Below are positions 1 through 64,000 of a DNA stretch of 64,000 nucleotides, piece after piece. Made by a program: the position numbers and the translations under genes. Source of the stretch: Sycon ciliatum (Eukaryota; Porifera; Calcarea; Leucosolenida; Sycettidae). How positions within the stretch are numbered: the first letter of the stretch is position 1; each line of letters starts with the position of its first letter. Where the stretch lies: positions 80,758,199 to 80,822,198 of the forward strand of contig NC_088643.1 of the NCBI RefSeq assembly GCF_964019385.1. The letters are read 5' to 3'. Below the pieces are notes generated by a model that made no database searches, had not been told where the DNA came from, and was given only the letters and a program-made list of their open reading frames with translations.

Positions 1-301
1 ACAATACATGAATACAGTGTACACAAATGTCGATCCAGCTTGTATTACTGATTGCGGTTATCAAATTGTTGTCTCCTCGCCGTTTGTTCAAATAATTATT
101 TTATTTTATTTATTTATTTATTTCTGCACCTCGTGGCATGTCAAGACAGCCAATTGAATTGAGGAGAGGGTGAGACCAACCACGGAAGAAGAGAAAAAAG
201 AAAATGAAGAGCACGTACACAAAGTGGGAAGGGATTAGCAACTTACAAAGCAATGGGATGCTCAGCGAGCTATGCAGCGGAAGTGGTGACTGTGACTTTG
301 T

Positions 302-3300
302 TTACTGGGAGATCCTGAAGTGCTGTCTGACGAGGGTACGGAATTTGGGCATATCTGGAGCTTGTCTAACACTGGGAGGCAGTTGAAGCCACGTGGAGTA
401 GGAGGAAAAGAAAGGGGAATTTACGAATAGGGTAGACCTAGCTAGGGGGAGACGAACGCAGCTTCGGGTGGTGCCACCTGAATTGAACCAATTAAGGGAC
501 TGTAAATGAGCAGGGTGCTGGTCAAGAAAAATTGAATGTGCCAGGGTGCACTTGGAAGCATCAAGGTAATGTTGCAGAGTGGTAGTGGATACAGCAGCAT
601 ACAAGTCTAGATTTGAGATATAACGATCAGTACGAAATATGATGCGCAGTATACGGCGATGAAGAGCTTCTAATTTACCTATGTGGGTTTTGTTAATGGT
701 GGACCAGGCAGGGAAGCCGTACGTGAAGAGGGGAAGAATGTATGATTTATAAAAATTAATCCGGCAATTTTGGGGCAAATGGGACAAGTGACTTGACATT
801 ATGCCGACAGATCGGCATACTTTGGACGACACATGATCAGCATGGTGAGACCAGGAGAGGGCGGAATCTATGACAATGCCAAGGTGTTTATGGTGGGGCG
901 CTACAGAGATAGGGTGACCGGGATCATCGGGAAAGTGGAGATGGGCACTGGATCTGTGGGAGGGGGAAAAAGAAGGAGCTCGGTTTTGGTCACATTTGGC
1001 TTAAGGTACCAAGTGCTCATCCAGTGAACAATGTCGTTGATACAGGTCTGAACTTTGGGGTACAGGGTGGCGTGAGATGGGGAGGAAGCAAGGACAGTGG
1101 TATCATCTGCAAACAAAGAAATATTGGGAGTTGAATAGGGGAGGTCATTAACGTATGTGAGGAAGAGCAGGGGACCTAAAATGGAGCCCTGGGGCACTCC
1201 GGATGTCACAGACTCGGGGTCAGATAAGGTTCCATTTACTGTGACGCACTGATTTCGGTCCAAGAGGTAGCTAGTTATCCAGGCGAGTAGGGAGCCGGAG
1301 ACACCATGGGCACGAAGTTTGGCGATCAGGCCCTTGTGCCACACGGTGTCGAAGGCCTTGGAGAGGTCGAAGAAACAGATGCAGGAGACCTGCCGCTGGT
1401 CTTTTAGGGAGCAGAGGTCTTGGATTATGCGGGACAATTGCAGGGATGTGTTGTCCTTACGACGGAAGCCAGATTGTGCGGGGTGAAGAAGAGGGGAGAT
1501 ATGGTCGTACAAGCGGTCGTACACTATTCTCTCTAGCAGTTTGGAGACGCAGGACAGGAGGGAGATTGGTCGGTAATTAGACGGGTTGTTCTTGTCGCCT
1601 TTATTTTTGTACACTGCAATGACAGTGGCTGACTTCCATCGTGACAGGAATATGCCGGAGGAGAGGGAAAGGTTAAAAAGAATGGAGAGTGGGCGGGCAA
1701 TTGAGTAGCTCAGTTTCCTGAGGATCTCATTGGTGATCCTATCAGCTCCGGGGGATTTGTTCAGAGGCAGTCTTGCAATATACTTGTGAACAGTCGATGA
1801 GGTGATGATCAGGGAGTGCAATGTAGGGAGGAAATAATGGGAATAGGAGCATCGGGGTCAACCTGTAAGCCAGCACTGACGAAGTGGCGGTTCAATAAGT
1901 TACCAATGGATGCCGGAGAGGTGCTTGTTCGACCATTGGGGCCCACCATCTTCGAAGGTATGACCCGGGCGCTGGTAGGATTTCACAGTTGACGAATGAG
2001 CACAGGGAGGGATGGGAGGCGAGGATTTGTGGGAGATATCGTGGCACGGAGGTTGCGAATGTAGCAGCGATGGCAGGATCTGGAAAGGCATTTTACATAG
2101 TTACGTTGGTGTTTGTATTTGTTGAAATTTGTAGGGGATGGGTATTTCCTGTAGATGCTGTAGAGATCGCTCTTGACTTTAATAGCTGCTTTCAGTGATG
2201 GAGTCATCCAGGGGCAGGGTTTGTGGCGTGATTTCCGATGAGGAGGTGAGGATCTTCCTATATATAGGTCCAAGGCACCTTCAAGGATGTCAGTGAATGC
2301 GGAGACAGCCGTGTCGATGCAGTGGGAGGCAAGGACCTGAGACCAGGGTACATCTGCGAGAAAAACATTCATGGCATTCCACATGTTATCCGTGGCACTC
2401 AGGACATTGTATTTTTGTGTAGATGGTGGGCTACGACAGGTGCTGGCTGCTGTGGGAGAAGACTTTGAGGAGAACTCAGCCAGCAGGACGGCATGGTCTG
2501 ATGCGCCAAGAGGAGCCAGGTGTTGAATGTGGGTTGAGTTGGTTAGGGATGTTGCTCGCGATAAGGTCTAGACAGCTGCCAAGTCCATTCGAGCGGAGGT
2601 GGGTGGGAAAGGTTACCGATTGGGTCAAATTATAGCATGAGAAGAGGTTGTCAAGACTCAGACCCTGTGCATCCGTTTGGTCAGTTGAGCACCAGCCGGA
2701 ATACCTACAGTTGAAGTCGCCTGATATCACAAGGGCTTCGGGTTTCCTTTGAGTTAATTGCAGGGCTATTTGGAGGCGGTCGAGAAAAGTCGAGAAGTCA
2801 TCCGTCGACGGGGAAGGAGCACGGTAGATACAGGCTACTGTTAGGTGGGTTGTTGGCAGGTCAGAAGGTGAGACAAGCTTGTATTCCGCGAGTGTAAGCC
2901 GAAGTGCTAGCGCTTCCAAGCCCGGTTGCTGAAAATCCGGTAGCTGATCAATGGAAGTACACAGACCTTCAAAGAACTAAGATTAGAACTCCTCCGTACG
3001 GGTGTGGGTCACGGTTCTGTCTATTTTCTAAAACAGGTCGGTCTCGACGGAAGCATTCATAGTGTGGCACGTGGAAAGCTTGTGTGGGAGTTAGCCAGGT
3101 CTCTGTGATGCATACTACGCTGGGTGTGTGATCCTCACAGATTTGAATGAGTTCGCCAGACTTGTTTGCTATGGAGCGTGCATTAAGGACACAGATTGTA
3201 AGTCGGTGAGTAGCAGCATGTACAGAATGGGGGAAGAAAGGTGGGGCAAGAGCGTTGAGAGGCGCAGGGGTTGAAGTGGAAGAGGAGGGATAAAGGTTAC

Positions 3301-3304
3301 GCAT
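302..3304 (-). pseudogene. LINE ORF2 endonuclease-reverse transcriptase, broken
   Basis: Minus-strand pieces carry an AP-type endonuclease (LNARSIANK and CITETWL near 3,200; VISGDFNCRYSGW near 2,700). Reverse transcriptase follows, with KSPGADRITNEIL, FFDLSKAFDTVWH, SGVPQGSILGPLLF and the catalytic SLFADDTTVL. The C-terminal part (832-302) has LEALHRRILRIIF. This enzyme nicks target DNA and copies its own RNA into the nick. The reading frame is interrupted at several points (near 2,950, 2,400, 1,900 and 850), so the copy is inactive. Confidence 0.88.
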
Positions 3305-4360
3305 TGGAAGCTGGCTTCGTCACTTTGGGGCTGTCCGCAAAACGCCACTTGCGTACTGAGTGGCTGATGGCTTCGGGCCAGAAGGCTCTGTCTAGTACAC
3401 GCTCTTCATGTTCTGCAGCCACAGTGACTCTGGCATACGATGTGCCAAGGTATTTCGACTCCATGACGGAGCAATTTAATACCTCCACGTCCCTCGCTTC
3501 GCACCAGTCTCTGATGGAGTGAGCGTTGCAACCGCTGTTGATGTTTCCAACGTAGAGCACAAGTTTGTTGATGGGGACGCACGGACCAGCAGGTTCCGTG
3601 TTAGGTGATTCCTTCACGTACCGAGAGGTTATAGTAGCCCGCAGAGCTTTGGATACGCTGTCCGTGATTTTGTCCTGCCGTCCTTTTCGTCTATGGTTCA
3701 CCTCTTTCCACGTGTTCTGTGTCGGCTCTGCACTACATATGCCAGTGACCCCTGCTTCACAGCATTAATGTGTGTCGGCTGTGTGGACTGTACAACTACA
3801 AGTATCACTGGTGCATGCAGCACACATTTGGCTTTGTTGGGCAGGCTGGGTCTGGGTACTACTTGGACTTGTACCTTGTGGTGTTGCAGCATGATGGGTG
3901 CGTACGGTATTACTGTAGGACTTCGCAGCTGGAGGTCCCGTACCCACGTTTTGTTGGGATGTATACGTGGGTACGGTGTGTGGTAAGGGGTCAGGGATGG
4001 AAGACTTCTGTTGACGAAGCTCTACTACTTCACGCCTCAGCTCTTGGATTTCCAATTTCAGGGCCAACATTGTGCTGTCTCTATCTTCCCTCGACATAAC
4101 AATCTCCTTGGACAAGGTTGAAACACTGATACAAGGCTAGACAATTGTTCCAACGTACCGTTTGGACTTGCTGGCTGCGGCAGCACTCCCACGCCCATCT
4201 TCCGGAGTTCTTTGACGAGTTCCGGGCGAGAAAGGCTTGAGGGTTGGTCTACTGATTTCCGCTCGCCCAGGTCAATTAGGTCCTTGAATCCCACCAGGGC
4301 TAGGTCTAGATTCTCATCAAGTGACATCGTAAGGTACACAAAGGTTTGGTCACTGCTCAA
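3297..4360 (-). pseudogene. LINE ORF1 (nucleic-acid-binding protein), broken
   Basis: Three overlapping reading-frame pieces on the minus strand form an ORF1. The first (4,360-4,058) is a helical N-terminal part. The second (4,115-3,765) has heptad-like stretches rich in E, L and R followed by a Thr/Ser/Gln-rich linker. The third (3,701-3,297) contains LVLYVGNINSGC and a later YARVTV segment, which resemble the RNP strands of the RRM-like fold in CR1/L2 ORF1 proteins. It would package the element RNA. At least two frameshifts separate the pieces. Confidence 0.6.
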
Positions 4361-4573
4361 GGGATGCTGTAGGAGTGCCGCTGAGGCTGATCCTCAGAGC
4401 ACAAAAACCGCCAACCGTCCCCAAAAACTTCAAAAATGGCACCAATTATACAGTAATAATATTCGCGGGATCCGCGTTAGCATCACTTGAATGTTCAGAA
4501 ACACACAAGCTATAGGTAGTATAGCCTTCGCTTCCGCAGGCCACCACGTCTATGCCTTTTCACCTTAGGCTTA

Positions 4574-5134
4574 GGCTGCGTTTACACGACAACGATTGAA
4601 AACGATTTGTGTTTACACGACAACGAAGTAGGACCTAAACGGAACGAAATCGTTGCGTTTACTGCTATCGTTTACACGACAACGCCCGAAAACGATACCT
4701 AAACGGAACGAAATGTATTAATGGAAACGCACTTCAAAGTGTGTTTTGAAACGTTTTCAAAACGTTTTCAAAACGTTTTCGTTCTCGTGTAAACGGTGAA
4801 AACAGTGAAAACAAGAGTACATGAATTTCATGTACTCTTGGTGAAAACGATTGGAAACGGAGCGCGGTCATGGAAACCATTCCGCGCGGGACTATATTTC
4901 GCGGGAAATACCTGACCTTTGCGACCACCAGTCGTACTAACTCCAACTAACGTGTTACTTCCCGCCCTTGCGCCAAGCCAGCACGTGCTAACTCCAGCCT
5001 GATCGCCCGTTTTCCGTTTTCGTGTGAACGGTTCAAAACGATTTGCCGTTCTCGTGTAAACGGTTTGAAAACGATTCGAGGCCAGCCCGTTTTCGTTCCG
5101 TTTCGTTTCGTTTCGTCTCCGTGTAAACGCAGCC
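4574..5134. mobile_element. MITE with TTA target duplication (PIF/Harbinger-like)
   Basis: A 561-bp non-coding element with terminal inverted repeats beginning GGCTGCGTTTACAC and ending GTGTAAACGCAGCC. TTA lies at 4,571-4,573 and again at 5,135-5,137, the 3-bp duplication typical of PIF/Harbinger transposons. The interior is made of many short direct and inverted copies of AACGA, AAAACG and GTTTACACGA motifs. It carries a nested 29-bp palindromic insertion at 4,812-4,840. Confidence 0.75.
4812..4840. mobile_element. Ultra-short palindromic insertion (CAAGAGT type), 29 bp
   Basis: A 29-bp near-perfect palindrome starting CAAGAGTACATGAA and ending TTCATGTACTCTTG, flanked on both sides by GTGAAAA (4,805-4,811 and 4,841-4,847). 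The termini match the ~300-bp CAAGAG MITEs elsewhere in the window. It sits inside the MITE at 4,574-5,134, so it inserted later. Confidence 0.7.
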
Positions 5135-5557
5135 TTAGTGGCAGATGCAGACCTCACAATGACGTAGGCCATATGATAGGGGTCCATAATCCCCTGCCGG
5201 ATTATGGACTCTTGCCATGACATAGGAGTGCAGTGCCTCTGCCTTGTTTTGGCCCCTCCGAGAAGTACAATGACATTGTACTTTATTTTATCACTCCGGC
5301 CTTAGTATTGACTCACATAGATTTTTGCCATACCTAAGCAGTCAAATATTCCTGCATATTTCACTAGGGCTATATTGACTGCTTGTATTTGACTGCTTAG
5401 GGGTTGCGCAGTTGAACGGTGCCTAGTGCAGCATTGTCCCCGCATGAGTAGCCTGAGTAGGTGGTGGTGTAACGGTTGTGCAATCATAAAACCGGGATTC
5501 ATGAGGTTATCGTTCTGGAATTTGAAATACGGACTGTTTGTCGTGATAAATCTAATA

Positions 5558-5630
5558 CAGTCGTCCCTCTCTAATCCGGCACCTTTTGCTACGGCGTTTT
5601 CTGCTGGATTAACGAGGGTGCTGGATTAAG
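5558..5630 (+). mobile_element. Terminal fragment of a pogo/Tigger-like element
   Basis: Begins TA-CAGTCGTCCCTCTCTAATC followed by a CCGGCACC stretch, a left terminus typical of TA-inserting pogo/Tigger elements. The matching opposite terminus of the same family is found inverted at 20,977-21,002, but not within this copy, so the copy is truncated. Non-coding. Confidence 0.45.
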
Positions 5631-5783
5631 AAATCCTGCCCTCTGACCCGGCCCTACCCAATTGCATGCATGTATGCATTCATCTGCATCGCTTGTATTG
5701 TATACCTGTGTTTACTGCTTACTGCTTACTGCTGCTTTATTGTTCCAAGTATCAGTTTAGTTTAGTTTAAATATCTCCTATTA

Positions 5784-6154
5784 GGCCAAACTAAAGAAGG
5801 TGTGTGGTTCGACTCACCCGACCGACCGTACAATTTCAGCCCGACCGTAACTTTTTTTCGGCGGGCTGTCGTGTGACTGACGTACGTGGACTGAACACGT
5901 CCACGTCTACGTGCTGTGCGGCGTGAGTCTGCGGACGCAGGCGGCTCCTTTTGGACTTGACTTGTAGTTGTACTGCAGTGCAGTGCAGTGAGTGGTACGA
6001 CTGCTGCCTTGTGCTGGTAGTAGAGTCTACTCGATACGCGTATACAGTGTATTTACATGTACTAAAAATATATATTAAAAAAAAAAAATCCGCCCGCCCG
6101 CCCGTAAAAAAAATGTCCATGTTAGTCGAACCACACACCTTCTTTAGTTTGGCC
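5784..6154. mobile_element. MITE with TTA target duplication, second family
   Basis: A 371-bp element whose ends are long inverted repeats: GGCCAAACTAAAGAAGGTGT at the left and its complement at the right. TTA occurs at 5,781-5,783 and 6,155-6,157. The interior has a GC-rich CCGACCG/CGCCCGCCCG zone and no coding sequence. The length and 3-bp duplication fit a PIF/Harbinger-type non-autonomous element, in a different family from the one at 4,574. Confidence 0.72.
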
Positions 6155-6499
6155 TTATTATTATTTTATTTTTTTTCCTCACCCCACACCCCTCTACCCT
6201 GTTATCGGCCCTCTTAAGAGTTGTGTTCATCACTGTTGAGGCTTCCGATGGAAAATAAAAGAATACTACTACTACTACTACATGTATCATACGTCAAAAC
6301 GTAGGGTTTTTCCGTGTCAACCCAAGTATTTGGTGCACGGCTTTATATTCTCAACTGTTCTCCAGGAATATACACAGTGATAAAGTGATAAAGTAAAACA
6401 GAGAACATGTTCTCATGTACTCTTGCACACACACGCACACACACTAGGCCTTGACAGATTATGCTAGCATAATTTTTCGCATAATTCCTACCAAAATCG

Positions 6500-7486
6500 A
6501 ACGAGAGAGCTTTGAAGCTCAGGGCCCTGCGCTATGCTTGTTGCCTAGCTCATCGTGCATGTTGTTAGAACTGATGAAAATGCTTTTTCCTTTGATTAGC
6601 TACATCATTGTATTGCAAAAACGTTTCAATGAGATACTGAAGTAAGTTCAAGTAACGCCTTCTGCATAGCTGACCCTGCCGATCACGGGCGTTCTGAAGT
6701 GGACGGGATGTCTGTCCTGACGTTTCCTGGGACCGGCGCTGACTCTGCCGATCACGGGCGTTCTTCTTCTTATCATTACTATACTGACGGCAACTAACAT
6801 CCATTCTGATTGCATTTACTCGTCTCCCTACTTCGTATTTCTTTCCAGAAAATCTCCCCATACAGCAGGAAGTCGTTTACATAATATGACTCCCTGCTAT
6901 ACATCTACACGACTGTATATACGTTATAATTATTATGCTATCGGCCTACATACCATTCCCGGGGTGGTCGACAGGCGGCCCAACCAGCCTGCTAGTGGGA
7001 TCTCGGCCTCGCACACAAATCCACACAAAATGTTACTGCACTGAATGCATTCCCCCGATACACTTCGCATATATACTCATTCTCTTGATGGTACCGTACT
7101 CTTGATGGTATGGGACAGGTACGGGATAGCGCCAGGCATGTCGATGGCACAAACAAACAAAAATACTGTGGCCAGCTGTCTTGACGGGATGTCTGTCCTG
7201 ACGTTTCCTGGGACCGGCGCTGACTCTGGCGATCACGGGCGTTCTTCTTCTTCCTATTATTATACTGACGGCAACTAACATCCATTCTGATGCATTACTC
7301 GTCTCCCTACTTCGTATTTCTTTCCAGAAAATCTCCCCATACAGCAGGAGTCGTTTACATATTATGACTCCCTGCTATACATCTACATGACTGTATGTAC
7401 GTTATAATTATTATGGTATCGGCGTACATGCGATTCCCGGGCTGGTCGACAGGCGGCCCAGCTAGTGGGATCTCGGCCTCGCACAC
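6500..7486 (+). repeat. Mosaic repeat X, first block (left of the BEL insertion)
   Basis: Two partial copies of a non-coding repeat. Recurrent modules are a CGAGAGAGCTT...GAAGCTCAGGG segment, a GATCACGGGCGTTCT segment, an ACTGACGGCAACTAACATCC segment ending in TCTCGGCCTCGCACAC, and a CGATACACTTCGCATATA segment with GGTACCGTACTCTTGATGG. The same modules return at 14.36-15.17 kb, 16.35-16.84 kb and 60.7-62.3 kb. The block stops exactly where the BEL element begins and resumes after it. I see no gene in it. Confidence 0.7.
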
Positions 7487-7826
7487 TGTTGTGAACCCTG
7501 CAAGTTTCTCTAAATTGTCAGGATCGTACGACCACACGGCACGAGGACAACTCTTTTCCTTTACACAGTATATTTCACTTCATCTGATAATTAACAATGA
7601 ACACTAATAACACCAGCTATTTATAGCATGCAAAAACAGCGTACATGCAAAACATAAGCAGATAAAACTGGACATAACAGCGTATACAGCAAAACGCACA
7701 CAACGCATATAGCGTATGCCATGCAGCAACATCAGCGGTACGGCGGAGTCGAAATACAACATTTCAACGAATACAATGCCATAAGCGCGAAGGCCTTTCC
7801 CAATTGAGAACTGGTGGTTTACAACA
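7487..7826 (-). repeat. BEL/Pao 3' LTR
   Basis: 340 bp, plus-strand ends TGTTGTGAACCC and GGTTTACAACA. Lies downstream of the Pol frame, so it is the 3' LTR. Sequence appears identical to the LTR at 12,822-13,161. Confidence 0.92.
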
Positions 7827-7837
7827 TTCTCCCCACC
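7827..7837 (-). promoter_or_regulatory. Polypurine tract of the BEL element
   Basis: On the minus strand GGTGGGGAGAA directly abuts the 3' LTR. This is the position and composition of the purine primer used for plus-strand DNA synthesis in LTR retrotransposons. Confidence 0.75.
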
Positions 7838-7874
7838 AAAGGGCTTCTCACCGCCGTACAACAATGCACACAAG

Positions 7875-10800
7875 TCAAAAACGATCCGGGGCTCTGACTA
7901 CGCGCCCAGAACGCGTTATCTCCTGCTGCCGTGGTGGTGGTAACGGTGCTGACGGTTCATACGCTGGCTGCTGAGGGACGATAGCAGGTTGAGCGGTATC
8001 TGCAAGCCCAGGAGCCACGTCCTGTGACGATACTTCTAACGGCACTAACCTTTGGATCGGCCTCAACAGAGTACTGGTACTCAACTTAACCTTGGCAACA
8101 CGACGCTTACCATCTCGACCAGGGAATAACTCGATGATCCGTCCCAAACGCCAGAACTGTTTGCGCTTGGTATCATCGAGAACAAAGACAACATCACCCA
8201 CAGCTAAAGGGCGCGACATGGTCTGTTGGTGTTTGTTCAACTGACTTAGGTACTCCACCTCCCAACGATTCTTGACATGCTCCAGTGTCCGACTGAGGTA
8301 ACGCAATCTCGATGACATCTGCGCAGCGTCCAGGGTACCTGCTGGCTTCTCTGACGACATCCAGATGTCACCCATCATCATCGCAGGGGTTACTGGTGGC
8401 TCATCCAGGCTATCAGACACATACGTTAGCGGACGACTATTCACCACTGCTTCAACCTCATACAAGAGGGTCGCAAGCTCCTGGACCTTCAGAAACGCTG
8501 TTCCCATTACCTTTTTCAAGGCACTCTTCACTGTACCAACCATTCGCTCATAGAAGCCTCCGTGCCATGGTGCAGCTGGAGGATTGAACATCCATGGCAC
8601 ACCCAGTTTGTCAGATGCCGCCTTGAACGTTGTAGCGTTGTCAGACCTGATCCGAGACGGCAAACTACGTCTCGCGACAAACTTCCGAAATGCCATCAAG
8701 AATGACTCGGTACTTAAACTATCGACCACCTCCAAGTGAACTGCTCTGGTGGTGGCACACACAAACAATGCTATCCATACCTTCGGAGATGACTCACCAC
8801 GGCGCACGTACAACGGACCAGCATAGTCGATGCCGGTAGTTGCGAACGGCCTCTCGTGAACAACTCGGTCTTCCGGCAGCGGCGGGCAGACTTCTGAGGC
8901 AGCCTTAGCCTTGTAGCGGCGGCATGTAACACATCGCTGAGTAATGTTGCGTAGCGCCCGTCGACCACCGATAATCCAGAATTTCTGACGGATGAACGAC
9001 AAGACTCCTTCTACACCTTGGTGCATCCTTTCAACATGCATTTTCTCCAACAGCAACTCGGTCAGATGATGTTTGCCTAACAGGACTGGGTGCTTGGCTC
9101 CATACGCCAACTCGCTGTGCTGAAGTCGTCCCCCGGCTCTGAGCACTCCATGCTCATCCAGAAACGGTGCAAGCTGATACACCTTCGACCCAGGCTTCAC
9201 TGGTTGACCTTGCTTGATCAGCTCAAGATCCTCAGCGAAACATGCGGCTTGAACGATGCGGTACAATACGTTGTCTGCTGCAAAATAGAGTTCAGCACGA
9301 GGCTCAGTGTGCTTCCACTGCAACATCCGAGTCACCATGCCCTGTGCCCTCGACCATTTACTGAATCGGAGCCACCATTCCTTATCAGATTCTCGACTAC
9401 AGGTGGTGGCTGACACTCGTACTTCTACACTGGACTCATCTGTAGCTGCGGTTGAGGATGCGGTGGGCCAGTCATTGGGCTCCGTGATCCAGGTTGGTCC
9501 GCCCCTCCAGAACGGACTACGGATCTGCTGTGCACTACTCCCACGCGACGGTAAATCTGCTGGGTTGTGAAGGCCTGGGCAATGGTTCCACACAATGCCG
9601 ACCTTCTTCGATATCTCTTGGACTTGACTGACGCGGTTAGCCACAAATGTTTTCCATTTGTACGATGGATTACTGATCCAATGAACGGTAGTGAGACTGT
9701 CAGTCCAGCCATAGACTTGCGTGACGGTCACACGCAGCTCCTTCACCACAAACTCAGCGTAGCGAGCCGCTAGACATACTGCTTGTAACTCAAGGCGGGC
9801 TAACGTGGGTGGAGACACTGGTACCACTTTGGCCTTGGCAAATACCAAGTGCGACTGTCCATTGACGACTGCATACAAACAACATCCAAACGCTTTCTCA
9901 CTGGCATCGGCGAAGGCATGAAGCGCAATCGGCGTGTCAAGATTGCAGCAAATCCAACGTGGTATGTCAATGCTCACCACTTCGGCCAACTCTCCCCACC
10001 ATTGCGCGCATGCGGCTGCGATGCCATCAGGCAACTTATCATCCCAGTCGCCTCCGACTTTCCAGGCTTGCTGTAGCAGTATCTTTCCGGGCACAACTGC
10101 CGGTGCTGCTAGACCTAGCGGATCAAACACTGACGCAACACACTTGAGGAGGGATCGCCGGGTCCAAACAGACGGCCTATCGGACTCGCCTAGCGCTGCT
10201 ATGCTGAGCAAGTCATCACTGGTTTTCCATTTCAGACCGAGAACTTTATCTCCGGCCTCTGGATCGCACGGGATTTCGTTGCCTCGCCACTTGCGTAACT
10301 CCATGCCAGCATCCGTAAGCACACGCACGCTGAACTCTTGCATCTCCTTAGCTTCCGAGGCATTTGAGACACTAGAGACCAAATCGTCAACGTAGAAACT
10401 CGTGAGCAAGAGATCAATACGATCTCGCTCTTTGGGTGCAGACAACGCCCGTAGCTCCTTCAAGTGATGCTGAATCACCGCAGTAAGCATGTATGGCGAG
10501 CAGTTTACGCCAAATGGCAGTTTCGTTAGCCTCCAGGTTAACAGTTCATCGCTGTCGCTTCGACCGGGCCACAAGAAACGCAGGTACGGACGGTCTTCGG
10601 GATTAACCGCGACCATGAAGAAAGCCTTGCGGATGTCCGCTTGCAGCGCGCTCTTATATTCACGGAACCGTAATAGCATACCTGCGAGACTCGGCAATAG
10701 CGACGGTCCAGGGTCAACCATGTCGTTCAACGACTTGCCATCTGGCGCCGTCGCCGAGGCATTGAACACCACTCTTAACTTCGTGGTTGCAGCGTGCTCG

Positions 10801-12791
10801 CGGAACACACCATGATGCGGTACATAGTACCCGGCATCGCTCTCACATGGCTCCAGCTCAATTGCTCCAAGCTCGCGGTACTCCCTGATCAGCACATCAT
10901 CATAGAGCGCACGCTTCCCATTCCTCTTCAGCTTTTCAAGAAGCCGCGTTGCGATGACTCTAGCTTGAGCAAAGTTATCCGTTGGCCGACGCTCATTTCG
11001 CCACAAGAGACCCACTTGGTACCCGCTGCCCTGGCGACATAGCGGGAAAGATGGCAGGTGCTGATGTTGTTCTGGAGGTTCATCCAACTGCCATAGTTTG
11101 TCGATGTGGGCTGTGACACATGACACGGTCACCGGCTGACTGTTTCGACTTGGTGCAGACGCTGGACCAGATAATACATTACCTATCTCTGTGTTCCACA
11201 CCGTCTCACCATTAACTTCCTTCTTGCTGTGCAGTACCGCGTTGATATAGTCTGCACCAATCAGCATATGTATTTCGTCTGATGTCCCTTGTTGAGGCTT
11301 GTCACTCAGCTCTACTCCCCAACTGTGCCACTGCGCAATGGTCTGCGGACCTGCGCACTTCAGGTCCAGCTCAAGCGTTGGTTTCACGAACGCGCGTACC
11401 CGAATGCTAGCGGAGCTACCCTGGATCGTGATGGCGTACTTATCCATGCGCTGTTGGGTTGGTTCCGCGCCGAACGGCTTCACCTCTACATTTTCAACCC
11501 CAACGCGTTCTGCATCGATTGCTGACACCAACGCTGCAGTCACGAATGACGCCTCAGCACCCGAGTCCAGGAACACGCGAACCTTCGCGTTTCGAGTTCT
11601 TCCCTCAACTCGTGCCACTCCGGTCATCAGCCGCACACTTGGCGAGTGTAGACAGCACGACCCAACATTCTTCTCCGTAACTATCTCAGTCGGTTTCTCC
11701 CGGCTGTAACCTGCTCTATCCAACACATCATGTATTAGCAGGTGGTGTTTCCTCTGGCATTTCGTGCATCTCGAGCCTGACCGACATTCTCTGGCCATAG
11801 GGCCATACTTAAGGCAGTTCCAGCAGAGTCTCTCTCGCTGCAGAAAACCCTTTCTCCCTTCCTGTGGCAGCGACTTTAGCTGCTTCTCTGCATCTGCGAC
11901 CGATATCGCCATGCACTGTGCCGACGCCGTGGGCCTTGGCACGGATCGTTCTACTGGCTTCCTGGCAGTATCACCCTGTCGTCCGTGCGCGACCTGGTAA
12001 GACGCGCCGTGCTCCTGTACCTGGCGCAGTGACATCCCGTAGCACTGCCGTTCGACCAGGTACGTCTTCATCTCAGGTCCGCATTGCTCCAAGATTACCT
12101 GCTTTGCCATTGCTTGCAGCACCGGGGACATTTTTCCTATATCGGCGCTATACTTGGTGTCCACCTCGCCATCTTCTGTCATAGCGAGTGTGGCCCACAC
12201 CTCTACCTCTCGGCAAACACGGACAACGTATTGATGAAACGACTCATCTGACCGCTGCTTGCCTGTCAGCAATGTCTTCCACGCTTTATCCGGAGTCTTT
12301 CCGAGCGAGGCAAGCAACTCTCGTTTTGCTTCCTCGTAATTATTGCATCCAATACATATCCTCTCCGCTTTGCTACCCGCTAGCGCAATGCGCAGTCGCA
12401 GCAGCCATTCGCTTTCTTCGAACTCGTTCTTGGAACAGATGTCCTCGAACAGGTCAAGATAACGCTCCAATGGCTGCGTTCCATCATATGAGGGGATTTT
12501 CATCACCGGTTGACGCCCACCGCTGTGACTGGGAGATTCCTTTGTACCTCCCATCGTGGCTTTACCCTCACCCTCCTGCGCATTGGCGATGCGCTCGTTA
12601 ATCTCCTTTAGTGTTTTGGCAAACTCGGTGCGGAGCGCCTCCTCTCGCCGTCTGGCACTGCGCTCCTCACGCTCCGCGTACTGTTGGAGCCTCTGCTCCA
12701 CATGTACCTTCAACAACTCGCCTTCTAATCCTAACCGCTCTCCATTGTCGATAAAGCTGGCTTCCAAATTGTTCCATAGTTCCTCTGCCAT
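7875..12791 (-). CDS. BEL/Pao Gag-Pol polyprotein
   Basis: One frame of 1,638 residues from the ATG at 12,791. The frame stays open upstream into the LTR, but only through a GTG, so this ATG is preferred. Domains in order: coiled-coil N-terminus and DUF1759-like Gag (about 95-260); Cys/His knuckle (about 323-351); aspartic protease with VFLDSGAEASF (catalytic Asp near 409); reverse transcriptase with QADIRKAF and FYVDDLV (799-803); RNase H (LHAFADASEKAFG, Asp near 962); integrase with an HHCC finger (about 1,257-1,291) and a D-D-E core (Asp 1,322, Asp 1,384, Glu 1,415); and a DUF5641-like tail (about 1,493-1,586). It makes, copies and integrates the element DNA. All catalytic motifs examined are present. 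Confidence 0.95.
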   Translation of the reverse strand: MAEELWNNLEASFIDNGERLGLEGELLKVHVEQRLQQYAEREERSARRREEALRTEFAKTLKEINERIANAQEGEGKATMGGTKESPSHSGGRQPVMKIPSYDGTQPLERYLDLFEDICSKNEFEESEWLLRLRIALAGSKAERICIGCNNYEEAKRELLASLGKTPDKAWKTLLTGKQRSDESFHQYVVRVCREVEVWATLAMTEDGEVDTKYSADIGKMSPVLQAMAKQVILEQCGPEMKTYLVERQCYGMSLRQVQEHGASYQVAHGRQGDTARKPVERSVPRPTASAQCMAISVADAEKQLKSLPQEGRKGFLQRERLCWNCLKYGPMARECRSGSRCTKCQRKHHLLIHDVLDRAGYSREKPTEIVTEKNVGSCCLHSPSVRLMTGVARVEGRTRNAKVRVFLDSGAEASFVTAALVSAIDAERVGVENVEVKPFGAEPTQQRMDKYAITIQGSSASIRVRAFVKPTLELDLKCAGPQTIAQWHSWGVELSDKPQQGTSDEIHMLIGADYINAVLHSKKEVNGETVWNTEIGNVLSGPASAPSRNSQPVTVSCVTAHIDKLWQLDEPPEQHQHLPSFPLCRQGSGYQVGLLWRNERRPTDNFAQARVIATRLLEKLKRNGKRALYDDVLIREYRELGAIELEPCESDAGYYVPHHGVFREHAATTKLRVVFNASATAPDGKSLNDMVDPGPSLLPSLAGMLLRFREYKSALQADIRKAFFMVAVNPEDRPYLRFLWPGRSDSDELLTWRLTKLPFGVNCSPYMLTAVIQHHLKELRALSAPKERDRIDLLLTSFYVDDLVSSVSNASEAKEMQEFSVRVLTDAGMELRKWRGNEIPCDPEAGDKVLGLKWKTSDDLLSIAALGESDRPSVWTRRSLLKCVASVFDPLGLAAPAVVPGKILLQQAWKVGGDWDDKLPDGIAAACAQWWGELAEVVSIDIPRWICCNLDTPIALHAFADASEKAFGCCLYAVVNGQSHLVFAKAKVVPVSPPTLARLELQAVCLAARYAEFVVKELRVTVTQVYGWTDSLTTVHWISNPSYKWKTFVANRVSQVQEISKKVGIVWNHCPGLHNPADLPSRGSSAQQIRSPFWRGGPTWITEPNDWPTASSTAATDESSVEVRVSATTCSRESDKEWWLRFSKWSRAQGMVTRMLQWKHTEPRAELYFAADNVLYRIVQAACFAEDLELIKQGQPVKPGSKVYQLAPFLDEHGVLRAGGRLQHSELAYGAKHPVLLGKHHLTELLLEKMHVERMHQGVEGVLSFIRQKFWIIGGRRALRNITQRCVTCRRYKAKAASEVCPPLPEDRVVHERPFATTGIDYAGPLYVRRGESSPKVWIALFVCATTRAVHLEVVDSLSTESFLMAFRKFVARRSLPSRIRSDNATTFKAASDKLGVPWMFNPPAAPWHGGFYERMVGTVKSALKKVMGTAFLKVQELATLLYEVEAVVNSRPLTYVSDSLDEPPVTPAMMMGDIWMSSEKPAGTLDAAQMSSRLRYLSRTLEHVKNRWEVEYLSQLNKHQQTMSRPLAVGDVVFVLDDTKRKQFWRLGRIIELFPGRDGKRRVAKVKLSTSTLLRPIQRLVPLEVSSQDVAPGLADTAQPAIVPQQPAYEPSAPLPPPRQQEITRSGRVVRAPDRF

Positions 12792-12802
12792 GCTCGCTCC
12801 TA

Positions 12803-12819
12803 TCCTGGCGTGGTCGCCA
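12803..12819 (-). promoter_or_regulatory. Primer-binding site of the BEL element
   Basis: On the minus strand TGGCGACCACGCCAGGA lies 2 nt downstream of the 5' LTR. It begins TGG, complementary to the CCA end of a tRNA, as expected of a reverse-transcription primer site. The tRNA identity was not determined. Confidence 0.7.
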
Positions 12820-12821
12820 AA

Positions 12822-13161
12822 TGTTGTGAACCCTGCAAGTTTCTCTAAATTGTCAGGATCGTACGACCACACGGCACGAGGACAACTCTTTTCCTTTACA
12901 CAGTATATTTCACTTCATCTGATAATTAACAATGAACACTAATAACACCAGCTATTTATAGCATGCAAAAACAGCGTACATGCAAAACATAAGCAGATAA
13001 AACTGGACATAACAGCGTATACAGCAAAACGCACACAACGCATATAGCGTATGCCATGCAGCAACATCAGCGGTACGGCGGAGTCGAAATACAACATTTC
13101 AACGAATACAATGCCATAAGCGCGAAGGCCTTTCCCAATTGAGAACTGGTGGTTTACAACA
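12822..13161 (-). repeat. BEL/Pao 5' LTR
   Basis: 340 bp and apparently identical to the 3' LTR. It should hold the promoter for the element. The Pol frame remains open for 17 codons inside this LTR without an ATG. Confidence 0.92.
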
Positions 13162-13205
13162 CACACAAATCCACACAAAATGTTACTGCACTGAATGCAT
13201 TCCCC

Positions 13206-14358
13206 TCTTCTCATTCTGCCACACTTGCTGTCTCCGAGTGTCATCTGTAGACAACCTGTCTGTTTCTCCCAGTTTTTCCCCTTTTTCTCTGTATCATTTT
13301 GTATGTTATAATTTCCGCGGATTCCAGTTTTTCTCCCTTCATTATAATTTAAGGTGGGACTATGCCTTCGCGGACCGGCATCGGCAAACGGGACGTAACT
13401 TCAGTCTCCCTCATTGGAATTGCACACAATTTTCTGTGCTTTCTTCTAACATATCACCAAGAGTACATAACCCCCCAGAGTGTGCAACGCCTGATCCAGC
13501 TCTGCATAGGGTCTTGGTCGAGCGGAATCGGATCTTTGCGTCATAATACCGTACACATCTGAGGGGAACCCGGGGAGTCGCGGGTGCTCTTGGATCAAAA
13601 ACAATGGTACCCTGCCTCGAGACCGGCCTTGCGCTGGTGTGGAGTGTACGCATGACATCAGAAGATCCGATTCCGCTCGACCAAGACCCTATGCAGAGCT
13701 GGATCGGCGTTGCACACTCTGGGGGGTTATGTACTCTTGATATCACACTGCACTCTGAGCACATGCCAATGAACCAAACTGGTCGCTCTATGTACAAATT
13801 AGAAATTCTTCGAAAAATCAAAAAAAAATGCATTCTGAAAATTCTGTTTCGAAAAGACCAAACATTTGCCTCCCTTTGTCTTTATAAACTTGCTTCCACG
13901 CACCCTCTTCTTGCCCGACATCAGCAGCATCTTTGTATCCTTGTGCAAAAAATCTTCCTAGCCCAAGTCCCGAAACATATTGCCAAGTACAACTGGTTTG
14001 TTACCACTAGACCAACACGCAATGCCTTATCACTGCCCCGAGCTAGTTCCTCTCTGTTTTTGAAATCCCCTTTCTTCTCAGCATACTCCCTTTGGTCTAA
14101 CCTGCCTACTAGCATTAAGACATGCCAGGATATCAGGAAATTCACAGTCCAGCTTTCCACACTGTCTCATCCGAAGTGATCCCATGTATTATTAATGTGC
14201 CTCCCTTTCTTTTTCTCTCCCTATCTCCTTTCCCTCTCTGACAGCATCTTTCTTTTTTTTCCCTTTTTAGCTTGCCGTGGTTGGCTATCACCTGACCTCT
14301 CATGTTTATTGGCAGTCTTCGGACGGGCCAGGAGATGTTGAATAAATAAATAAATAAA
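13206..14358 (+). mobile_element. 5'-truncated CR1/L2-like LINE inserted in repeat X
   Basis: The insertion is bounded by TTCCCC at 13,200-13,205 and 14,359-14,364; repeat X reads continuously if it is removed. From about 13,765 to 14,179 a plus-strand frame encodes a LINE C-terminus (MYKLEILRKIKKKCILKIL, then SPFFSAYSLWSNLPTSIK). It resembles the C-terminus of the LINE at 0.3-0.8 kb (SPFFSSYSTWLQLPPSVR). The 3' end has the conserved CCGTGGTTGGCTA segment and a (TAAA)n tail ending at 14,358. The left 250 bp could not be assigned to a known LINE part. A CAAGAG MITE is nested at 13,458-13,739. Confidence 0.75.
13458..13739. mobile_element. CAAGAG-family MITE, subfamily B (282 bp)
   Basis: Starts CAAGAGTACATAACC and ends GGTTATGTACTCTTG, flanked by ATATCAC on both sides (13,451-13,457 and 13,740-13,746). 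Inverted repeats extend inward (CAGAGTGTGCAACGCC against GGCGTTGCACACTCTG, then an inverted GAGCGGAATCGGATCTT segment). Non-coding. Nested in the LINE fragment. Confidence 0.85.
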
Positions 14359-15167
14359 TTCCCCCGATACACTTCGCATATATACTCATTCCCTTCATGG
14401 TACCGTACTCTTGATGGTACGGGACAGGTACGGGATAGCGCCAGACATGTCGATGGCACAAACAAACAAAAATATTGTGGCCAGCTGTCTTTGCTGGTAC
14501 GGTACAGTACGGGACAGATACGGGATAGCGCCAGGCGTGACACAAACAAACAAACACACAAACAAACACCAAACGAGAGAGCTTGGAAGCTCAGGGCCCT
14601 GCGCTATGCTTTGTTGCCTAGCTCATCGTGCATGTTGTTAGAGCTGATGGAAATGCTTTTTCCTTTGATTAGCTACATCATTGTTTTGCAAAAACGTTTC
14701 AATGAGATACTGAAGTACAAGTAACGTCTTCTGCATAGCTATGGGACCGGCGCTGACTCTGCCGATGACGGGCGTTCTGGAGTCGACGGGATGTCTGTCC
14801 TGACGTTTCCTGGGACCGGCGCTGACTCTGCCGATCACGGGCGTTCTTCTTCTTATTATTATTATAATACTGACGGCAACTAACATCCATTCTGATTGCA
14901 TTTACTCGTCTCCCTACTTCGTATTTCTTTCCAGAAAATCTCCCCATGCAGCAGGGAGTCGTTTACATAATATGACTCCCTGCTATACATCTACATGACT
15001 GACTTGTCAGTTTGAGCACTCTGGCAAGATACGTTCGGGCCTGATTGGAAATTTTTATTTTCATTGCTATCAGGTTCGGCCTCATTTTCTCTGTGCTGCG
15101 CTGATGAGTTCAAAAAGAACGAAACAGCATGCTGTCCGCAGATTGAGTGACTGTATATACGTTATAA
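14359..15167 (+). repeat. Mosaic repeat X, second block
   Basis: Continuation of repeat X after the LINE insertion: CGATACACTTCGCATATA, then GATAGCGCCAGGCGTGACAC with CAAA tracts, CGAGAGAGCTTGGAAGC, GATCACGGGCGTTCT and ACTGACGGCAACTAACATCC. It contains a short palindrome, CAGGGAGTCG...GACTCCCTG (about 14,954-14,984), also present in two other X copies. A short unassigned stretch (15,010-15,150) precedes the MITE. Confidence 0.65.
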
Positions 15168-15470
15168 CAAGAGTACATAAACAAGAGTGTGCAACTCCCT
15201 ATCTCTTCTGCACAATCTGCAGATACCCCCGCCCACGGCGGAATTTTTTGTTGACGTCACCTTTTTTCAGGGAAACGCGGACTTTGCCGCAGAGCAGTGT
15301 GAGAGCACGTGCTGGGCACCGACCTTGTAGTGCAAGCCCCGCCAAGTGCACGAGGGAAACCTCTCCGAAAGGCTCGCAGCGCGTGCGTCGTCGAAAAGAT
15401 TACGTCAACAAAAAATTCCGCCGTGGGCCAACCCATCCGCGAGTTGCACACTCTTGTTTATCTACTCTTG
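15168..15470. mobile_element. CAAGAG-family MITE, subfamily A (303 bp)
   Basis: Starts CAAGAGTACATAAACAAGAG and ends CTCTTGTTTATCTACTCTTG, flanked by GTTATAA (15,161-15,167 and 15,471-15,477). The empty site survives in the other X copies as ACGTTATAATTATTATG (near 6,921 and 7,400). The interior is clearly alike to the copy at 46,469-46,772. Confidence 0.87.
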
Positions 15471-15484
15471 GTTATAATTATTAT

Positions 15485-16351
15485 CAAGAGTACATAACCC
15501 CCCAGAGTGTGCAACGCCGATCCAGCTCTGTGTAGGGTCGAGCGGAATCGGATCTTCTGATGTCATGCGTACACTTCACACCAGCCGGTCTCGAGGCAGG
15601 GCACCATTGTTTTTGATCCAAGAGTACCCGCGACTTCCCGGGTTCCCCTCGAATGTGTACGGTATTAGTGAGGTTTTGCATTCCGAATTTCGGTTCGGCG
15701 TTCTTCGGTCATTTGTCGAACATCAAAATGTCGAATTTTCGCTCCAACGTTTGTTTTGCAAGTCGAAAATGATGTGTTTTCATTTCGTGAGCCCCAGCAT
15801 CAGCAACGTCCTGTCCCGTGCTCCTTTTCTTGCTGATTCCAACGAACTTTGATCGCCCAAAGAGTCGAGGGCCAAACCTGCCTCCTCAGTCGCCTCAGAA
15901 AAACCAACTCCATGGCCAAGTCACATTTTATGCGTATCGCCATAGTCTTTTCAGCCACACAGATGACGGTGAGGACACTCCAGGCGATAGAGAGTAGACA
16001 GGCAGTGGAGAGGAGCAATCAGAAGTAGCTGGCGATGCTGATGCGCCCAAGACGCCTGCGAAGCGATGCCGAGATAAGAAACCTCTTTGAATAAATCACG
16101 CGCTAGCGCTCTTCCACAAGAAAATTCATCCGAAAAATATTTTCGGCAAAGTGAGCTTTTTCCGAACAAACATGCCGAATCTTCGTGTGCATTTTCGACC
16201 TCGCTCCCGCGTGCCGAATCTTTTTGCCGAATTTCGGAATGCAAAACCTCACTAATATGACGCAAAGATCCGATTCCGCTCGACCAAGACCCTACATGCC
16301 TATGCAGAGCTGGATCAGGCATTGCACACTCTGGGGGGTTATGTACTCTTG
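15485..16351. mobile_element. CAAGAG-family MITE, subfamily B, enlarged by a nested element
   Basis: 867 bp. Outer ends match the 282-bp copy at 13,458 (CAAGAGTACATAACC...GGTTATGTACTCTTG). Flanks are TTATTAT and TTATTAA, matching 6 of 7. The extra length is an inner inverted-repeat element at about 15,668-16,254 with ends TAGTGAGGTTTTGCATTCC and complement. The corresponding site is uninterrupted in the 13,458 copy. Confidence 0.78.
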
Positions 16352-16845
16352 TTATTAATATTATGCTATCGGTCTACATGCGATTTCCGGGCTGGTCGAC
16401 AGGCGGCCCAGCCAGCCTGCTAGTGGGATCTCGGCCTCGCACACAAATCCACACAAAATTTAATGTTACTGCACTGAATGCATCCCCCCCATACACTTCG
16501 CATATATACTCATTCTCTTGATGGTACCGTACTCTTGATGGTACGGGACAGGTACGGGATAGCGCCAGGCATGTCGATGGCACAAACAAACAAAAATATT
16601 GTGGCCAGCTGTCTTTGCTGGTACGGTACAGTACGGGATAGATACAGGATAGCGCCAGGCGTGACACAAACAAACAAACACACAAACAAACACCAAATTA
16701 AAGCTGTGTGGACCCTGGCTAGCGCCAGACGTTACTGAAGTAACGTCTTCTGCATAGCTACGGGAATTAAAGCTGTGTGGACCCTGGCTAGCGCCAGACG
16801 TTACTGAAGTAACGTCTTCTGCATAGCTACGGGAATCATCGCATA
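16352..16845 (+). repeat. Mosaic repeat X, third block with 69-bp tandem pair
   Basis: Continues X (GCTATCGG...CTCGCACACAAATCC, CGCATATATACTCATTCTC, GATAGCGCCAGGCGTG). It ends in two tandem 69-bp units at 16,697-16,835 starting ATTAAAGCTGTGTGGACCC. The same pair ends the X copy at 62,135-62,272, so this is probably one terminus of X. Confidence 0.7.
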
Positions 16846-16976
16846 ATTCGAGGCAAATTGCATACGAATCGCATAAAATTGGAATAATCCGCCTGTTCCC
16901 ATAAAATTCCATTCAGTTGTACCAAGAGTACGGTTTATGAATTACACTTCGGAGCTCCGGCTTCGAATGTGACAGT

Positions 16977-17648
16977 GTGTTCCTGGTTGCAGTGCATGTG
17001 CCGGGTGCCAGCAACACGACCGCAGATTACCTCTCCCGTCATCTACTGGTGGACAGCAGCGATTGGAAGCTGGACAGCGACCTGTTTCACTTGATTGTGA
17101 CGCACGAGGGTCCACTTCTCTGCGATTTGTTCGCATCGAGACACAACAGCCAACTTCCCCAGTATGTCAGCTGGTATCCGGACCCGGACGCAGTAGCAGT
17201 GGATGCGCTTTCGCTGCCCAGCCACATGTGGGAGGACGGCTATCTCTTTCCCCCGATAGCATTAGTCAGCCGTTGTCTCCAGTTCATCCAGTACCACCAA
17301 ATTGCCAATGCCGTACTAGTAGCACCAGCATGGAAGGGTCAGGCGTATTATCCTCAGCTGTTGTCCATGTTACGGAGCCACCCGTGGCGGCTGCCGGAGA
17401 TACAGGATCCCGTGTTGGGTCCATTCGGCGAATCACATCCGATGGAAGCCAACCGGCTGCAACTAGCCGTCTGGCCACTATCCGGGAGGCCGCACGAAGT
17501 CGCGGCTTTTCAGCACACGCTTCCCATCTATGGGTTTCATCGGGGCGCTCATCAACCCAGTCCAGCTACGAGTCGGCCTGGAACATCTGGATTCGCTGGT
17601 GTCAGCGGGAATCGCTTGATCCCTTGGAAGCTGATGAAGTGCGGGTAG
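16977..17648 (+). pseudogene. C-terminal RNase H part of a DIRS-like polyprotein (partial)
   Basis: A frame without an ATG start encodes VHVPGASNTTADYLSRHL, the conserved last RNase H motif of DIRS and Ngaro polyproteins. It is followed by a typical linker (LFHLIVTHEGPLLCDLFAS, then LPQYVSWYPDPDAVAVDAL and YLFPPIALVSR). The N-terminal RNase H and the reverse transcriptase are missing, so this is a truncated piece. It overlaps the recombinase frame in another phase, as in intact DIRS elements. The first 57 bp are repeated inverted at 19,060-19,128. Confidence 0.75.
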
Positions 17649-18481
17649 CCAACTTTCTAGCTTCCCAATTCGAGAGCGGCAAGCAGTACCGAACACTGAA
17701 TGTCTATCGTTCAGCACTTTCGTCCACGTTACTGGTACGTGCAGATGAGTTGCCCATTGGCCAGTCCCCTACAGTTCGGCGCGTCATGGCCGGTGTCTAT
17801 AACGAGCGCCCTCCGCAACCGCGCTACAGTGAGACCTGGTGTGTTGCATCTGTCCTGCAATACCTTGCCAGTCTTGATAATCAATCTGTCTCACTTGGCC
17901 AGCTGTCTGAGAAGCTGGTGATGCTCATCGCCCTGGCCAGAGCCCCAAGAGTCTCGACGTTGCATGCACTCTCCATACAGAGTATGCGTAGGAAGCCGGA
18001 TGGCGTGCAGTTCATCTTGACACGCCCCACTGAGACCCAAAGGGTAGGCTCTGCACCAAAAGAGTTTGTGCTGCCTCGGTTTGCACAGGCGTCTACACTC
18101 TGCCCAGTGGTCTGTCTGGATGAGTATTTGTCCCGCACTATTTCTTTGCGGTCTGCTGCTGACACTGGGCTCTTTGTATCAACTGTTACTCGCCCTCCTC
18201 ATCAGGTTGTCAGCTCTGCTACGCTTGCTCGCTGGCTAAAGACCGTGCTCAAGGCAGCTGGCATCTCGAGCACATTTACAGCGCATTCAACTCGTGGTGC
18301 TTCCACAACGGCGGCTACCGTTGCTGGTGTCACGATGGCTGAGGTACTCGCCGCAGCTGATTGGAGTGGTCAGCATACTTTCATTGAGCACTATTATCGT
18401 CCCAGTTCACAGCTGTTCACGGATGCTGTCCTCTCGTCTGGCAATGAGATAACCTCTCATCATGACTCTCGTCAATCATGA
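17063..18481 (+). CDS. DIRS-like tyrosine recombinase
   Basis: The open frame begins at a TTG and the first ATG is at 17,330, so the true start is unknown. The C-terminal 320 residues form a tyrosine recombinase: SAM-like N-domain (about 165-250: YESAWNIWIRWCQRESLDPL and VANFLASQFESG), then a catalytic domain with Arg in ALARAPRVSTL (near 296), the H-x-x-R box in FTAHSTRGAS (His 408, Arg 411), ADW (434) and the nucleophile Tyr in EHYYRP (444-445). Such enzymes join the circular DNA of DIRS retroelements into the genome without target duplication. The catalytic set is complete although the rest of the element is missing. Confidence 0.85.
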   Translation: MEAGQRPVSLDCDARGSTSLRFVRIETQQPTSPVCQLVSGPGRSSSGCAFAAQPHVGGRLSLSPDSISQPLSPVHPVPPNCQCRTSSTSMEGSGVLSSAVVHVTEPPVAAAGDTGSRVGSIRRITSDGSQPAATSRLATIREAARSRGFSAHASHLWVSSGRSSTQSSYESAWNIWIRWCQRESLDPLEADEVRVANFLASQFESGKQYRTLNVYRSALSSTLLVRADELPIGQSPTVRRVMAGVYNERPPQPRYSETWCVASVLQYLASLDNQSVSLGQLSEKLVMLIALARAPRVSTLHALSIQSMRRKPDGVQFILTRPTETQRVGSAPKEFVLPRFAQASTLCPVVCLDEYLSRTISLRSAADTGLFVSTVTRPPHQVVSSATLARWLKTVLKAAGISSTFTAHSTRGASTTAATVAGVTMAEVLAAADWSGQHTFIEHYYRPSSQLFTDAVLSSGNEITSHHDSRQS

Positions 18482-19198
18482 CTCTGTTCACTCTAGCTCT
18501 CTCTCTGGCTCACTTTCGTGCAATATTTGCTCTGCGGACAACTTTGGCTCAGTTGTCGTGCTTTCCTCTGCTTTGGTCTTTATGCAAGTTTGGACCATTC
18601 CTGGTATGACCCGTTCTGTTTTCCATTAGGGTCCTGTGTAGTTACTAGTATATAAATATAGCACTGTCTTGTAGACTTGTTGTCTGTTGTACCTAATGGC
18701 CAACGCAGGCTGGGTTCCATCAGGCTTGTGCTCTGGGTATATCACTTTGAACATCACACTGTCACATTCGAAGCCGGAGCTCCGAAGTGTAATTGAAGAT
18801 TCCGCAAGGACTGCTTGCAGTCTGATGTGGAATCTGAGTTACACGAGGAGTGGAGGAAGAGAATGTGACAGTGTGTTCCCTCCCAGTTGTCAGTGATGTG
18901 TGTGAATAGACTTATGCCCTCCCACACTGTCACATACATGTAAGTCAAGAGCTCCGAAAAAGGCCAAAGAAGGTCTGGAGTTCGGGAGTAATATGGTGGC
19001 GGAGTTTGAAAATTTTCTTTGAATTGCTATGGTTTTAGGAGCGAATTAGGCCAAACACAGAGGTAATCTGCGGTCGTGTTGCTGGCACCCGGCACATGCA
19101 CTGCAACCAGGAACACACTGTCACATTCTCTGCCTCCACTCCTCGTGTAACTCAGATTCCACATCAGACTGCAAGCAGTCCTTGCGGAATCTTCAATT

Positions 19199-20143
19199 AT
19201 GTACTCTTGGTTGTTGCTGGAGCAGGAGTCGTCTCTTGGCGACTCTCTGACTCAGCTCCGGACGGTCAAGGCGACTGTTCGGGCCGAGAAGCGGAGCGTG
19301 TTCAAGTCTATGGCTGACGCTCTTCGCTCGGATAACCGGGAGCTGGCCCCTGTTCTCGACCTGGCCTCAGAAAAGGGTGCATCCAGCTGGCTGACCTGCC
19401 GCCCCCTCAGCCGCCATGGTTTCACACTCAGCAAGGGAGATTTCCGGGATGGCCTGTGCCTCCGGTACGGCTGGACACCTCCTCGGCTCCCAAGCCTCTG
19501 CGTGTGCAGTAAGCCGCTGAGTGTGAGTCACGCCCTGTCGTGCCCGTTTGGTGGCTTCCCGACGCTGCGACATAACGAGGTGAGGGACATCACCGCCAGA
19601 GCTCTAAGGCAGGTCGCTCACAACGTGACAGTGGAACCCCACCTCCAGCCCGTCACCGGAGAGGCCTTCCGCCATCGCACAGCTGTCACGGAGGAGCAAG
19701 CTCGGCTGGACGTTGCGGCTAGTGGTGTGTGGGGTGGCCGATTCGAGCGCATCTTTATTGATGTACGGGTGTTCAACCCTTTTGCGTCTTCGAATCGTGC
19801 CACCTCCCTCGCTGCTAGCTACAGACGCCATGAACAGGAAAAGCGCCGGAAGTACGAGGAGCGAGTACGTGAAGTTGAGCATGCCTCCTTCGTGCCCGTT
19901 GTGCTTTCTGCCTCTGGTGGCTATGGCAAGCATGCCAATGCTCTTTTCACGCGGATCGCCTCTCTCCTGGCTGAGAAGAGTAAGGAGCCATACGGGCAGA
20001 TTATCTCCTTGCTGCGCAGCCGCCTTGGGTTTGCCCTGGTGCGTTGTGGTGCTATGTGCCTGCGTGGCTCAAGGAGCATGTTTGTTCCTGCTGTGCCTGA
20101 GTCCCCTGCTGTGCTAGTGGCGGCGGAGGCACGCATCCAGTGA
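19199..20143 (+). CDS. Orphan restriction-like endonuclease module (C-terminal part of a retroelement protein)
   Basis: A 314-residue open frame. The core has CVCSKPLSVSHALSC (Cys 101, Cys 103, His 111, Cys 115), then LRHNEVRD (124-131) and ARLDVAASGVWGGRFE with IFIDVRVFNP (Asp 171, Asp 188). A Cys-Cys-His-Cys knuckle, an RHN motif and a PD-(D/E)XK-like pair match the layout of the restriction-like endonuclease of R2/NeSL-type retrotransposons; that assignment is inference. No reverse transcriptase precedes it. The ATG at 19,199 lies in the right end of the neighbouring CAAGAG element, so the natural N-terminus is lost. The C-terminus (LLAEKSKEPYGQIISLLRSR) is intact. Two decayed relatives lie at 39.1-40.6 kb. 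Confidence 0.65.
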   Translation: MYSWLLLEQESSLGDSLTQLRTVKATVRAEKRSVFKSMADALRSDNRELAPVLDLASEKGASSWLTCRPLSRHGFTLSKGDFRDGLCLRYGWTPPRLPSLCVCSKPLSVSHALSCPFGGFPTLRHNEVRDITARALRQVAHNVTVEPHLQPVTGEAFRHRTAVTEEQARLDVAASGVWGGRFERIFIDVRVFNPFASSNRATSLAASYRRHEQEKRRKYEERVREVEHASFVPVVLSASGGYGKHANALFTRIASLLAEKSKEPYGQIISLLRSRLGFALVRCGAMCLRGSRSMFVPAVPESPAVLVAAEARIQ

Positions 20144-21018
20144 ACCTGCACAGTGCAGTGATCCTACTGAGTGACAGATTCTGTAAATACTGTATCTGAT
20201 GATTCGTTTTATGTGTTGATTCTTCACAAAATGTGTTATTTTGCCCGTACAAGAGGCTCAAAGAGTGAAAAAAAAAAAAAAAAAACCATGAGTACATGTA
20301 CTCTTGGTTGTACTAGTACAAGTACAAGTACAAGTAGATGCACCAGGAAGTCGTAGGTTTACGACTCCCTTGAGAACATGTCCAGTCCACTACAATCAGT
20401 GACCAGGGTGACGGTCGTAGCTAGGTCGGACAGTGCGTTGACCTGTTGCTACTACAGTACAACGCCCTCTACAAAACAATTCACCTGTTATTTTGCACAG
20501 AACCATCATATACATGTACAATCATTAGCAGCATATTTGAGCATAATGCGGCATAATATGATAACTTTTAGCATAAAAATAGCATAATTCTGCAATTTTT
20601 TCAGCAATGCGAAAAGCATAATTTCACGAAAATATTAGCATAATCTGTCAAGGCCTAACACACACACCTGAAAATTGGCAGCACACTACTCCTTGCTGTC
20701 AGCGAATTGTGAAAATATAGCAGTCAGGTCTGCAGCAGTGATTGTGGCACCGCAACTCCAGTCAACTGAACTGAACTCTGAACTGACTGAAGTGGCACTG
20801 ACCAGACCGCCGGATTATGAAATCAAACTAAATGTACGTGGATTCGTTTCAAAAAGTCACTGCCGGTCCAGTGCCGGAGGCGGAATTCAAGTGCCGGATT
20901 AAAAGATGTAGGAATCGAACGAAAAAAATCTGTTTCGTCAGAAAGTGCGCCGGTTGGCAAGGGTTCCGGATAAACAAGTGCCGGATTAGAGAGGGACGAC
21001 TGTATTGACTTCGTACTT

Positions 21019-21105
21019 GGTCAGTATAGGAAATAAAAGCCGAGTAAAAGACCGAGGCGAAGCCTCGGTCTTTTACTCGGCTTTTATTTCCTATATTGAC
21101 CTCGT
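21019..21105. repeat. Long perfect hairpin
   Basis: Two arms of about 40 bp (AGGAAATAAAAGCCGAG... and its complement) meet at a 3-4 nt GAA loop near 21,059-21,061. At least 34 bp pair perfectly. A related CGGCTTCGCCTCGG core is found at about 37,688-37,705. Confidence 0.7.
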
Positions 21106-21617
21106 ACCCGGATCGTACTCAGTCAATATTAGATACGTATTGTAGTTGTACAATGCAGACTATGACAGCACATGGTAGTCTAGGTAACCTTCTGCGATGT
21201 ACATGTACTGGGTGGCTATGTGTGCACTTGTGTGTGGCGGGAGAGGAGGGAAGGTGGGGGGGGGGGGGGGGGGGGGGGGCGGAGAACTCCGGGAGAAGAC
21301 AAGAGAAGCAAGCGGGAGACCGCAAGGCAGTCCCTCCCACTCCCTCTCCCCTGCATTCTCTCAAGTCGTACTATTTGCTTCTTGATGATAAATTATGTGC
21401 AATTCATTTAGCCCGTACAAGAAGAGGCTTTACCACTATTTGCTTCCCTACCACTGTGACTGGACACTGGACACTACTGTCCGATTGGAATGCTAGCTTC
21501 AGTCTGTAGACTGTAGTTTGCTTAGCTTGTGTCTTGTCTTGGTTCATACTGCAGGGAGCAGTAAAAGGCGGGTGACTATTCCCTCGCTCATAGTGTTTCA
21601 GGTGGCCACTGGCCATA

Positions 21618-21720
21618 TAATAATAATAATTATTATTATTAATTCAACATCTCCTGGCTCGTCAGAAGACTGCCAATATATATGAGAAGTCGGGTGGTAG
21701 CCAACCACGGCGAACTGAAT
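21618..21720 (-). mobile_element. LINE 3' end with tail
   Basis: Reads on the minus strand CGCCGTGGTTGGCTACCACC ... GGCAGTCTTC ... CAGGAGATGTTGAA followed by a TAA/ATT-rich tail. Same 3' UTR as the LINE pieces at 13.2-14.4, 56.6 and 60.6 kb. No coding part remains. Confidence 0.6.
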
Positions 21721-22532
21721 AATAAGGAGAGAAGCAAAGAGAGTACTGCAAGGGGAGGCATGACGAAAATTACATCAAGGCATGTCTCGTCGAAGAGATC
21801 ATCTACCTGATTTCGGGACGACACTGTCGCTGATGAGTGATGGTGTGAGCGAGCAAACCTTGAAAGGACGATCTTGTCACAAGAGTGCATACTATTACTA
21901 GTATGCAGATCTACCGGCGCAGTAGATCTACGATCTACGAGTCGTAGATCTACCAACGCCACTGAGTCTGTACTGTAGATCACGATAGATCTCCATCGGA
22001 TCGGAAACAATGCCACTACTAGCACTAGTAGTAGTTGACTACAAAATGACAATCATGATGGTCTTCAGACTCCTCACGCCGTCACGGTTCACCTTTACGT
22101 TTCGTTGATCTTCACCCAGCCCGGGCCCGCCTGGAGACAAGCTGTGCCTCCGACCATACACACGGAGTCAGTGCCAATCGTCCGCAAGCGTAGGCAAGGT
22201 CCTTGGCTTGAGCCGTTGAGGGCGAACCGACGCATACATGTACGTTAGTATACGCCATGGCCTTCAGACAAGCAAGCTGCTGGTCCGAATCAGTTTCTCA
22301 CACCTTTTACCGGCCGACTTCACAGACCTCGTCAAAAGGATGGCTCTCCCTGCACATCATCATGTGTATGTCGCTGGTAGTTGATCGATTATTGCTTTCT
22401 AGCTTTTTTGCTCTTGGTGTGTGTTGTTGTTGGTGCAACCACTTGGAAGGACACGCCTAACCTAGCACGGCCAGCGGTAGCATCTTCCTTAGTTATTACT
22501 AACGTATTAGTGATGTTCTGAGGCGATTGGTC

Positions 22533-27638
<5,106 letters not shown>

Positions 27639-28727
27639 GGAGTTGCAGTTTTGCAACTATTTACTATAGAATGTAGTGCACAGTGCCTGTAGAATTATCA
27701 GCAGGCTAGTATCCGATGATTGTGTGCATAGCGTTATGTGTTGTTTGCCCATTGACACACTGCTGCTGAGCTACCAGTGTGATCCACTGGTACGCTATAA
27801 GACATATTGCGGAAATACGGGCGCCTGAACCCTCACAGATGTTGGGTACCGATTTCCAGCTTCTTCATCTCTTGTCTGAATGTGCAAGACTCGTGCACAC
27901 TATTGTTTAACTATGATGTGCTATCATCCATGAACCAAAGCGACTGAAGCCTGCAATTAGTGGTGTGCACGGGTAGTCGGGTACCCGTGCTACCCGTGAG
28001 GACCTCGGGTAGACGGGTACAGAATAGTACCCGAAAATCCGACGTCGCCGATGACATCATGTACAGTGCATGTGTACAAACTCCACATGTCTACCCAGTG
28101 TGTAAGGGAAGGGGTGCATTGTGGTGTTACCGTGGAAACATTGCACAAACACACTTACCGTGACATTAGAACCTCTTCCTCCAACCACCTCACCAAAGTG
28201 ACCACTTTTTCTTTAGCCTGAATTCTTCCCCACACCGAAACGCATGAGCATTGTAAGTTTGTAACCGTCTCACCTCCAACCACCTCCAGGGAGGAATTTT
28301 CTGTCATATTTTTGCGTAGCAGTTTCTGCTATACAAAATCACAATTGTGTAGCAGTCTTTGATTTTGATTAGCATTTTTCTTTGAAGGTTGGGTGTTTAC
28401 CACATTATCCTTCTTGAGAGTGATGCCTGAAAGCCCATTTGAAGAAAAAACGACTGAAGCATACATGTGTACCCAGATTGAGAGTACCTGCACCACATAC
28501 ACTGCACTGTATGCATGTTACTTGACAGCACAGGCTAGGCATGGATAGTAGCCTGTATGTATCGCACTTTTCTGCGAGTCAAGGTGACTTTTGAGTAGCA
28601 GTAGATAGATTTTGCATCGCAAACTGCGTTGCGATACAGGATAAATTCATCCCTGACCTCTGAATTCCAATATAATCGTTATGGCCTTTTTTTTGTCTGA
28701 AACGACCATGTGTGTGACAAAAGAAAG
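27639..28727. other. Intergenic region
   Basis: No gene recognised. The first 300 bp should include the 3' UTR of the transporter. At about 27,957 a TAGTGGTGTGCACGGGTAG stretch, followed by repeated GGGTACCCG motifs, resembles one end of a hAT element, but the other end was not found. The rest is unassigned. Confidence 0.4.
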
Positions 28728-28802
28728 ATCCACGAGCGGGATACGAACCTAGCATCCCTGTCTTTGCAGGACAGTGCCCTACCGATTAGGCTACCGGAGA
28801 TC
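28728..28802 (-). repeat. tRNA-Ala-like sequence (tRNA pseudogene or SINE head)
   Basis: On the minus strand: TAGCCTAATCGGTAGGGC (A box and D arm), an anticodon arm CTGTC-CTGCAAA-GACAG with anticodon TGC, then GGTTCGTATCCC (B box). The T stem and acceptor stem do not pair well, so it is not a working tRNA gene. Further minus-strand sequence runs through a TCTTTCTTTTGTC segment to AAAAAAAA near 28,690, which would suit a tRNA-derived SINE. Confidence 0.6.
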
Positions 28803-29036
28803 ACACACACTCATGGGTCCTTCTTGCTACACAAGTGACCACTGAGTGCATTTGGAAACATGACGGTGACCTGCCTTTGCCAATAGTGCAAGCTGCCCGG
28901 GTGCAAAGGCTGTTCTCAAGGTTGGTCATTTGTACGACTCCTGGCGTTCCTCTATTAAACATCAGAACGCGAATGCAACAGTCATTACCTGTAGCACAGA
29001 ATGCCCGTCACCGAGTAGAGCTTTCCGCTTTCTCAC

Positions 29037-29491
29037 TAGGCCCAGACAGATCCTGCCGGCAATTCTTTCGGCAAAATATCGAAGAGTTAAAAGAGCGGAA
29101 ATTGCCGGCAAAATCGGAGCAAAATATCGAGATGTTGGTAAAATCGATGCCTGATACTTGGATTTCTTTGTTTCTTACCCGTTCAGCAGGATACACTGCC
29201 CAAGACGAGATCATGTCACCGAAATATCACTGGGATTCACTGTGGATCGACATGATTTTGGAAGAATTCAGGGACACGTGCGTGGAAACCCGTGTTGAGA
29301 AACAGACCCTGCGATTTTATGAAACGTTGTACGGGATTGTACGGGAAGTGGACATGATACACGGTTTTCCGGAGCAAAATGGAGCAAAATATCGAGTTTC
29401 TTGTGCCAGGCTCGGCAAAATATCGAAGATTTCGCAGCAACATTTTGCGTCAAAATATCGAAGCGACCGGAGCAGAATCTGTCTGGGCCTG
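29037..29491. mobile_element. hAT-like MITE with repeated AAAATATCGA motif
   Basis: Termini TAGGCCCAGACAGATCC and its near complement at the right. Flanks TTTCTCAC (29,029-29,036) and TTTCTCAT (29,492-29,499) match 7 of 8, a hAT-type duplication. CAAAATATCGA occurs five times inside (about 29,072, 29,120, 29,384, 29,416, 29,451). A long open frame across the element is incidental. Confidence 0.7.
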
Positions 29492-29586
29492 TTTCTCATA
29501 CTAAAAAACACGTGCTTTGCGTAGAGACTCGGTTAGACCAAGTTGTCCACATCCGTATGCCACCATCCTCAAGGATCAAGGCACAC

Positions 29587-29789
29587 CGTAGAACGGGTAA
29601 TTTTAGTGACGTAAAAACCCTAGCGAATTTAGCGATCGACTCATTTTCGCTAAAGTTTCAAGTCACTAATCTGTTGAGACATAGTAGTACACTGGTAATC
29701 CGTGAGTAAAATCGCTGAAAATCGCTAAAATAAAACGTCGCTAACCGGTTGACAATGGGAAAATAGTCGCTAAAATTACCCGTTCTACA
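29587..29789. mobile_element. Small MITE (203 bp)
   Basis: Inverted ends CGTAGAACGGGTAATTTTAG and CTAAAATTACCCGTTCTAC. The interior is A/T-rich with CGCTAAA repeats. No clear target duplication, so the superfamily is unknown. Confidence 0.6.
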
Positions 29790-29880
29790 GTATATAAATG
29801 CAGTTCCTAAAGCGGTGGGAGGTGAGTAGATCAGACCCACCGCCAAAGTGGTCAAAGACCGAAAATGCTAGGTAGTGACA

Positions 29881-30302
29881 TACCGTATTTCCTCGATTAA
29901 TGGACCATGCTCGAATAATAGACCATGCTCAAATAGTAGACCCTCCTAGAGGCCTCACGGAAAAATAGTAGACCATGCCCGAATAAGAGACCCGGTCTCT
30001 TATTTGAGTTCATCGCTTTGCGCATGCGCACTAAGAAAGCACGTGGTGGATCAAAAAGGACGCGATTTTAGGTTGCGCAACTACAATTTTTGTAGTGGCT
30101 AGTGCTGTATTTCATTATTTGAGCACGGTCCACTATATTTTCATCGGCACATCGCTGGCACATCGCCACCATTTCCAGCGATGTACCGATGAAAATATAG
30201 TGGACCCTGCTCAAATAATGGACCATGCCCAAATAAGAGACCGTGGGTCCAACCCTCTTCAAAAAACAAAAGACCGGGTCTATTAATCGAGGAAATACGG
30301 TA
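29881..30302. mobile_element. MITE with TACCGTATTTCC ends
   Basis: 422 bp with ends TACCGTATTTCCTCGATTAA and complement. GTGACA flanks both sides (29,875-29,880 and 30,303-30,308), extendable to 8 bp if TA is counted in. The interior holds several ATGGACCATGC/TAGACC repeats and an inner hairpin around 30,131-30,204. Related ends occur in the MITE broken by the Penelope palindrome at 48.4-50.7 kb. Confidence 0.7.
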
Positions 30303-30690
30303 GTGACACCCCCCCCCCCCCCCCCCACACACACACACTAATATAATAGTGTACCTACATGTAGCTGCTGTGACCCACCAAGTAGCTGATGCATTGCTAC
30401 CTAGTAGTCGTCCATCCAGGAGACGTGGTCCCCGCACCAGGTTGGACATAAAACCGGGCAGGATCAAGCATCCTCCGCCAACGCTGTTTACTGGATACGC
30501 ACACACATGCACACACAGTGACAGTGACACACACACACACGCACACACACACACACACACATATATATACGCACGCGTACGTGCGCACATACACGCGTGC
30601 GTGCGCACATATACACATGCGTGCGTGCGCACACACACACATAATAATGTAAACACACACGCAATACAATGCAATATGCCCATCCGGAGA
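30303..30690. repeat. C tract, (CA)n and mixed CA/CGTG microsatellite
   Basis: Poly-C at about 30,309-30,326 followed by CA, and a longer CA/ATAC/GCGTGC array at about 30,500-30,660. No gene. Confidence 0.85.
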
Positions 30691-30699
30691 TATTACAGT

Positions 30700-31260
30700 G
30701 CTCAAGTCACGAGCAGAAATCGGGCGCGGCGAGTCAAGGCCTGACGGAGGCGATAACTCTTTCCACAGCTGCAAATGAAGTCTACGGTGACAGGCTCGGT
30801 AGGAGGAATGATGCTGCACACTTCTCTCCACTCTCTGCTATCCTGGGCGAGGTTGGACCAGTCCACGATCTGGTGGTCCTTCATGTTGGACACAACATTG
30901 TCCCGCCGCTGCTTCCGGGGGGCCCTGACACGGCCGAGTCTTTTCCAGATCGCTGAAGAGGACACACTCTGGCATACGAGAGTCATCCATTCGAGCAACA
31001 TGGCCTAACCAGCTGAATAGACAAGTTTTCAGTGTCTCCTCAATTGGCTGCAACTTGGCTTGTTCGAGGAGAGTGGTGTTGGAGATGTGCTCCTGCCATT
31101 GTGTTGCGCTGAGAATATCCAGCAGGAAGCGAACACAGCGGCGGTGAAAGGCTGCAAGCCGACGAACATCCACAACCTTAATTGTCCATGTCTCACAACT
31201 ATACAACAGTGTCGACAAGACGACGGCCAAATACACGTGCATCTTCGTCTCGGACGTATA
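30700..31260 (-). pseudogene. LINE reverse transcriptase C-terminal remnant
   Basis: Minus-strand frames read VVLSTLLYSCETWTIKVVDV, RLAAFHRRCVRFLLDI, HISNTTLLEQAKL and LFSWLGHVARMDD, the thumb/connection region typical of LINE ORF2. A Cys-containing tail (FICSCGKSYRLRQALTRR) follows in another frame. At least one frameshift near 30,950. The catalytic part is absent. Confidence 0.75.
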
Positions 31261-31262
31261 CC

Positions 31263-32583
31263 ACGGCAGTGGTTACGGTTAGGGTTAGCGATTAGAAAAG
31301 ACAGAAGAGGGCAATGTGCCAAATGCTCGGGAAGCTTTTGCCAAGCACGCCGAGATCTCAGCAGTCATCTGGCCTAAATACATACACACGCACATACCCA
31401 CACCTTTTGACGCCCATCGCCAGAGGCGATGATAGCGATGCTACAGCAGAAGCCATAGCAACTTGTGTTGGCATTGCACCATTCAACAGCTTGAAAGGCT
31501 GAAGAATCGACCGCCACTATTCAGCCTGGTCTACACCATACTGCATACAGCTATTTGAAGTGGTTCTTTTCTGGCCAGCGAATCCCACACGTACGTACGC
31601 GCGCGCGCACCCACCCACACACATACCCAGGGCCATACACACACGCCCATACACACCCATACACAAACACGCACACCCATACACACCCATACACACCCAT
31701 ACACAAACACGCACACCCACGCACACCCATACACACCCCCACGCACGTACACAGGCATAGCACCATTGTGTGTATTAGCAGAAAAAAATTGCTTCTTGCC
31801 ATGATGAAAGGCAGTGGAGTGAAAGCCACAATAAAAGAAATTCTAAAATAGACTGATACTGCAGTATGCCCCTATCTCTAGTCTAGTCTCTACTCATATA
31901 CAGAAACTGAGCAGACAGTGGTGATGGTGTGTGTGCTGCCTCATTATCGCAGCAAGAACAAAACTAAGTTGATTACAAGCAGAAACATCAATTCGAGCGA
32001 CAAGCTTGGTCCAAACAAGTGGTACAATGCGGTAATGGAGACCCTAGAATAACGCAGACACTTCTTTTAAAAACGAATTACTAGTGCCAGGCAAGGGAAG
32101 TAAAGCGAGCGGTGCACATGAGGTACGCCTGTTAAGCCGAACACGGATGGGAGATAAAAAATATCACAGAATACTGAAACATGCTACCTTGTGCACTCAA
32201 GCAGCATGCCCATTGGCATTGGAGCTGAAATTGAAAATAAAAAGTTTAAAAATTCCGGCACAGGAAAACAAGTTTATAAAAAAGAAATAAAGAGAGCAAA
32301 AGTACACATAGTTTGCGCATCTCAATCAACTCTAGAATTTATGCAGCCTAGGTCATCATCCTACCTGGTGAATTATGCCTAAGCACAAGTAGTGTGCGTG
32401 ACCGTGCAAAAGACATACATGTACTACAAGAGCAAACAAGCAATCAAGGAGCGAATACAATGTACGTTCGTCCTATTGCACTCAGTCACTATAATTAAAG
32501 TACAAGGAGTACTCACGTCATGTCATGTACTTGCGGTATAAACGCAGTCGGCACCAACAGCATGAGCAATACTCCAAGGGAAT
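31263..32583. other. Region downstream of the RhoGAP gene, with ACACCCAT array
   Basis: No gene recognised. A minisatellite-like array of CACACCCATACA units runs from about 31,605 to 31,755. The segment 32,200-32,583 probably includes the 3' UTR of the minus-strand RhoGAP gene, but no clear poly(A) signal was found. Confidence 0.45.
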
Positions 32584-35500
32584 CTAGAACATGGTCTCCT
32601 CATTGGTGTAGGCAGTGTCCGGCCATCCAAAGTCCAGCATGGCTTCCATGACACCGGACATGCCGTCAAAGTCCACACTCTCTTGGGCCGTACCTCTGGC
32701 ATGGGGCGACGGACACAGGAGGATGGGGCCCAGGCATACAGACAGGCTGTGCACTCCCAACTTGTTGCTCGCCGACTGCTGGAGCAGCCTGTGGAAGTGC
32801 CGGAACAGCATGCGTGCAAGGTCGAGGTTTGCAGCCGGCAGTGCTTGCAGGATATCAAATATGCGCTGCTGGCGCACGCCATCGCTGGCAGTGCGACGAG
32901 CGGCTCGCACTAAATCAACACAAAACATGTTGGTCAGTAGTGGCTCCGGCAGTTCTCGCAAGTAATCCTTCAGTAGAGCGGCAATAATGGTGACATCCGG
33001 AACGTCGTCCTCCGATAGCTGGACGATGCTGCTGTCGGTTTCGAAGCCGTTACGCAGTGCCTCTTTCTCCTTGAATGAACCTGCTACTCGGTAGAGACTG
33101 ATCTGGGACAATCCACGTGCATTGATCTCTTCCATGCATTTCTCAGCAATGATAGGAATAGCACGGCGCTCGCGGGACACCAGTTCCTGAAGGTCAATGC
33201 CAAACACACCAAAGTACTGGTCGTCTGACGGGAAGCGCTTCAGGAGTCGTGAGCGCTCACTGAACTCCAGATCCAGTCGAACGGAGCCTTTCGGTGCCAG
33301 GTCGAGTTGCAAATTGCGCTCACCAGCGACACGGAACAGGGCCTCCAAATGGACTGTAGCACGCCCGGTTAGTGAATCTCTGCTCGTACCGGTCGAAGCA
33401 AAGCAGGAAACGACCAATGAGCGCGTATCGTCGATCTCCAGCTCAAAACTCTCCTCCCAGTCGATGCTGCCGTCGGAAGACACTGTGGCGCGACGTGTGT
33501 CCTGCTTCAAGTGTGTATCTGTGCTAGCAACACAGCGTAATGAGGAGGACGGGATGAAGTCACTTCCACCGTGCATAGTGACATGGAGCACGCCGGATAG
33601 GGAACGAAGACTATTGAGACGGGGCCGCACTGAATCGGACGACACAACATCTAAGTTCCCCATCGCTGGCTTGCCACCCGTGTCTGCTGCTGCGTCGTCG
33701 TCATCGCGGTCATCACTAGAGTCACTGCCTGCGTTGCCAACACGGTCACCTCTATTCACATGTTCATCTTCCCCATCATCGCCGTCATCACCTCTCGCCT
33801 CATTATTGTCAGAAGTGTACATGAGCGGTGGAACACTTGCCGAGCTCTCATCACTGCCAGCTCTTGCTCCTGTTATTTCTTCAACGTGGCCATTGTCGCA
33901 GTCAGCTGAGCGGCTACTAGCGATGCTTTCTGTAGTTGCATTGTAGTGTTGCGGCACATTGGCCTGCGTGCGAACTGTTGGTTCCTCCATGCCTTTGGGT
34001 TCTTCCTCGAGCGACGGCAGATTGACATCCATGCCGAGGTGCTCGGTTAAACGCTGCCGTCGCTCCTGACCAGTCAAATCCTTGCTCAGCAGGACATCTA
34101 CAACATTCTCCATGCACTCCACCAAGCTCAGACTCTCACGGCGACCACTTTCTTGCATCCAAGCGTCGTCATCAGTCACTGGACTTGCTGTGCTTTCCGT
34201 GGCCTGTGCCGCTTTTTTCGGATCTTTCTTTTCTGGATACAGCTCGATAGCGTCGTATTCGCACTCCATGTCCTCTGGATTGATGTCGCAAGGAACAAAT
34301 TGTGCTACTGTATTCATCTGCAGTGGGTCGGGGCTAGCACCAGATAGCTGCGACTGTCCACTCCTTGCTCCTCCTGGTGGTTCAGGTGTAGTGAAGAACC
34401 CATCTGCTGTAGCAGGACGCGGAGGATTGCCAACTGCGGACTGTCGCTCCGTGTCACTAGGTGACCGTCGTGACACAGTCAGTATTAGAGTGCTCTCCGA
34501 GCTCATCAGAAACTGCAGCTCGTCCCTATTGCCGATTTTAGAAATACTAACACCGTTTACTTTGCTGATAGTGTCACCGATCTCCAGCAGGTGTTGAGTT
34601 TCGACAACGCCACCAGGTGTGATTCCCATCACTCGCACTTCTTGCACGTCCAACGTTGGCCATTTACGCAAGTCGTATTCAAATCCTACCTGACTTTTAT
34701 CCTTGCCAAGGTCGATCTCCACAGTTTGCGACCGCTCGCCACTGCCAGCGCCACCGGCTCCGTCAGTTCTGTCTTCACGTACTCCGGCAACTTTACGAAA
34801 TGTACCTGGCATGGGATTAGAAATTTCCAAGCTGATCGCAGACTTTTTCGCCATGTTGGTGGACGCACGGCGACGGAACCTAGCCTTCGTTGCCGGACTG
34901 GGACTGGAAACATTGTTTGTGGCGTTTGAATCAGGACACCCATTGCTGCCGCTGCCGGACATGGCTTTCTTGTGGCTACTGCTCAGATCTTCATCCGACT
35001 TGCCTTTCTTGATTTTCTGCAAAGTGTGGAACTGGTCCACTCCGCCGCTGCCTATTGTCCGCGATTTGATGGGACTGGACTGTAGCAGTCCTGATTTGTG
35101 GCCTTCGAGTCGTCCAAGCAGCTCTGGTGGCATGACGTCTACTGTTCCACGTGGGCCTTTCGCGATCATGACGCTGCTGTCACTGGCCGTCTGAGGTGTA
35201 GGACTAGAACGTGTTCTACTTGCCTGTTTGTGAACGGCAGTGCCGGCAGAATCGGATGGATCCTCACTCGACTGCCTCGAAGTCGAACGCTTTTGAGAAG
35301 AGCGCGGCGATGAGGACTTGAAGCTGAACGGCCGAGATAGAGAGCGTGATGACCAACTATGTCCGTGACTTGAAGAGCGACGAGCGACGATCTGGGACTT
35401 GGGCTGGACGGGACTGCTGTCTTCTGTACGCACCGCAGACTGTGAATGCCCTGCTCCGGGACCTGGGGGAATCTCTCCGTTAGTTTCTGGACCTGGAGAC

Positions 35501-36093
35501 AGACAGGGCTCTTCTTCAGTGCTCTGTGGGCGAGATAAATGGAGGCCTTGTTTCTTGCGCGAGGACAAGCTACTGGTATGTCCGTGAGCTGAAAAGCTCC
35601 GAGTGAGGAAGCGGCGCTTGGGCTGGACGGTACTGCTGTCTGCCACTACATACGTCGAGTGATTTGCGCCTGCACCAGCAGAGTCGTTGACAACTGTGTT
35701 AGGTTCTGAACCTAGCGTAGGATAAGGCTCTGCTTCACTACTCGGTGTACGAGATAAATGGCGGCTTAATTTCTTGCGCAGCGACTGGCCACGATTGTTC
35801 CAACGGTCCGTCGAGTTGATCGGCGCAGGTTGATTGTGGCACTGAGTCTTATCTGACGATTGACTGCTGAAAGAAACAGGGTCATTCACACTGTTGTCGA
35901 CCTCAGATGCCGCTACATTGGCATGCGTATGACTATGACTCTGAGGTTCTGGCCCCGGCCACGATACGTTCGAGCTCGTACTGCATGGTTTCGAAGAGGT
36001 GGATTGCTTCCTTCCTCCGATGATCGTTGCTGGCTCGGCAATCGGGCTCGAGCTCTCCTCTTCTACACTGCTACAGGGGACAATCTCCGGCAT
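32584..36093 (-). CDS. SYDE/SYD-1-like Rho GTPase-activating protein (PDZ, C2, RhoGAP)
   Basis: 1,169 residues from the ATG at 36,093 (A at -3). The frame is open upstream to 36,243 without an ATG; CTAACTAG there could be a splice acceptor, so an upstream exon is possible. Residues 1-450 are low-complexity and Ser/Arg-rich. PDZ at about 456-542 (SQVGFEYDLRKWP, ITPGGVVETQHLLEIGD). Acidic linker at about 755-805. C2-like at about 833-945 (GVLHVTMHGGSDF, SIDWEESFELEI). RhoGAP at about 963-1,130 with the arginine finger in SLYRVAGSFKEKE (Arg near 1,002) and LLKDYLRELPEPLLT. It should stimulate GTP hydrolysis by Rho-family GTPases at membranes. PDZ-C2-RhoGAP order marks the SYD-1/SYDE family. No intron interrupts the three domains. 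Confidence 0.88.
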   Translation of the reverse strand: MPEIVPCSSVEEESSSPIAEPATIIGGRKQSTSSKPCSTSSNVSWPGPEPQSHSHTHANVAASEVDNSVNDPVSFSSQSSDKTQCHNQPAPINSTDRWNNRGQSLRKKLSRHLSRTPSSEAEPYPTLGSEPNTVVNDSAGAGANHSTYVVADSSTVQPKRRFLTRSFSAHGHTSSLSSRKKQGLHLSRPQSTEEEPCLSPGPETNGEIPPGPGAGHSQSAVRTEDSSPVQPKSQIVARRSSSHGHSWSSRSLSRPFSFKSSSPRSSQKRSTSRQSSEDPSDSAGTAVHKQASRTRSSPTPQTASDSSVMIAKGPRGTVDVMPPELLGRLEGHKSGLLQSSPIKSRTIGSGGVDQFHTLQKIKKGKSDEDLSSSHKKAMSGSGSNGCPDSNATNNVSSPSPATKARFRRRASTNMAKKSAISLEISNPMPGTFRKVAGVREDRTDGAGGAGSGERSQTVEIDLGKDKSQVGFEYDLRKWPTLDVQEVRVMGITPGGVVETQHLLEIGDTISKVNGVSISKIGNRDELQFLMSSESTLILTVSRRSPSDTERQSAVGNPPRPATADGFFTTPEPPGGARSGQSQLSGASPDPLQMNTVAQFVPCDINPEDMECEYDAIELYPEKKDPKKAAQATESTASPVTDDDAWMQESGRRESLSLVECMENVVDVLLSKDLTGQERRQRLTEHLGMDVNLPSLEEEPKGMEEPTVRTQANVPQHYNATTESIASSRSADCDNGHVEEITGARAGSDESSASVPPLMYTSDNNEARGDDGDDGEDEHVNRGDRVGNAGSDSSDDRDDDDAAADTGGKPAMGNLDVVSSDSVRPRLNSLRSLSGVLHVTMHGGSDFIPSSSLRCVASTDTHLKQDTRRATVSSDGSIDWEESFELEIDDTRSLVVSCFASTGTSRDSLTGRATVHLEALFRVAGERNLQLDLAPKGSVRLDLEFSERSRLLKRFPSDDQYFGVFGIDLQELVSRERRAIPIIAEKCMEEINARGLSQISLYRVAGSFKEKEALRNGFETDSSIVQLSEDDVPDVTIIAALLKDYLRELPEPLLTNMFCVDLVRAARRTASDGVRQQRIFDILQALPAANLDLARMLFRHFHRLLQQSASNKLGVHSLSVCLGPILLCPSPHARGTAQESVDFDGMSGVMEAMLDFGWPDTAYTNEETMF

Positions 36094-36243
36094 GCTGCTA
36101 CTATGGCTGGCCCTACTCGGGTGCGGATAAGATTCGTTATTGAGCACTTGTGGATTCTTCTGGCCGCAGTAGTACGTGCCAGTATTCAACACTGCACCAC
36201 TGTACCACCCACGGGCCAGACGAAGAACACCTCTTTCAGACAC

Positions 36244-37147
36244 TTGTACTAGTTAGGAAATGGTGGTGGCCATGTATTATAGATTGGAAGCCGTGAGAGA
36301 TATTCTTTACTGTGGACCTGCAGTGCTCATGGGTGGCTGCAGCAACTGCACTGGCGGCAGTACTCGAGGAAGATACTTGAAATACTCTTGTAAGACTAAA
36401 GTGCTCGTCCAGCTAGCTCGTCAGGTTCAGATAGTACTACTGTATCTTCCTATTCTGTTGATCGTACGGTTTACATCATAATCTGTACCATGACACACTC
36501 GTTTCGATGCCTAGGCGCCTGTGGAGTGGTGCTGATCTATCTCAGTATGCTGAGCAACTACACTGGGAAACAACTACTCCGTACTATTGCTCATGAGACG
36601 CCGCCATCATGACTGCCAATTTTCCAAGATACTGTAGAAAACGTCGAAAGAAACAAGATCGATCGTAGAGCATGCAACTGATGCTTGGCACAAACAAAAA
36701 TCTTTTCTCAGCTTTCTGCTGCAGACGCGCAGATCTTTCATCTCAACCAGGGAGTAGTACAATACAGTATTGTACTACTCCCTGATCTCAACGACGTCGA
36801 CATGTGCATCAAGCATGCTGCCTCCCGCCAATTCCGGGCCACTCGCGTACCACCAAGAATAGAATCATACAACATTGTAGTAACCGTACTCCATTTCAAG
36901 ACACAGTGCATGCACTACAATAGTGACAGGACATGGACAGTGCTGTGTGAGCCTCCGAAAACGGCAACCTGACCTGTTCTCTTTGGATTCGGAAACGTTT
37001 TGTCATGCGTATGGCGCATATATGGCATAATTCTCATGTGAACCAAAGGCGTTGATACTTTTGATGCCATAATTACATTTCTGTGCCTGAGCCATTTTCA
37101 TCACAACGTGACAGTGCACTCGCTTCTCCATAAAAGCTGAGGCCCTG

Positions 37148-37187
<40 letters not shown>

Positions 37188-37390
37188 GCCTAGCCTGCAT
37201 GCTCCTGAATTTCTGCCAACCCAGAACTACTTTAAAAAATTATTTTTGTAATGTAGGCAGAAGCGAGGGGTATACAGTGCTTGTATTGTACTTGTACCAC
37301 TACTACTAGTGATACCAAAGAAGATAGACTCTAATCACTAAATCAGGGAGTCCCTGACTCTAATTTATACTAGTATGTCATTAAAAAATG
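36244..37390. other. Intergenic region upstream of the RhoGAP gene
   Basis: No gene recognised. Contains the 37-bp palindromic insertion at 36,748-36,784 and an (AC)n tract at about 37,148-37,185. The segment directly after 36,243 may be promoter or upstream-exon sequence of the minus-strand RhoGAP gene. Confidence 0.45.
36748..36784. mobile_element. Ultra-short palindromic insertion (CAGGGAGT type), 37 bp
   Basis: Palindrome CAGGGAGTAGTACAAT...ATTGTACTACTCCCTG. Flanked on both sides by ATCTCAAC (36,740-36,747 and 36,785-36,792), an exact 8-bp repeat. Confidence 0.7.
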
Positions 37391-37405
37391 ACCTACTCAT
37401 TATAC

Positions 37406-37425
37406 CAAGAGTTCATGAACTCTTG
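37406..37425. mobile_element. Ultra-short palindromic insertion (CAAGAGT type), 20 bp
   Basis: The sequence is a perfect 20-bp palindrome, CAAGAGTTCATGAACTCTTG, flanked on both sides by ATTATAC (37,399-37,405 and 37,426-37,432). There is no room for anything but the two termini. The shortest of the set. Confidence 0.7.
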
Positions 37426-38080
37426 ATTATACCGGTACTAGTACATGATTGTATTATTATACCTCACTCCATATACACCCACAGTCTTTGGGATGCCCTC
37501 CCTTAGTGGTGTATACATATATATCTCCATATCCCCCCTAAAGTAAATTAGCAGTAGTTGTCGGCGAGGAACAAGCCATTAGGAGGCCACACACGGTGAA
37601 TAATGAGAGGTATAACTATTAATATAACAAAGGGACCTCGTACTCATAATTATTATAATTATACATGTCACCAGTTATAAAAAACTCGGCTTCGCCTCGG
37701 TTTTTATACTGGTGTATACTAGTATATCTCTATAATTATACACTCGGTCCCTTGTTATAATCTATACCTATAGCCTTAGGGGTAACGTACTATTGGTAAC
37801 ATGTTAACAGTAGACCATAGCTCAGGGAACCAGGGAGAAATACATGTACCGGTATTACAAAGTGCCGGTATTATAGTTTTCTACTCCTGTATACAGTGTA
37901 TTGTATTCCCAGTGGCCTGAACCTTGATTGGCTTGAACCGACAAACCGCGCAACAACGTGACAAACAACAACAACAACACTTCATCTTTCAGCCCCAAGA
38001 TGTGTGATGGACCAGGACGGTATCGGCTTCTGGTGAAGCAAGCTGGCGCTGGATAGGAACAAGAGTTCTGTTTGTAGGAC

Positions 38081-38112
38081 CAAGAGTACATAACCCAGTT
38101 TATCTACTCTTG
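38081..38112. mobile_element. Ultra-short palindromic insertion (CAAGAGT type), 32 bp
   Basis: Starts CAAGAGTACATAACC and ends TTTATCTACTCTTG, flanked by GTAGGAC at 38,074-38,080 and 38,113-38,119. One end matches MITE subfamily B and the other subfamily A, as if only the outer ends of a longer element were left. Confidence 0.78.
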
Positions 38113-38760
38113 GTAGGACGCACACGTAGTATAGTAGTCTACGCTACGGTAGTTAGTAGTTCGACTCGTTTCCATACTGACATAGCAGTAAGGGAGATAA
38201 TTCAATGTTGTCGTGTGGCGAGCAAGTCTACAAGTACAAGTTGTAGCTCGATGGTGTTAGCTCAACTGTCACAGCCCGATAACATGCCGCTCCGCAACAG
38301 GATGTTTCAGGGTTTCTCAGTTTTCATATTGACGACGCTCCAAGCAATTGTAAAAGTTGTATCCCCGAAAGGGCGAGGCCGGGGTACGCCGGTAAACCAG
38401 ACAAACAGACGGACAGTGGTGACTGTGGTGCGGATCCGATCGCACCAGATCATGCAGATGTACTTACAACTACTTACATGACATGATTGTATAGGTCCTG
38501 AACAGGGAGGTGTATAAACCCGATTTAAATTACGGGTCCGTGCGAGTCCTGGCTGAAGGTGTTTCCGCCGGCCTCTAGCTCTGCATGCACTTCTCCTGAC
38601 TGAAATTCTTCGCGCCAGACTCCGCTTGTATTTTTGACATCTTCAGACATGCAGAGTGCATGCAGTACAGACAACATGCATAACAGGACCAGGCCAGAAG
38701 GGTAGATAAAAAAGATTCTACTTGCAGCGCGCGGATTCTGCTCCGTTCGGCGGGTTTGAC

Positions 38761-38787
38761 CAGGGAGTGGTATTTTACGACTCCCTG
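38761..38787. mobile_element. Ultra-short palindromic insertion (CAGGGAGT type), 27 bp
   Basis: Starts CAGGGAGTGGTA and ends TACGACTCCCTG, flanked by GTTTGAC at 38,754-38,760 and 38,788-38,794 (exact 7-bp repeat). Confidence 0.75.
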
Positions 38788-39129
38788 GTTTGACCACTGG
38801 CCGTTGCTGAACATTACACTTGACCGACCGCACAAGCAACGACGAACAGAGTCAGAGGGCCAAGATCGTAGCCCGGAACGTTTCCTATAGAGTGGAGAGG
38901 TGTAAGTACTAACAACTACTGGCGGAATAGCGCGGGCGGTGGTTAGTGTCCACGGCGGGAGGCCAATGAAACAAAGCTGCTGTGCTCAATCTTCTTCACC
39001 CTCTACTCATAGCGTCTTCGCTTTTACCGCTCGTGACGTTGGTAGCAAGCGGCGAGAGAGGAGGAACGACTTGAGCAGTTGAGGGAGCGAAAGGGTTGAA
39101 GACCCGGACATCAGAAAAGGCGCGCTCAA

Positions 39130-39350
39130 AAATTCAGTCAAAATGGACCTCTCCAAACACCGATGGCAGAAACGTCAAGCCGAAGTCCTGTAGTGAAGTT
39201 GCTCTCCAGACAAAGGCTGCAGATGCTGAAATGGTGCTCGACAGCCATGAAACGGGTGGCCAACAACGTTGTTGTTGGCGTGAGCGACGCCGTGATATCC
39301 CGCACTTCATTATGGCGAAGTGACGCCCTGACGGGAAACCACCCGTGCTG
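39130..39350 (-). pseudogene. Decayed endonuclease-like module, minus-strand copy
   Basis: Minus-strand reading gives SLRHNEVRDITAS and later LRLDVSAIGVWRGPF, clearly the RHN and PD-(D/E)XK-like parts of the module at 19,199-20,143. The segment between them is out of frame. It stands head-to-head with the plus-strand copy at 39.6 kb. Confidence 0.65.
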
Positions 39351-39589
39351 CATGTGAGAGCACGAGTGATGTTGAAGCTTGCTCCACAGATTCAACTGTC
39401 GCTTTCTGATTTGTAGTAGTATCGGTACAGTGTCAGTGACTGTAGTGCAAGGTAGTGGCAGTGCAGTGCAGTGCTGCCAACCTTCCGTATTTGTCTCGTA
39501 CGGAAAATCACACCTTCTTCCGCACTGTACTGAGGAGTAGTAAATTTCATGAGCTGATGCTTTGCTCCTCCGCTCATCGGTATCGGCGG

Positions 39590-40430
39590 ACATGCAGAGA
39601 ACCCTCAGGCCTGGATTTGGCAGCGGAAAAAGGAGCCTCCAGCTGGCTTCACCTGCAGACCTCTTCGCTGTCACCGCTTCAACCTAACGAAAGGAGAGTT
39701 TCGAGACGCTGTGTGTCTGCGGTACAACTGGCTACCTCCCCGACTTCCGACATCCTGTCAATGCGGGAAGGAATTCTCTGTGTCGCATGCCCTGTCGTGT
39801 TCCCTGGGGGGGGGGGGGGGGCTTCCCAACCCTCCGGCATAATGAGATCCGGGACCTAACCGCCAGGGCATTGAAGCAGGTCACCCATCAAGTTGCTGTG
39901 GAGCCCCACCTTCAACCACTGACAGGGGAACAGCTACGGTACCGGTCTGCCAACACCGATGACCAAGCCCGGCTAGATGTGGCAGCAAGTGGCATTTGGG
40001 GTGGGCGATTCGAGCGCACCTTTGTTGGTGTTCGGGTGTTCAACCCACGTGCGTCCTCGAATCGCTCCAACTCGATTGCCGCTTGCTATGTCAAACATGA
40101 GCGGGAGAAGAAGAGGGCATATGAGCACCGGGTGCGCAATATCGAACACGCCTCCTTCGTCCCAGCCATCCTGTCCACCACCGTGGGGGCATGAGCAGAT
40201 GCGCCACTGCATTCTACAAGAGAATTGCTAGTCTGCTAGCTGAGAAGACCGCCGAGCCCTACAGCAACGTCATGGCCAACCTCCGCTGCCGCTTGAGCTT
40301 CGCATTATTGCGTGCCAGCGTCATGTGCCTCTGTGGGGCTCGCAGCACATACACAGCTCACCTCCCTGCTGATCCTGTCTCTGCTGAGGTTGTTGTTGCA
40401 GAAGCTGGCGTTGCTTGTTTTGATATTATG
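39590..40430 (+). pseudogene. Decayed endonuclease-like module, plus-strand copy
   Basis: Three frames together parallel the 19.2-kb module: LDLAAEKGASSWL (39,611), then FPTLRHNEIRDLTARAL with ARLDVAASGIWGGRFERTF (39,829-40,020), then FYKRIASLLAEKTAEPY to LLRASVMCLCGARS (40,210-40,350). Breaks are a frameshift near 39,650, a G tract at about 39,807-39,820 inside the Cys/His knuckle, and a frameshift near 40,190. One catalytic-like residue also differs: FVGVRV where the intact copy has FIDVRV. Not functional. Confidence 0.75.
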
Positions 40431-40873
40431 GGCATGTGTTTCTGTGGAGAAGGAAGGCGGAGAGCAGGAACGCAAACAATACTGCTTTTATCATTCTGGT
40501 CATCTTTTGTGGGCAAACAGAATACAATTGACAGTGGCATGGCGAATGATTTAGAACACAACACCAAAAAATGAAAACAATTGTATGTGTGAAAAAACGC
40601 AAAAACACGAGAAAAACACCAAAAAACAGGAATATACAAGGGCACTGTCCTGCCCACCATCGTCTCCAAAACCTCACAGCCAGCCCTCCGAGATTGCCAA
40701 CTCTCGCAATGCATTCACAGGACGGTGATATGACGATCATCTTTTGTAGTTTCATGACATGCCGGATTGTATGGGTTTATTAATTTTGCCCGTACAAGAG
40801 GCTTCGTGTCCTTTTGGAAAAAAAGAGTTAATACCATGAATACGGTGTTTTACTATAGCAGTACACATGTATA

Positions 40874-41644
40874 GGCTTGAAAGTGATGACGTCAAAACGG
40901 CCAGGGAGTTTAACAGAAGTTTGTACTAAACTAAAGTTTTTTTTCCTGAACGTTCGGGGTGACAGATGTCTTGACCTCGACCAAAAACGAAATTTAGTAC
41001 GTAACAAGCCTGCTGGTGGAGTGATCTAACGAAAGATTTCGTGAACGAAAATTTGTACTTTTTACTTTGAACTTGAAGTGAATGATTGTACTGTAAAACC
41101 AGAAAATTTAATTATAATTTTTATAAACGATCAAAAAGTTTAAAAGGAACGAAATGTTCGGTTACCAAATTGGCTTACTTGACTGTGTGCATTGCGTCGG
41201 TGCTGACACATTTAAGTTCTTTCGAAAAAGTAATTAGTTTTTAAACGTTTTTGTAATTTTGGCATGATCTAGTAACGTGCAGAAAGTTTAACGATGGCTA
41301 CCTGGCCGGCCACCCGGTACCCATCTGTATGCACAGACATCTCCCCATTACCATGATTACGTTTCTTCAAATAACGAAAAAATTGGTCGTTAAAACGTTA
41401 GACTTTGTGACTCGTTAGACTTTCCGGTTTTACAGTATTGCCTACAGTGTGTGGGTGCATAGCAACCCACTCATGTAGTATGCAGGTGTGACTTTTTCTT
41501 CGCCACCAGATGTCACCCAGCCAACCCAGTCAAATTTATCGGCTATATCACCTCGCTGTGAGTAAGACCGCTTGGAATATGCTTGGATCCAGTTTTTGAA
41601 TTTTTGAAATTGTTGCTATGCTGTGATGTAGCACTTTCAAGCCC
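40874..41644. mobile_element. TA-flanked inverted-repeat element with a nested second element
   Basis: Ends TA-GGCTTGAAAGTG and CACTTTCAAGCCC-TA, 771 bp, non-coding. Inside, 41,091-41,435 has ends CTGTAAAACCAGAAA and TTTCCGGTTTTACAG, again flanked by TA. TA duplications suit Tc1/mariner-like MITEs. Confidence 0.55.
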
Positions 41645-41713
41645 TAATCTGTGGTCTGCACTACGGAATGTGAGCAGAGTACTTAAAGACGATCGATCAG
41701 CTATAGCTATTAG

Positions 41714-41746
41714 CAAGAGTAACCTCCCTGGGAGCTTATACTCTTG
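41714..41746. mobile_element. Ultra-short palindromic insertion (CAAGAGT type), 33 bp
   Basis: Starts CAAGAGTAACCTCCC and ends GGGAGCTTATACTCTTG. Flanks CTATTAG and CTACTAG agree at 6 of 7 positions. Confidence 0.55.
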
Positions 41747-41749
41747 CTA

Positions 41750-42328
41750 CTAGTATGTACATTGTAGAAGCGTGACAAGTGCAAGCTGAGCGATGCCTGT
41801 GCCAAATGCAAAGCGAGTGCTTGCCGTGCCTCGACTATGCTCTCGTACATGCACATGATGAAATACGCCAACCAAATCAACACCCATTGCATAGCACCAC
41901 CCAAAAAAATACCAATATTAAATATTTCTTCATATATGAAAATTAATAGTACAATCTCTCCCCCTCTTCTCCTCCACGCGCTCTCAGCTACTGAGGGTAG
42001 CCATGTGTCAGCTGAGAGGGCATGAAGGAGAGGAGGAGAGATTATTGCTGCATTATAGAACAGCCACATGGTATCTTTCACAAACTTTATTGATATTCAT
42101 ATGATAGGTTGAGGGAATTGAAAACGGAATATTTCTCCTGGCATAAAGACCGGCATGTCCAATAGCATCCTCATGTTGCCGGATGATTGCATAAGCAAGA
42201 AACTCAGAGTCGCCTTGCCCTTTCAGAGTTCTAGCCAGGAAATATTGTAGGGTTAAACAACCTGTTCACCCATTTTCCATGTTCCACTATTGCCTTTTTG
42301 CCAAATGAAGGGAGAGAGAGAGAGAGAC

Positions 42329-42421
<93 letters not shown>

Positions 42422-42589
42422 AGTTACATTTATAAAGACAGGTAAGTCTAACAAATGAGGACTGAGACCTCTACAACAGGGTTTTTACGCCTGAAAGCAG
42501 GTGCATGATTTAACAAGCAGGTTGTCAGTCTAGATTTTATGCGCAGATGGAGAAAAAGCGCAGAATTTTTGTAATGAGATGAAAAGCAG

Positions 42590-42666
<77 letters not shown>

Positions 42667-43217
42667 CATCCCCGTAATTTACCTGGCTGCTTCAAGTGCC
42701 TACCTCTTCAGTCATCACCCTTCATCCTTTGCAAACCAGACTGAGAGCAAGTAGGGGTACTCGGTGGGCAGCACCTCACTCCTGCAATAAGCAGACACTC
42801 CAAGCAGAGATCTGTTTAGTGCTTTGCAGCTCATCAACGCCATGGGAGATTTCTTCATCGATGTTCTTAATAGTTTTTTTTTCGAAAAATATTGTTCAGC
42901 ATGGTGCTTGTTTGCATGGTCATAGGCAATTTCAATTTCTTCAAGGGTCTTGAATTGAGAACATAGCATTAGCCATTACTAGCATGTAGCATCCGGCATA
43001 TTCAGTAAGACTGATCAAAGAGCCATGCAGGCAGGAGAAGCCTCTGTAAAAGAAAAAGGAACTATGGGGGTTAAAGTAGTTAATGTGACATGAACAGTAT
43101 GCGTGTGCGTGTGTGGGTGTGTATGTAGGGGAAGGGGGTATTTACCGGTGCACTTACAACCTGAGTAGCAGCACTGTAAAAGACTAAAACAAATTAGTAA
43201 GGAATATGCTGGTAATG
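41750..43217. other. Region downstream of the TMEM214-like gene
   Basis: No gene recognised. Two pure (GA)n tracts lie at about 42,308-42,419 and 42,594-42,666. A second imperfect inverted repeat (GAGAGCG/CTCTC with ACATGGC) surrounds 41,960-42,030. The part next to 43,217 should contain the 3' UTR of the minus-strand gene. Confidence 0.45.
42308..42419. repeat. (GA)n microsatellite
   Basis: About 110 bp of nearly pure GA repeat. A second tract follows at 42,594-42,666. Confidence 0.95.
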
Positions 43218-46200
43218 TTAGTGGCCCTGATCAACCAGGGTAGCATACTGGTTTTCAATCCACACTGCTGCCTGTATCACCAGCTGTCCAAGTTGTGCAA
43301 TGGCCTCTTCATAGAATTCAACAGCTTGCATAAAATAGGGCTCAGCATCCCGTGACCAGCGCGCCAACACAGGAAGAGCAGTTCTGTCCAGCCATCTGCA
43401 GCATGAATGTGTAAACACAGCAAGTACATGTACACAGCCACCTGTTACAACCGGCCATGCAATAGCTTGTAGCCTGGCCTGCCCGCACAGGCTGCACCGC
43501 CCGCCCGTATATGTACATGTAGAGTGCATTAACAAACAGTCACCGCCATGGGCTGCAAGCTATTTTATTGATCCTAGCCTAGCCTGGCTCTTGGTCGGTC
43601 TTTCAGGTCAATCAGGGTACTCCATGTACTGTGTAATAACAGTAGTCTGCAGTAGTAGTGACCCTGACAACAGTTGCGGTCATTCGGTTTCTCACTTGAA
43701 AGGTAAAGGCATGCCGTAACGTGTAGTTCATTATGTAGTTCATTATGTAAGTGGCACAGCTGCCTGTTGCAGCAACTAACATACTTCAGTAGTACTTGCC
43801 AATCTATGGCTAGTGCATGCAACATGTAAGCATAAGGCTAAGACCAATGACATCAGCCACTCTGCCACACATAATAACCTGACAGTAGCACAAGACACTT
43901 CAAGGGTCCAGATCATAGTGCTAGCACTTTCAAAGTCTCGTAGAAGGCCTGCAGCCAACCACTGCTGACCATGCTGACACCCACATCAATACCATGTCAA
44001 TACCATGTCAATACACAGCAAACAAGGGTATACTAACCTCAGAGCTTCTACACCAGCATTCCAAACTTCTGATGAAATCCTCTTGCAAACGTCCAGCACA
44101 CCCCACTGTTCCAAATATAGACGCGTTGTCGATGCTACACATATTGATAGTAATCAGAGAAAGGACATCACAAAGAGACAGAGAGATGCAGCTTAGGTTA
44201 CGCATGAACAAGACTAATGAATCTTGATCAAAGGATGACCCACTTCGGCTGAAACACGCCAGTACATACATAATAAGAATGGAGAAGTTTACTCTTACTC
44301 TGAAGTACTCCTCCTGCAGATAACACCAGCAGTACTAATGGCAGAGTTGGAGCATGTAGATCTCTTACCTGCCCAAGATCTTGATTCATACACGTCAGCG
44401 GCAACAACTGCCAGCAAGACAGTTGCCAGCGACCAGAAGAGAACGGAGATAATCCACCAGCGGCCCTGCGATGCACTCTGTGCTGCAAGCTCAGCCTGAA
44501 GAGTCGATACGGTTTTCAGTAGAGCCTGTGTGAAACAAAGCACAGAAGACATCATGATTGCATGCAGCTCAGATTAAAAACATTTCAAAGTCTCACAAAA
44601 GGCCAGTTATTGATGACGCACACTTCAATACTATGCAAACCATGCTGAAATTCAGGATAACCAAAAGAGTGTGCTTGCACATGTGTACGTGTGTGTGTGG
44701 GGGGGGGGGGGGGGGGAATAACAACAAGCCCACTTGATCATGGATCACGTACAAACAGAATCGCATATCATATTCCTTCAGCACACACAGGACGGTGGCA
44801 ACTCACCTTGGAGTTTCGCGAGCTTTCTTGCCGCTGCACAAAACAGAGTATGGAAAGGAGCCAGCCCACAGTAAAAAATCAAGAACTACTGAATTAGACC
44901 ATGTACACCTGTGTGGTCTAACTTGCGATTACAGTGGAACTTCTGCATAAAGTACTCTGGCCGGATATCACATTATAACATACTGCATGTAAGTTACAGG
45001 TCATAACGTACTATTTTGGAGGACCCTGCAACATACCAACACCATACCAGTCATTTGCCTCAAATATAATTATGTACAGTGCCTTGAGCATAAACTACAA
45101 ATTTTTACGGCCCCTGGAGGTGTGTTATATTGAAGTTTCCCTACAGATGCATTAACACCACTCAATATCATGTAAATAGACTACATGTACGTGTAGCAAC
45201 AGTAGATGAACACAGACTTCGAAAGGCAATGGTTTGAAAGAGGGGCCAGCCATAGTACAGCTCGTACTGCTCAATGAAATCCGATCAAGCGAGTGAATGC
45301 CTGGCCGGGTGCTGTGCAGCCCTAGAACACTTTATAGACCTGTGAACACTGGGATGGTGCACTGGTGGGTGAGTGACGAGATCGGATTTCATTGAGCAAC
45401 ACTGTATATCTGCATCAGGTAACACATGCAAGAAGAAGAAGAATGTTTGTGTAACTGTTATCACTAGAGTCCGCTACTGTGATCAGCATAGGAGTACATC
45501 ATCAGCCACTGCATTCAAACTAACCATTTGCTGTGACACAGATCCGTGGCCACTCGATGGTATCGTGTCAAGCCGTGGCAGAAAGTCTATCATTGAGTCG
45601 AGGTCCAGAGGCATCTGGAACAAAAAAACAAAAACAAAAAAAGCATGCACACGCAAGCGCACACACATATGCATGCAGAGCTACATCACAATGGGCACGA
45701 CGAGCAAGTGCAAAGCATGTTGAAGCACAAGAACATGACACTTTTATTGATATTGCTGAATTAGCCATGTAAAGCATGCCTAGAAACGCCAAAAATTCCT
45801 GTAGTGGCACACATGACATATTGTCATTAAGATCCCCAAAGGAGCAGTTGGAAAGGAGCCATGGCTAAAAAGAGACGGGATGCTGAGACAAAGACCCAAC
45901 AATACATACATCTGAGAGAACTTGAAGGCCCTCCGTGTAGCCTGCATTCAATCGCTTCAAGAAGTAACTGCAGAGAGAGGAAAAAACAACAACCATAAAA
46001 GACAAAATGCTGATGACCGGACAGTCCCACAGGGAAGGACTGCACTAAAAAGAGGATTGCTAAATCCAAGCAGCCTCAGCATGGGTCATGGCCCCTGCCA
46101 ATTTGCCGGGAGAGAGTCTGCTACAAATTCCTCCCCACAAGAATCATTGTACAGTAGCTGCAAGTGCAGCAGCAGGAACATTGCACTACATGCGGCACGT

Positions 46201-49200
46201 GTACTACAGCGGCACGTGTACTACAAAACTATGCAAACAATCTATTTGCACTTGTTATTAGTTTAGTGAATAAGTGTATTTCCTTTACGGGTGTTTCCTT
46301 GCAAATATGGCATTTGGGTAGGTCCCACAATGTGATAATTGGGTGTGAACACTGCAACCACGGAAATAAAGTGACCAACATCCACTGCTCTGTACAGACA
46401 TTAAACGACCGCTGCAAAGCAGCAGCGCACTACCATGATTACTGAAGAGTTGCTATGCTTACTTGCACCAAGAGTAGATAAACAAGAGTGTGCAACTCCG
46501 GATCTCTTCTGCACAATCTGCAGATACCCCTGCCCGCGGCGAAATGTTTTGTTGACGTCAACTTTTTTCAGAAGAACGTGCATTTTGCCCCAGAAGAGTG
46601 TGAGAGCACGTGCTGGGCACCGACTTTGTAACGTAAAGCCCGGCCAAGTGCACGAGGCAAAACTTTCCAAAAGACTCGCAGCGCGTGCATCGTTGAAAAG
46701 ATTACGTCAACAAAAAATTCCGCCGCGGGCCAACCCATCCCGGAGTTGCACACTCTTGTTTATCTACTCTTGCTTGCACATATAACATCATGCCCCACCC
46801 CACACCCCGCACTTATATTCACATGCACGCACGCACATACACATCATTAGCCCATAGTTTTAAGATAATACTATAATAGAAAGGTTCCCTTTTCCATTCC
46901 CCAAACCAGTAAATATATACTATAAAGGGTTTGGAAATGCACAAGTACAAGAAAAGAGAGCGTGTCAGTGCAGTCGGCTTAACACATACACACGTACACT
47001 GGAGTGACGGGATTACAGGTTACAATAACTCTTGCCTTAAAGGCCGTTGATGTTCTATAAACTACAGCCTTGTTCAACGAAATCCAACCTCCTGAGCAGG
47101 TGACTATTCTGACTCAGTGCACAGCCAGCATACACAGTGCAAAGGGTTGTGCTCTGACCCAGTGCACAGCCAGTATACACAGTGCAAAGGGCTGTGCTCT
47201 GACCCAGTGCACAGCCAGCATACACAGTGCAAAGGGCTGTGCTCTGACCCAGTGCACAGCCAGCATACACAGTGCAAAGGGCTCTGCAGCATGAGACTCA
47301 TGATGAGGTCAGATTTCAGCGAGCGCAACCATACAGGAAAACACATCAACCAAACGACAAGTCGCAGACACAAGCTACATCACTGCACATAAATTAAAAA
47401 AAGGCCATGAAACCGACCTGCTCTGTTGAATATTCTTGCGATGGATTTGAAGCCATGAGCGGAAACAGGAGGTGTTCATGTGTAAGCAGGTCACCAGAAG
47501 TGAGAAAACCTGCAGCGTGCACAAAGTTACAAATGCCATACTATTGTGGAGCCTCATACAGTGCCACACACACACACACATGGTGTCTGTCGACGCATCA
47601 CCCACAGATGCCGTAACCAGGCTGAAACAGCAGGGGTGAGTTAGTACTTACTGTAGTGTTTGCATCCACATCACTTCACACATTGTAATGATTGTATACA
47701 AGTCATCATGATAATGTACAGCGGTGACATTCATCCAAAATTGTTCCGCTACCTTTTTGAAAGCTGAATTTTGGCCCCATAAAGCCTCATAACCCACCTA
47801 AAATTCGAAAATTTTGGGTTTTGCACCTGCTTCTCCTTGAATTTTGCAATGGTTCAAGTACACCTATTCTATTTTACATTGAAGTACCGAAAAGAATATT
47901 CGCGTAGTGTACAGTCATGCAGTATTGTACAAGTATTACTACAGTCGTCGCCAAAAAATCCGGCCAATGCCATGGAAACAGTGGTACATGGTATGGTACG
48001 CGTTCACCAGCGGTACTTCATCCTTCATGGTGGCATGGTGGCATGCGTGCATTTACAGCCAGTGCCAGCAGAGCACTGAACAGTCTGCGCTGCACTCTGC
48101 CTGCTGCAGTCGTCGGGTCGAGCACTGCACTGAGTGTATGCAGGCCTGGCAGCAGGGCATGTGCCGTGCAACAGGCTAGTAGTAGATCTACTAGCAGTGG
48201 CAGTGCATGCGGCTTATGTACAGCTACCGGTAGCTAGCATAGCATTGGCTGGATTTTTTGGCGACGACTGTACATGCAAGCTGCAGAACTTAGTTTTTAG
48301 CCTGATTCTTAGTGGTATATACATGTACATGTACACTCCGAAAAACACAACACAGCACATCAAAGACTACTGTAAAAGCCATATACCGTATATTCTCTAT
48401 TATACAAAGGCACACAATGAAAACCTTGGCAAATTTATTCCGTTGTGACTCCGAGTTTCATGGCTGAACCAATCATCAGACAACGATAATGGAATAGGAG
48501 GCAGCGCTGGTATATCTAAGTGGAGAGAGGTGTGATAATACGATAGCGAGAGGAGTAATCGCGTGAATGTATACAGGGACGGGCTATTTCAGAGGCAGAT
48601 GCAGTAGGCGCAGGTCTAGCACTAACAAGTACGCGCTTAATGTCGCTCATACACCACACACACACACACACATACTAACACGCACACACATAGTAACACG
48701 CACACACACATACACACATACACGCACACACTAACACACACATACACCCACCCACAACACCCTAACTTGCACACGGGCGCACACACACACAGGACACCCA
48801 CCCACCCACAACACCCTAACTCGCACACGCACAAACACACGCACACACGCATATACACACACCTATAGACACATGTCCACACGTATACACAGGCATCTGC
48901 GTTCGTATGACAAGTCTAAGCGCACACAAACTCCTGCAATCACGCGTCAAAAAACCCGCAGCGGTCATAGCTGTCTATGTAATAGGGGTGGCCAGCAGAA
49001 ACTTGCGCTGGTGAGGGCATTTAGATACCAGCTCACTTCTCTTGTTTAGGGAGGTAGCTTTTGAAGCTTTCAGGATGTGGAACTTTTCGGTTAAGCATAG
49101 GCCACACTTCTTGCTGATGTTACTGTACGAAGGTGCTCTATCCTTGATCTCCCATCTGATGTCGAATCCGCGGTTCTCGTTTTTCAGATCCCAGATGTGC

Positions 49201-52200
49201 TTGGACAACTTAGTCGATGCGGCGTACTTTTCATGGCGGAAGTCCGAAGTGTGTTTGTTGTAGCGCTGCTTGAATGTGGTAGCAGTCATGCCGACGTAGG
49301 TCTTGACTTCGTTGGATGCTACATGCGCCTCGTACACGACGTCGGCGTCGTGCCCCCTCAACGGTGACTGCCAGTCTTCCGACGTCGTGTACGAGGCGCA
49401 TGTAGCATCCAACGAAGTCAAGACCTATGTCGGCATGACTGCTACCACATTCAAGCAGCGCTACAACAAACACACTTCGGACTTCCGCCATGAAAAGTAC
49501 GCCGCATCGACTAAGTTGTCCAAGCACATCTGGGATCTGAAAAACGAGAACCGCGGATTCGACATCAGATGGGAGATCAAGGATAGAGCACCTTCGTACA
49601 GTAACATCAGCAAGAAGTGTGGCCTATGCTTAACCGAAAAGTTCCACATCCTGAAAGCTTCAAAAGCTACCTCCCTAAACAAGAGAAGTGAGCTGGTATC
49701 TAAATGCCCTCACCAGCGCAAGTTTCTGCTGGCCACCCCTATTACATAGACAGCTATGACCGCTGCGGGTTTTTTGACGCGTGATTGCAGGAGTTTGTGT
49801 GCGCTTAGACTTGTCATACGAACGCAGATGCCTGTGTATACGTGTGGACATGTGTCTATAGGTGTGTGTATATGCGTGTGTGCGTGTGTTTGTGCGTGTG
49901 CGAGTTAGGGTGTTGTGGGTGGGTGGGTGTCCTGTGTGTGCGTGCGCCCGTGTGCAAGTTAGGGTGTTGTGGGTGGGTGTATGTGTGTGTTAGTGTGTGC
50001 GTGTATGTGTGTATGTGTGTGTGGGTGTTACTATGTGTGTGCGTGTTAGTATGTGTGTGTGTGTGTGTGTGGTGTATGAGCGACATTAAGCGCGTACTTG
50101 TTAGTGCTAGACCTGCGCCTACTGCACCTGCCTCTGAAATAGCCCATCCCTGTATACATTCACGCGATTACTCCTCTCGCTATCGTATTATCACACCTCT
50201 CTCCACTTAGATATACCAGCGCTGCCTCCTATTCCATTATCGTTGTCTGATGATTGGTTCAGCCATGAAACTCGGAGTCACAACGGAATAAATTTGCCAA
50301 GGTTTTCATTGTGTGCCTTTGTGTACGCCGCTCTGCCTGAATCAGGCATTGAGCACTCTTGCAGAACTAAAGCATATTGCCTCTGTGTATTCTCTATTAT
50401 AAGCGCCGCGCTTATATTTTTTCAACACCCCTCTACCCCGTGCTTATATTGGAGACTGCGCTTATATTGGAGACCGTGCTTATATTATTTCAACCAATAC
50501 ATCCATACAGAGCAAGAAGAAATACATGCTGGATATCAGCATGCAGCATTGATTTCCACCAAGACCGTGCTACTAATAGAGACTGTGCTTATAATGTTTC
50601 GAAAGGTGCTCACGGTGTGCTAGTATTAGAGACTGTGCTAGTAATGGAGACCTGTGCTTATAATAGAGAATATACGGTATATGAGCCAGAGCACGCCAAA
50701 ATATGACCACGGACCAAAAATTCGATTTTCAGTTTTTGTTCAAAAATGATCTAACACACCTAATGTTCACTGTCTGAAAGTTTTGGATTGATCCGACATG
50801 TCAAAGTGTTGCTACAATGGTATTACATGCAGCACTGTTGAAATGGTGAAATTCTATGTGCAGCAATGGGATTGTCATTTTTGCACACAATTGATATGCC
50901 CCTTGGTTCATCCTTTCCGGGTGAGTTCCTCTGTCCAGGGTCTTATAGCATGAGCTGACAGGTACTCAGCCACATCCAAATTGTCTATAGGCAGCTGAGC
51001 TGGGTGTCCGAAATACCTCCTGTTTGGAGCACCACTTGAGAACCTCCAGCGAAAACACGGTCAACATCTGTAGATGGCCGAAGAAGTTGGCACTCCATGT
51101 CCTCTCCATCACACTCCACCTGTACTTTCAGATATACAGTATACACTGCTGCACACAGTGTTCCTCAACATACTAGACGTCGCACTCATATTCCCCACAC
51201 CAAAGCCCATCTGCACACGGTTTTCTCCGCTCGCCAGAGAGTACTGTTTTCGCTGCATACTGCTCATGCTAGCGATGTTCCGCATACGGGTACTCAAATT
51301 ATCGACTTGAGCAAGTTGAGGGAGCAGCAGAGTCCAGTGATTGTTTTTGCACTTGCAACCAATACTGGCATTGTCCCGGATATGTGCAGCGATGTCCATT
51401 CTGGCCAAATCATCGGCCGACTCACCTCCCAAGTCAGTGTCGATGCCAATCGCTTGCCAGGTTGTCATCAGAGTAGAATTCCTCGTCACTGCAGATCGTG
51501 GGACTACCAGCATCAATTCCTTTTACGCTCGATGAAAGTGTCGCCCTCAAATGGCTCGTCGCTGTAGCCATCATCGTCTTCCTTCTGTTTCCGACTCGAA
51601 TCCTCAAAATATTTTATCCTGCGCATGGAGTGCGATGATGTCGTCTTCTTCCGCTCCGCAGTACATTACTACTACTAGCCTCTTCTGTCGATACATCGAT
51701 GACGATCAGTTTTAGGCGACTCAGCGCAACATGGAATACAAACTCTAACAAATAAACTTACTTGCAACAAAGAATTGCATCCGGAACAGTCCAGTCGACC
51801 GAGGAGAACAACAACAGCGACTCGCGTTGCACTGCACTTCGTATTTTTTTGCCGCGGAATTCAAATCGCGATTATCTCGACTTTTTCAAAAAAAGCTGTG
51901 GTCATGTTTTAGCGCGCTCGGGCTCATATAACGAAGTGCTAACTCTAACGAGTTAACGAGGAGAAATCTGTCGTTAAAATAGAAATCGTTATACAGAAAT
52001 CGATACATATACTGTCGTATTGAGCGTTGAGGATGAGTGAGAATCGTTACCTTTGGTACACGTAAACTAGTCAATTTTGGGAAATCGTTCTATATGCGCG
52101 TCGTTAGAATAATGGCTTTTGCAGTATACCGAGATACCAGCGGCATGAAACCCAACGGCAGGTTGAATGAGGAATACACCAACATGCTACGCCCATCAAA

Positions 52201-55200
52201 GACAGATTGTGAGCATTAAGTTCTAACTCACCGCCTCCATGAATGAGCGATTGACTTGTATAAGGTGTGGCCGCAGTAGTGGTAGCAAGCACTCAAATAG
52301 CCTCACAATCTCAGTTGGGTCCGGATCCGAAAGGAATATTCTCTGTAAACAGCATCAACGGAAAGCAGATATGAAGTGCGCACAATGCGCCTATAACTGT
52401 TAGTCAGAGAAATATTGAGCAGGTAGGTGCATTGCACATAGTTCCCACATATCTGTGCATGCACGCATACATGCCACGCTGGAGCAGAAGAAGCAACAGC
52501 ACACACTCACCAGCACCGTAGTGTACTGCTTCTGCACCTCCTCGAGCACACTGTTCAGAAGCAAAGGAGGAGAAAAGGAAAGACACCAAAATCAGACCAA
52601 ATACATTGTAGTAAATATGATTGTACCTGTTACCAAGCGTACATAACCCCCAGAGTGTGCAACTCGACAGAATTTCAAGTTGACATCATTTTGATGATGC
52701 AATGCGCACTGTACACGGATTATCAGACGAATCCGGAACCTGTGGTTGACCGAAGCCGATCTGATCCTGTACAAATTATTGCAAAAGAAAAACGTGTGAT
52801 GCGTTGACACCCGTACACATGTTGTAAATCACTGGTGCAAGGAGCATTGCGTCATAAATAATGACGTCAACTTGAAATTCTGTCGGGACAGCAGGGTATG
52901 TGGGAGTTACACACTCTGGGGAGTTATGTACTCTTGCTGTTACTGTAACTTAGTGTAAGACATGTTACTATAGCGAGTTGCAAATTTAACGTACAGTAAA
53001 ACCTGGTTTAAGCGACCACCCCACGGTGCAATCAAAAGCGGTCGTTAAAGCCAGGTGGTCTATAAAACCAGGTCCCACAATGTCTGTGTAGAACTGTCGG
53101 TGCATGGAAAATCGGTCGTTAAGAGCAGGTGGTCGCTAAACCCAGAGGTCGCTTAACCTTTATCATCCCGACCCATCAAGGAATTGCCCTATCATTACGA
53201 AACTTTCCACACAAGTGTATTTTGGTTGTGTAACCTACGTGTCGAAATATTTTTGAATTCGGACCAAGGATAGCTGGGTTAGAGGTATGTTCCCATATGG
53301 GAACAACGGGATCACGGGCGCATAAAATACCCAATTTGGACGATACTATTGCGAGTGATGGGATTCACCCAAATGACTATGGAAACCAAATGTATTGGCG
53401 AGAGAAATGTTTCCCAGTGTTGGACGACGTCCCTTGTGAAGCCAGGTTTTACTGTATATCCCAAATCCGTAGATTAACGAGAAGGTAGGTTTATGATCTG
53501 GGCATTTATAGGCGTATCCCTATATAACACACGATACTAGCCGAGCCAAAATAGTGTGTGTGTGTGGGGGGGGGGGGGGGACCAGTTGACCAGCAACCCT
53601 TTTTTTCCATTTCAAAAATGTTCTTGCCATGCAAAATGCAACGTTAGGGGGCGAACCCCCGACTTCACCCGAGACAAGTGCCTTTATGAATGCCCACAAT
53701 GACAGGAGGGCGCTGTACCCTACCCCCCCCCCCCCCCCCCTGGCTAGAACCCTGATAACACATATTGATATGGCATTGTGGCCATAACGAAATCTCTTCT
53801 AATGACGAATTTTCACTAAAACATAGTGGTGAAACGAATATTCGAATATTCGTTCGGTTTGTCACATTCGAATATTCGCTAAGTCACATTTGAGTATTCG
53901 TTACGTAACTTCGAATGCAGTGCCTGTACGGACACGGTACAGTGCAGTCCGTACAGCCTGCCTGTGACTTTGTATTGCATGCGCGCACATGTATGTGCAT
54001 ACTGGACTGCCAATGTTGCACATAACATGTATGAACTTTGAAGTAGCCTTATGTGGCACTACCGTTTGTCATACCTAAAATGATGACAATATCCATCAAA
54101 TGACTGAGAGGATGTCATCTCTGTTACTAAAAGAATACTCGTTTATTCGTTCGTTAAGCCGAAGAATATTCGGCTAGTAGGTTTTGACATTCGTTTCACC
54201 ACCACTAAAACATCAACTTCCTTGTCATACGTTCACGGCTTACAATACATACGCCACCACCAAATCACAGTCAACCACATTCAACAGTGCAAAGCATGGT
54301 AAAAAAACAAGATTCAGTTAAAAAAACCCAGTAAGTAAGCACGTCATGATAAAATCAACTCACAATGGAGGAGGGTCAGACGACTGTCCAATAGCAAGCT
54401 GAAGTAAGTCCATCACAAGCTGGTGTGGGACTGGAGAGCTGTCTTGTGGTTTCTTTTCCGCAGCCCTGCACACAAACACATATTTGAAGAGAGAGCATCA
54501 CCTGTAAATATTGACAATATTGTCAAAGAATGCATGGACACAGTGCTGAATACAACACCGCATGAAAAGGAGGAACGACGTTACGTGAATGTGATTTCCT
54601 CTGGACACGGCATTTTGGAGACGTCGTGCGAAGCCCGCCTAACCTAAACAGATTGCGAAAACCCGAAAGAGTTTCATAAAAGGCCCGTACCCTACCCATA
54701 GCCTAGGCTGTAGCTCCAACACTTTACACAATCAGCTCATTTGTGCATTATGAGTAATGCGTGCAAGCATCAAATTATCAATAGACACTGTTCTACACAC
54801 TCTTGCACAACCATGAACCGGGAATTATCCCCAGGTGGCTGTGCGCGGTGCTAACGGTAGAACTATGTTATTGCACAAGAGGCTTATTCACGAGCATGGC
54901 ATTCTGTACACGATACATACACATGTGCGCACACATGCACATGCGCGCGCACGCACACACACACTGTACAGCTGCTAGGTTCCATGGAAACAGCAAGACT
55001 CCTTACATAATCAGTGTATTCAGCCGATCCAAAGCATGCGATTGAACCTTGGACGCAATGTTGTTGCGCTCAAGCAATACACGCAGATATGCTTGCTGCC
55101 AGACTGTGGAAGGCGAGTACAGCAACAAAGAAGACCAAACATGACTTGCACTGGAAAGAGTGTTCCGTTGTTTGCCAAACAGTCCAACTAACAGCTGCAC

Positions 55201-58200
55201 AGTTGTACTCAATGCAGGTCAAATCCCACTGAACAGCTACGGATGCCGATGGGATGGTCTTCGAATACGGCACATGGCTTTTGTTGAGTGGAAAGACATC
55301 TACTGGAAATTACTGGCATGCGCTATGATAACATGCAACTGGACCGAGTGACAAGCATACGACAAAAGAGCAGGCAGGTATTACAAAAAGGCATGCAAGT
55401 GTATGGTGGGGGTGGGGTTTCTCAAAAGTGTACATCGATCTTCACAAAGGTATCGTAAGAATGGCAGAGTATGGTGTGTGCTGTAATATGTAGGGGTTGA
55501 AATAAAATAAAATGTCTTACTCGAAAAATTTCCCATTTTCGGACCATACACTGGAATTTGCTCAAAACACCACATGAGCGGCAGGCAATGGCGTGGATGA
55601 TTGGCACAGGGTCTCACAAGCGGTGAAAGCTGCAGGAGCAGAACAGAAACAGATGTACACAATTAGAGAGAAAGAAACTCAGAGACATCATGCGTGTACG
55701 ATATATTACATGCCCGGATAACTGGCAGGCGGTAGTGGCATCTGACTGTACTGGAATATTGTTGTTTTCGAGGAACTATTATCGTATTCTATACCTCTTA
55801 CAAGTACTTGTATATAATGTTCTCCTTCGCTTGTTACCATTGTGGAGACGATTTTTCCCAGATGATCTCATGAAGTCGATTAGGATTTTTTTTCATTTTA
55901 TACCATAATTCTTGTTATTTCAACGTTCTAATGTCCGCTTCGTCATTACTCTTGATCGAACTAATAAAACTCTTGTCTCCACGAACAGTATGATTGAGTG
56001 TAGTCCATGAAGTGCAAGCAGTAGCATTTGGGCTTACCGTATCAACACAGGCAGCGGGCACAGCAGGCTGAACAACACAGATTGCCTGCACCAGCAAACG
56101 CCAACCAAATACTTGAGAGCCTGCAGAATGCCGTGGAAAACCAGACACAATACACCTTAGCTGAACCCTTTTTGAAAAGACCAACATCTCCTGAAGGAGT
56201 TTTTAACAATTTCAATGCTTCATGCATATTACACTTGTAGTCATAAATGGCACCTTTCCCCTGCTTTGTGACTTCAGGGCTAAGGCTGCTAGAGCTGGCA
56301 CCACTTTCCAAACAGACCAACACTTGCATTGCTGTTTCTCACACTGGCATGACACCGGAGTTCACATATTACTGTCAGGTCACCAAATAACCCATTGCAT
56401 TCCAGCTGACCATTTGTTCTTACCCTTCCAAAAGCTGGTCAGCCTCCAGCGTCGCGTAACAACACTACAATGTAATCACACCTTTTTTCGGCACGTTCCA
56501 TTTTCGGTACTTTTAGTGGTGAACCCTACGAGGATTTGCCAACTCCATCGCCACTATTTACACACTACTTTCTCCGTTCAAACACTTATTTATTTATTTA
56601 TTACAGCATCTCATAGCACAGTGAGAACACCGACCAATACAAAGAGAGAGGGTGTTAGCCAACCACGGCAAGGAAGGGAGAAGGGGAGGAGAAGAATAAA
56701 AAAGGAACCGGCATGGATGAGTAGTCATGGTCTTTAACTGTTCCACCCTGATGATGAGCCATGCGCATGAACCCGCAGTGACCGTGACCTTTGCAGTAGC
56801 GAGACCATGTACATGTATGAGTGTTTTAAAGACTGAGAAAGGTGAAACCTAACCCTACACTACTGTAAAGTCGCAAATCAAAGCTGGGCTTATTCCCGTA
56901 GAAGCTGAAGCGAGGAGAAGGCTTCTATTCAAATCCGGTACTTGAAGTAGAATCAAATCTGGTATCCCTGTAGAAATCGATGCAAAGCAGAAGGCTTGTA
57001 CTGTATTCCTGTTTTCTATGTATGTCATCACGAAACCAGGCGTATGCACCATATGTCCATCTTGAACATCAGGCTTGTATTCAAAGCAGCCTTCTACACA
57101 AGACCGGCTTTTATACAAGACAGTGACATACTATGGTAGATTTCATCAAATTCCATTAGAATTCCATGCGGGTACCGAAAATCACACGCCACCAAGAATA
57201 TGACATGTGTGCAAGTCTACAATGTATGGAGAATGGGACACGTGTACCACGTGCCATAGCCATTTCTGTGTACACTGCTGACATGCACCTTACCAGACTT
57301 GGCCTGCTGCAAGAGCTGGTTGACACACATGACAAAGTAGTCCTGCCGTCCACTCGTGCCCAGTCGTTGCATGGAACCACGCAGTGCCTGCTGCACATCT
57401 TTGGGTGCCGAATGGAAGGGAAAGCCTGGTAAAGGAAAACATGGAGTTAAACACACATGGCATTCCGTTTGGGCAAAAAAAGCTTTAACTGCCAACCATG
57501 GATATCTACAGCTTCCCTCAAGTCTGTGACCAGCAACGGTTTCTATAATGCAGCTTTAAATACCCCATCATAAGTCTAGAATGTACATGAAGTACTTTGT
57601 AGTATCCCTCCCTCTCCCCATCCTACAGAAGAAAGATAATGCGGGGTACTTCAAGTAAAAAGAAAGGATGGCACTCGCACACCTTTCAAAGCACGGACAT
57701 TCACCAGTGAAGGAAGGTGCCTGCCTGTTCAGACCAAGGATAATGATGGACTACAGCTATTCCTAGCAGGCACAAACAGCACGCTAAAGTGTATTTCAAA
57801 AGTATAGACCTCTGGTTTAAAAACACTAGGCCAGCATCTATACCACACATAATCCGTGATCACTTTGTGCATAAAATTTCTGAAATTGGACGTTTGTTAT
57901 CCAATCGGCTAGAAATCGATAAGAGACAAACTGGGGAACTGCCTGAGCAATAGCTCGAAGAAAGTTCTCAAAAAGCTCAAACCAAATTTGATTTATTCGA
58001 AAAGTCTAGACTTTTGAAATGCACTGTGGTACCTTCTTCTTGCTGTTTCAAGCTGGGATCAGAGTCGAGCGGATCACAGTTGGCAAACTGGTCTTGGAGG
58101 TACTCGGCAAGAAGCTTGAGGCAGATCTAAACACAAAACCAACACACACATGCACACGCCGTGTACAGAGATGTTGTTACCATGCCATTGGGGCATGGCA

Positions 58201-61200
58201 CTTTCGCCGAGAACTATGAGAGATGGCCGTGTTTCAACAACTAAGAGAACTCGAGACTCTTTCAGCCTCTCTCTCTCTCTCTCTCTCCCTCCCTCCCCCC
58301 CTCCCCCCCCCCCCCCCCCCCCTCCGCGCTCTCTCTCTCTCTCTCCGGTATTATTCCCGAAAACTACCCTCTCTTGATCTAATGATGGATAGCTCGAGTG
58401 CAACAACTACTTTGAAGCATGAAATATACAGACAAATTGGCATACGCGTACTTGTAGATATAGTGAGAGCTGACCAAAGCAGAATCTGGAGATGAACATA
58501 CCGATTCATCGTCATACTTGGCGCTGTTCGTGGCTATGAAGTCCTTGAGATCACTCCCACTCATCTATAGAAAAAAGGGAGAAACATCCAGATTGTCCAT
58601 ATCATTGTTAGCGAGGACGGCATGATCATGCAATTCAACACAATAGGAAGACAACACTGGAGTCACTGAGTTTATACACACACAACCAGTCTCCAGAGAT
58701 CAGTGTGCTCTGACACCACAAGCCCTGCTTCACTACAGTCATTTAGTCCTGTGCAAGGAGAGCGCTTGTGTTACTACGCAGTGTGTACGTAAGGCGCAGT
58801 TGGAATACACTTCTTCATGCACTCGTGGTAAATTGCAGATCACCCAAACTCAATGTCCCTTTCAATTTTCAACACCTGAACGGTCAGCTCAGTATTCACA
58901 GCTACAAAGTACACGTAGATAGTAATAATCACACATGACCTGAAAGACCCATTTGAATCTCTCACTGTCAAAATCAATTGAAAGCACTGGCATCTTTAAT
59001 TAAAGCATGGAATCAACAAGCATGCTTAAAACAGACTTCACACCAGCACATGCACCTTGTTCACAATATCCCGTGGGTGAATGGGGTCCGGCTTGGATGG
59101 CTTTTTCACAGGCTTGGCAGCCTTCTTGCCCTGGTGTGGACTGATGTTGGAGGCATCGTCCTTTTTCGCCTTTTGACCTTGCTGCGATTTCTGATGGAAG
59201 CCATTAAACAAGGTCTGACTTGGTGCCAGCGGGTCTATACACAGAATAAAAAGAACCAAACGCAAATCAGAGTGCTATAGTAACTGTTTCAAGCCCAGAG
59301 CTGTACGCTAGCGTATAATAGAGAAACAGTGCCAAGTACATGAACCAGAGTGTGCAATTCACTATGATCTTGGGAAAGTAAAAATCGTCGTTCACGCCAT
59401 TTTTAATGACGCATGGAAGCAGCAATCTGCGCCTCCACAGGCACACAACATCAGTACGGGACTACTGAAGTACACAGATGCACTCCATCAGTACGGCCAG
59501 CATTAAATTGTACCCTGGTGTCAAAACGACATAAATATCTGTACAGTTTATATCCAGTTGAGAAGAAGTAGCGACGACCTGGCCATTATGGAATCCAACA
59601 CACCACACCACCACATTGCGCTCTTGGCCGATCCAAACTCTTATATCCCGCCTGATTAGTGTTTTCGTGGTGCAGGACCACTCCTGAATTGTGGCACAGA
59701 TTGCTTGGTAGTGGTAATCACAGTGCCTACTTCTTCATGTATGTCTATCAGCACTTTTACGCTACCTTTTAGATTAACGCTACAATGTGGAGCATGCCTG
59801 CAGCTGTATACTATCTACACTGTATATGTACGCCAATTTGTATACTGTACTCAGTATTCGATGATGTACATTATTGTACTATTCTACGAACTCATTCCTC
59901 GTGTTGTTGTACCGCACCTCGTGTCAGCTGACGTCTGATGAGCGCACACATATTGTTCACCTGCTTTCACGCGGCCTTTCAGTTGTACCTGATTTGAATG
60001 TTGGAATCTCCGCTTCTGCTTCGAGAGGAGCAGAACATCGTTGTTATACATGTATAATTCGCCCGGGAGTTACCTCAAGTCAAGAGTAAAGTGCAGTCTT
60101 TCAATATCAAACTAAGGTCATGAGCTACGCGAGACATGTTCTAGAGCGAACGTACTGGTCCTTCGAGCTGGATGGTGGACTCAGAGCGAGCTGAGAATGA
60201 ACAGCGAGTTCGAAAAGCAGTAGAATTCAAAAAGGAATTCCACCAGCAAGGAATGAAGCAGAAGGTTTCAATTCCCTACATTGGCGACCCAAAAGGCGGC
60301 AGATGCTAAGTCTGTCAGGAGTTCAGTATCGAGTAGTACTACTAGTACGTCCAGAACATCATTGTCCCCGCAACGACAAGCTAAAATTCAGGCCGCTGCA
60401 AAAACACTACGTCTGGAACAGGAATTTCTCACCAAGAAATTACCGGTATAGTACATATTGTACTACATGACCTGGATCATTCACTGGCAATACTGCAACC
60501 AGTGGCCTGAGTTAGACTCGGGTGGAGAGCCAAGGATTAATTTATACGAAGAAATGAGGACCAAGGAACTCGCATGAGCTGATCGTAAAGTAACTGGTGG
60601 TGTTAGTGGACAGTATAGCTTTTTCTTCTCCTCCCCTTCTCCCTGCCTTGCCGTGGTTGGCTAACACCCTCTCTCTTTGTATTGGCCGGTGTTCTCACTG
60701 TGCTATGAGATGCTGTAATAAATAAATAAATAAACGAGAGAGCTTGGAAGCTCAGGGCCCTACGCTATGCTTTTTTGCCTTGATGACCTAGACAAAAAAA
60801 GCATAGGGATGTTATAAATTCTTTAAAAAAATCCTCTTTTTTTTAAGACATAACCTGGGATTCGAACCCGCACTATCGCGCGCCCTGCATGCATCCCCCG
60901 ATACACTTCGCATACATACTAATTCTTCCAAGTTGTTTCACATTGTGATCTGACGGCAAAAAAGCATAGGATGCTATAAATTTTTCAATTCTCCTATATT
61001 TTTTCAGGCATATCCTGGGATTCGAACCCGCACTATCGCCCTACATGCATTCCCCCATACACTTCGCATTCATACCCATTCTTCCAAGTTGTTTCACATT
61101 GTGATCTTGCATTTGAAAGCCCTATTTGAATATGCATTGTGGCCAGCCGTCTTTGATGGCACGGTACGGTAGGGGATAGGTACGGGACAGGTACGATCGA

Positions 61201-62560
61201 GGGTAATACGACACCGTCTCCCGTACCGTACCGTACCATCAAACACAGCTGGCCACATACAGCTGCCCGCAATATTCAAATAGGGCTTTCAAACGCAAGA
61301 TAATAACGTGAAGCAACTTGGAAGAATGGGTATGAATGCGAAGTGTATGGGGGAATGCATGTAGGGCGATAGTGCGGGTTCGAATCCCAGGACATGCCTG
61401 AAAAAAATAGGAGAATTGAAAAATTTATAACATCCTATGCTTTTTTGCCGTCAGATACGGATAGCGCCAGGCGTGACACAAACAAACAAACAAACACACA
61501 AACAAACAAATACCAAACGAGAGAGCTTGGAAGCTCAGGGCCCTACGCTATGCTTTTTTGCCTTGATGACCTAGACAAAAAAAAGCATAGGGATGTTATA
61601 AATTCTTTAAAAAATTCCTTTTTTTTAGACATAACCTGGGATTCGAACCCGCACTATCGCGCGCCCTGCATTCATCCCCCGATGCACTTCGCATACATAC
61701 TAATTCTTCCAAGTTGTTTCACATTGTGATCTTGCATTTGAAAGCCCTATTTGAGTTATATGCATTGTGGCCAGCCGTCTTTGATGGCACGGTACGGTAG
61801 GGGATAGGGACGGGACAGGTACGATCGAGGGTAATACGACACCGCCTCCCGTACCGTACCGTACCATCAAACACAGCTGGCCACATACAGCTTCCCGCAA
61901 TATTCAAATAGGGCTTTCAAACGCAAGATAATAACGTAACGCAACTTGGAAGAATGGGTATGAATGCGAAGTGTATGGGGGAATGCATGTAGGGCGATAG
62001 TGCGGGTTCGAATCCCAGGATATGCCTGAAAAAAAGGAGAATTGAAAAATTTATAACATCCTATGCTTTTTTGCCGTCAGATACGGATAGCGCCAGGCGT
62101 GACACAAACAAACAAACACACAAACAAACACCAAATTAAAGCTGTGTGGACCCTGGCTAGCGCCAGACGTTACTGAAGTAACGTCTTCTGCATAGCTACG
62201 GGAATTAAAGCTGTGTGGACCCTGGCTAGCGCCAGACGTTACTGAAGTAACGTCTTCTGCATAGCTACGGGAATAAATAAGTTGTAGTTCCTTGGTCCTC
62301 ATTTCTTCTTATAAAGTGACCTGAGTTTTCCACTTTGTTCTCTTCCACTCATGGTACATGTATGACGTGTTACCACCGACTACACTAGTCTACAGTCTAC
62401 ACAATCACTCTTTGAATCATTATCACTCGTTCTTGACCTCACCTTTCACGTCCATTGTGGCCATAGGTTGCTCGCCCTTCTTCTTGTCTGATTCATGATT
62501 CGTGGCTTTGCTGCGCTTGCCACCACCCACGGTCTCCCACTTCCCAGCCTGTGACGCCAT
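43218..62560 (-). CDS. TMEM214-like ER membrane protein, multi-exon
   Basis: Exons by position: 62,560-62,443; 59,234-59,056; 58,564-58,502; 58,126-58,033; 57,425-57,294; 56,120-56,038; 55,629-55,521; 55,103-55,007; 54,465-54,364; 52,550-52,511; 52,342-52,232; [47,621-47,602 candidate]; 45,967-45,910; 45,614-45,525; 44,833-44,807; 44,525-44,369; 44,134-44,038; 43,395-43,218. All have AG/GT borders and phases agree, giving about 584 residues (vertebrate TMEM214 is about 690). Matching segments: N-terminal MASQAGKWETVGGGKRSK, LKLLAEYLQDQFANCDPLD, GWRLLVQAICVVQP, HALDRLNTLI and EEVQKQYTTVL. One membrane segment, ISVLFWSLATVLLAVVAADV, lies near the C-terminal third. In vertebrates TMEM214 sits in the ER membrane and has been linked to stress-induced apoptosis; that role here is inference. 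Confidence 0.8.
44698..44717. repeat. Poly-G tract
   Basis: About 18-19 G after a GTGTGTG run, in an intron of the TMEM214-like gene. Confidence 0.9.
45256..45406. mobile_element. TA-flanked MITE (about 150 bp)
   Basis: Inverted ends around TGCTCAATGAAATCCGATC and GATCGGATTTCATTGAGCA with outer TACAG/CTGTA, so TA lies at both ends. Related ends surround the minisatellite at 47.1 kb. Intronic. Confidence 0.55.
46469..46772. mobile_element. CAAGAG-family MITE, subfamily A (304 bp)
   Basis: Starts CAAGAGTAGATAAACAAGAG and ends CTCTTGTTTATCTACTCTTG, flanked by CTTGCAC (46,462-46,468 and 46,773-46,779). The interior closely follows the copy at 15,168-15,470. It lies in an intron of the TMEM214-like gene. 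Confidence 0.88.
47116..47287. repeat. 45-bp minisatellite, nearly four units
   Basis: Units start at 47,116, 47,161, 47,206 and 47,251 (last one partial). Each begins AGTGCACAGCCAGCATACAC; differences are single bases. 45 is divisible by 3, so both strands stay open through the array. It lies between inverted TTCAACGAAATCC-like ends (about 47,068 and 47,330) related to the MITE at 45.3 kb. Confidence 0.88.
47602..47621 (-). CDS. Candidate 20-nt microexon of the TMEM214-like gene
   Basis: Exon 52,342-52,232 ends in phase 0, but the next recognised exon (45,967-45,910) reads correctly only in phase 2, so an exon of length 3n+2 must lie between. On the minus strand GCTGTTTCAG precedes and GTGATG follows a 20-nt piece that solves the phase. 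The encoded residues do not clearly match the family, so this is weak. A GTAAGT donor near 47,652 is another candidate border. Confidence 0.25.
48975..49347 (-). pseudogene. Penelope GIY-YIG endonuclease domain (left arm)
   Basis: About 120 residues: VKTYVGMTATTFKQRYNKH, then STKLSKHIWDLKNENRGF, CGLCLTEKFHILKA, LNKRSELVSKC and a terminal HQRKFLLA. These are the conserved elements of the C-terminal endonuclease of Penelope-like retroelements, which nicks target DNA. The reverse transcriptase is absent, and the frame starts by reading through the opposite arm. Confidence 0.85.
49380..49749 (+). pseudogene. Penelope GIY-YIG endonuclease domain (right arm)
   Basis: The inverted copy of the left-arm domain, with the same residues from YEAHVASNEVKTYVGMT to the stop after LLATPIT. 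No reverse transcriptase part. Confidence 0.85.
51100..51665 (-). pseudogene. Possible decayed coding sequence, unrecognised
   Basis: Minus-strand frames show protein-like composition: RRIKYFEDSSRKQKEDDDGY then DEPFEGDTFIERKRN; DEEFYSDDNLASDW; and IGCKCKNNHWTLLLPQLAQV followed by LSTRMRNIASMSSMQRKQY. Acidic D/E/Y stretches and a CxC segment recall N-termini of some transposase-like proteins. Stops and frame changes separate the pieces. Family not identified. Confidence 0.3.
52634..52936. mobile_element. CAAGAG-family MITE, subfamily C (303 bp)
   Basis: Starts CAAGCGTACATAACCCCC and ends GAGTTATGTACTCTTG, flanked by CTGTTAC (52,627-52,633 and 52,937-52,943). A different interior, with inverted GACAGAATTTCAAGTTGAC segments. 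Intronic. Confidence 0.85.
52994..53454. mobile_element. Tc1/mariner- or pogo-like MITE (461 bp)
   Basis: Ends CAGTAAAACCTGGT and ACCAGG-like CCAGGTTTTACTG, with TA on both sides (52,992-52,993 and 53,455-53,456). The left part repeats GGTCGTTAA/GGTCGCTTAA motifs. A short open frame inside is not convincing. Confidence 0.7.
53555..53745. repeat. Paired poly-G and poly-C tracts
   Basis: GT repeat followed by about 17 G at 53,564-53,580, and about 18 C at 53,724-53,741, in the same intron about 150 bp apart. Confidence 0.85.
53825..54205. mobile_element. hAT-like MITE (381 bp)
   Basis: Ends AGTGGTGAAACGAATATTCG and a complementary CGTTTCACCACCAC. TAAAACAT lies on both sides (53,817-53,824 and 54,206-54,213), an 8-bp duplication. 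The interior has many GAATATTCG repeats. Intronic. Confidence 0.75.
56583..56700 (-). mobile_element. LINE 3' end with (TAAA)n tail
   Basis: On the minus strand: TTGCCGTGGTTGGCTAACAC, then TGTGCTATGAGATGCTGTAA and (ATAAA)n. Nearly identical to 60,610-60,735. No coding part. Intronic. Confidence 0.7.
58263..58345. repeat. (TC)n and poly-C tract
   Basis: CTCTCT repeats enclose about 20 C, intronic. Source of Ser/Leu/Pro shadow frames. Confidence 0.9.
60610..60735 (+). mobile_element. LINE 3' end with (TAAA)n tail
   Basis: CTTGCCGTGGTTGGCTAACA then GTGCTATGAGATGCTG and (TAAA)n, plus strand. Directly followed by repeat X. Same family as 56,583-56,700. Confidence 0.7.
60736..62275. repeat. Repeat X derivative with two foldback units
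   Basis: Begins with the X module CGAGAGAGCTTGGAAGC and ends with the 69-bp tandem pair (62,135-62,272). Between them lie two foldback units (about 61,008-61,450 and 61,620-62,065). Their arms carry CACTTCGCAT, GTTGTTTCACATTGTGATC, GCCCTATTTGAAT and a GGTACGG/CCGTACC centre. Each arm includes GGTTCGAATCCC, identical to a tRNA B box; an extra half-arm is at 60,780-60,960. It lies in the first intron of the TMEM214-like gene. Confidence 0.7.
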
Positions 62561-64000
62561 TGAACTGCTTTCAATAAGATCAGCGGTCTTTGAACTAACT
62601 GTTACTTTTGACTAACGTTCAATACGTGTGAGTTTCAACACTTATTATTCAATGCAAAATAGGCTGATTTTGAATAAGAGCCAAGTCCTAACCTAATGCT
62701 CTACGACCGGTAAGAGGAAGTAATATGTGAAGCTAGCTACCAGGCCGTGAATACAGTATTTCATGAAGATGATGCACAAACAATCAGAAACGTAAAACAA
62801 GATGCAGGATGAGAAGGACGCCTGAATGATGACGGGACTTGGGCGAAAATATTTTTGAAGCGTGTGTGCGTGTCGGATCGATCGTGCGACGTGTCATTTC
62901 TTTGTTTGCTTCTGCCTCGAGTATCCCGGGGCAAAGCCTGGGAGACTGCATATGCTTGGCATATGCATCAGTTCCAAAACTAACTGTACATAATTGTACT
63001 ATTAATGACTAGTCGACTATGTTACTTCCATCATAAAGGCAAAAGCCATGAAAGGCATGATAACCCCTTCCTTGCATTGTTTTGTATTGGCCATTGCATG
63101 CACCATGTGCGCCTTTGATCCTAGAGGGTGGTGGCGTTCCCACGGCGGATGCGGAAAACTCGGCTTCCAGCCGAGTCTCACGCGAATCGCGAACCGTGAA
63201 ATTTATTTATTTTATTTATGCACCATGTGCACTGCAGTCTGCAGACTCAGCAACAACGACAGCCTACAATCATAATGTCATTACTACACAAAAATATTAT
63301 GGTACACTGCTCAAAGACTCAGTGCCTTCATCACTACAGGCTAGGCTACAGCTACAGCTGTTGTGCCCCATGGGCATGGCCCAGTGGTCAACAAAGAGAA
63401 TCTGGAATCTTGGTTGGGTCTGAAACACTCAAGCATCGATGCATCGGCGGGCCACCCCTATAGCCTACAACAAAATAATCCTGATTCCAGGTTTCCTGAT
63501 AAATGCCAGGAAGGTTCGCATGAAGTAATCCAAGAACTACTGAGCGAAAAGAGGCACGCACCCTCAGTAAAACTGTAATCCTCACACGAGTGCGTAAGCA
63601 TACCCCCCCAATCCACCACCACAACACACACACAAGCGTACATGCATGTCAGCATGAACAATCACACCACGACACGAGCAAGCAGGACTGGGTAAAGAAA
63701 TTGCATGCCGGACTGGCGAGAGTTCAGAGTATTATTGTTGATGCGGAGGAGGAGGGCGAGGATTCAGTGAGGAGCAGAGGGCAGCGGACCTGCGCCTTTA
63801 GCCAATGAGAAATGCAGGAAAAGAGGCTGCCGATCCACATTGCCAATGCATTGCTGGCTACACAATGAGGTCAGTAGATCCTGTAAAAATATCAATGAAT
63901 CAAGCATATGCAGAAAGAGCACGGACCCGACAGCTTACAGCATCAACAAGAGCTGATAGCGGTAATGCTAAGTAATTAGTTTTACCTGAATCTAGGACAA
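62561..64000. other. Region upstream of the TMEM214-like gene
   Basis: No gene recognised with confidence. The part just after 62,560 should contain the 5' UTR and promoter of the minus-strand gene. A TTTATTTATTTTATTTAT stretch near 63,200 may be a LINE tail. The plus-strand frame at 63,690-63,808 (WVKKLHAGLARVQSIIVDAE then EGEDSVRSRG) looks protein-like but is too short to assign. Confidence 0.4.

Follow-up and report, generated by a model that had tools for sequence, protein, structure and literature searches.

What kind of event leaves behind, in the DNA of a calcareous sponge, a palindrome of only 20 bp that is enclosed by two perfect copies of a 7-bp repeat? The question is raised by positions 37406..37425 of a 64,000-nucleotide stretch of the Sycon ciliatum genome (C1:80758199-80822198; hereafter 'the window'), where a window scan finds the sequence CAAGAGTTC(AT)GAACTCTTG between ATTATAC at 37399-37405 and ATTATAC at 37426-37432. 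A preliminary description of the window had reported five such palindromes with perfect flanking repeats, and had considered them to be insertions with target duplications that contain little more than transposon ends. Both the duplications and the genome-wide counts given below bear out that view. We propose that these 'micropalindromes' are very probably the healed donor sites of excised P-superfamily transposons, a reading for which several signs appear in the sequence itself: target duplications, an arm limit, distinct classes of junction, full-size parents that carry the same ends and, in one such parent, a match to a P transposase.

According to this scheme, a full-size element would insert and thereby duplicate either 8 bp (the CAGGGAGT family) or 7 bp (the CAAGAGT family) of its target. 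Its transposase would subsequently cut one strand at the outer end of the element and the other strand approximately 19 nt inside the terminal inverted repeat (TIR), and each side of the break would thus retain a 3' overhang of about 19 nt of transposon sequence. End joining would then link the two overhangs head to head, either in full (19+19, for a total of 38 bp), or after annealing or trimming, which would shorten the product to as little as 14 bp, or with the arms separated by filler that is AT-rich and in part self-templated. The strand geometry with its 19-nt stagger, the repair pathway, and the working of the CAAGAGT family in the same manner are the parts of the scheme that we infer.

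Two families of micropalindromes and their duplications

A scan of the window for palindromes of length 16-120, with outer arms of 8 nt or longer and exact flanking repeats of 6 nt or longer, recovered all five of the palindromes described previously (with sizes of 20-37 bp), and these are the sole matches with exact flanking repeats of 7-8 nt; three additional matches carry 6-nt repeats. In addition to the 20-bp footprint, they comprise a 37-bp footprint at 36748..36784 (an 18-nt arm, A, and a second 18-nt arm, of the CAGGGAGTAGTACAATAC variant) with the 8-bp duplication ATCTCAAC; a 32-bp footprint at 38081..38112 (left arm CAAGAGTACATAACCC, A, and a right arm complementary to CAAGAGTAGATAAAC) with the 7-bp duplication GTAGGAC; a 29-bp footprint at 4812..4840 (CAAGAGTACATGAA-T-TTCATGTACTCTTG) with the 7-bp duplication GTGAAAA; and a 27-bp footprint at 38761..38787, in which an 8-nt left arm is joined to a complete 19-nt right arm (GGTATTTTACGACTCCCTG) within the duplication GTTTGAC. 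That 7-nt repeat can be read as the 8-nt GGTTTGAC, given the loss of one G from a run of GGG. The flanks of a sixth palindrome (41714..41746; 33 bp, a probable CAAGAGT-family footprint) are CTATTAG and CTACTAG and agree at 6 of 7 positions, exactly as had been reported, and those of a 31-bp CAGGGAGT palindrome at 14952..14982 (CCATGCAG and CTATACAT) match at just 5 of 8; sequence resembling the latter palindrome recurs near positions 6890 and 7368.

Two other features of the window may be noted at this point. At 37328-37364, ACTCTAAT is repeated exactly on either side of a 21-bp insert (CACTAAATCAGGGAGTCCCTG), possibly a very short CAGGGAGT footprint with filler that is smaller than the patterns described below would count. 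Two identical 63-bp stretches at 16741-16803 and 62179-62241, which have TAACGTCT/AGACGTTA as their inverted ends and CTGAAG repeats in common, are part of another repeat family.

Across the genome (538 Mb), the pattern CAGGGAGT-N0-30-ACTCCCTG is matched 5,578 times, as compared with 2 matches for a reversed-pattern control, and CAAGAGT-N0-26-ACTCTTG is matched 4,937 times, as compared with 72 for its reversed control; these are counts of exact patterns, and some matches need not be footprints. The exact 38-mer CAGGGAGTCGTAAAATACCGGTATTTTACGACTCCCTG is present in 435 copies (control 0) and the 14-mer CAAGAGTACTCTTG in 193 (control 2).

The flanks of a subset of these matches, drawn mostly from the first part of C1 and deduplicated by their 12-nt flanks only (such that a few lie within related repeats), demonstrate that the excess over controls extends to the flanking repeats and is specific to a single offset in each family. 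At 53 distinct CAGGGAGT sites the 8-nt flanks are identical in 28 cases and differ by at most one mismatch in 40, while an exact repeat is found once at 7 nt (window 38761) and never at 6, 9 or 10 nt. Exact 38-mers account for 35 of those sites (8-nt flanks identical at 23, at most one mismatch at 30); among the remaining 18, five are exact and five have one mismatch. At 38 distinct CAAGAGT sites the 7-nt flanks are identical in 13 cases and within one mismatch in 23, with no exact repeat at 6, 8, 9 or 10 nt. The 14-bp form makes up 21 of these, and the other 17 include seven exact repeats and four with one mismatch; where 14-mer sites were considered separately (n=20), the 7-nt flanks are exact at five and within one mismatch at 11, with none exact at 6, 8 or 9 nt. 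Counting against the footprint reading, 8 of the 53 CAGGGAGT sites and 11 of the 38 CAAGAGT sites lack a duplication at the offset of their family (at least 4 mismatches), although two of the eight (window 38761 and the 56-bp form L082, described below) display a duplication by another reading. The exact repeats of '7-8 bp' described earlier are therefore real, but their length is a trait of the family: 8 bp for CAGGGAGT and 7 bp for CAAGAGT. In one instance (L080), a 38-mer with the duplication AAGAGTAC is nested within a CAAGAGT micropalindrome.

The target motifs are themselves palindromic. In the 8-bp family (40 sites, both orientations) the consensus is T..GT....AC..A, with a core of GT....AC; in the 7-bp family (24 sites, both orientations) it is GTA.TAC, with T2 and A6 found in 42 of 48 readings, and with extra flanking preferences at positions 3-5 outside of the duplication. 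The available portion of PMC4168063 describes a GTANTAC target for Galileo, with duplications of 7 bp and occasionally 8 bp, and palindromic target motifs that extend past the duplication for P and 1360; the target of the CAAGAGT elements is closely similar to that of Galileo.

Arm limits, junctions and empty sites

If the arms are remnants of overhangs, their length should be bounded, which makes the arm limit the key test of the footprint reading, and longer palindromes are indeed much less common. The pattern CAGGGAGT-N31-61 has 454 genome matches (control 0), a 12-fold drop beyond 46 bp relative to N0-30, and CAAGAGT-N27-57 has 1,274 (control 71), a weaker drop of only approximately 4-fold above 40 bp relative to N0-26, with part of these being neighbouring double insertions. 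A tally of 44 CAGGGAGT elements longer than 38 bp was drawn from the N0-30 and N31-61 lists (with 34 of the 50 N31-61 places listed) and compared with only five TIR variants; of its 88 arms, 15 stop at exactly 19 nt, four reach 20-21 nt and none extends further. A 49-bp form at C1:57074-57122, which lies outside of that tally, is a real exception, in that one of its sides retains over 30 nt of the 32-bp TIR. With that exception, the limit of about 19 nt would imply cleavage deep inside the TIR. The arms of CAAGAGT palindromes reach 19 nt as well, in the form of CAAGAGTACATAACCCCCC joined to its own complement (38 bp).

Between and around these limits, the junctions fall into several classes: complete 19+19 joins (the 38-mer); joins through (AT), as at 37406-37425; asymmetric joins of 19+9 (seen as 28-bp forms) and of 8+19 (38761-38787); and two 19-nt arms separated by AT-rich filler. 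In 15 of the 44 longer CAGGGAGT forms, the filler is 77% AT over 253 nt, as compared with 53% in sampled genome DNA. In L082 (C1:20939432-20939487; 56 bp), a copy of 18 nt of an arm lies between two 19-nt arms, with GCAGTGTG on both sides; among footprints longer than 46 bp, it is the one for which a duplication was read. The same 56-bp form is found again at C1:24136266-24136321, 3.2 Mb away, and may represent recurrent self-templated filler, duplication or movement. In another set of loci, the palindromes found at corresponding positions of homologous repeats have different centres (L021 as compared with L022-L024 and L026; ACATGTTTATGT versus ACATGTCTCTGT).

The CAAGAGT junctions were tabulated from 47 sequences (44 of the 50 places listed, after removal of five in homologous flanks and of one that was nested, plus three from the window), with statistics contingent on the TIR variants used, which do not form a complete set. 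Their interiors vary in content and length, with two repeats among them; 12 have an overlap of 0, 12 an overlap of at least 1, and 23 contain filler. Among the filler-free junctions, the 12 of 24 with an overlap of at least 1 are mildly above the roughly 32% expected from a random-join null. Given the 12 with no overlap and the 23 with filler, microhomology as the sole joining rule is unsupported. A second candidate rule, in which the 38-mer would arise from annealed 21-nt overhangs ending in the self-complementary CCGG, was dropped because, in filler-bearing forms in which both arms are complete, each arm ends with ATACC (19 nt), although four of 88 arms do match 20-21 nt.

Paralogous empty sites, for which the preliminary description had suggested a search, were also found. 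When 44 pairs of flanks (joined, minus one duplication) were aligned against approximately 0.2 Mb of sequence, four spanning alignments were obtained, three of which are empty sites. The 38-bp footprint L005:1501-1538 corresponds to a site in the window (26966..27111, plus strand; 121/146 identical) that carries a single CTGACAAG; the site of L014 is matched by L016:1338-1442 (98/105 identical, gap-free and without an insert); and that of L040 by L032:2230-2295 (53/66 identical). The fourth alignment, between L006 and L083, was judged not to be an empty site.

The preliminary description had stated that no described family resembles these insertions. A counterpart does exist, in the excision footprints of the Drosophila P element. 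There, breaks made by excision of P have 3' overhangs of 17 nt of the TIR (PMC5466332), with the transposase cleaving one strand 17 bp inside the 31-bp TIR (PMC7776569), and the repair junctions of P{wa} contain the duplication and up to 17 nt of each TIR, including blunt 17+17 joins (three isolates) as well as (AT)-annealed palindromes, asymmetric trims and fillers (PMC5466332, Table 1). The fly and sponge footprints share an 8-bp duplication on both sides and a palindrome made of both TIR ends. Full blunt joins, (AT)-annealed joins (the junction at 37406..37425 being of the '(AT)' type of Table 1), asymmetric trimming, fillers that are short and templated, and remnants of very small size are likewise common to the two. 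They differ in the arm limit (17 nt in the fly, about 19 here), in their unrelated TIRs, in the animal, and in their setting (a reporter in the fly, natural and genome-wide here); they also differ in that, of the forms seen in the CAGGGAGT family, the exact full-length join is the most frequent. The abundance of the exact 38-mer, far above that of other products seen, is poorly accounted for by a simple blunt join; we assume that complete overhangs were joined recurrently.

Parent elements and a P-type transposase

In longer elements the arm of the 38-mer extends as CAGGGAGTCGTAAAATACC|GGGAGGCGACACG. One such element (L084) is 2,148 bp long, with a perfect 32-bp TIR and GTGCTGAG flanking both sides; it holds no stop-to-stop frame longer than 166 aa, and an ungapped search (at least 10 nt) found no symmetrically placed subterminal inverted repeats within it, such repeats being 11-12 bp long in fly and zebrafish elements (PMC7776569). 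At C1:5909119-5909153, one end of a long element carries a stuttered terminal repeat (CAGGGAGTCGTAAAATAC), which suggests slippage or a second insertion there.

The exact 32-nt TIR occurs 90+83 times in the genome (173 ends). With a 75-nt end as the query, 40 of 220 candidates were scored, of which 38 match over the first 56 nt and two over all 75, each at 100% identity, and the element copies therefore look young. The 100 ends that were listed form 35 pairs, of which 32 span 2,080-2,970 bp (mostly 2.1-2.7 kb) and the remaining three measure 4,910, 6,926 and 8,737 bp. The P-transposase RNase H domain (PF21787) has 44 genome matches, many in long open frames, and one of these 44 (C5:19787239, in a 1,002-aa open frame) falls inside one of the 35 pairs, the 6,926-bp pair at C5:19783693-19790618, as compared with 0.008 matches expected inside pairs. 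A second match, in an open frame of that length and with an equal score, is found 4.3 kb inward from the TIR end at C5:12824075 (0.06 matches being expected by chance within 7 kb of the listed ends), and a third, in a frame of the same length, is located on C11, whereas the listed TIR ends run to C9.

The CAGGGAGT family shows both a P-type transposase between the TIRs (in one parent) and an 8-bp duplication (at the footprints and at L084), and it is for the CAGGGAGT family only that the sequence links micropalindromes to a transposase. With the P superfamily (P, 1360 and Galileo) the CAGGGAGT elements share that transposase domain, in one parent, and a TIR of about 30 bp (32 here), and the two sponge families share with it an 8- or 7-bp duplication and a palindromic GT...AC target, the 7-bp one being close to the GTANTAC given for Galileo in the portion of PMC4168063 cited above. 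They differ in their TIR sequence, and in that 32 of the 35 listed pairs span 2.1-3.0 kb, with the one that was read containing no frame above 166 aa.

For the CAAGAGT family, the window contains several unexcised relatives. These are a 282-bp element at 13458..13739 (the first 30 nt of both ends identical; 7-bp duplication ATATCAC), a 303-bp element at 15168..15470 (7-bp duplication GTTATAA), an 867-bp element at 15485..16351 (TTATTAT/TTATTAA, 6/7) and a 304-bp element at 46469..46772 (7-bp duplication CTTGCAC). No coding CAAGAGT element was recognised among the loci examined. A P family with 839-aa frames (L085; 4.8-kb piece) has four CAAGAG and two CTCTTG words that form no matching-end pair with a duplication, and another with 983-aa frames (L086; a 1.4-kb piece, one side only) has none of the end words. 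Within the window, CAAGAGTAC ends with an exact 7-bp repeat (GTTGTAC) are found 3,384 bp apart at 16923-20306; the interval contains one frame without a Pfam match and one tyrosine-recombinase-like frame (PF00589, just under the cut-off), and was considered as an autonomous CAAGAGT element but set aside owing to the latter. We take that frame to be of the DIRS type, and the interval may represent a CAAGAGT element with a DIRS-like element in its interior, or else have its ends by chance. The window also encodes an uninterrupted 1,665-aa Bel-Pao polyprotein frame (7875-12872, minus strand; Peptidase_A17, RVT_1 and Integrase_H2C2), along with other reverse transcriptases and a PDZ-RhoGAP frame of the SYDE type (C2_SYDE match just under the cut-off).

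Competing explanations and significance

The preliminary description had allowed for either the mobilisation of near-minimal ends or collapse after insertion; the second is close to the reading favoured here, and mobility at such sizes is unsupported. The notion that palindromes of 14-38 bp are themselves mobile, as near-minimal transposons moved in trans, would account for the same 38-mer being present 435 times with an 8-bp duplication (at most one mismatch) at 30 of 35 sites, for the sole flank similarity among the first 15 of its sites being one pair that shares about 40 bp (matching neighbouring palindromes), and for a 56-bp form at two places 3.2 Mb apart. It appears improbable, however, in light of junctions that vary in length and content, arms that differ independently, and 14-bp forms that hold central bases common to both ends and yet have an exact 7-bp duplication at five of 20 sites; moreover, the 38-mer is the very product expected of a full 19+19 join. 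Drosophila P has transposase binding sites internal to the TIR (PMC7776569), and the palindromes have none. Such sites are needed by P. Equally improbable is the narrower version, in which the exact 38-bp palindrome alone is a substrate, its two complete, cleavage-proximal 19-nt arms being synapsed and moved in trans by the P-type transposase; if true, the 38-mer would be among the smallest mobile DNAs in an animal. Abortive gap repair, in which a sister element serves as the template for filling the gap left by precise excision and synthesis halts within the first few nucleotides on both sides, is a known source of internally deleted DNA transposons, would also leave duplications and both ends, and would fit the longer-armed form at C1:57074-57122; it is unlikely all the same, because a broad range of tract lengths would be expected, and instead the arms of both families, whose TIR sequences differ, stop by about 19 nt, with counts falling 12-fold (CAGGGAGT) and about 4-fold (CAAGAGT) above the arm limit.

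Collapsed MITEs of the hAT superfamily are a still more doubtful source. Both CAGGG ends and an 8-bp nTnnnnAn target would be in keeping with hAT as well, and the T2 and A7 of the duplication suit such elements; the assignment to P consequently rests on the transposase and the arm limit. A search for the hAT dimerisation domain had 422 genome candidates, of which 150 matches were scored, and none of the 150 falls in the 35 listed TIR-bounded elements, whereas a P transposase does; we also know of no hAT excision that leaves 19-nt ends. (Six hAT matches lie in 966-aa frames and several in frames of 660-695 aa without stops, and from these frames hAT elements look recently active too.) With MITEs in general, the micropalindromes share short length, inverted ends, target duplications and high copy number, and the 282-304 bp CAAGAGT elements of the window are MITE-like; in the micropalindromes, however, the interiors are junctions rather than one amplified sequence, the recurrent 38-mer excepted, and 14-46 bp is below the usual size of a MITE. 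As for chance, short palindromes are common in intergenic DNA and single copies may have arisen in that manner, but for whole families this explanation is refuted by the control counts (2 and 72 as compared with 5,578 and 4,937) and by duplications that are specific to one offset.

The reading as healed donor sites of excised P-type elements involves a type of scar that is known from Drosophila, with the 19-nt arm and the scale being what is new here. Among the papers listed by literature searches of limited coverage, none concerns thousands of P-type footprints in one genome, and this speaks only weakly for novelty. Annotators should also be warned that palindromes of this sort are possibly not MITEs. 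P-type transposition has been dissected mainly in flies; if the footprint reading holds, the stagger of a P-type transposase outside of Drosophila (predicted to be about 19 nt), the manner in which the germline joins 3' overhangs (blunt, annealed or with templated filler) and the frequency with which elements leave would all be testable from sequence. In the subfamily with the 32-bp TIR, exact 38-mers (435) already outnumber exact element ends (173). The genome of this sponge would then keep thousands of end-defined products of germline break repair, and would constitute a natural archive of how DNA breaks are healed.
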